Shown here one piece after another: positions 1 through 34,162 of a stretch of DNA of 34,162 bases (positions are counted from its first letter, which is position 1; each line of letters starts with the position of its first letter). The position numbers and the translations under genes are program-made. Origin of the DNA: Clostridiales bacterium (lineage in GTDB: Bacteria; Bacillota; Limnochordia; Darwinibacteriales; B1SED10-159); the NCBI GenBank assembly GCA_003551965.1, contig PUOC01000258.1:1-34162 (forward strand), given 5' to 3'. The notes beneath the pieces were generated by a model. The model did no database searches and was not told the origin of the DNA. It was given only the letters and a program-made list of their open reading frames with translations.

Positions 1-122
1 AGTTTGGTATCATGAGCATTCCAACCATGCTTGTTTTCAAAGACGGTGAACCGGTTGATAAGATTGTCGGTGCCGTTCCGAAGGATGCCATCGAAGAAAA
101 ACTGAATCAATACGTGGCCTAG
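1..122 (+). CDS. trxA: Thioredoxin, C-terminal part (5' end outside window)
   Basis: The frame starting at base 3 gives about 39 residues to a TAG stop at 120-122. It reads FGIMSIPTMLVFKDGEPVDK and then an amphipathic C-terminal helix. The SIPT segment carries the cis-proline that faces the CxxC active site in thioredoxins, and TMLVFKDGE is the usual strand and turn after it. The CxxC motif itself lies upstream of the window. Thioredoxin reduces protein disulfides in the cytoplasm. A terminator follows closely, so this is the last gene of its transcript. Identification as thioredoxin rather than another thioredoxin-fold protein is likely, but rests only on the C-terminal third. Confidence 0.85.
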   Translation, partial: FGIMSIPTMLVFKDGEPVDKIVGAVPKDAIEEKLNQYVA

Positions 123-182
123 CCTTTGGTTGCCGCGGTTCCGACTTGAAAACGGCACTGTCGAATTCGCAGCGTCATGTGC

Positions 183-215
183 AGAAGAGCTCTCCATCGG
201 GAGCTCTTCTTTCTT
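183..215 (+). terminator. Rho-independent terminator after thioredoxin gene
   Basis: A 10-bp perfect stem (AGAAGAGCTC at 183-192 with GAGCTCTTCT at 201-210) has an 8-nt loop and is followed by TTCTT. It lies about 60 bp after the thioredoxin stop and separates it from fba. The U tract is short, so termination may be partial. Confidence 0.75.
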
Positions 216-317
216 GAGCGGAGATGAGTGAATGTTGCGACATTATGCCGGGGATAGGAAATCATAGTATTTTCGAGAATAATACCAGGGGCTATTTTGA
301 AAAGGAGAGGATAAGAG

Positions 318-1181
318 ATGCCACTGGTTTCAATGACGGAAATGCTTAACAAGGCCAAAGACAACGGCTATGCCGTGGGCCAATTCAACCTCAACAACCT
401 GGAATTCACGCAGGCCATATTGCAGGCGGCCGAAGGGGAGAAATCCCCTGTGATACTCGGGGTCTCGGAAGGCGCGGCTCGTTACATGGGTGGCTTTCAT
501 CTGGTAATGGCAATGGTGAAGGAATTGATGCGGGAGTATCAGGTTACGGTGCCGGTAGCGGTTCATTTAGATCACGGCTCCAGTTTCGAAAAGTGTGTAC
601 AGGCGATCCATGCTGGTTTTTCTTCGGTCATGATTGACGGTTCGCACTATCCCTTAGACCAAAACATAGCGCTTACTCGGCGCGTAGTAGATGTGGCGCA
701 TGCTGTGGGTGTTTCTGTGGAGGCGGAACTAGGCCGTATCGGAGGTCAAGAAGACGATCTGATTGTGGAGGAGGCCAGCGCCGCCTATGCCGTTCCGGCA
801 GAATGTAAAGAGCTGGCAGAGGCTACTGGGGTGGACTGTTTGGCCCCGGCACTGGGATCGGTGCACGGACCGTACAAGGGCGAACCGAACTTGGGATTTG
901 AGCAGATGGCTGAGGTCCGGGATGTTACCGGCCTTCCATTGGTTCTCCACGGCGGGACCGGCATTCCGACGAAGGATATCAAGAAAGCCATATCCTTGGG
1001 CACCGCAAAGATTAACGTCAACACCGAAAGCCAGCAGTCTAGTGCGGCCAAGGTACGGCAGGTCTTGTCAGAGGATGCACATCTCTATGATCCTAGAAAG
1101 TATCTCGGCCCGGCCCGAGATGCCATACAGGACACAGTCATTGCCAAGATGCGGGAATTTGGTTCTTCCAAGCAGGCATAG
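318..1181 (+). CDS. fba: Class II fructose-bisphosphate aldolase
   Basis: This 287-residue protein has the length of the Bacillus FbaA type. The enzyme cleaves fructose-1,6-bisphosphate to glyceraldehyde-3-phosphate and dihydroxyacetone phosphate in glycolysis and gluconeogenesis, and needs Zn2+. The catalytic Asp and a zinc His are in HLDHG (about residues 84-88). Other metal ligands are in SVHGPYKG (His about 183) and LHGGTG (His about 211). [13 protein letters not shown] (134-146) is a family signature, and NVNTE (about 233-237) belongs to the phosphate and substrate site. The ATG at 318 follows AAAGGAGAGG with good spacing. It lies between two terminators and so is probably monocistronic. 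Related tagatose-bisphosphate or sulfofructose aldolases share the fold; the close FbaA similarity and central-metabolism setting favour FBP as substrate. Confidence 0.95.
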
Positions 1182-1193
1182 TGGCTGTGGTGG

Positions 1194-1222
1194 ACGGGGA
1201 GTGCAGGGCACTTCCCGTTTTT
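1194..1222 (+). terminator. Rho-independent terminator after fba
   Basis: ACGGGGAGTG (1194-1203) pairs with CACTTCCCGT (1209-1218) as a 10-bp stem with one G-U pair and a 5-nt loop, followed by TTTTT (1218-1222). It starts 13 bp after the fba stop. It also ends just before an in-frame ATG at 1224, which supports the later start chosen for the next gene. Confidence 0.85.
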
Positions 1223-1244
1223 CATGAACGCCGATAGGAGTGAT

Positions 1245-2447
1245 ATGGTGGGTTTTTCGTTCATTCATGCAGCTGATTTGCATCTAGGCAGGCCATTGGG
1301 TCTGCGCGGTGTTCCGGACTTCCTGGAGCAATCCGCCCAGAGGGTTGATGAACGCCTGCTTAACAGATTGGTTGACTGCTGCTGTGCCAAGGGTGTCGAT
1401 TTTCTCCTCCTCTCCGGCGATGTGTTCGATGATGCTGGGCCTAGTTTGCGGCTGCAGCGAAGCTTTCAGCGGGCCATGGAGACCCTCCATCAAGGGGGGG
1501 TGCGGGTGTACATTGTTGAAGGAAACCATGATGCCGGCGTCTGGGACACCTTCCTCTTCTCGCTTCCTTCTTCTGTGCACTGCTTTGGCGCTGCTTTGGA
1601 GTCAGTAGGCCAGAAGGTTGGCGGCTGGGAGGTGGAGATTTGGGGTGTCAATTTTCAGCCCAATCACCGCCGAGAATCCCAGACAGGGCTGTTTCCTCCA
1701 TCGTCTCCGGCCGACTGGAGTGCTGTCCTGCTCCATGCCGAGCAGGGCGAATCCGGAGAGTATCATCCCCTGCTGCACGGGCAATTGTACGACAGTCCGT
1801 TCTCCTATCACGCACTGGGCCATGAGCACAGTTTTCAGCACTGGAGGCACCCGGATATGGTTTACCCCGGCGTTCCTCAAGGCCGAGACCGCAACGAAAC
1901 AGGAGAAAAAGGTGTCTGCCTGGTCACGGTCAGCCAGCGGGGAACCCATGTGGAACTGCTTCCCATCAACGAATTCCAGTGGCTCGAGCTGTCTCTGGAC
2001 ATCACTGCCAAGGACAAAGAATCTGTGTGGCAGGATCTGGTCGATCAGGCACGGACCGCCGCCAATTCGTCAGAGGCGTTCCTTCTATGCCAGGTGGTGC
2101 TGCAAGGCAGCACTGGTTTTCACAGCCAGTTCATGGATGTTGGTTTTCAAAACGAGCTGCTGGAGTCGTGGCAGGAAGAGTGCCTGCAGACACAGTCCAT
2201 ATGGATTGATGGCCTCACCTACCGCGGTGAACCTGCGGTATGCTTCCAAAGGGTATCGGAACAAGACAGCTTCTTCGGAGAAGTGCTTCGGGGAATTACG
2301 GCCGCCGATTTGCCAGAGGAAATACGCCGTCTAGAGAAGCGCCTCGGTGTTACCCTCTGCCAAGAGCATGTGAAAGAAGATGCCCGACGTCTTTCGGCAA
2401 TCTTCTTGACCGACGAAAGTAATGGAGTGGACTTCGATGTGGATTGA
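1245..2447 (+). CDS. yhaO: YhaO-like metallophosphoesterase (SbcD/Mre11 family DNA exonuclease)
   Basis: This is a Mre11/SbcD-type calcineurin-like phosphoesterase of 400 residues, the length of B. subtilis YhaO. Metal-binding motifs appear in order: HAADLHLGRP (D-x-H) near the N terminus, LLLSGDVFDD (GD), VEGNHD (GNH), LLHAEQGE and LGHEHSF (GH). The family uses two Mn2+ ions for 3'-5' exonuclease and endonuclease activity with an SMC-like ATPase partner, and the next gene encodes a fitting partner. I chose the ATG at 1245, which follows AGGAGTGAT. The ORF extends to ATG 1224, but that start has no ribosome site and follows a terminator directly. GTG 1248 is also possible. The C-terminal half, about 200 residues, has no motif I recognise and probably docks the ATPase. 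It overlaps yhaN by 11 bp. Confidence 0.88.
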   Translation: MVGFSFIHAADLHLGRPLGLRGVPDFLEQSAQRVDERLLNRLVDCCCAKGVDFLLLSGDVFDDAGPSLRLQRSFQRAMETLHQGGVRVYIVEGNHDAGVWDTFLFSLPSSVHCFGAALESVGQKVGGWEVEIWGVNFQPNHRRESQTGLFPPSSPADWSAVLLHAEQGESGEYHPLLHGQLYDSPFSYHALGHEHSFQHWRHPDMVYPGVPQGRDRNETGEKGVCLVTVSQRGTHVELLPINEFQWLELSLDITAKDKESVWQDLVDQARTAANSSEAFLLCQVVLQGSTGFHSQFMDVGFQNELLESWQEECLQTQSIWIDGLTYRGEPAVCFQRVSEQDSFFGEVLRGITAADLPEEIRRLEKRLGVTLCQEHVKEDARRLSAIFLTDESNGVDFDVD

Positions 2448-4680
2448 AAAATTGGACGTCTACGGTTTTGGCATGCTCCAGGATCTGGATATGGAACTGG
2501 GCCGAGGATTGAATGTCATTGCAGCCGGCAATGGGCAGGGTAAGACTACGCTTTTCAACTTTATACGTGCCTGTCTGTTTGGATTTGCCCATCGCCGCAG
2601 TGTCCAGCGCTATGAACTGGATCAACAGCCATTCCGCGGCGGCCGGCTTTTTCTTGGTAGCAATGGTGAGCGCATTCAAGTGGAGCGTGTTCCCAAGGGG
2701 CCTTCAGCGGGTTCATTGCACATCGGGCGCCGCGATGGTTCGTCTGCGGATGAAGACTTTCTGAAGGAGCTGCTGGGTGGAATGCCACAGCAGGTGTATC
2801 AACAGGTTTTTGCCTTAGGCCTTGATGAGCTGGCCCGTTTAGATGTATTCAGCCGGGACGAACTGCGCAGCCATCTGCTCAGTGTTGGCTTGCACGCCGC
2901 GGATTCCATTGCGGCCATGGACAAATCCCTGCAGAGCCAGCGCGATGAGCTGTTCAAACCTCGGGGACAGCAGCCGGTGTTAAACAGACGTCTGCGCTCC
3001 ATTGATGAGATAAAGGACAGGCTGGGCGAAGCCGAACGGCGAGAACGGACGTATGCAGATACAGAAAAGAAACTGGCTGGTTTGGAGGCTCGTATCGGCA
3101 AGCTGACATCGGACCTGGAAGGCCTCCAGGCTAAAGCCGATGAACTGAGGGCTCAGGCCGAAGCCTGGCCGTACTGGGTGCAGTGGCAGGAAGCCGACAA
3201 GGAAATGGCTGCGTTGGATTCTCTTAGACGAGTTTCAGAGCGTGTCTGTGTTCCGCAGGCTTCGGAAGCACTGCACAGCTTTCAACGGCTGCGCAGTGAA
3301 CGCGTTTGGGCAGACGCGGCGGTGGTTAGTGCACGGGATCAGCTTAGGCGGTGGCAGGAAAGCATGGACCATCTGCAGAGCCAGCGCAGACAGCTCCTGC
3401 CGGAGCCACTGCGGGCTCTGCAGTCTTCCGAGCGAACCCAGCTCTTGGAGCAGTGCAGGGCGCAGCAGGAGAAAATCAAGGCGTCTGCGCTGCCGGGGGG
3501 CTGGGTGGCCCTTGCAGGAGTGTTTTACACCGGTACTCTTCTGTACTTGTGGTTGTGGAGAGGGCTCTCCGGTTGGTCTGGTTTATTGGCGCTGCTGCCC
3601 CTCATTACCGCGGCCGCTGTTGCTGCGGCTCGGTTTCATTCCGGTCGACAGGTACAGGAGGAATGGCGTCGTTTGGAGCCGTTCTTCGGAGATTGGCCGG
3701 TGGACATCGGGGTTTGGCAGGCCCGGTTAGACGAGGACGAACGCCTCGGGCAGGAGTGTCGGGATTTGCAGCGTCAACTTGATGACGCCGCCTATGCACT
3801 GAAGGATGCCGAGGCAAAAGCGCATGCTGTAGTCGAGAAGTGCCGGGAATGGATGGTGTGTCTCAATGCAGGCAGCGAAGAGGAAACGGAAAAGGCGCTG
3901 CAGGCGCTCTGCCGGTACGAATCCCTGGCTGAAGAGGCGCAGCGTTTGGCCCACGGGGTAGAACTCTGTCTGGGCATGAAATTTCCGGAGGCCGAGCCCA
4001 AAATGCGTTCGGCCAGGAAAGAAGATATTGAAAAGGAAATGGCTCTGGTGGGAGAACGCCGGGCGGCATTGGAAGAAGAGCGCCGGCAGTGCTTGGAAGA
4101 GCGGGGCCGTCTGCAGAAAGAGTTGGATGACATGGAAAGTCAGGGGAGGGTGGACCATTGGAGGCGCCAGTTGACAGAGGAGAAGCACCGCGCCCAGCCG
4201 GAACTGCAGCGTTTGGCAGCGGTTGCGGTCCTGCAGCAAGCCGTGGAACAGGCCCGGCAGGAGTTTGAAACCACAAGACAGCCTGAACTGCTTCGCAAGG
4301 CGGGCCGCTGGTTTGCTGCGTTTACCCAAGGGGCCTATCACAGGGTTTATGTTCCTTTTCAGGAACGGCAGATCAAGGCAGAGGACCGCGACGGGTTTGT
4401 GTGGCATGCCGAGCGTCTGAGCAGGGGCACCGTGGAGCAGCTCTATCTGGCACTGCGTTTTGCCCTTATCCAATACTATGCCGATTCCGGTGTTGTACTG
4501 CCCGTTCTCCTAGACGAGATCCTTGTCAATTTCGATCCTGCCCGTACGGAGAATGTCTTGGACGGTCTATGTCAACTGTCCAATACCCACCAGATATTGC
4601 TTTTGACCTGCAAGGAAGACATGTTGGAACTGGCGCAGGGGCGTAAGGAGGTAACAATATGCCGCCCATTCCGGTCATAG
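2437..4680 (+). CDS. yhaN: YhaN-like SMC/Rad50-type AAA ATPase with a central membrane segment
   Basis: This 747-residue ATPase is the expected partner of YhaO. MWIEKLDVYGFG is a typical Rad50/SbcC/YhaN N terminus. Walker A is GNGQGKTT (about residues 31-38), the ABC signature is SRGTVEQLYLALR near the C terminus, and Walker B is VLPVLLDEILVNFD. Between them lie long Gln/Glu/Arg/Leu-rich coiled coils. A hydrophobic stretch at about residues 352-400 (LAGVFYTGTLLYLWLW, then LLALLPLITAAAVAAA) looks like a membrane hairpin in the middle of the coiled coil, where Rad50 has its zinc hook. At 747 residues it is shorter than the roughly 960 of B. subtilis YhaN, mainly in coiled coil. The start is ATG 2437 after GGAGTGG; ATG 2422 would add five residues. 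It is translationally coupled to yhaO and overlaps the nudix gene by 22 bp. Confidence 0.85.
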   Translation: MWIEKLDVYGFGMLQDLDMELGRGLNVIAAGNGQGKTTLFNFIRACLFGFAHRRSVQRYELDQQPFRGGRLFLGSNGERIQVERVPKGPSAGSLHIGRRDGSSADEDFLKELLGGMPQQVYQQVFALGLDELARLDVFSRDELRSHLLSVGLHAADSIAAMDKSLQSQRDELFKPRGQQPVLNRRLRSIDEIKDRLGEAERRERTYADTEKKLAGLEARIGKLTSDLEGLQAKADELRAQAEAWPYWVQWQEADKEMAALDSLRRVSERVCVPQASEALHSFQRLRSERVWADAAVVSARDQLRRWQESMDHLQSQRRQLLPEPLRALQSSERTQLLEQCRAQQEKIKASALPGGWVALAGVFYTGTLLYLWLWRGLSGWSGLLALLPLITAAAVAAARFHSGRQVQEEWRRLEPFFGDWPVDIGVWQARLDEDERLGQECRDLQRQLDDAAYALKDAEAKAHAVVEKCREWMVCLNAGSEEETEKALQALCRYESLAEEAQRLAHGVELCLGMKFPEAEPKMRSARKEDIEKEMALVGERRAALEEERRQCLEERGRLQKELDDMESQGRVDHWRRQLTEEKHRAQPELQRLAAVAVLQQAVEQARQEFETTRQPELLRKAGRWFAAFTQGAYHRVYVPFQERQIKAEDRDGFVWHAERLSRGTVEQLYLALRFALIQYYADSGVVLPVLLDEILVNFDPARTENVLDGLCQLSNTHQILLLTCKEDMLELAQGRKEVTICRPFRS

Positions 4681-5117
4681 CCGGCATTATCAGAGATGCA
4701 CGGGGACATATACTACTCTGTCAGCGTGAGAGCGGAGCGCTAGAAGGACAGTGGGAGTTTCCGGGAGGGAAAATTGAAAAGGGAGAAACTCCCGAGGAAT
4801 GCCTGCAGCGGGAAATTTATGAGGAGCTCAACATTGTCATTGCCGTAGGGCCGGTCTATAAGGTGGTTCACACAGCGTATAACCACGGTGATTTTCTGCT
4901 GATCGGTTTTTTGGCGCGTTACATGCACGGCGAAATAAGCCTCCGCGTTCACCGTGACGTGGACTGGGTACATCCGCGGAAGCTGCTGCACTATCCGTTG
5001 GCGGAAGCCAACGTACCTATAGCCGTTTCTCTAAAAGAAGAGGCCAACCCCGCCAGGTCCTGTATGGGTGCCGATTGTGGGGCCGACAATGCCCTTGACG
5101 ACCGATTTGGGTTGTAA
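4659..5117 (+). CDS. Nudix hydrolase, MutT/(d)CTP-diphosphatase type
   Basis: A 152-residue Nudix protein starts at ATG 4659 behind AAGGAGGTAACAAT, inside the end of yhaN, so it is in the yhaO-yhaN operon. The Nudix box is GKIEKGETPEECLQ then REIYEELNI (residues 37-59). It fits GX5EX7REUXEEXGU except that the last Gly is Asn58. Such enzymes cleave nucleoside triphosphates to monophosphates and pyrophosphate, commonly removing 8-oxo-dGTP or modified dCTP. The neighbouring repair nuclease genes fit nucleotide-pool cleaning. The conserved domain seems to end near PLAEANVPIAVSLKE (about residue 128); the last 25 or so residues run antisense through the end of degV and may be an unconserved tail. 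Substrate cannot be assigned from the sequence. Confidence 0.88.
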   Translation: MPPIPVIAGIIRDARGHILLCQRESGALEGQWEFPGGKIEKGETPEECLQREIYEELNIVIAVGPVYKVVHTAYNHGDFLLIGFLARYMHGEISLRVHRDVDWVHPRKLLHYPLAEANVPIAVSLKEEANPARSCMGADCGADNALDDRFGL

Positions 5118-5879
5118 CTGCTCCTTCACCATAGTTTCAAATTGGTCGGCCATTTCTGGCGCATTGGTATGGGCTATGGCTACGTCCAAATCGGAGAAGT
5201 TTTCACAGTGCTGCTGTGCGCGATCAACAATTGTCTGCAGCGCTTTCTTCTGGGAGCGAACCTTTTCGACAACGGTTATGGTGCCATCGGGCAGAAAACT
5301 AAGCAGTGGTTTAATCTTAAGAAGAGAACCGACCAAGCCCTGTGTCTTACTGAGACGGCCTCCTTTGACCAGATGGGTAAGGGAATCAAGGAGAAACATG
5401 CCGAAGCTGTGACTGCGGTGGTGGTCTAGTGTAGTCATGATTTCCGACAGTTTTTTGCCGGAGGCGATCATCTCCCCGGCTCGGATAACCTGGATGCCTT
5501 CTCCTAGGGAGGCCGAACGCGTATCAAAGATGTGGATGTCTTCGGTGTCTAGGGTGTCCTTGGCGATCTGGGCGCTTTGGACAGTACCCGAGAGCTTCAG
5601 TGAGATGCCCAGGTAGAGAATGGCTGTGCCTTCTTCGACAAAGGGGCCGAAGGCGTCTTCGAACGCATTGGGGTTCACCTGGTTGGTGGAGGGCAACTGG
5701 GAACTGCTGGCTAGCTTTTGGTAAAACTCGTCCGTCGATAGATCAACGCGGTCTTTGTATTCAGCTCCGTCAAAGATTACGGAGAGGGGGACGACGCTAA
5801 TGTCGTATTTATCTAGATATGCAGCGGGCACGTCAGCCGCACTGTCTGTGAAGAGCTTGATATCTGCAGTGGAGGCCAT
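5031..5879 (-). CDS. DegV family fatty-acid-binding protein
   Basis: This 282-residue DegV/FakB-type protein would bind a fatty acid for presentation to a kinase (FakA), feeding acyl phosphate into phospholipid synthesis. Family motifs seen are LFTDSAADVP near the N terminus, VVPLSVIFDG, STNQVNPNAF (normally TSQPSP-like), YLGISLKLSGT, IFDTRSASLG and the C-terminal end IGTHTGPGGVGLFF. The ORF can start upstream at 5921, but only the ATG at 5879 has AAGGAG at proper spacing. It is one of two leftward genes in the left part of the window. Its last 87 bp overlap the nudix gene tail to tail. No fakA gene is visible here, so the partner is elsewhere or function differs. Confidence 0.9.
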   Translation of the reverse strand: MASTADIKLFTDSAADVPAAYLDKYDISVVPLSVIFDGAEYKDRVDLSTDEFYQKLASSSQLPSTNQVNPNAFEDAFGPFVEEGTAILYLGISLKLSGTVQSAQIAKDTLDTEDIHIFDTRSASLGEGIQVIRAGEMIASGKKLSEIMTTLDHHRSHSFGMFLLDSLTHLVKGGRLSKTQGLVGSLLKIKPLLSFLPDGTITVVEKVRSQKKALQTIVDRAQQHCENFSDLDVAIAHTNAPEMADQFETMVKEQLQPKSVVKGIVGPTIGTHTGPGGVGLFF

Positions 5880-5959
5880 GGACATTCTCCTTCCTGTTAT
5901 TTCACCGTTGATTCCAAACACTATTCGCCAAGGGGCCCGTCCAATCCTTCACACTGATT

Positions 5960-5976
5960 ACGCCACTTGGCGTCAA
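5960..5976 (-). promoter_or_regulatory. Possible degV operator near a TTGACG box
   Basis: A perfect inverted repeat ACGCCA-CT-TGGCGT (5960-5973) overlaps a minus-strand TTGACG (5971-5976), about 80 bp upstream of the degV start. I see no convincing -10 element at the right distance, so this is only a candidate promoter-proximal repressor site. Confidence 0.25.
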
Positions 5977-6141
5977 GTTTGCTTATTCGGCAAAAAGTGG
6001 GCCTGGTAGTCTTTCAAGCCGCTGCAACTCTGCGGCCGGCGCAGGCAAGTCTCTGTAAAGAGCAGGAAAGCCCGATCTTGTCTGGAATAGAATCAATATG
6101 CACGCAGTTGTAAGACGACCCTTAGGTGGGAGGTATGGGAG

Positions 6142-7314
6142 TTGAAATATCGGGGACTGACGTTTGGGATACCCAAGGAAATTATGAAATCTGAGTGCAG
6201 GGTGGCCGCCACTCCAGAGACGGCAGCCCTCTTAGTGGATCAAGGTGCTTCTGTACTGGTGGAAGACTCTGCTGGACAGGGTTCTTTTTTTGCCAACCAT
6301 CAATACGTTGATGTGGGCGCAGAGGTGGTGGCAGGTCCGGAAGACCTCTATGGCCGAGCCGACGTCGTCCTAAAGGTGAAGGAACCGATGTTCAATGATA
6401 GGGTCAGTCAGCACGAGGTCGATTTGATGCATGAAGGGCAATATCTTGTCTGTTTTCTGCATCCGGCGTCGCCCCAGAACCATGACATGATCCGTCGGTT
6501 GGCTCAATCGGGAGTTACCTCTTTTACCTTAGACTCGATGCCCCGGATATCCCGGGCCCAAGCCATGGACGCCTTGACGTCCATGAGTACGGTAGCGGGC
6601 TATAAAGGCCTGCTCATGGCAGCCAACCGATTGCCGAAGTTCATGCCCATGCTGGGTACTGCTGTGGGCATGATATACCCAGCCCAGGTATTGGTCATTG
6701 GGGCGGGGGTAGCGGGCCTGCAGTCGATGGCCACGGCTAAACGGCTGGGGGCTGTGGTGACCGCTTGCGACATCCGCCCCGATGCCTGTGAGCAGATAAA
6801 GAGCCTTGGTGTCAAACTCTTGGAGCTTCCAATCGATCCCCACCTGGCTGTAGGGGAAGGAGGGTATGCCAAGAACCTTCCCCCGGATGAGCTCGAGAAG
6901 GAACGCCAAGCGCTTTCAGAGTCGGTGGCGCAGTCGGATATTGTTGTCCTGACAGCACTCGTTCCCGGCCGGCGGGCACCCATATTGGTGACCAAAGAAA
7001 TGGTTGAGTCCATGTCCCCGGGGTCTATTGTGGTTGATATTTCCATCGATCAAGGCGGAAACTGTGAGTTGGCAAAAGCCGGGGACGTAATCGATCACAA
7101 CGGAGTGATTGTGGATGGTACACAGAATATCCCCGGGACGGTTCCAACCCATGCCACATCTTTGTTCGCCAAAAATGTGCTGAATTTCGTAGATTTCCTG
7201 GTTCATGACGGCCATGTGTCCTTGGACCGCAGTGATCAGATCGTCGCTGAAACGCTGGTAACCCATGGCGGAGACATTCTCCACGAAGGAACACTAGAAG
7301 CCATCGGCGAATAG
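6142..7314 (+). CDS. pntAA: Proton-translocating NAD(P)+ transhydrogenase, NAD(H)-binding alpha-1 subunit
   Basis: This 390-residue protein is domain I of the membrane transhydrogenase, which couples hydride transfer between NADH and NADP+ to proton flow. FGIPKE at the N terminus, PRISRAQAMDALTSM, and the Rossmann motif VIGAGVAGLQSMATAKRLGA followed by an acidic CDIRPDA are typical; the Asp after the second strand binds the NAD ribose. GGYAKNLPP corresponds to the mobile-loop region that closes over the nucleotide. The start is TTG 6142, seven bases after GGGAGGT; ATG 6184 would remove the conserved N-terminal strand. It ends before the membrane segments, so this is the three-gene form with pntAB following after 11 bp. 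Alanine dehydrogenase shares the fold, but the downstream genes settle the call. Confidence 0.94.
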   Translation: MKYRGLTFGIPKEIMKSECRVAATPETAALLVDQGASVLVEDSAGQGSFFANHQYVDVGAEVVAGPEDLYGRADVVLKVKEPMFNDRVSQHEVDLMHEGQYLVCFLHPASPQNHDMIRRLAQSGVTSFTLDSMPRISRAQAMDALTSMSTVAGYKGLLMAANRLPKFMPMLGTAVGMIYPAQVLVIGAGVAGLQSMATAKRLGAVVTACDIRPDACEQIKSLGVKLLELPIDPHLAVGEGGYAKNLPPDELEKERQALSESVAQSDIVVLTALVPGRRAPILVTKEMVESMSPGSIVVDISIDQGGNCELAKAGDVIDHNGVIVDGTQNIPGTVPTHATSLFAKNVLNFVDFLVHDGHVSLDRSDQIVAETLVTHGGDILHEGTLEAIGE

Positions 7315-7325
7315 GAGGTGGAGTT

Positions 7326-7616
7326 GTGCAGTTTCTGTGGTTATTGCTGGTATTGGCGGCCGCGGCCGGATTGGGATATAAGGTGATATCGGACGTACCG
7401 AGTCTTCTCCATACACCATTGATGTCAGGGATGAACGCCCTGTCTGGAATTACCGTCGTGGGAGCCCTTTTGGCCGCTGGGACGGCTGTGTACACAGGGA
7501 ATGTGATCATAGGTATGGCAGCTGTGGTATTGGCTGCTGTGAATGTGGCAGGCGGCTTCGTTGTGACGCATCGCATGTTGAAGATGTTCCATGGCGGAAG
7601 GGGTGGACGAAGGTGA
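7326..7616 (+). CDS. pntAB: NAD(P)+ transhydrogenase, membrane alpha-2 subunit
   Basis: A 96-residue membrane protein with three predicted helices: WLLLVLAAAAGLGYKVI, a GITVVGALLAAGTAVYTG-like helix, and IIGMAAVVLAAVNVAGGFVV. SDVPSLLHTPLMSGMNALSG is the conserved membrane-domain segment of the split alpha subunit. Together with the N-terminal half of PntB it forms the proton channel. The GTG start at 7326 follows AGGAGGTG. Its stop overlaps the pntB GTG start by 4 bp, so the two are translationally coupled. Length is normal for the family. Confidence 0.93.
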   Translation: MQFLWLLLVLAAAAGLGYKVISDVPSLLHTPLMSGMNALSGITVVGALLAAGTAVYTGNVIIGMAAVVLAAVNVAGGFVVTHRMLKMFHGGRGGRR

Positions 7617-9511
7617 TTATCATCTATCTTCTCTGTGCCGCCGCCATACTGCTGGGCATTCGTTGGATGAGTTCGCCCAAGACTGCTGTGCGCGGGAATT
7701 TGACCGGCGCCGCAGCGGTTCTAGTGGCCATTGTCGCTGCCTTAACAGCGGAAGGTCTGCTCACTGCCGTGCATTTGTGGGCAGCACTGGCTGCGGGAGG
7801 GTTGCTCGGACTGTTTTTCGCCCGGCGGGTTCGTATCGTGGCCATGCCGCAGTTTGTAGCTCTGCTCAACGGCTTCGGCGGTGCCGCATCGGCGTTGGTG
7901 GCACTGGTGGTTCTGCTGGGAGCACATCCGGCGCCGCCGTGGTCCATTTGGGCTGGCGCCCTGGCCCTTCTGGTAGGGGCATTGACACTGAGCGGCAGTC
8001 TTGTGGCTTCGGGAAAGCTGTCTGGGCTGCTGCCCCAACAGCCGCTGATGGTTTCTCAGCATAAGCTGATCGTGGCTGCCGTAGGAGTGACGGCATTGGC
8101 GGTGCTTTTGTGGGTAGGCGCGGCCGTGTCTGTTATTGGTGTAGTGGCACTGGCACTTGCGGCGCTCCTTTTTGGTGTTCTGTTTGCATCGCCCATCGGC
8201 GGTGCCGATATGCCCGTTACCATATCCCTTCTGAATTCCTTCTCCGGTATGGCGGGAGCCATTGCTGGTTTCAGTGTCAACAATCTCTTGGTTGTGGCGG
8301 CAGGCGGCATTGTCGGGGCAGCCGGCCTTATTCTGACGCAGATCATGTGCCGCGGCATGAATCGCAGTCTGGTGCAGATCCTCACGGGACAGACAACGTC
8401 ACAGCGTTCCCATACACCAACGGGAGAGACAGGGGGGAAGGCCGGCGGTACTGCATCGCAGGCTGCCGAAATTTTGCGGAACGCAGCAAGGGTGATTCTT
8501 GTTCCCGGTTACGGGATGGCAGTCTCGCAGGCCCAAGAGGACGTCAGAGCACTGCTGGATTACCTGGAGGAGCATGGCAAAGACGTTCGCGTTGCCATTC
8601 ACCCCGTGGCCGGCCGCATGCCCGGTCATATGAATGTGCTCTTGGCTGAAGTGGATGTGCCCTATGATCGTCTGTTTGCACTAGAAGAGATCAACAACGA
8701 ATTCAAGAACACCGACGCAGTGGTCGTTGTCGGGGCCAATGACGTGGTGAACCCCGCCGCCCTCGAAGCCAAAGGTACTTCCATTTATGGGATGCCTATT
8801 CTGAACGTCCATGAAAGCAGAAATATCATCGTCTGTAATTTCGACACAAAACCGGGTTATGCAGGCGTACACAATGACCTTTACGAACTCGAACGCAGCC
8901 TGCTGCTGCTAGGCGATGCCAAAGACAGCCTGCGATCGCTATTGCGCAGCCTGCGGGCAGAAAGAGAAGGCTCTGATCTGGATCCGCAGACACTTGAGGC
9001 GGCTGCTGCCAGCCTTCGAAAGGCGAAGCGGGTAATGGTGGTGCCGGGTTATGGTATGGCCGTGGCCCAGGCACAGCAGGAAGTAAAACGTCTCCTAGGG
9101 CTCTTGGAACAGATGGAAACTGACGCTAAAGTGGCCATCCATCCTGTGGCCGGCCGCATGCCCGGCCACATGAATGTACTGCTGGCGGAGGTCGATGTTT
9201 CCTATGACCAACTCTATGCCCTGGAGGAGATTAACGACCAGTTCGATGATGTTGATGTGGCAGTTGTGGTGGGTGCCAACGATGTAATCAACCCGGCTGC
9301 ATTGGAAGCGGAGGGCTCGTCTATCTATGGTATGCCGATATTAAACGTTTACCGCAGCCCATCGATTATCATCTGCAACTACGATACCAAGCCGGGCTAT
9401 TCCGGTACGGACAATCCGTTGTATCAGGAGGAGCGAGTGCATTTGCTGCTAGGTGATGCCAAAGACGTGTTGGAACAGCTCAATGACGCCGTGGCTTCGG
9501 GCGGTTCGTGA
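7613..9511 (+). CDS. pntB: NAD(P)+ transhydrogenase beta subunit with duplicated domain III
   Basis: The GTG start at 7613 overlaps pntAB by 4 bp. The 632-residue product is far longer than the usual 460 or so. Residues 1-260 are a normal multi-helix membrane domain (SSPKTAVRGNL, VAMPQFVALLNGFGGAASAL, SGSLVASGKLSGLLPQQPL). A Ser/Thr/Gly linker at 260-283 follows. Then come two domain III copies, about 289-443 and 469-623, exactly 180 residues apart. Each has PGYGMAV(S/A)QAQ, IHPVAGRMPGHMNVLLAEVD, GANDV(V/I)NPAALEA, IYGMPILNV and GDAKD. Hand alignment gives about 108 identities in 155 positions. In place of the usual Lys-Arg-Ser before GYAG, both copies read CN(F/Y)DTKPGY. The frame is intact throughout, so this is a true in-frame duplication unless misassembled. 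Confidence 0.93.
   Translation: MIIIYLLCAAAILLGIRWMSSPKTAVRGNLTGAAAVLVAIVAALTAEGLLTAVHLWAALAAGGLLGLFFARRVRIVAMPQFVALLNGFGGAASALVALVVLLGAHPAPPWSIWAGALALLVGALTLSGSLVASGKLSGLLPQQPLMVSQHKLIVAAVGVTALAVLLWVGAAVSVIGVVALALAALLFGVLFASPIGGADMPVTISLLNSFSGMAGAIAGFSVNNLLVVAAGGIVGAAGLILTQIMCRGMNRSLVQILTGQTTSQRSHTPTGETGGKAGGTASQAAEILRNAARVILVPGYGMAVSQAQEDVRALLDYLEEHGKDVRVAIHPVAGRMPGHMNVLLAEVDVPYDRLFALEEINNEFKNTDAVVVVGANDVVNPAALEAKGTSIYGMPILNVHESRNIIVCNFDTKPGYAGVHNDLYELERSLLLLGDAKDSLRSLLRSLRAEREGSDLDPQTLEAAAASLRKAKRVMVVPGYGMAVAQAQQEVKRLLGLLEQMETDAKVAIHPVAGRMPGHMNVLLAEVDVSYDQLYALEEINDQFDDVDVAVVVGANDVINPAALEAEGSSIYGMPILNVYRSPSIIICNYDTKPGYSGTDNPLYQEERVHLLLGDAKDVLEQLNDAVASGGS
8477..9481 (+). repeat. In-frame tandem duplication of the PntB NADP-binding domain
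   Basis: Copy 1 spans about 8477-8941 and copy 2 about 9017-9481, with a period of 540 bp. The most alike DNA is around the HPVAGRMPGHMNV codons (about 8600-8640 and 9140-9180), where only third positions differ. Elsewhere the copies have diverged, so the duplication is not recent. Confidence 0.9.
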
Positions 9512-9573
9512 AGGCCTGTCTCGCCGTAGGCCTGCAGCAAGAGAGACCGTCTAGCCGGTTCTGTGCCGGATGC

Positions 9574-10731
9574 TCAGGGGTTTCGACGTTGTTTCAACAG
9601 TGATTCTGCCGGCAGCGGCACAACTAAGAGCACAGACAGGATAAACATAACTGCCACAATCAGGATGCCCGCGGCGAGACTGGCGTACTCGGCAACAAAT
9701 CCCAACAGGGCGGGTACAACCAAGGCGCCGATTCCGGCGGCGGTCACCAGTCCACCGGTAACCTCTCCCGGGGCGTGCGGAAACAGTGCCGTACCGTGGA
9801 GCATGATGGTGGGAAAGATGGCTGAGAAGAACAGACCGGTCAAAAAGATCCAAAGAAACAGTAGCCATGGGGCCTGCACACTGGCCGTCAGTGCAGTGGA
9901 CACGGCCGAACCGCTGCAGAGGATGATAAGCAGGGTGCGGGTGTCGAAATGGGATGACAGCTTACTGCAGATGGCGCGTCCCACTGTAAGGCCGGCCCAA
10001 AGGACCGAGACGCCAATGGCTGCTGTGTCCACTGCGATGGAACGCTCGGTATTGAGGAATGTGGGGATCCAACCGGCCAACGCCACCTCTGCACCGACGT
10101 AGATGAACATGCTGATGAGAAGCAGCCAAAACTGTAGGCTGGCCAATATTCGTTCATTCCCTGCATTGGAGTTGTTCTGTGCCGCTGATACACTAGGAGG
10201 CAGTTGAGCCTGATGCCAGAGGCCGCTGAAAAGGACAAACAATATGGCGCCGCTCCAATACAAAATCATCCATTGCCCGGTCCATGCAGTCAATCTCGAC
10301 ATCACTATCGGGCCGCTGAGAGCACCGATACTAAAGGCAAAATGAAGCCAGTTCATGGCGGGTTTGGCGCGGTCTGGCTCCAAGCCGGCAATCAGTGCGT
10401 TAAATCCAACTTCGATGACCCCGGATCCGACCCCGGTTAAGTACGCGGCCACCAGAGCCAGAGCCCAGAGCGGCATGACGGGAAGGGCTGCCAAACTCAG
10501 GGCCGTGAGAACTGCACCGATGAGCAGCAGTCTGCGCACGCTGATTCGCCGCTGCAGAAGCGGATATGTGCTAGACGCGGTGATATAACCCAGCGAACCG
10601 GCAAAAAAGAGCAGTCCAGCAATACCCAAGGACAGCGAAAAGTTGGCAATGAGATAGGGCATGGCTAAGCCGTGTACAGGGGCAATGATGCCGATGAACA
10701 CGAAAGCAAGATAGGAATAGCGTTCAAGCAC
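9574..10731 (-). CDS. MFS transporter, 12 helices
   Basis: A 385-residue integral membrane protein with about twelve hydrophobic segments in two six-helix halves. Helix 4 to 5 reads GVGSGVIEVGFNALIAGLE and then NWLHFAFSIGALSGP, a pattern seen in FucP-like and related sugar or drug-type MFS carriers. The loop after helix 2 has the RRISVRR basic cluster. The GTG start at 10731 follows GGGGAGTGAT with 8-base spacing. It reads against its neighbours and is alone on this strand here. A paralogue with the same NxLHFxFxxGAxxGP motif lies at 27072-28217. The substrate cannot be told. Confidence 0.85.
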   Translation of the reverse strand: MLERYSYLAFVFIGIIAPVHGLAMPYLIANFSLSLGIAGLLFFAGSLGYITASSTYPLLQRRISVRRLLLIGAVLTALSLAALPVMPLWALALVAAYLTGVGSGVIEVGFNALIAGLEPDRAKPAMNWLHFAFSIGALSGPIVMSRLTAWTGQWMILYWSGAILFVLFSGLWHQAQLPPSVSAAQNNSNAGNERILASLQFWLLLISMFIYVGAEVALAGWIPTFLNTERSIAVDTAAIGVSVLWAGLTVGRAICSKLSSHFDTRTLLIILCSGSAVSTALTASVQAPWLLFLWIFLTGLFFSAIFPTIMLHGTALFPHAPGEVTGGLVTAAGIGALVVPALLGFVAEYASLAAGILIVAVMFILSVLLVVPLPAESLLKQRRNP

Positions 10732-10826
10732 GGAAGATCACTCCCCATTCCTGCAACTGGATTTCTGGCCGTGCGGCAAGCTCTTTGTCTATCTTACCAC
10801 GTTGAAGTCTATTGACAAGAGGAAGT

Positions 10827-10840
10827 TGGACCGTGGTCCA
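10827..10840. promoter_or_regulatory. Inverted repeat upstream of the Gfo/Idh gene
   Basis: TGGACC-GT-GGTCCA is a perfect 6-bp inverted repeat about 75 bp before the oxidoreductase start and just after a TTGACA (10812-10817). No good -10 sits 16-18 bp downstream of that box. It could be a repressor site for the oxidoreductase or the divergent MFS gene. Confidence 0.3.
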
Positions 10841-10915
10841 GAAGTAAGAATGGGAAGAATACGAGGGTGAATGCATGGCAGCTTTGCATTTGCACTTTTT
10901 TTGGAGGCATGGGAT

Positions 10916-11938
10916 ATGCGTTCTATTCGCATCGGTGTCATTGGACTGGGCTTCTTTGGAGCCAAGCATGCAGCCATTTATAAGCAGCTGCCGCATGCTC
11001 ACTTGACCGCCGTAGCTGATATCGAGGAAAACACAGCAGAATATTGGGGACGACGGTTGGAGTGTGACTGGTACAGCGATTATTCCCAGCTGCTCGCCCG
11101 CCGCGATATTGACGCCGTGGATATCGTTCTTCCCGACGATCTCCATCGCGAAGCAGTGCTGGCGGCTTTGGCTCGAGGGAAGCACGTCTTGTTGGAGAAG
11201 CCGATGGCCGTTCGGCTCGATGACTGTGAGGCTATCTGCCGGGCCAGCAGAGAATCGCAGAAGAAGGTCATGATCGGGCACATTCTGCGTTTTGACCCGC
11301 GTTCCATAGCAGCCAAGGAGCGAATAGACCAGGGACAACTAGGCGAAATTGTGCACGTTACGTCCCGAAGAAACAGTCCAATATCTGGCGCTAGACACTA
11401 CGCAGAACACTGTGCGCTGACAACACACAGCGGCGTTCATGATCTGGATTTGGTGCGCTGGCTGGTGGGCTCAGAGTATCAGTCTGTTTATGCCAAGGGA
11501 CGTTGGCTGAAGCTGAAGGCGGAAGGCCTGCCGGTGTATGACACCGTCCTTTCGCTTCTGACATTGGCCAATGGTGTGATCTACCAAATGGAGAACTGCT
11601 GGGTCTTGCCGGAGCACTATCCGTCAATGCTGGAAGCGAAGCTGCAGATTGTGGGCACAAAAGGCGTACTCGTTATTGACGTCAGCAGTTCCGGCCTGGA
11701 AATATACTCCGATGAGGGCGCTTCCTATCCGGACATGCTCCATTGGCCTGAAGTTCAGGGGTCGGTACAGGGCCATCTCAGAGAAGAACTCAGCCAGTTC
11801 GTCGACTGCATCATCGAGGACTTACCCGTTCCGGTCAGCGCTGAGGATGGCTATGCGGCGTCCGCGGCCGCTCTGCAGATACATCGCTCCTTGGAAGAAG
11901 ACCGGGTGGTGCAGTTTGATTCCCATCAGCGCCCCTAA
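10916..11938 (+). CDS. Gfo/Idh/MocA family NAD(P)-dependent oxidoreductase
   Basis: This 340-residue protein has an N-terminal Rossmann domain, IRIGVIGLGFFGAKHA (GxGxxG). It is followed by the family's EKP motif, VLLEKPMAVRLDD, whose Lys is catalytic. GHILRFDPR and HSGVHDLDLVRWLVG belong to the C-terminal alpha/beta domain that forms the active site. These enzymes oxidise or reduce sugars, inositols and their derivatives. The start is ATG 10916 behind TTGGAGG; the ORF runs back to 10871 without a ribosome site. It lies divergent to the MFS gene, which might transport a related compound, but this is only inference. The substrate is not predictable from the sequence. Confidence 0.9.
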   Translation: MRSIRIGVIGLGFFGAKHAAIYKQLPHAHLTAVADIEENTAEYWGRRLECDWYSDYSQLLARRDIDAVDIVLPDDLHREAVLAALARGKHVLLEKPMAVRLDDCEAICRASRESQKKVMIGHILRFDPRSIAAKERIDQGQLGEIVHVTSRRNSPISGARHYAEHCALTTHSGVHDLDLVRWLVGSEYQSVYAKGRWLKLKAEGLPVYDTVLSLLTLANGVIYQMENCWVLPEHYPSMLEAKLQIVGTKGVLVIDVSSSGLEIYSDEGASYPDMLHWPEVQGSVQGHLREELSQFVDCIIEDLPVPVSAEDGYAASAAALQIHRSLEEDRVVQFDSHQRP

Positions 11939-12056
11939 TGGTTGCGTGCGGCCCGGTGGTCAGTGTAGGGGCTTCCGCCGGTGTGTTGGGTTCAGGCTGG
12001 GACGGCCGTTGGCCTTGATTTCTTTACTGGCCGGAATAAGCCCGTGCCGCAAGGGT

Positions 12057-12078
12057 ACTGCAGTCATCTTGCTGCAGT
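12057..12078. repeat. Small inverted repeat downstream of the Gfo/Idh gene
   Basis: ACTGCAG (12057-12063) and CTGCAGT (12072-12078) form a perfect 7-bp hairpin with an 8-base loop, about 120 bp after the oxidoreductase stop. No U tract follows, so it is at best a weak terminator. I see no gene in 11939-12150. Confidence 0.35.
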
Positions 12079-12158
12079 GACGGCCGGCGATGGGCAACGA
12101 GTGATCGGGGACTGACTCATCGACTAGCCAGCGACTTCTTCAAAGCGCCCCGATAGGA

Positions 12159-12187
12159 TTGATCTCCCCTGGGTTATTGGGTATAAT
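12159..12187 (+). promoter_or_regulatory. Promoter of the T-box-trpS transcript
   Basis: TTGATC (12159-12164) and a perfect TATAAT (12182-12187) are separated by 17 bp. Transcription would begin near 12195, just before the T-box Stem I. Confidence 0.75.
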
Positions 12188-12204
12188 ATAAAACAAATGT
12201 ACAG

Positions 12205-12458
12205 GGAAATGGCGATGAACGGGAAGAGTATCCAGCGTCAGCCGGCTGCAGAGACCTGGTGGGTGGTGTGAACCAGGGCGGAGCCGTTGGAAAATGGGCC
12301 CCGGGAGCTGCCTTTCTGTCGCTTTTTTCGAAGGGTGACTGTTTGAAAGGCCGGGATCCGCCGTTATTGGATTTGAGAGGGTATGTATGCTGATCAAATA
12401 GGGTGGCACCGCGAGTGCATCTCGTCCCTATGGATCAGCTTATTTTATGTTAGGGAGG
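12205..12458 (+). ncRNA. T-box leader (tRNA-Trp sensing) upstream of trpS
   Basis: Stem I begins with the hallmark GAACGGGAAGAGTA (AGTA at 12227-12230), followed by the GAGACC region and GGTGTGAACC. A TGG tryptophan codon at 12295-12297 lies in a GGAAAATGGGCC context where the specifier is expected. The antiterminator is clear: TAGGG (12399-12403), the TGGCACC bulge that pairs with the uncharged tRNA end (12404-12410), GCGAG, a 5-base loop, CTCGT and CCCTA (12426-12430). A GCTGATC/GATCAGC helix (12389-12395 and 12433-12439) extends it. No separate terminator with a good U tract follows. Instead, TCCCTA (12425-12430) can pair with TAGGGA at the trpS ribosome site (12451-12456), which suggests translational control. 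Confidence 0.92.
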
Positions 12459-12466
12459 CAATACCC

Positions 12467-13456
12467 ATGGACAAAAAAGTGTTTTCTGGCATTCAGCCCA
12501 CGGGCGAAGTGCACGTCGGCAATTATGTAGGAGCGATCCGCAACTGGATCAAGCTGCAGGATGAATACGAAAGCATGTACTGTGTTGTCGATTATCATTC
12601 GATCACAATTCCTTACGAAGCAGCGGAGCTTCCGGACAGGGTTCTGGAACTGGGAGCTACGTTGATGGCCTGTGGATTAGATCCAGAGAAGGCCATATTG
12701 TTTGTGCAGTCGTCCGTGCCGGAACACACAGAGTTGACTTGGTTTCTGACGTCCATTACCTCCATAGGAGCTTTGGAACGCATGACCCAGTTCAAGGACA
12801 AATCGGCCCGTCAGAGGGGCAACACCTTCGCCGGTCTAATGAATTATCCGGTACTGCAGACGGCCGATATCATTATCTACAAGGCAAACCTGGTCCCTGT
12901 AGGAGAGGACCAAGTCCAGCATTTGGAGCTTGCTAGGGAAATCACCCGCCGTTTCAATGCCATGTTCGGCGACGTATTCCCAGAGCCGCAGCCGCTGTTG
13001 ACCAGCGGCGCCCGCGTGATGGCCTTGAATGATCCGACTGCAAAGATGTCCAAAAGTGTCGAAGGAAGTTATATTACGATCACAGAAGAACCTGAGAGTA
13101 TCCGCAAGAAGATACGGCGCGCTGTTACTGACCCCGGGCCTCAAGGGGGCGATATGGGACCGGGTGTAAAGAACCTTTTCATCTTATTGGAAGGGTTTGC
13201 AGAACCAGATGTTGTTGCGCAGTTTAAGGAAGACTACAGCAATCAGAAATTGCGGTATGCAGATTTGAAGAATACTCTGGCCGAGGCCATTGTCTCTTAT
13301 ACAACACCTATTCGGGAAAAGCGCAATGAACTGCTGTCCCGTCCCGAGGAACTCAAAGAAATCCTCGCCGCGGGCGGCGATAAGGCCAGAGCACAGGCAA
13401 AGGAAACGATGAAGGAAGTCCGAGAACGGATGGGATTCTTCATGCCCGTCCGCTAG
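12467..13456 (+). CDS. trpS: Tryptophan-tRNA ligase
   Basis: This 329-residue class I aminoacyl-tRNA synthetase charges tRNA-Trp in the cytoplasm. The HIGH-type motif is PTGEVHVGNYVGA (about residues 11-23) and the KMSKS loop is AKMSKSVEGS (about 193-202). FSGIQPTG, TELTWFLTSI and VPVGEDQVQHLELAREI are typical of the short bacterial TrpRS. The start is ATG 12467 behind TAGGGAGG; the ORF extends further upstream only because it reads through the T-box. The T-box specifier TGG matches the function, so synthesis should rise when uncharged tRNA-Trp accumulates. No terminator was found before the next gene, 54 bp downstream. Confidence 0.97.
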   Translation: MDKKVFSGIQPTGEVHVGNYVGAIRNWIKLQDEYESMYCVVDYHSITIPYEAAELPDRVLELGATLMACGLDPEKAILFVQSSVPEHTELTWFLTSITSIGALERMTQFKDKSARQRGNTFAGLMNYPVLQTADIIIYKANLVPVGEDQVQHLELAREITRRFNAMFGDVFPEPQPLLTSGARVMALNDPTAKMSKSVEGSYITITEEPESIRKKIRRAVTDPGPQGGDMGPGVKNLFILLEGFAEPDVVAQFKEDYSNQKLRYADLKNTLAEAIVSYTTPIREKRNELLSRPEELKEILAAGGDKARAQAKETMKEVRERMGFFMPVR

Positions 13457-13510
13457 GGCTGCTCCAGCCGCTGCAGACGGCGAACGGCTGCAAGGGGGAG
13501 GGATGTCGTC

Positions 13511-14569
13511 ATGGATCGCCTGCATCAGTTTGATGCCCGCAGCCATTTTGACTTGGGCCGTTCTATGGGCAGTCATTATGGGTCGCAACTGACAGGGTAC
13601 ATCAGCCGGTTCCTTGTTGATCTCAAGCGTGTCTTTCCGTTTTCCCCCGGGTCGCTAGAGGGCGCGGCCCATGCGTGGCTGTCTTCTCTGCCCCAATGCT
13701 ATCTTGAGGAGCTCGAAGGCATTGCTATGTCCTCGGGCTGCCCGCTGCATACCATTGCCCAATGGTATGCCCATGACCAAGTTATACCAGGGGGGTGTAC
13801 TAGTTTCCTGGTACGAAAAGACGATGGGGTATGGGTGGGCCGCAACAATGATTATATCCTGCCTCAATACTGGGGGTATGCCACCGGATTGCGGGTTCGA
13901 GGCCGGCATCCTGTTGTTCTGTTTGGACTCATGGGGGAGAGCTTCTCTGGGACCGGCTGCAGCGGTCAGCAGCTATGGCTGCACTACAATTGGCTTCCTG
14001 CAGATGATTGGCCGTCTGCCGCCAGTGCAGTCTCTCCGTTTGTCCTGCTCCGCCTTATGCTGGAACAATGCAGCACTCTGGCCGATGTAGAACATCACCT
14101 ATCCCATTCTGCGCGCACCACAGGTATGACACTGTCGGCCGTGGATGGAAAGACAAACGACAGTGCCGTATTTCAATGCACCTGCCAGTCCCATCGGCGC
14201 TGGGATTTGGGGGAGGGTTATTTGGCTGCTGCCAATCACAGTTGGACCAGCGTCGGCAGCGACTTTCCGCCGCCGGATCCGGATTCGGTGGCCCGCCAGA
14301 AAACGGTTGAAGATCTGCTGGAAGGGTTTTTGGGCGGCGAAGCTGCAGCCGCAGTGGGCGGCACCGGAACACGGGCAGAATTGGCCTTTATCCTGGCCCA
14401 CCCAGATGTTGAGCAAAATCGGGTTCATTCAGGAACGGTCTACTCCACCATCGCTTGGCCGCAGCAGGGCAAGATCTGGTATGGATCGGGTGGATTTCCT
14501 GCCGCCAGTCAAGGCTCCTGGCGGCTGCTGCGGTTCCCGCCGGCTAATCCAGTCAGCTGGGGGTGGTAA
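13511..14569 (+). CDS. Ntn-hydrolase, C45 / choloylglycine-hydrolase-like family
   Basis: A 352-residue protein resembling acyl-CoA:6-aminopenicillanate acyltransferase (peptidase family C45) and linear-amide hydrolases. The key segment is GGCTSFLVRKDDGVWVGRNNDY at about residues 94-115. A Cys-Thr-Ser-Phe start of the beta strand followed by GRNxDY is the usual nucleophile region, with Cys96 as candidate nucleophile. If the C45 mechanism applies, the 95 residues before it are removed by self-cleavage. WLPADDWPS and AANHSW downstream fit the fold. Members hydrolyse amides of small molecules or peptides; the substrate here is unknown. The ATG at 13511 follows GGGGGAGGG. No signal peptide is visible, so it is probably cytoplasmic. 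Confidence 0.78.
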   Translation: MDRLHQFDARSHFDLGRSMGSHYGSQLTGYISRFLVDLKRVFPFSPGSLEGAAHAWLSSLPQCYLEELEGIAMSSGCPLHTIAQWYAHDQVIPGGCTSFLVRKDDGVWVGRNNDYILPQYWGYATGLRVRGRHPVVLFGLMGESFSGTGCSGQQLWLHYNWLPADDWPSAASAVSPFVLLRLMLEQCSTLADVEHHLSHSARTTGMTLSAVDGKTNDSAVFQCTCQSHRRWDLGEGYLAAANHSWTSVGSDFPPPDPDSVARQKTVEDLLEGFLGGEAAAAVGGTGTRAELAFILAHPDVEQNRVHSGTVYSTIAWPQQGKIWYGSGGFPAASQGSWRLLRFPPANPVSWGW

Positions 14570-14779
14570 TCTCCGCGGCCGCTCTGTGCAGGCAGCAAAG
14601 AGTTGCCTGGATGGAATCGGCGCTCGGCTGCCCCTCAGGGGACTTCGAAGCAGCCGCCGATGATGCCGAAAGAGTGTCTTTTGGCTTTGCCCTTTGTCCA
14701 GGGCGGCTTTATAGCGCCAAGGTTCGGCACCTGATTGCAATGCTGAAGTGCTGATCAAAGAAAAGGGGAGGTTCGCATT
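14570..14779 (+). other. Gene-free spacer between the Ntn-hydrolase and flavin reductase
   Basis: About 210 bp without a convincing gene. A 63-codon frame (14563-14754, GTG start) overlaps the upstream gene, has no ribosome site and no recognisable protein features, so I do not call it. The GGGGAGG ribosome site of the next gene is at 14764-14770. Confidence 0.5.
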
Positions 14780-15301
14780 ATGACAGAACAGTTTAGAATG
14801 GAAGATTACCTAGGCACTGTGTACGACAGACTGGCAGACGGCGGCATTTTCCTGACGGTAAAGGGCCCGAATCCAAACACGCAGAATACCATGACCATTG
14901 GCTGGGGCGGTGTCACCCGCTTCTGGTCGCGGCCTGTCTTTATTGTGCCTGTTCGGCAATCTCGCTATACATTCGAGTTGATTGAAAAGGCACAGGAGTT
15001 TACTGTGAGTGTTCCCCTGGATGATGCCACGAAGAGAGCGTTGGCCTACTGCGGCAGCCGGTCAGGGCGCGTTGTTGACAAATTCCAGGAGTGTGAACTG
15101 ACTGCGGTCCCCGGCCGGATCATTGATACACCAACCATCGGAGAGTGTCAACTGCATTTTGAGTGCCGGGTGGTGTACCAGCAGACCATGGCGCCAGAAA
15201 ACCTTGATGACGGTATCAAAGAGCAGTTCTACCCGGACTATCACACGATGTACTATGGCGAGATTGTTGCCTGCTACCTAACGGAGAATGGCAAGCAGTA
15301 A
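14780..15301 (+). CDS. Flavin reductase family protein (FMN-binding split barrel)
   Basis: This 173-residue protein fits the flavin reductase-like domain: an N-terminal strand pair (GGIFLTVKGPNPNTQNTMTIGWGG), then RPVFIVPVRQSRYTFELIEK, the region that contacts FMN, and EFTVSVPLDD followed by LAYCGSRSGR. Such proteins bind FMN and often reduce it with NAD(P)H, or act as an FMN-containing oxidoreductase; which applies here is not clear. ATG 14780 follows GGGGAGG. Its TAA stop overlaps the ATG of the next gene by one base, so the two are probably co-translated even though their functions are not obviously linked. Confidence 0.88.
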   Translation: MTEQFRMEDYLGTVYDRLADGGIFLTVKGPNPNTQNTMTIGWGGVTRFWSRPVFIVPVRQSRYTFELIEKAQEFTVSVPLDDATKRALAYCGSRSGRVVDKFQECELTAVPGRIIDTPTIGECQLHFECRVVYQQTMAPENLDDGIKEQFYPDYHTMYYGEIVACYLTENGKQ

Positions 15302-16173
15302 TGGCGGCCGAGATCATTGAAGTGCGAACCAAGAACAATGATTATCAGCATGTGGAAGTTCTAAAGCGTAACCGCAGAAAGCGACAGCAGTACGGGCGTT
15401 TTCTCGTGGAAGGTGTACGTCCGATCAACCAGATGCTGTCCCAAGGGTGGGCCGTGGAGGCATTTATCTACGGCGCCAAACGGAAAGCGGATCTTTCCAG
15501 TTGGGCGCGGGATATTCTGTCTGGCTCCCATGCGCCAGTCCACTATCAGCTGTCTCCGGAACTGATGGATCAACTCAGCGACAGGGAAGACACCTCTGAA
15601 CTCATGGCGCTTGCTGCGATGCCGAGCGATGATTTGGACCGGATATCCCGCAGCTTGGCTGCGACTCCGCACCAAGACCCGCTATTGGTCCTTCTCGATC
15701 GCCCGATCAGTCCCGGAAACTTGGGCTCTGTCCTGCGGTCCTGTGATTGTTTCGGAGCGCAGGGCGTGATCGTTGTGGGGCACAGTGCCGATCTCTATGA
15801 TCCACAAACGATTCGTTCCAGTGTCGGCAGTATCTTTTCGCTGCCGGTGGTCAGGCAGCCGTCTTTTCGGGAGCTGTCTGCGTGGATAGCTGGCTTGCGG
15901 CGTCGCTACACCGGCTTCCAGGTCGTTGGTTCCAGTGCCGGGGCGGACACAGATCTCGCCAGCGTGTCCTTGCAAAGACCCACATGTCTTTTGGTAGGGA
16001 ACGAAACAGTCGGTTTGAGCAAGGCGTTAAAGGAAGCGTCCGACGTGATGGCTCGAATACCGATGTACGGCACAGCGAGTTCGCTCAATCTGGCCTGTGC
16101 TGCCACGGTGATGCTCTATGAGGCAGACCGCCAGCGCCAAGAGGGCAGTGGCGGCATGACCGGGGCGACCTGA
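15301..16173 (+). CDS. TrmH/SpoU family RNA 2'-O-ribose methyltransferase
   Basis: A 290-residue SPOUT methyltransferase of the YsgA/TsnR type, using S-adenosylmethionine to methylate a ribose in rRNA or tRNA. The N-terminal 110 residues form an L30e-like RNA-binding domain (RNRRKRQQYGRFLVEGVRP). The three SPOUT motifs then follow in order: DRPISPGNLGSVLRSCDCFG (motif 1, with catalytic Asn and Arg), LLVGNETVGLS (motif 2) and IPMYGTASSLNLACAATVM (motif 3). Motifs 2 and 3 form the trefoil knot that binds AdoMet. The start overlaps the flavin reductase stop in TAATG. Which RNA position it modifies cannot be read from the sequence. Confidence 0.93.
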   Translation: MAAEIIEVRTKNNDYQHVEVLKRNRRKRQQYGRFLVEGVRPINQMLSQGWAVEAFIYGAKRKADLSSWARDILSGSHAPVHYQLSPELMDQLSDREDTSELMALAAMPSDDLDRISRSLAATPHQDPLLVLLDRPISPGNLGSVLRSCDCFGAQGVIVVGHSADLYDPQTIRSSVGSIFSLPVVRQPSFRELSAWIAGLRRRYTGFQVVGSSAGADTDLASVSLQRPTCLLVGNETVGLSKALKEASDVMARIPMYGTASSLNLACAATVMLYEADRQRQEGSGGMTGAT

Positions 16174-16306
16174 CGGCAGATATCCATTATCCAAGGAAGT
16201 CCCTACGTGAATTGCAGCGGTTTTCTGGCGTTCATCTCTGGCACTGTGTTGTTTGTTCAATCGGTTATGCCTCCGGCTTAGAACATTGGCAGGAAAGGAA
16301 CTTTTT

Positions 16307-17104
16307 ATGCACACGAAAACAGGCTTGAAAGAGGATTTGGCGACACTGGGCATCGATCCTAAGGGTACTCTCTTAGTCCATTCATCGATGAAACAAATCG
16401 GGGACGTGGCCGGAGGCGCTGACACGGTGTTGGATGCACTCTCGGAATATATGGTCGAAGGCCTTTTAGTACTGCCCACCCACACCTGGTCCTATGTGGG
16501 CCGGGAGAAGCCGGTATTTGACCGTGAGCACTCTCCAAGCTGCGTGGGCATCTTGACAGAATTGTTTCGGCAACGTCCTGGAGTCCATCGGTCTCTGCAT
16601 CCGACACACTCAGTAGCTGCCCTTGGACGAGGGGCTGAAACATTCGTGCGGGGTGATGAACTGTGTGATACACCGTGCCACAGAAGCTCGGTGTGGGGCC
16701 GACTATTTGACAGGCATGCCCAGATTATACTGGTGGGCGTTGACCTGAATCGCATGACGTATTTCCACGGCGTAGAGGAATGGGTGGATGTTCCCGGACG
16801 GTTGACCGATGGACACCAGACCCTATACACCGTCCTTCCCAGCGGCCAGCGGAAGCCGGTCCCGTCCCGGCGTCACTGCGGCAGTCCATCGGATCACTTC
16901 CATAAGGTGGATCACATCATGCGGGCTGCCGGTGTTATGCATATCGGACAGTTTGGGTCAGCGGAGACAAGGGTATGTCAAGCTCGGCCCATGGCGACAT
17001 TACTGATGGACATGCTGCGAAAGGACCCAGAGCTGTTCTCTGATAGTTCGGTGCTGAAACCGGACTTGGAGCGATGGGCCCTTGGCAGGGAAGAAACGAA
17101 GTAG
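16307..17104 (+). CDS. AAC(3)-family aminoglycoside N-acetyltransferase-like protein
   Basis: A 265-residue member of the AAC(3)/YokD family. Characteristic segments are LLVHSSMKQIG near the N terminus, VLPTHTWSY, the RSLHPTHSVAALG stretch (His and Thr-His-Ser are conserved around the acetyl-CoA and substrate site), SSVWGRL, and IILVGVDLNRMTYFHGVEE. Family members transfer acetyl from acetyl-CoA to the 3-amino group of aminoglycosides, but many chromosomal homologues do other acyl transfers. The start is ATG 16307 after AGGAAAGGA; an in-frame ATG at 16253 has no ribosome site. It follows the methyltransferase by 133 bp and the aldo/keto reductase follows after 29 bp. Nothing suggests recent transfer. 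Confidence 0.88.
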   Translation: MHTKTGLKEDLATLGIDPKGTLLVHSSMKQIGDVAGGADTVLDALSEYMVEGLLVLPTHTWSYVGREKPVFDREHSPSCVGILTELFRQRPGVHRSLHPTHSVAALGRGAETFVRGDELCDTPCHRSSVWGRLFDRHAQIILVGVDLNRMTYFHGVEEWVDVPGRLTDGHQTLYTVLPSGQRKPVPSRRHCGSPSDHFHKVDHIMRAAGVMHIGQFGSAETRVCQARPMATLLMDMLRKDPELFSDSSVLKPDLERWALGREETK

Positions 17105-17133
17105 TTGCGGCATTTATTGAGAGGGGTGCATGT

Positions 17134-18102
17134 ATGGAATATCGCGTCATGGGAGACACTGGAATTCAGGTTTCTTCACTGTGTTTTGGCACGATGCCCT
17201 TCGGCGGCTATGCCGATAAGGAGATGTCTAGAGCCATGTTTGAACGCTGCCTTGACGCAGGAATCAACTGTTTTGATTCAGCGGACATCTACAATCAAGG
17301 TGTTTCCGAACAGTACCTGGGAGAATTCATCCAGGGCCGCCGCGACCAATTGGTGATCACCTCTAAGGTCTGCGGCCAAATGGGCGACGACATCAACGCG
17401 CGCGGCCTGTCTCGCAGGCATATTATGCAGGCCGCCGAGGCAAGCCTCAGGCGTCTGCAGACAGACCGCATCGACATCTACTATCTGCACAACATGGACC
17501 CAGATACGCCCATGGAAGAGCCTCTCCGGGCCCTTGACGATCTGCAGCGTCAGGGCAAGATAGTCTATCCGGCCGTAAGCAACTGGCCCGCCTGGGAGAC
17601 AGCCAAAGCCCTAACCTTAAGCCACTGCAGAGGTTGGGCCCGCTTTGCCTGTATGCAGCCCATGTACAACCTTGTTAAGCGCCAAGCGGAAGTAGAATTG
17701 CTTCCGATGGCTGCTGCCGAGGGCCTTGGTGTTTTCACCTACAGTCCACTCGGCGGCGGATTGCTTACGGGGAAATACGCGAAGGATGTCCGCCCCAGAG
17801 AAGGACGGCTAATCGAGAACGCAATGTACGGCAAACGCTATGGCGATGCGCACTATTATGAAGTGGCCGAACGGTTTACGCAATATGCACAGGACCAAGG
17901 ATATCATCCGGCGGCATTGGCCGTTGCTTGGGTGATGTCCCATCCGCATGTCACGGCACCGATCATCGGCGCCCGCAATCTAGAGCAGTTGGAGCCATCG
18001 CTCCAGGCCGCCGAGATTCGACTCAGCGAAGCGCTGCGTCAGGAAATATCCGCCCTGTCTCCGACTCCGCCGCCGGCGACTGACCGCAGTGAAACCCAGT
18101 AA
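17134..18102 (+). CDS. Aldo/keto reductase
   Basis: A 322-residue (alpha/beta)8 NADP-dependent aldo/keto reductase. The start MEYRVMGDTGIQVSSLCFGTMPFGG is the family N terminus. The catalytic tetrad is visible: FDSADIYNQG gives Asp and Tyr, ITSKV gives Lys, and DIYYLHNMD gives His. SPLGGGLLTGKY and APIIGARNLEQLE near the C terminus form the NADP-binding loops. The protein most resembles the general YajO/YhdN-type or voltage-channel-beta-like reductases acting on small aldehydes and ketones. ATG 17134 follows GAGGGG. It is the last rightward gene before the terminus region. The substrate is not predictable. Confidence 0.93.
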   Translation: MEYRVMGDTGIQVSSLCFGTMPFGGYADKEMSRAMFERCLDAGINCFDSADIYNQGVSEQYLGEFIQGRRDQLVITSKVCGQMGDDINARGLSRRHIMQAAEASLRRLQTDRIDIYYLHNMDPDTPMEEPLRALDDLQRQGKIVYPAVSNWPAWETAKALTLSHCRGWARFACMQPMYNLVKRQAEVELLPMAAAEGLGVFTYSPLGGGLLTGKYAKDVRPREGRLIENAMYGKRYGDAHYYEVAERFTQYAQDQGYHPAALAVAWVMSHPHVTAPIIGARNLEQLEPSLQAAEIRLSEALRQEISALSPTPPPATDRSETQ

Positions 18103-18259
18103 GGCAGAGGCAGAGAGCCGAGGCTAACAGGCGGCATATCCCCTTCGGCGGGGGTAGCAGTTCGGTTAGGTATCCTGGCATGACCGACGCGCCCGGCCTC
18201 TCCTAAAAACGTTCAGACAGGGGAGGAGGCGGGCGGGGAGCGGGGTAGATGGACGATGG

Positions 18260-18290
18260 GCCACACAGTCTGCGCGGCAGGCTGTGTGGC
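18260..18290. repeat. Strong 14-bp hairpin in the terminus region
   Basis: GCCACACAGTCTGC (18260-18273) and GCAGGCTGTGTGGC (18277-18290) form a 14-bp stem with a 3-base loop and one T-G mismatch. It lies 158 bp after the aldo/keto reductase stop. No U tract follows (TCGTTATC), so it may end transcription inefficiently, protect the 3' end, or be a protein-binding site. Confidence 0.7.
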
Positions 18291-18302
18291 TCGTTATCTG
18301 GA

Positions 18303-18364
18303 GCACCGTGCTGCCGTTAGCTGCCGTTATTGGAATGCCGTTATCAAGGCTGCAGCACGGGTGC
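18303..18364. repeat. Imperfect inverted repeat enclosing three TGCCGTTA repeats
   Basis: GCACCGTGCTGC (18303-18314) is complementary to GCAGCACGGGTGC (18352-18364) with one bulged base. TGCCGTTA occurs at 18312-18319, 18322-18329 and 18336-18343. The function is unknown. Confidence 0.55.
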
Positions 18365-18870
18365 GCCAGTAGGCAGTCGCGGCAGTTTTGAGGTTTCTTT
18401 AATCAAGTGGAGTGTGACAAGAGGAACTTTTGCAGAACACCTCTTAGCGTCGAGATTTGGCAGAGAATGGCGGCAACTGGTGTGGATGACGTTTCACAGT
18501 GGCGCTCGCCGCGGTGTTGTGTTCTGATCAGCTGTGCATCAAAGCTGGCGGCCGCAGAGGTGGCCATTCTAAACGAGATATACGGGCAGCAGCCCTTGCT
18601 TGACAGGCGCGCAGCTGAAGATTTCCAGTGCGCATTCCTTTGCTGGCCGTGCCGGCCGGCGGCACCTTCGGCTGGCAGATGGTGCTGGGGAGCCATTTCC
18701 GTAGGCATTTACGGGGTGAGCATGACGCTAGGGCACGGCTCCGGCGAGGGACTCTGCCGAAGCAGTGGGGTCCCAGTGCCGTTAACGCGGCGCCATTGGC
18801 CTGGAGTACGGGCTGTGCCGCAAGGGCGTTCTCCGGAGGCGCTCACACGCCATGGCCTTGATTTTTCTTT

Positions 18871-18898
18871 AGTTTACATAATATACATTATGCGAAGT
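18871..18898 (-). other. dif: dif-like XerC/XerD recombination site (chromosome terminus)
   Basis: Read on the minus strand, the 28 bp split into ACTTCGCATAA (XerC-type arm), TGTATA (6-bp centre) and TTATGTAAACT (XerD-type arm). From memory, the XerD arm is identical to that of B. subtilis dif. The GCATAA part of the left arm and the TGTATA centre match E. coli dif. Arm and spacer lengths are exactly 11-6-11. It is intergenic, 52 bp past the end of the methyltransferase gene, and lies where gene direction flips, as expected at the replication terminus. XerC/XerD recombine here to resolve chromosome dimers, with DNA brought by FtsK/SpoIIIE-type translocases. Confidence 0.88.
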
Positions 18899-18949
18899 TG
18901 TGAGATGAGGGAAGTTGCCTCAGGCGGCTCCTATCGATCCAGGATGCGA

Positions 18950-19732
18950 TCAAGGGTTTCGGGCTAGATACAAGTCTACCGTATCATGGATAACCAGTCG
19001 ATTGCCGCAGTCCTCAATTGTCTCTTGTATTGCATGGAAAAACGGATTTCGGATTTTTTCGCCGAGGCTTCTATGATCCGAATACGTGCTGAGCAGTTGT
19101 GTATATTGTTCACCGGTCACCGTGCGCGTGCTGCGGTACAGTTTGAACTTCAGGTCCCTAAATCCGTAAGCTTCGATTTCGTTTAGGTTGTTGGCGAACT
19201 GCTGTGCCAGACCTGGGTCTCTTTTTTGGCCCTTTAAGCTCCATTCTGGAACAAACCGGTCATATAGCGATTGTATCCTGCGATGCAGCGGGTCTTCGGG
19301 ATTATTGACTGACGGTCTATTCCAAAATAATGCCAGGGTTCCCCCAGACCTTATGATCCTTCGGGCCTTTGGATAGCCTACTTCGGGCGGTATCCAATGA
19401 AAGGCTGTGGCTGAAAACAGCATGTCAAAGCGCCCGGGTTCACTGTCGCAATCCTCAAATTTCCCATGGATGATCTCCAAGTTTTCGTAGTCTGCGAACT
19501 TCTTTCGGGTATACGATGCCATCCTGCTTCCGAGTTCAATGGCTGTTATGCGGCAGCTTCTGTCCAAGAAAGGCTGGGTGGCCTGTCCGGTTCCGCAACC
19601 GACTTCAACGATTCGCTGGCCAGGCATAATATGGGCATACTCGATGATATCCTCAAACAGTTGGGCATCGTAACCAGGCCGGACCGCATCATAGGCCTGG
19701 ACAGCGTGGTCAAAAAGGTGCCGCCTTTCCAT
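18950..19732 (-). CDS. Class I SAM-dependent methyltransferase
   Basis: A 260-residue Rossmann-fold methyltransferase. Motif I is IVEVGCGTGQATQPF (about residues 41-55). Motif II is ITAIELGSRM with the acidic residue that binds the AdoMet ribose. Then come FDMLFSATAFHWIPPE (motif post-II/IV) and RIIRSGGTLALFWN (motif V-like). The N terminus FDHAVQAYDAVRPGYD is shared with the 'methyltransferase type 11' proteins that act on small molecules. ATG 19732 follows AAGGAGGAGC. It is the first leftward gene right of the dif-like site. The substrate is unknown. Confidence 0.88.
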   Translation of the reverse strand: MERRHLFDHAVQAYDAVRPGYDAQLFEDIIEYAHIMPGQRIVEVGCGTGQATQPFLDRSCRITAIELGSRMASYTRKKFADYENLEIIHGKFEDCDSEPGRFDMLFSATAFHWIPPEVGYPKARRIIRSGGTLALFWNRPSVNNPEDPLHRRIQSLYDRFVPEWSLKGQKRDPGLAQQFANNLNEIEAYGFRDLKFKLYRSTRTVTGEQYTQLLSTYSDHRSLGEKIRNPFFHAIQETIEDCGNRLVIHDTVDLYLARNP

Positions 19733-19877
19733 CGAAGTTGCTCCTCCTTTTTCCCCATTCTTTCATTGCCCGCCAGTGGAGGCATCTTAAAGCATGAGCC
19801 CATTATAGCACACATATCCCACGAAGCCGCCTGCGGATTGCACGCACGGTCTTTCGCGGCAGGGCTCTATCTAGACG

Positions 19878-19914
19878 AAAAAAACACAGCCGCCGTTATG
19901 ACAACAGCTGTGTT
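19878..19914 (-). terminator. Rho-independent terminator of the YneA-like gene
   Basis: On the minus strand AACACAGC pairs with GCTGTGTT (19907-19914 and 19883-19890) as an 8-bp stem with a 16-base loop, followed by a run of T residues (19884 down to 19878). It begins 14 bp after the stop of the LysM gene. Confidence 0.85.
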
Positions 19915-19927
19915 GACTTATGAAGGT

Positions 19928-20233
19928 TTACTGGAGCGAAATTGGTGCTTTAGCTGTGGGAACGACCAAGCGCTGTCCTGGATACAGTGTTGGATCATCC
20001 AATCCATTGGCCTTCCGTATCTTCCATACCAAATCCCTTGGGTCATTTTGCGGACTGGCATTGCGTGCAATCGTCCAGAGGGTATCTCCCGGCCGCACAA
20101 CCACCTCTTCCTTCGCAAACTCCAGCCCCTGGTCACCGCTGGCCGACAGTAATGAGCCCGCGGCCACCAGTGTGAAAACCAACATGAACAGGATACCGTA
20201 TGCACAAATCTGGCGCAGAGAATCTTGCAACAT
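19928..20233 (-). CDS. yneA: YneA-like LysM-domain membrane protein, probable SOS cell-division inhibitor
   Basis: A 101-residue protein with a single N-terminal membrane segment (ILFMLVFTLVAAGSLL, about residues 14-29) and a LysM domain (VVVRPGDTLWTIAR to YPGQRLVVP, about 44-91). In B. subtilis, YneA has the same architecture and size, is transcribed divergently from lexA, and delays septation during the SOS response. Position, architecture and the LexA boxes in its promoter support the assignment. ATG 20233 follows GGGAGGGG. A terminator follows, so it is monocistronic, without the yneB/ynzC genes that accompany it in Bacillus. Sequence similarity beyond the LysM fold was not testable here. 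Confidence 0.82.
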   Translation of the reverse strand: MLQDSLRQICAYGILFMLVFTLVAAGSLLSASGDQGLEFAKEEVVVRPGDTLWTIARNASPQNDPRDLVWKIRKANGLDDPTLYPGQRLVVPTAKAPISLQ

Positions 20234-20273
20234 GTACTACCCCTCCCATGAATCGCATGTATGTTTCTTTTAA

Positions 20274-20285
20274 AAACGCTTGTTC
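20274..20285. promoter_or_regulatory. Second SOS (LexA/DinR) box of the YneA-like gene
   Basis: AAAC-GCTT-GTTC on the plus strand (GAAC-AAGC-GTTT on the minus strand) matches the GAACNNNNGTTC core with one mismatch. It lies downstream of the yneA-like promoter, in the leader. Confidence 0.6.
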
Positions 20286-20302
20286 ATATATGCCATGATT
20301 AG

Positions 20303-20331
20303 AGTGTAGTACAGAACAATTGTTTTGTCAA
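20303..20331 (-). promoter_or_regulatory. Promoter of the YneA-like gene with SOS box in the spacer
   Basis: On the minus strand TTGACA (20331-20326) and TACACT (20308-20303) are 17 bp apart. The spacer holds AAAC-AATT-GTTC (20325-20314), an SOS box with one mismatch. LexA bound there would block RNA polymerase directly. About 70 bp of leader separates it from the start codon. Confidence 0.75.
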
Positions 20332-20339
20332 TACGTATA

Positions 20340-20800
20340 TTTGTTCTTGCGTGTTGGAAGATCGAACCCAGGCTTCGCCGTCATGGACTTGCCTTTCTGC
20401 TTCGCCTCATCTGTAGAAAAGATGAAAAAGAACAGAAGTTTGCTGGCATGCGAACACAGGTCATCCTTGTCCCCCGGATCCGAGTGTACTCAAGGGAAGA
20501 TCTTCCCTGCTGACCGGCTGAACAGCATTGGGGTCGGACGTTGGGTTGTTTCTGCAATGCGCACCGGCATCGTGCGGCCTGTTTCGGGGGGGCCCTCCCA
20601 CCTCGACAGAGCGACAACGCCTCCAGGGGAGCACATTCCTCCGCAAAGGGTTGTGGTTGACTTGGCCACGAGTCCCTCGCCGGAGGAGCCCTTTTGACCG
20701 CAGGAAGTAAGTTGTAAGTAAGGTCTGCTGCAGGATGAACAGCCGTTAAGTGAGCAGCCTTGGATGCGGTCGGCTTTCGGCGGTCAGCGGTGAAGGTTGT
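20340..20800. other. Gene-free stretch between the SOS promoters
   Basis: About 460 bp between the yneA-like promoter and the lexA promoter hold no supported gene. Open frames on both strands lack ribosome sites and family features. The DNA is GC-rich and can fold (for example CGCAC/GTGCG at about 20560-20575). Its outer parts CTTCCCTGC (about 20502-20510) and GCAGGAAG (about 20700-20707) are nearly complementary. A structured RNA cannot be excluded. Confidence 0.45.
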
Positions 20801-20808
20801 GCAATAAA

Positions 20809-20822
20809 CGAACGGAGGTTTG
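20809..20822. promoter_or_regulatory. SOS (LexA/DinR) box at the lexA promoter
   Basis: CGAAC-GGAG-GTTTG matches the Bacillota SOS core GAACNNNNGTT exactly and overlaps the lexA -35 box, so LexA should repress its own gene. A half site CGAAC also occurs at 20831-20835 in the promoter spacer. Confidence 0.78.
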
Positions 20823-20848
20823 ATTTTTTTCGAACACCGTGATATAAT
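20820..20848 (+). promoter_or_regulatory. lexA promoter
   Basis: TTGATT (20820-20825) and a perfect TATAAT (20843-20848) are separated by 17 bp; lexA starts about 33 bp after the -10. Confidence 0.8.
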
Positions 20849-20880
20849 GAACACAATGAAGCCATTGGGAGGCGATGTCG

Positions 20881-21492
20881 GTGAAGATGCTAACCATGCG
20901 ACAAAAACAGATTTTACAGTATATTCATGACGAAGTGCAGGCGAAAGGATATCCCCCTTCAGTCCGCGAGATTGGCGACGCCGTTGGCCTGCAGTCAAGT
21001 TCTTCGGTCCATGCCCAACTGCGCAGACTCGAGGAGCAGGGTTATCTCCGGCGTGACCCTACAAAGCCCCGGGCCATAGAGCTTTTGGGAGCCGAGGGCA
21101 CTGTGGCCAAGAGTATTCGCAATGTGCCGATCGTTGGCTCCGTCCAAGCGGGTGAACCTGTGCTTGCCGCTGAAAACATCACCGACTACTTCCCCATTCC
21201 CAAGGACTTCACCGATTCCGAATCGGTTTTTATGCTGCAGGTATCCGGCGACAGCATGATTAACGCAGGGATCTTGGATGGCGACTATGTTCTCGTCGAG
21301 CAGCGGGCTGCGGCTCGCAGTGGCGAAATTGTGGTGGCCCTAGTGGATGATGAGGAAGCCACGGTGAAGCGCTTCTTCCTCGAAGATGGGTACGTCCGGC
21401 TCCAACCGGAGAATCCAGCCATGGAGCCGATTGAGACGATGAATGTGGCAATTCTCGGCAAGGTCGTGGGTGTGTTTCGCCGCCTTCACTGA
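20881..21492 (+). CDS. lexA: SOS repressor LexA
   Basis: A 203-residue LexA. The N-terminal winged helix-turn-helix includes [20 protein letters not shown], followed by [13 protein letters not shown]. The self-cleavage site is QAGEP (Ala90-Gly91). The catalytic Ser is in VSGDSMI (Ser125) and the Lys in EATVKRFF (Lys163). RecA filaments on single-stranded DNA stimulate cleavage, which releases SOS genes. I chose GTG 20881, 8 bases after GGGAGG; ATG 20875 would sit only 2 bases from it, and ATG 20887 is also possible. It is divergent from the yneA-like gene as in Bacillus and is the only rightward gene right of the terminus. An SOS box overlaps its promoter. Confidence 0.97.
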
Positions 21493-21529
21493 CCTGGAGC
21501 CCTTCTCTAAGAATAGGATACATGACAGA

Positions 21530-21571
21530 GAGCTGCGAGGTTCTAGACCGGAGCTGCGAGGTTCTAGACCG
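21530..21571 (+). repeat. Perfect 21-bp tandem repeat, two copies
   Basis: The unit GAGCTGCGAGGTTCTAGACC plus a final G occurs at 21530-21550 and, without a mismatch, at 21551-21571. It lies between the lexA stop and its terminator, so it is transcribed in the lexA 3' untranslated region. The core GGTTCTAGACC is nearly palindromic. Two exact copies suggest a recent slippage duplication. Confidence 0.9.
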
Positions 21572-21621
21572 AGAGCATAGCAAATGCCGAGCTGGGTAAC
21601 CTTGCGCTCAAACCACGCGCA

Positions 21622-21651
21622 AAGACCGCACCAGTCGGAGCGGTCTTTTTT
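21622..21651 (+). terminator. Rho-independent terminator of lexA
   Basis: AAGACCGC (21622-21629) pairs with GCGGTCTT (21640-21647), with a 10-base loop and a run of six T residues. It lies about 130 bp after the lexA stop. Confidence 0.9.
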
Positions 21652-21809
21652 GTGCCTTTTCTGGAACATATTGCTCTTCCTTGGCGATTTCCACTGTCCT
21701 ATGGAGCGGCTAACCGGCCAACAGCTGCGCCGTATGCGCCGTGTTCCAGAACGGCGGATTGGCCGGGTTTTCCCTGCAGCCACCTTGTGGTTGTGAGCAA
21801 TGCCCCTGT

Positions 21810-22256
21810 TCACACAGCTCCCCCGTTTTCCACTCTAGACCCGCTTCCCAGAAAGAGGAATGAGTCCCTGGTGCGATACTCTGCTTCGTTAGGCTCCTGC
21901 AGCGGCCTATGTAGAACTGTTTCGCAGCTACCAACACTTTCCTTACACCCTTTACAAAGCACGAGAAACATCTCCAGCGCCTGTTTGCGTCCCCGGTCAC
22001 TGCCGTGGAAAATGGAGAAACGCCGATCCTTACACAACGATTGATACTCCTGCAGTGTTTCCCTATACAAGTCCGATAGGCCATCGGTTTCCATGCCCAT
22101 GAGAAGCTTTTCGTAGGTCTGCATCCGGTCTAATGCCTGGTGATGCCAATAGATGGGGTTCGCCGACATGGAAGCCCGGAGCAGATCCTGCTGCGCCAAG
22201 CGGTACAAGCCCGTCAGTCCACGCATGACGTAGTCCTGGTGCAAACCCGTGTTCAA
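21810..22256 (-). CDS. Hypothetical protein, 148 residues
   Basis: I do not recognise this protein. It starts with TTG at 22256, 8 bases after a G-rich GGGGGGG ribosome site. It appears helical and polar (LTGLYRLAQQDLLRAS, LSDLYRETLQEYQSL), with a basic patch CKDRRFSIFHGSDRGRKQ and four Cys residues in the second half, and a disordered-looking C terminus. There is no signal peptide or membrane segment. It follows the ypmA-like gene after a terminator, so it has its own promoter, not identified. Codon use resembles that of its neighbours and the strand fits this side of the terminus. The reading could still be wrong. Confidence 0.55.
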   Translation of the reverse strand: MNTGLHQDYVMRGLTGLYRLAQQDLLRASMSANPIYWHHQALDRMQTYEKLLMGMETDGLSDLYRETLQEYQSLCKDRRFSIFHGSDRGRKQALEMFLVLCKGCKESVGSCETVLHRPLQEPNEAEYRTRDSFLFLGSGSRVENGGAV

Positions 22257-22379
22257 AGCTATCGCCCCCCCAAAACATAACCCTATCTTAATATTCTACG
22301 GTGACTGCGGGACACCTGCCGCGTGACTCCAGAAACAGAATCGGATTCGATCTGTGGCTGCCTGGCAGCAGGTGCAGTC

Positions 22380-22406
22380 GTGAAGAAAACGCAGCAGAAC
22401 TGCGTT
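22380..22406 (-). terminator. Rho-independent terminator of the mgtC-surE-ypmA unit
   Basis: On the minus strand AACGCAG and CTGCGTT (22406-22400 and 22394-22388) form a 7-bp stem with a 5-base loop, followed by TTCTTC. It begins 4 bp after the YpmA-like stop. Confidence 0.8.
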
Positions 22407-22409
22407 TAT

Positions 22410-22610
22410 CTAAACATCCTCGCCGTTAACCTCATATATTCTGAGTGAAAGACGCTCATCTTGACGGCTGAGGCCGAAGATGAGGTTTTTGTGCTTAAGG
22501 CTTTGGTTGAGGAACGTGACCAGTTTGTAATAGTCACCCTCCAAATCGAAGGAATCCTGTGCCAGGAGCTGCACATCCTTTTCCCCATAATTGCGGGGGG
22601 TTTCGGCCAT
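22410..22610 (-). CDS. YpmA-like small protein (DUF4264 family)
   Basis: A 66-residue protein. The segment GDYYKLVTFLNQSLKHKNLIFGLS resembles the small Bacillota YpmA/DUF4264 proteins, which share a YKIVDFLNKTLKHKNLMFGL-like core. The C-terminal strand is RLSLRIYEVNG. The start is ATG 22610 behind GAGGAGG with 10-base spacing; the longer frame to 22682 has no ribosome site and would overlap surE. It follows surE by 31 bp and so is co-transcribed with it. The function of the family is unknown. Family assignment is from memory of the pattern and is moderately sure. Confidence 0.78.
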   Translation of the reverse strand: MAETPRNYGEKDVQLLAQDSFDLEGDYYKLVTFLNQSLKHKNLIFGLSRQDERLSLRIYEVNGEDV

Positions 22611-22641
22611 CCTAAACCAGCCTCCTCTACGGTGGAGAGAA

Positions 22642-23400
22642 TTAGTCAAAAGCAACGCTTCTTGGAAGCTCCTGCAATACACTGCAATTTGTGAGGTCGG
22701 GCCGCAGCGGAGTCACAGAGATGCAACCGTCGGCAATGGCGGCCATATCGATGCCAGGGCCGTTGTCCGCCGCTGAGGAAGTTCCGCCAAGCCAATAATA
22801 CGGTATTCCCTTGGGGTCTCTGCGCTCTTCAAACATATTGTTGTATATGCGCATGCCCTGTCTTGTAAACCGCAGTTCCGGCGGGTTAGAACAACTGATG
22901 CCGTCCGGTATATTGACATTATACAGTGTATCCTTTCGCAAAGGAAGCAGATCATTTTGGAGCATGCGGCTGACCACAGCCGCGGCGTCCTCGAATCCGC
23001 TCGGGGACGTACCGCACAGTGAAACAGCTATGGCAGGAAAGCCGAGAATTAAGCCTTCCATGGCAGCCGAAACGGTGCCTGAATATAACACATCGGTACC
23101 GAGATTGGCTCCGCTGTTTATTCCGGATATGACTAGATCTGGCCTCCATCCCAGCGCTTGAACTGCTAGTTTGACACAGTCGGCAGGCGTACCATTGGTC
23201 ATGAAGCTGTCCTGCAGTGAAGGTATCAGAGGTTGGTAGGTTATACGCAGCGGGTCATGCACTGTGATTCCGTGCCCAACAGCACTACGTTCGTGGCTAG
23301 GGGCCGCCACCATGACGTCACCTATGGACTGCAGCGCTTCAGCCAGGCTGCGCAGGCCTGTTGCATGGAAGCCATCGTCATTGGACAGAAGTATTTTCAA
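22642..23400 (-). CDS. surE: 5'/3'-nucleotidase SurE
   Basis: A 252-residue SurE. The metal-binding N terminus is LLSNDDGFHA (Asp8, Asp9). APSHERSAVGHGIT carries the conserved Ser39. NGTPADCVKLAVQAL and SGINSGANLGTDVLYSGTVSAAMEG are family signatures, with the metal-ligand Asn in GINSG. The enzyme removes phosphate from nucleoside monophosphates and short polyphosphates and aids survival in stationary phase. The start is TTG 23400 after AGAAAGGTGA. It follows mgtC by 29 bp and precedes the ypmA-like gene, forming an apparent three-gene unit. No protein-repair methyltransferase gene (pcm), its partner in Proteobacteria, is present here. Confidence 0.96.
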   Translation of the reverse strand: MKILLSNDDGFHATGLRSLAEALQSIGDVMVAAPSHERSAVGHGITVHDPLRITYQPLIPSLQDSFMTNGTPADCVKLAVQALGWRPDLVISGINSGANLGTDVLYSGTVSAAMEGLILGFPAIAVSLCGTSPSGFEDAAAVVSRMLQNDLLPLRKDTLYNVNIPDGISCSNPPELRFTRQGMRIYNNMFEERRDPKGIPYYWLGGTSSAADNGPGIDMAAIADGCISVTPLRPDLTNCSVLQELPRSVAFD

Positions 23401-23429
23401 GAGCTGTCACCTTTCTCTAACGACGAACG

Positions 23430-24098
23430 TTATTTGAAGCTCGCACGGTTGATCCCGGGAGTGGACACCAGTTCGTCAAGGATTTGAATTCTATTGGCTT
23501 TAGGCGGAACTTCCACTGCCAACTCGACCGCTACCTCCCCTTCCGCTTCGGTGTACAGAGAGACATTGACCACATTGACATCGTGTTCTGCCATGGCTGT
23601 AAAGACTTTGGCCAGCTGCCCCGGTGTATCCTGGGCTTGAACCCGCAGAACTTCCTGTTTATGGGATAGATAAGCCCATTCCACGCGGTTCAAGAAGATG
23701 AGTGTCAGGACAACCAGTGCCGTGGCTAGCAGGGCCGGAAAGTAGAACCCGGCACCGATGGTCAGGCCAATGCCGGCCACCGACCAGAGACTGGCAGCGG
23801 TGGTCAAGCCGCGAATATTAGCCCCCTCTCGCATGATTGTCCCGGCGCCCAGAAACCCAATGCCGCTGATGACTTGGGCAGCGATCCGCCCGGGATCATA
23901 ACCGCCTTCACGGCCGGTTTCCATACCCATAAACGCATAGGCGCTCACCAGCATCACAAGGGCAGAGCCAACGCAGACAAGGATGTGGGTTCGGAACCCT
24001 GCGGGCCGTCCGTGGCTTTCACGTTCAAGTCCAATCAATCCGCCCAGAATCAGAGCCAGGACGAGGCGTATGGCTATTTCAAGGTTTGTGAGTTCCAA
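23430..24098 (-). CDS. MgtC/SapB family membrane protein
   Basis: A 222-residue protein. The N-terminal half has four to five membrane helices (RLVLALILGGLIGLERE, THILVCVGSALVMLVSAYAF, IGFLGAGTIM, then a helix pair around LWSVAGIGLTIGAGFYFPALLATALVVLTLI). GLERESHGRPAGFRTH and ISGIGFLGAGTI are the family signature. The cytoplasmic C-terminal domain (about 145-222, with VNVVNVSLYTEAEGEVAVELAVEV) looks ACT-like. MgtC of Salmonella affects magnesium and ATP homeostasis; most others have unknown roles. The start is TTG 24098 behind GGGGAGG. It precedes surE in an apparent operon. No magnesium riboswitch was seen. Confidence 0.92.
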   Translation of the reverse strand: MELTNLEIAIRLVLALILGGLIGLERESHGRPAGFRTHILVCVGSALVMLVSAYAFMGMETGREGGYDPGRIAAQVISGIGFLGAGTIMREGANIRGLTTAASLWSVAGIGLTIGAGFYFPALLATALVVLTLIFLNRVEWAYLSHKQEVLRVQAQDTPGQLAKVFTAMAEHDVNVVNVSLYTEAEGEVAVELAVEVPPKANRIQILDELVSTPGINRASFK

Positions 24099-24167
24099 TG
24101 CTGCCTCCCCTTTCCTCCGCGCTCATCTTAAGTGCGGTGACGGCTATTCGGTAAGGCAGTACGGCAG

Positions 24168-24207
24168 CAAAAAGAAAAAGCTGCAAGCATTTGATCCCTG
24201 CAGCTTT
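24168..24207 (-). terminator. Rho-independent terminator after the sigH-like gene
   Basis: On the minus strand AAAGCTGCA and TGCAGCTTT (24207-24199 and 24185-24177) form a 9-bp stem with a 13-base loop, followed by TTTCTTTTTG. A larger outer pairing AAGTGCGG/CCGCACTT (24130-24137 and 24212-24219) could enclose it. It separates the sigH-like gene from mgtC. Confidence 0.82.
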
Positions 24208-24310
24208 ACCGCCGCACTTGAAGGTATGGTTAGTCAAGTGCATTCTCGAAAGACCCTATGTACGATCATCGGCAGCGGCTTGCAGCACCTATGCTCGTCC
24301 TTACTGCCCG

Positions 24311-24922
24311 CTACATGCGCCGTTCAATTTTTCCTTTGATCCTGCAGAGGGCGTTGTCAATGGATTTCGTATGGGTGTGGAGGTTTTCGGCGATCTCTTT
24401 GTAGGAATACCCCGTGATATAGAACTGAAACACATTGTATTCGAATTCGGATAGGATTTCGCGGATCCTAGCCTTCGTCTGGCTGAGGTGTTCCCGGTTA
24501 ATAGCGAGTGTTTCCGGGTCATCCACCGAGTTGTCTGAGAGCATTTCCAAAAGTGTCCGATCACCTTCGTAGTCATAGACCGGCTTGTGCAGGGATGTGT
24601 AGGAGTTAAGGGGGATATGCTTTTGGCGCGTAGTTCCTTTGATGGCACTGATTACGTTGCGTACAATGCAAAGCTTGGCAAACGACCAAAAGGATGATGA
24701 TCCGCCGGAATAGTCTCGGATGGCTTTAAACAGTCCAATCATGCCTTCTTGCAGCACGTCGTCGGCTTCACCGCCCTGAAGGAAGTACGAACGAGTCCAG
24801 ATAAACACCATTTTTTGGTATTTATTCAGGAGATATTCCTCCGCCAGGGGATCGCCTTGTTGTGCTAACACGACTAGTTCTTCATCGTTCAAGCATTGAA
24901 ACCTTGGTGCCGGAGCTTCCAT
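24311..24922 (-). CDS. sigH: RNA polymerase sigma-70 factor, SigH (Spo0H) type
   Basis: A 203-residue sigma factor very like B. subtilis SigH, which directs transition-state and early sporulation genes. Region 2 reads SYFLQGGEADDVLQEGMIGL (core binding) and then FAKLCIVRNVISAIKGTTRQKHIPLNS, with the RQKHIPLNSYTSL segment particularly SigH-like. Region 4 is FYITGYSYKEIAENLHTHTKSIDNALCRIK, a helix-turn-helix that reads the -35 box. The start is ATG 24922 after GGAAGGAG. The frame extends to 25024, but that part reads through the speH terminator. In Bacillus sigH lies near rpmG-secE-nusG; here it sits beside speH and mgtC, so this may be a second SigH-type factor rather than the canonical copy. 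Confidence 0.88.
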   Translation of the reverse strand: MEAPAPRFQCLNDEELVVLAQQGDPLAEEYLLNKYQKMVFIWTRSYFLQGGEADDVLQEGMIGLFKAIRDYSGGSSSFWSFAKLCIVRNVISAIKGTTRQKHIPLNSYTSLHKPVYDYEGDRTLLEMLSDNSVDDPETLAINREHLSQTKARIREILSEFEYNVFQFYITGYSYKEIAENLHTHTKSIDNALCRIKGKIERRM

Positions 24923-25004
24923 ACACGCCCGCTCCTTCCGGTTGGCGATTTGGTGCTTCTTACGAATTCGACACAAATGTTCCAAATCCTGCTCGGGCAT
25001 GCAT

Positions 25005-25046
25005 AATAAAAGCCCTAAATCCATCGTTTTTGATGGAAATAGGGCT
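25005..25046 (-). terminator. Rho-independent terminator of speH
   Basis: On the minus strand AGCCCTATTTCCATC pairs with GATGGATTTAGGGCT (25046-25032 and 25025-25011): 13 bp with a 2-by-2 internal mismatch, a 6-base loop, then TTTATT. It lies 55 bp after the speH stop and in front of sigH. Confidence 0.85.
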
Positions 25047-25101
25047 AGGTGTCTCGATCACAGTCGGATAACATACAGTGTGAATTTCCCTCCTTGTGAA
25101 T

Positions 25102-25479
25102 CTAGGAAATCTTTACCGATACTTCGTGCTGGAAAATACCGCGCTTCACTTCTGTGGTTGTCGCGTTTTGTGCTGCAAACTTGTCTGTGAGATAATTGCA
25201 AGCGTCCCATGGGTCTACGCTGTCGCCGCACGTAAACACATCAATGGCAGCATAGCCCAGCTCCGGCCACGTATGAATGGCCAAGTGCGACTCAGAGATT
25301 ACGACGACGCCACTGACACCTTGCGGACTAAATTGATGAAAGGCCACTTCCCTCACCTCAGCACCGGTTTCCAGTGCTGCTTCCACCATGGTTCGTTCGA
25401 CCAGGTCCCGGTCGTTCAGCACCCCAGGGTCACATCCATATGCTTCGCATAGGATATGACGTCCCAAAGCATTTTTCAT
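25102..25479 (-). CDS. speH: S-adenosylmethionine decarboxylase proenzyme, SpeH type
   Basis: A 125-residue AdoMet decarboxylase of the small prokaryotic class. It self-cleaves before a Ser to form a pyruvoyl group; the site is [12 protein letters not shown] (cleavage before Ser64, with His69 conserved). The Cys proton donor is in VFTCGD (Cys84). The product, decarboxylated AdoMet, supplies aminopropyl groups for spermidine. No speE, speA or speB gene is in the window. ATG 25479 follows AAAAGGGGG at 11 bases. It has its own promoter at 25531-25558 and a terminator, so it is monocistronic. Confidence 0.95.
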
Positions 25480-25530
25480 CCCATTCGTTGCCCCCTTTTC
25501 CTACGGATTGGAAACGATGAACCAACTTGA

Positions 25531-25558
25531 ATTCTAGCAGATTGTGCTGGAATGTCAA
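25531..25558 (-). promoter_or_regulatory. speH promoter
   Basis: On the minus strand a perfect TTGACA (25558-25553) and TAGAAT (25536-25531) are 16 bp apart. About 50 bp of leader separates it from the speH start. Confidence 0.78.
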
Positions 25559-25603
25559 GGATAAGATCGTCTATCGGTCTTCTGGCCCATTTTTCTGCGT
25601 TTT

Positions 25604-26818
25604 TCACCATTTTTCGCCGTCGATCACGCTCTCAAGAGCTAATTCCACATGGTGCCGGCTGAATCCTCCCTGAAGATATCCAATATATGGATGCCGCATA
25701 GGGGCATCTGCACTAAGTTCGATGGACGAGCCTTGAATGAACGTCCCTCCGGCCATGACTACGGGGTCTTGATAACCCGGCATATCGTCCGGTTCTGGGG
25801 CAAAATGGGCATCAATGGCTGAAGCCGCCTGGATTTGCCGACAGAAATGCAGAAGCCTGCTGCGACTACCAAACTTGACTGCTTGGATGATGTCCGTGCG
25901 CGGTTCTTTGGGCAGGGGCGATACCTCCAACCCCATTTGGGAGAACACTTGAGCTGCCAGAACAGCTCCGGCTAGGGCTTCGCCGACCACATGCGGTGCC
26001 ATGAAGAAACCCTGCAGCAGCGTCCGGTTCAGTCCAAATGTGGGCCCAACACCGGCACCCAGACCCGGTGCCGTCAGCCACTCGGCAATGCGGTCAATGA
26101 GCGACTGCCTTCCCACCAAATAGCCACCGCTGACAGCCAGTGTGCCACCGGGGTTTTTGATCAACGATCCAGCGGCCAAATCAGCACCCACATTCGTCGG
26201 CTCGCATTCCTCAACGAACTCGCCATAGCAATTGTCGACGAACACAATGCAGCGAGGATTCCGTGTGCGAACAAGTTCAATCGCTTGCTGCAGTTGGCTC
26301 GTTTGTATCGACGGGCGCCAGCTGTAACCCCGTGAGCGCTGAAAAAGCACCATGTCAGTGTTCTTGGTCACCGTTTGCCGGATAGCGTCGTGATCCAAGC
26401 ATCCGTCTGCGGAGAGAGGGGCTTCTTTGTAATGCACACCCTGCTGCAGCAGGCTCTGTTTGGCTGTGCCTGCTGTGCCGATGACCTGCTGCAGTGTATC
26501 GTAGGGAGGACCGCTGGCAGAAATCAGTTCATCCCCGGGTTTTAGCAGGCGCAGGCCCAAGGTAATGGCATGGGTGCCTGATACCAGTTGGGGACGCACC
26601 AAGGCGGCCTCAGTTCCAAAGACCGATGCATAGACCTGTTCCAAGGCCTGGCGCCCGAGATCATGGTATCCATAACCGGTGCTGTCATGGAAACAATGGG
26701 AGCCCACCTTCGCTTCATGAAAGGCTTCTAATACCTTTCGCTGGTTGTTCTTCTGGATTGCGTACTGTTCCTCCCAAATGGGGCGAATCGCCTCGCGGGC
26801 CTTATCAATCGGACGCAT
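25604..26818 (-). CDS. ynbB: YnbB-type PLP enzyme (methionine gamma-lyase / aluminium-resistance family)
   Basis: A 404-residue fold-type I PLP enzyme. FHDSTGYGYHDLGR is the N-terminal family signature. RPQLVSGTHAITLGL holds the phosphate-binding turn. VFVDNCYGEFVE has the Asp that pairs with the PLP nitrogen. SLIKNPGGTLAVSGGYL carries the Lys expected to bind PLP. Family members sit by hfq, miaA or glnR in many Bacillota and are annotated as aluminium-resistance or cystathionine beta-lyase-like proteins; the true reaction is uncertain. The start is ATG 26818 with a modest AAAGGAA. It overlaps the upstream small gene by 14 bp. The ORF extends to 26902 without a better site. Confidence 0.9.
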   Translation of the reverse strand: MRPIDKAREAIRPIWEEQYAIQKNNQRKVLEAFHEAKVGSHCFHDSTGYGYHDLGRQALEQVYASVFGTEAALVRPQLVSGTHAITLGLRLLKPGDELISASGPPYDTLQQVIGTAGTAKQSLLQQGVHYKEAPLSADGCLDHDAIRQTVTKNTDMVLFQRSRGYSWRPSIQTSQLQQAIELVRTRNPRCIVFVDNCYGEFVEECEPTNVGADLAAGSLIKNPGGTLAVSGGYLVGRQSLIDRIAEWLTAPGLGAGVGPTFGLNRTLLQGFFMAPHVVGEALAGAVLAAQVFSQMGLEVSPLPKEPRTDIIQAVKFGSRSRLLHFCRQIQAASAIDAHFAPEPDDMPGYQDPVVMAGGTFIQGSSIELSADAPMRHPYIGYLQGGFSRHHVELALESVIDGEKW

Positions 26819-27059
26819 CGGCGGGCCGTTCCTTTTTTGTATCCCGAAGGATGGATTTAGCTTGGACCCGTTTGCCTGGAAGTTTTTCCAGTGTAGAATC
26901 ACGCAGCTGTTTTTCAGAATGGATGGTAAGGCGGAATCGGCCGTCCTCTAACGGCATCATCTCCAGTTCACCGGTGACATCGTATTTGTTCCAAAGCAGT
27001 GAAGCTGTCTTTTCCATATCGTCTCTTGCATCAAACTCTAGAGCAATCGACTGGATCAT
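26805..27059 (-). CDS. Small conserved-looking hypothetical protein, 84 residues
   Basis: An 84-residue protein with an alternating strand-helix-strand pattern: IQSIALEFDA, DMEKTASLLWNKYDV, GELEMMPLEDGRFRLTIHSEK, then LRDSTLEKLPGKRVQAK and a charged tail. This could be a ferredoxin-like fold. I have no family name for it. ATG 27059 follows a strong GAGGAGG at 7 bases, and it lies 12 bp after the MFS stop and overlaps ynbB by 14 bp, so the three genes look like one operon. A role connected with the ynbB enzyme is possible but is only inferred from coupling. Confidence 0.78.
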   Translation of the reverse strand: MIQSIALEFDARDDMEKTASLLWNKYDVTGELEMMPLEDGRFRLTIHSEKQLRDSTLEKLPGKRVQAKSILRDTKKERPADASD

Positions 27060-27071
27060 GGTGCGTCCTCC

Positions 27072-28217
27072 TCATGTTCGTACTCGAAATGTGCTCAATA
27101 ACCAGGCGGCGGCGACCATTCCCGCAGTGATCACCATCAGCCACTGGAGCCCCGCCGCTACTGAATGCAGATCTGCAGCCACACCCACGAATCCCGGTAG
27201 TACTGTGCGACCAATGGAGCCGAAGGTTATCAGGACGGCTGTAACCGTTCCCGCCAGCTGCGGAAAGTCTCGATTGGCCGTGGCTAAGCTGGTTGGAAGC
27301 AAGCCGGCAAAGAAAAACCCAGTTAGAAAAAATCCGATGCCGGACACTGCCACTACCGGCGCCCAGAGACTGGCGGCCATGGTCGCTGTGGACAATGCAG
27401 CGATTATCAAGAGCAGTCTTTCATAGGGCAGGCGTTCAGCCACGGCACTGCAGGCCAACCGCCCTACGGCCAAGCCAGCGCTGTAGAGAGCCAGCACAAA
27501 TGACGCTGTCCAGGCCGACGTATGCAGAGCCTCCAGCAAAAACGTGTTAATCCAGCCCATGATAGCCGTGCCTACGCCTGTGTATCCGAAGATAATAAAA
27601 CCCAGCATTACAATCCGCCAGCTCCATACATGTCGGATGTTACTCCAGGGCGATGCAGTACGCGCCGGAATGGCGGGAAACTGCTGCAGGTACATGTAGG
27701 TGAAGAAGAAAAGGGCCAAGGCTGTGGAGGCGGCAAATACTCCGCGCCAATGTACTACGCTTAACAGGCCTTGGGAGAACAGTGGTCCCATGATTGCACC
27801 AGCACCAAACCAAAAGTGCAGGCGGTTCAGTGCCGCTCCCTTCTTCTCATTGACCTCTGCAACCAAGGCATTCAAACCTGTGTCGATGGCTCCAAAACCT
27901 AGCCCAATGATCAGCCACACACCGAGGGCTATCCAAGGGGCGGAAGAAAGGGCGAAACCGGCGAAGCCTACAGCCCACATCAATGCACCAGTCAAGATAA
28001 ACCTGCGCCGGCCTAGGATATCCGAGAAGAAGCCAGCGAAAAGGACTGCACCAATGATCCCGGCTCCACGCAGTGAGTACAGCGTCCCCGCTTCTGTAAG
28101 GGATAATTCTAAATCGATGATAATCAGCGGCAGTAAAGGCCCCATCATGTTGAGCAGGATTCCAAAAATAAAAAGGCCCAAGTTGGCACCTCGTGTCAGC
28201 GCGTGGATTGCTACCAC
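27072..28217 (-). CDS. MFS transporter, 12 helices (paralogue of the 9.6-kb gene)
   Basis: A 381-residue twelve-helix MFS protein. The loop after helix 2 reads GFFSDILGRRRFI, close to the GxxxDxxGRR motif A. Helix 4-5 reads GLGFGAIDTGLNALVAEV and then NRLHFWFGAGAIMGP, the same pattern as in the MFS gene at 9574-10731. The GTG start at 28217 has only a weak GGGATAGGG nearby. It leads an apparent operon with the 84-residue gene and ynbB, so it might export or import the substrate of the YnbB enzyme, which is inference only. Confidence 0.87.
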   Translation of the reverse strand: MVAIHALTRGANLGLFIFGILLNMMGPLLPLIIIDLELSLTEAGTLYSLRGAGIIGAVLFAGFFSDILGRRRFILTGALMWAVGFAGFALSSAPWIALGVWLIIGLGFGAIDTGLNALVAEVNEKKGAALNRLHFWFGAGAIMGPLFSQGLLSVVHWRGVFAASTALALFFFTYMYLQQFPAIPARTASPWSNIRHVWSWRIVMLGFIIFGYTGVGTAIMGWINTFLLEALHTSAWTASFVLALYSAGLAVGRLACSAVAERLPYERLLLIIAALSTATMAASLWAPVVAVSGIGFFLTGFFFAGLLPTSLATANRDFPQLAGTVTAVLITFGSIGRTVLPGFVGVAADLHSVAAGLQWLMVITAGMVAAAWLLSTFRVRT

Positions 28218-28304
28218 CCCTATCCCTTGACTCCATGTTTTGTTGTAATTCCCATGGAACTCGCGTATATTTCGTTGCCTTGTACCCTACGGTGCTGTGG
28301 TCTC

Positions 28305-28333
28305 ACTGCAAAGGCGCCACCCAGGCGCTTTTG
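28305..28333 (-). terminator. Weak terminator after hfq
   Basis: On the minus strand AAGCGCC and GGCGCCTT form a 7-bp stem with one bulge and a TGGGT loop, followed by a short TTTG. It begins just after the hfq stop. Read-through into the MFS operon is possible. Confidence 0.5.
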
Positions 28334-28336
28334 CAT

Positions 28337-28534
28337 CTATCCGACCGTCAGTCTGCACACCGCGTGCTTATAAATGAGGTATTCCTTATCTGCTTCTAAG
28401 AATATGGTAAAGGTGTCAAAGGATTTGACTGTACCTTTGAGCTGGCTTCCGTCGTTAAAGGTTACTGTAACAAACTTCTGGTCTTCCTTGAGGTCCTGAA
28501 GAAATTGATCTTGAACATTGATGTTGGTCTTCAC
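28337..28534 (-). CDS. hfq: RNA chaperone Hfq
   Basis: A 65-residue Hfq. NVQDQFLQDL is the N-terminal helix, with the Gln that contacts RNA. FVTVTFNDGSQLKGTVKSFDTFTIFLE is the Sm1 motif, and YLIYKHAVCRL is Sm2, with the YKHA residues of the proximal uridine pocket. It forms a hexamer that pairs small RNAs with mRNAs; in Bacillota its role is often limited. There is no long C-terminal tail, as usual for the phylum. I chose GTG 28534, 7 bases after GGGAGG; the TTG at 28549 is inside the ribosome site. It follows miaA by 21 bp as in Bacillus and E. coli. Confidence 0.95.
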   Translation of the reverse strand: MKTNINVQDQFLQDLKEDQKFVTVTFNDGSQLKGTVKSFDTFTIFLEADKEYLIYKHAVCRLTVG

Positions 28535-28555
28535 GGCGATTCCTCCCAAACGGCT

Positions 28556-29497
28556 TTACCCTATAATTCCCCGCAGTTCGGAGCTGTTCCTGCAAACGTC
28601 GAGAATTCGATGGAAAACATGTTCTTCACAGGTCTCTGTGAGGTTAAACCAGTATATTTCCTTTCGCCGTCGAAACCACGACAGTTGTCGTTTGGCGTAC
28701 CGCCTGGTATCCCGTTTCAGGAGATGCACCGCTTCGGAAAGGGTGATGCGACCCCGCAGATACCAGACGATTTCCTTGTACCCCAAGGCCTGGAGAGCTG
28801 TGGGTTGGTGTGGATAGCGTCTTATCAGTTCTTCTACTTCTTCGATCAAACCCTCTGCCAGCATGTGGTCGATTCGCTCTTCCACTCGATGATACAGGTC
28901 GGAGCGCTCCCGAGTCAGCCCGAACCAGAGTCCGTGGTACCGCGGCCCCTTCTTTCTGCCTTCTGCCTGGAGTTCACTCAAGGGCCGGCCTGTCCGCCGA
29001 TATACTTCTAGAGCGCGGATGATCCGCCGCTGATCATGGGGGTGCAGTTTGGCCGCGGTTACAGGGTCTATTCGCTGCAGCCATTGGAACACCGCTGCCG
29101 GATCCAGTTGCCACTGACTGGCGAGTTCGCTTCGAATTGATGCATCGGCCCCCTGGTCAGGAAAGAGAAAGCCATCCATGAGGGCGTCAATATAAAGGCC
29201 TGTGCCTCCGCTGACAATGGGGATGTGTTGTCGTCGCTCTATATCGGAGATGCAAGCCGAGGCCCGGCAGACATAGTCGGAGACATTGAAACTTTGATCC
29301 GGATCAACAATATCCACCATGTGATGAGGTACCTGCCGACGATCTGCCGCCGACGGTTTCGCTGTTCCGATATCCATCCCTCTGTACACTTGCATGGAAT
29401 CGGCAGAAACGATCTCCGCCGGGCACTGCTTGGCGAAAGCCAAGGTAATTTCCGTCTTGCCCACAGCGGTCGGACCCACGATAACTGGTAACTGCAA
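28556..29497 (-). CDS. miaA: tRNA dimethylallyltransferase
   Basis: A 313-residue MiaA, which adds a dimethylallyl group to N6 of A37 in tRNAs that read UNN codons. The P-loop is VGPTAVGKTE at the N terminus. SADSMQVYRGMDIGTAKPS contains the catalytic and substrate-binding residues. GGTGLYIDALMDG, DQRRIIRALEVY and LQALGYKEIVWYL are further conserved blocks. The TTG start at 29497 follows GAAGGAGG at 9 bases. It lies 15 bp after mutL and 21 bp before hfq, the standard order mutS-mutL-miaA-hfq. Confidence 0.97.
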   Translation of the reverse strand: MQLPVIVGPTAVGKTEITLAFAKQCPAEIVSADSMQVYRGMDIGTAKPSAADRRQVPHHMVDIVDPDQSFNVSDYVCRASACISDIERRQHIPIVSGGTGLYIDALMDGFLFPDQGADASIRSELASQWQLDPAAVFQWLQRIDPVTAAKLHPHDQRRIIRALEVYRRTGRPLSELQAEGRKKGPRYHGLWFGLTRERSDLYHRVEERIDHMLAEGLIEEVEELIRRYPHQPTALQALGYKEIVWYLRGRITLSEAVHLLKRDTRRYAKRQLSWFRRRKEIYWFNLTETCEEHVFHRILDVCRNSSELRGIIG

Positions 29498-29512
29498 TCT
29501 TGCATTCCTCCT

Positions 29513-31438
29513 TCAGACGCGGCCAAAGCGGCGCTGCAGTTCATGATGATCAAGGCGTACAATGATGGGGCGCCCGTGGGGACAGTGAAACGGATCATCG
29601 GCATCGGCCAGCTGCCGCAGAAGGCTGTGAATCTGACGTTGGTCGAGATATTCACCGGCCTTGACTGCGCCCCGACAGGCCATGGTCAGGGCCGCTTTGC
29701 CCTGCCAGCGATGGTCAGAGTCCACTTCTTCGGCAATGTCGAGGATATCCTGTTCCCAGGCACCACTGGTCCGCGACAGTTCCTGGGGGACACCCCGGAG
29801 CAAAAACGCAGAAGGCCCGAACTCCTCTAGTTCTAAGCCCAGTGCAGCCAGGGTGTCTAAATGCTGTCGCACGGCTTCGGCAGATCCGGTTGAAAACTCC
29901 AGTGTAACAGGCAGAATCTGCTGGACTGTCGGGCGCTGCTTTTCAGCCGCAAGAAAGCGTTCGTACAGAAGTCGTTCGTGGACAATGTGCTGATCCAGTA
30001 TCCACAAACCCTGGTCTGTCTCCAAAAGGATGTAGCTTTGATATAACTGGCCGATGATCCGGCCGTTTAGAAGCCGGTCGCGAGCCTGCTGGCCGGCGGA
30101 TGCAGCCGTGGGTGTACAGTCCTCGCCGTCGCCGGGGCCATGGGACGTCGCTCCATTGGACTGACGGTGCTCTCGAAGGGCTGCCTGTTCGCCATCATGA
30201 TCTGCTGTGCCGTCCTGTCTTGGCCAAGAATCAGGTTTTTGTTGTCCCAATGGTGCTTTAGGAGCGATTTGGTCTTGGCCGCCGCTGTTCTCCCGGAGAA
30301 TGGCATCCACCTGTTCCCAGGAACGGGGCGACCACAGCTTCTCTGGCTGCGGCGACGTTCCCGAAAATGGAAAGCTTGTCTGCCGGCTCTCGCTGCTTCC
30401 GGCTCCAGATTGGCCAGGTGTTTTTTGGGAGCGGTCCATTGCAGTGGAAAGGTCTGCCTCTTGCAGCGCCTGCCTTACTGCCTGGTTGATCTCGGAAGCC
30501 AGTTGCCGTTCATTTTGAAACCGCACCTCGGCCTTCGTAGGATGCACGTTGACATCGATGGTTTCGGGATCCACAGTGATGACCAGTACAAAGAAAGGAA
30601 ACCGCCGCTGCGGAAGCATTCCCTGATAGGCGCGTTCGGCAGCATAGACGATGGCCGGCGCTTGAATCAAGCGGCCGTTCAGGATTACAACCTGTTCTCG
30701 GCGGTTGCCTTTGTTGATTTTCGGAGGGGCGACGCAGCCAGTCACACTTCCCCATTGGGCACTGTGCTCCAATTTTAACACTTGTTGTGCTCGATTCCTT
30801 ACATAGGCTGCCGCTATGGCATCTAGCTGGTCCCCGGACCCCGGAGTATGGAAGATTTCCCTTTCATCGGCTGTGAGTCGAAAGGCAACATGGGGATGGG
30901 CAATGCCGAACTTGGCCATCAAATCAGCGATTTCCCGACGCTCGCTAGACGGAGATTTCAAGAATTTATACCGTGCAGGCGTGTTGTAGAACAGCCGCCT
31001 CACCTCTACGGTTGTCCCGGGCCTTGTTCCAGCGGGATGCTTTTCTGCACTGCCATCTTTGAAAGACACGGCATAGCCCCGGTCCACATCCCTCGTTCGG
31101 GTGAGCAGTGTCATCTCAGATACGCTGGCAATACTGGGCAGCGCCTCGCCGCGAAAGCCCAGCGATTGTATGGAGAACAAGTCGCTGACTGTGCGGATTT
31201 TGCTGGTTGCATGCCGCATAAACGCCCGCTCCAGGTCGTCTTCCGCGATGCCGATCCCGTCATCACTGACCTGGATAAATTCCTGTCCGCCCTCTTCTAT
31301 CGTCACATCAATCCGCTCAGACTGCGCGTCCAAAGAATTTTCCACCAGTTCCTTGACCACAGATGCCGGACGCTCTACCACTTCTCCGGCGGCGATTTTA
31401 TGACTCAATTCTTCGGGAAGCAGTTGAATCACACCCAT
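29513..31438 (-). CDS. mutL: DNA mismatch repair protein MutL
   Basis: A 641-residue MutL. The GHKL ATPase comprises IAAGEVVERPASVVKELVEN, DDGIGI, HATSKI and GFRGEALPSIASV. A 120-residue hydrophilic linker (about 340-455, Ser/Gln/Pro/Gly-rich) follows, then the dimerisation and endonuclease domain. WILDQHIVHERLLYERF is the DQHA(x)2E(x)4E metal motif with Ala changed to Ile. ACRGAVKAGEYL and CPHGRPI are the further zinc-site motifs, so it should be a nicking MutL as in Bacillus rather than the E. coli type. The start is 6 bp after the mutS stop, with GGAAGGTGGG as ribosome site inside mutS. Confidence 0.97.
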   Translation of the reverse strand: MGVIQLLPEELSHKIAAGEVVERPASVVKELVENSLDAQSERIDVTIEEGGQEFIQVSDDGIGIAEDDLERAFMRHATSKIRTVSDLFSIQSLGFRGEALPSIASVSEMTLLTRTRDVDRGYAVSFKDGSAEKHPAGTRPGTTVEVRRLFYNTPARYKFLKSPSSERREIADLMAKFGIAHPHVAFRLTADEREIFHTPGSGDQLDAIAAAYVRNRAQQVLKLEHSAQWGSVTGCVAPPKINKGNRREQVVILNGRLIQAPAIVYAAERAYQGMLPQRRFPFFVLVITVDPETIDVNVHPTKAEVRFQNERQLASEINQAVRQALQEADLSTAMDRSQKTPGQSGAGSSESRQTSFPFSGTSPQPEKLWSPRSWEQVDAILRENSGGQDQIAPKAPLGQQKPDSWPRQDGTADHDGEQAALREHRQSNGATSHGPGDGEDCTPTAASAGQQARDRLLNGRIIGQLYQSYILLETDQGLWILDQHIVHERLLYERFLAAEKQRPTVQQILPVTLEFSTGSAEAVRQHLDTLAALGLELEEFGPSAFLLRGVPQELSRTSGAWEQDILDIAEEVDSDHRWQGKAALTMACRGAVKAGEYLDQRQIHSLLRQLADADDPFHCPHGRPIIVRLDHHELQRRFGRV

Positions 31439-31444
31439 GGGGGA

Positions 31445-34018
31445 TTACCCACCTTCCATGATTTGTTTCCAACGAAACAAGATATCCAGTGCTTGACGGG
31501 GAGTCATCTGTTCAGGATCCAAGGATTGGAGTTCATCGAGGATCTCTTCGTCACTTTCACTCGGTTGGGAACCGCTGCTGTACTGGGCTGATTGAAACAG
31601 GTCTAACTGAACCGGTTTCTTCTGCCCGGCTTCTAGTTGATAGAGCAGGTCTTGCGAACGCCGGATGATACCCTTTGGTATCCCCGCCATCTTGGCCACG
31701 TTGATCCCATAACTGCGATCGGCATTGCCTCGCACGACTTTATGCAGGAAAAACACCTGTCCCCGGGATTCCTCAACTTCCACTCGATAGGCAGCCAACC
31801 CCTGCAGCGTTTCCTGCAGTTTGGTCAGTTCATGATAGTGGGTGGAGAAGAGAGTTCTAGCACCTAAGGAATCGTGTATATGCTCGATCACAGCCTGGGC
31901 AATGGCCATACCGTCGAAGGTGCTTGTGCCTCGGCCGAGTTCATCAAGGATGATCAGGGAGCGCTGTGTGGCATGGTGCAGTAGATGGGCGGTTTCCGCA
32001 CACTCGACCATGAATGTACTCTGTCCTGTGCTCAAATCGTCACCAGCCCCGATGCGGGTGAAGATGCGGTCGACCAATCCGATGTGCGCCCTCTCCGCTG
32101 GAACAAAGCTGCCCATCTGTGCTAGGAGCACAATCAAGGCGTTTTGCCGCAGGTAGGTGCTTTTCCCGGCCATATTAGGACCTGTTAGCAGAAGTGTCTT
32201 CTCTTTGCTGTCCAAAAATAGATCGTTTGGGACAAACGCTGGCTGTACCGACTCGATGACAGGATGTCTGCCTTCCCTGACATCGAAATGCGGTTCCTCC
32301 CTGATTTCGGGTCGGCAGTAACGCTGCCGTGCCGCCGTTTCGGCCAAACTTTGAACGGAGTCTAGCTCCGCAATGGCGGCAGCGGTAGCTTGGATGGCGT
32401 CCACGTGCTCCCGGACCCGATTGCGCAGGTCCACGAACAACTGGTATTCCAGTTGTTTGATTCGCTCGTCGGCCCCGAGTATCAAAGACTCTTTTTCCTT
32501 CAACTCAGGCGTTATAAAGCGCTCCGCATTGGACAGCGTCTGCTTGCGCATATAGGTCTCGGGAACCAAATGGATGTTGGGCTTGGTTACCTCCAGGTAA
32601 TAGCCAAACACCTTGTTGTAACCTACCTTCAAAGATTTGATCCCGGTGTGCGAGCGCTCCTGTTCTTCCAAACTCTGGATCCACTGCCTTCCCCCTCGGC
32701 TGGCTTCCCGGAGTTCATCGAGTTCATCATGGAACCCATCTCGGATAATGCCTCCATCACGGATTACCAGTGGTGGGTCATCCACCAGCGCTTGATCGAT
32801 GGTCCTCACGAACTCGGGCATGGTTTGGATCTGCTGCTGCAGTTCTGCTAATTTTTTCGCTTCTGCATCATTTAGCATGGCCCTGAGGCCGTTGGTATTC
32901 TGCATGGACTGGCTTAAGGCGCGCAGATCCCTTGGCGTTCCCGAACCGCTGATTAGGCGGCTTAAAAGCCGTTCCAGATCAAGAATGCCATCTAGTGCCT
33001 GGCGCAGATCATCGCGGAGACTGGGATTCGTTACAAGGGCATCGACGGCATCTTGGCGTTCCACAATCAGATCTATCTGCAGCAGGGGTTGCTGCATCCA
33101 TGTGCGCAGCATTCTGGCTCCCATACTGGTTATCGTTTGGTTAATGATTCCGAAAAGAGAATGTCCTTTGCTGTCACCGAGGGATTGAAAGACTTCCAGG
33201 TTGCGCAAGCTGGCGCCGTCAATTGTCAGATATTGGTCCGTTCGATAGGTGCGGACATTTCGGATGTGTTCAGCCGTATTCTTTTGGGTATTCAGGATGT
33301 ACTGCAGCGCGGCTGCAGCAGCCTGGACGGCGGTCCGTTTATGCAGACCAAATGCGTCTAGGGTATGGATTTCAAAGTGATCGAGCAGCAGCTTTTCTGC
33401 GGATGTGCGGCGGAGCATGCGCCGGTCTGCCTCCGCAGTAGGGATCTGCAGTGACTGGACCAACTCCATGGCATGATCCTGGGCCTGCATCTCTTGGTTG
33501 ACTAGCAGTTCCACAGGAACGACGCGCTGCAGTTCGTCATTCAGGGCATCGACTGTGTCTATAACAGTCACCTTGAATTCCCCGGTAGACAGCTCAACGA
33601 GGGCTAGCCCAATATCCTGGGGCCCCTTAACGGCAGCCGCCAAGTAACGTTTGTCGGCACTGTCACCCGAGGCTTCTAGGTATGTGCCCGGGGTTACCAC
33701 GCGGACTACGTCTCGCTTAACTACGCCCTTGGCCTGCTTCGGATCTTCCAATTGCTCGCAAATAGCCACGTTGTATCCCTTTTCCACTAGCGTTTGCAGA
33801 TAACCAGACACAGCGTGATGGGGAACGCCGCACATAGGAAGCCTTTCCCGATCCTTTCCGGCGTCACGGCTGGTGAGGGTAATATCCAGCAGTCTGCTGG
33901 CCTGCTTGGCATCATCGCCGAACATCTCGTAAAAATCGCCCAGCCGGAAAAACAACAGGGCGTCAGGATACTGCTCCTTAATTTGGAAGTACTGCGACAG
34001 CATGGGGGTTACGGCCAT
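31445..34018 (-). CDS. mutS: DNA mismatch repair protein MutS
   Basis: An 857-residue MutS1. The N-terminal mismatch-binding domain has LLFFRLGDFYEMFGDDA, with the Phe-x-Glu that wedges into the mismatch. The connector, lever and clamp domains follow. The ATPase has Walker A LLTGPNMAGKST, then STFMVECAETAHLL, Walker B LIILDELGRGTSTFDG and the LFSTHYHELT His loop. The start is ATG 34018 behind AAGGAGGAGTT; the frame is open to 34081 but without a better site. It is the first gene of the mutS-mutL-miaA-hfq unit seen here. Confidence 0.98.
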   Translation of the reverse strand: MAVTPMLSQYFQIKEQYPDALLFFRLGDFYEMFGDDAKQASRLLDITLTSRDAGKDRERLPMCGVPHHAVSGYLQTLVEKGYNVAICEQLEDPKQAKGVVKRDVVRVVTPGTYLEASGDSADKRYLAAAVKGPQDIGLALVELSTGEFKVTVIDTVDALNDELQRVVPVELLVNQEMQAQDHAMELVQSLQIPTAEADRRMLRRTSAEKLLLDHFEIHTLDAFGLHKRTAVQAAAAALQYILNTQKNTAEHIRNVRTYRTDQYLTIDGASLRNLEVFQSLGDSKGHSLFGIINQTITSMGARMLRTWMQQPLLQIDLIVERQDAVDALVTNPSLRDDLRQALDGILDLERLLSRLISGSGTPRDLRALSQSMQNTNGLRAMLNDAEAKKLAELQQQIQTMPEFVRTIDQALVDDPPLVIRDGGIIRDGFHDELDELREASRGGRQWIQSLEEQERSHTGIKSLKVGYNKVFGYYLEVTKPNIHLVPETYMRKQTLSNAERFITPELKEKESLILGADERIKQLEYQLFVDLRNRVREHVDAIQATAAAIAELDSVQSLAETAARQRYCRPEIREEPHFDVREGRHPVIESVQPAFVPNDLFLDSKEKTLLLTGPNMAGKSTYLRQNALIVLLAQMGSFVPAERAHIGLVDRIFTRIGAGDDLSTGQSTFMVECAETAHLLHHATQRSLIILDELGRGTSTFDGMAIAQAVIEHIHDSLGARTLFSTHYHELTKLQETLQGLAAYRVEVEESRGQVFFLHKVVRGNADRSYGINVAKMAGIPKGIIRRSQDLLYQLEAGQKKPVQLDLFQSAQYSSGSQPSESDEEILDELQSLDPEQMTPRQALDILFRWKQIMEGG

Positions 34019-34162
34019 TCCAACTCCTCCTTGCATACCCACTAAGTTCGCCGTCATCCAACTCTGCCCTTCTCCAGCCACAGGAATTCTCTCTGGAGGT
34101 CCCGGCGATCGTCAGGCGGCAGAACAAAAGGCCGGCCCCTTCATCTGCCCTCTGTTACGGCA
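34019..34162 (-). other. Upstream of mutS, nothing identified
   Basis: These 144 bp hold the mutS ribosome site (about 34024-34034). Minus-strand frames from the edge end within 25-50 bp (stops near 34114 and 34142), so a gene ending here cannot be named. GGCCGGCC at about 34131 is palindromic, but no clear terminator is visible. Confidence 0.4.

Follow-up and report, generated by a model that had tools for sequence, protein, structure and literature searches.

The question raised by this locus is whether a 28-bp sequence in a gap between genes is the dif site of the chromosome and marks its terminus. Dif, which most bacterial chromosomes carry as a matter of course, is the place where chromosomes joined head to tail are separated after replication. 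We analysed a stretch of 34,162 bp, referred to here as the window, which is one whole contig of the draft assembly of a relative of the Limnochordia (Bacillota), with a total of 3,865,580 bases (3.87 Mb; 329 contigs, 98% complete). We conclude, with a probability of about 96%, that the 28-mer is the chromosomal dif site, which would serve the resolution of dimers by XerCD.

The 28-bp site and its likeness to known dif sites

The site lies at positions 18871..18898 on the minus strand (ACTTCGCATAATGTATATTATGTAAACT) and was identified by sequence match, genome-wide uniqueness, shuffles and a profile. It reads ACTTCGCATAA-TGTATA-TTATGTAAACT, in which two 11-bp arms show partial inverted symmetry about a 6-bp centre, and the sequence, coordinates and strand of this 11-6-11 arrangement are exactly those of the original prediction. 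The XerC-binding arm ACTTCGCATAA (18888..18898, minus) is identical to its counterparts in Bacillus subtilis and Escherichia coli at 8/11 positions each, the central TGTATA (18882..18887, minus) to that of E. coli dif at 6/6, and the XerD-binding arm TTATGTAAACT (18871..18881, minus) to the B. subtilis arm at 11/11; the arms are labelled by position, after PMC3025954 and PMC2731167. Positions 7-12 and 17-22 of the 28-mer are complementary at all six pairs (the inner palindrome CATAAT...ATTATG), a criterion used in PMC3025954.

The experimentally confirmed dif sequences of B. subtilis and E. coli printed in PMC3025954, a paper with a dif catalogue spanning 641 organisms, served as our references. 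Measured against them, the two likenesses that had been claimed were borne out, since one arm equals the B. subtilis XerD arm and both GCATAA and TGTATA are shared with E. coli dif. The B. subtilis site (CodV/RipX system, ACTTCCTAGAATATATATTATGTAAACT), which also belongs to the Bacillota, is identical to the window site at 24/28 positions, including the complete XerD arm and the outer ACTTC of the XerC arm, and differs in the inner XerC arm (CTAGAA versus GCATAA in the window) and in the centre (TATATA versus TGTATA). The E. coli site (XerCD, GGTGCGCATAATGTATATTATGTTAAAT) is identical at 23/28 positions and shares the inner XerC arm and the centre, whereas mismatches fall at the outer ends of both arms. 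This seemingly hybrid look is common and gives no sign of transfer, because the same arms are found in sites on 62 contigs, whose sources include Bacillota, Proteobacteria, Spirochaetes, Aminicenantes and Gemmatimonadetes. A search of the available literature found no papers naming both "Limnochordia" and "dif site".

Genes around the site

The site lies in a gap of 847 bp (18103-18949). An overlapping open reading frame of 186 amino acids (18407-18967) matches no known family, and we did not accept it as a gene. The gap had been described as the only long gene-free stretch, which is wrong, as 19733-20874 also lacks any open reading frame that matches Pfam. Gene direction does flip at the site, as proposed, but the switch is not clean: 5031-5921 and 9574-10731 are read from the minus strand on the left, and lexA (20875..21492) from the plus strand on the right. 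Beyond lexA, a conserved right flank on the minus strand (22642..34081) carries surE, mgtC, a sigma factor, methionine gamma-lyase, MFS, miaA, mutL and mutS. Between dif and lexA there is a methyltransferase gene (18950-19732, minus) that has no match in the loci of 20 relatives, and it is therefore probably a lineage-specific insertion beside dif.

Conservation among relatives

We found one site each, at up to three mismatches, in 32 of 100 related genomes, mostly of the same order; most of the genomes without a site were more distant relatives, and among the closer ones some were incomplete. Distant genomes also gave profile matches near or below significance. Most of the variation fell in the centre (TGTATA, TATATA, TAGATA and GGGATA, among others), whereas the arms changed little. 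This agrees with the description of proteobacterial dif in PMC2731167, in which the XerD arm is well conserved and the centre varies. The site of G001, a relative of the same family, is identical at 27/28 positions and has the same neighbourhood on the lexA side; its centre is TATATA in place of TGTATA.

Across the 20 loci from relatives, the order dif - lexA - surE - mgtC - miaA - mutL, mutS is kept, with miaA, mutL and mutS scored only where the fetched stretch extends far enough. LexA lies on the side of the XerC arm, followed by surE and mgtC, and the orientation of dif is constant. The flank also includes a sigma factor in some relatives and methionine gamma-lyase in nearly all, and the spacing between dif and lexA ranges eight-fold, from 0.5 to 3.9 kb. 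The neighbourhood is frozen across the order in spite of this variable spacing. One could suppose that genes of the SOS response and mismatch repair are selected to stay at the terminus instead of being held there by slow rearrangement alone, but we consider this unlikely. The advantage in that case could be, for instance, low dosage or damage signalling linked to the terminus.

GC skew and position at the terminus

Plus-strand GC skew in the window is +0.10 to the left of dif and -0.02 (-0.024) to the right. The best two-segment splits place the change point, which has no strand, at 18970..19210, about 100-300 bases from dif, and their statistic was reached by 0 of 10000 block permutations. 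The predicted sign change of GC skew at the site is thus found in the window, and skew flips at dif in two related genomes as well (G087 and G032, described below). The raw cumulative maximum of the window is at 21596, which is 2.7 kb past dif and just beyond lexA, because lexA, read from the plus strand in the right replichore, raises the skew. A terminus displaced by this distance was considered and set aside, since the shift is taken as a gene-strand effect of lexA and many relatives are alike. In the loci L163-L164, L166-L171, L174-L175 and L179-L180, the local change point is shifted from dif by about 1.2-1.6 kb in the direction of the XerC arm and falls near the end of lexA, which is transcribed in the opposite direction.

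At third codon positions, skew is +0.04 on the right versus +0.095 on the left; it stays positive on the right, so gene orientation accounts for part of the flip. Given this and the weak right-hand skew, the window taken alone provides moderate evidence. The skew of the relatives is stronger evidence than the window's own. In all 20 of their loci, skew is positive before dif and negative after it, including one locus with only 177 bases on the left. In G032, dif lies in the middle of a contig of 1.13 Mb and the skew flips there: of the stretches sampled across 1.1 Mb, 11/11 before dif have positive skew and 9/9 after it have negative skew.

G087, a one-contig genome from the same phylum, has dnaA at 1.1 kb and dif at 1,365,791 of 2,936,195, about 1.37 Mb from dnaA. 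Skew changes at its dif from mostly positive to uniformly negative, with two slightly negative stretches before dif at about 1.15-1.24 Mb. A position opposite dnaA can be seen in this relative only, because our own draft consists of 329 contigs; on the contig of the draft that carries dnaA, skew passes from negative to positive, as at an origin. A second, weaker profile match in G087 (G087:C1:1509915-1509942; 22.9 bits, E 2.8e-4), 144 kb from the main dif, may represent an IMEX-type copy or have arisen by chance. The orientation of dif relative to skew was dropped as evidence, because a terminus looks identical from both strands; orientation is informative only relative to genes.

Uniqueness in the genome

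A pattern search of the draft genome at up to three mismatches returned the window site as its only match, and the reversed control pattern gave 0 matches in the same genome at the same threshold. We also built a dif profile of 28 positions from the sites of 12 relatives, B. subtilis and E. coli, leaving out the window site. With this profile, the window site was found at E 2.3e-8 and there was no other match up to E 10, which is the single strong match that had been predicted; neither search revealed a better dif elsewhere. Taken together, uniqueness, the skew change point and the skew flips of the relatives support the original reading of the site as a dif that marks the chromosome terminus.

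These searches also bear on a second reading, in which an integrated mobile element that exploits Xer (IMEX-type) brought the 28-mer in or makes use of it, so that it would not be the chromosome's own dif. Known elements of this type integrate at dif and bear dif-like sites (PMC5357621), and the methyltransferase gene beside the site, unmatched in relatives, would fit such an arrival. However, an insertion would leave two flanking dif-like sites, whereas pattern and profile found one, and the 847-bp gap likewise occurs once in the genome; conserved chromosomal genes lie on the flanks and the skew flips at the site. We therefore regard a mobile copy as very improbable. It is scarcely credible that the 28-mer arose by chance or is an unrelated palindrome, such as a transcription-factor operator: the inner palindrome could in principle serve in this way, with no tool result in favour, but 100 shuffles of the window gave 0 chance matches to the site, and relatives that have it carry one per genome, at the skew flip.

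Recombination machinery and proposed function

Three tyrosine recombinases were found in the genome. XerD (TIGR02225 equivalog, 363 bits versus a cut-off of 329.6) and XerC (TIGR02224, 342 versus 335.15) are each present in one copy, and both are intact open frames. The XerD gene adjoins a putative phosphopentomutase gene and the XerC gene a putative trmFO/gid (neighbours named by eye); in B. subtilis, ripX and codV adjoin the corresponding genes. The third recombinase (G000:C171) leaves some room for the idea that dif is an unused relic in an organism relying on another Xer system, but this idea is highly implausible, as that protein is integrase-like with a Phage_int_SAM_3 domain, XerC and XerD are intact and above their NCBIfam cut-offs, and the site agrees with the consensus arms of the clade. 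The C-terminal part of an FtsK/SpoIIIE protein with FtsK_gamma is present at a contig edge. No single octamer stood out as guiding FtsK/SpoIIIE, GAGAAGGG and GGGNAGGG being only mildly polarised.

The unique dif match, the skew flip, the conserved neighbourhood and the presence of XerC, XerD and FtsK gamma make it very likely that the 28-mer is a functional XerCD/dif site, at which recombination would take place. By analogy with known systems, the site would be bound by XerCD, activated through FtsK and subject to strand exchange, with a role in dimer resolution. If sister chromosomes cross over an odd number of times, a circular chromosome would become a dimer, and a septal translocase of the FtsK/SpoIIIE type would then pump the DNA so that the two dif copies meet. 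XerC would occupy the left and XerD the right 11-bp arm of each dif, and a single crossover at the 6-bp centre would yield two monomers again. This is a classical XerCD/dif site, another member of a well-known kind, and knowledge of dif is unchanged by it. Its value is that, from a draft assembly, it fixes the terminus and the replichore boundary of an uncultured bacterium, that it adds a non-genic element which gene annotation overlooks, and that dif catalogues gain one more data point.

Other features of the window

On the plus strand at 1224-4680, an SbcD-like phosphoesterase gene overlaps that of an AAA_27/SMC-like ATPase; the pair resembles an SbcCD-type nuclease, with scores far below NCBIfam cut-offs. 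A T-box leader (12206-12432, plus; RF00230, 129.6 bits) immediately precedes a gene (12383-13456) for a class I tRNA synthetase from the Trp/Tyr family. We also found a gene for an aminoglycoside 3-N-acetyltransferase family protein (16253-17104, plus; PF02522, 208.7 bits), and homologues lie near dif on the opposite strand in two relatives (L164 and L165).
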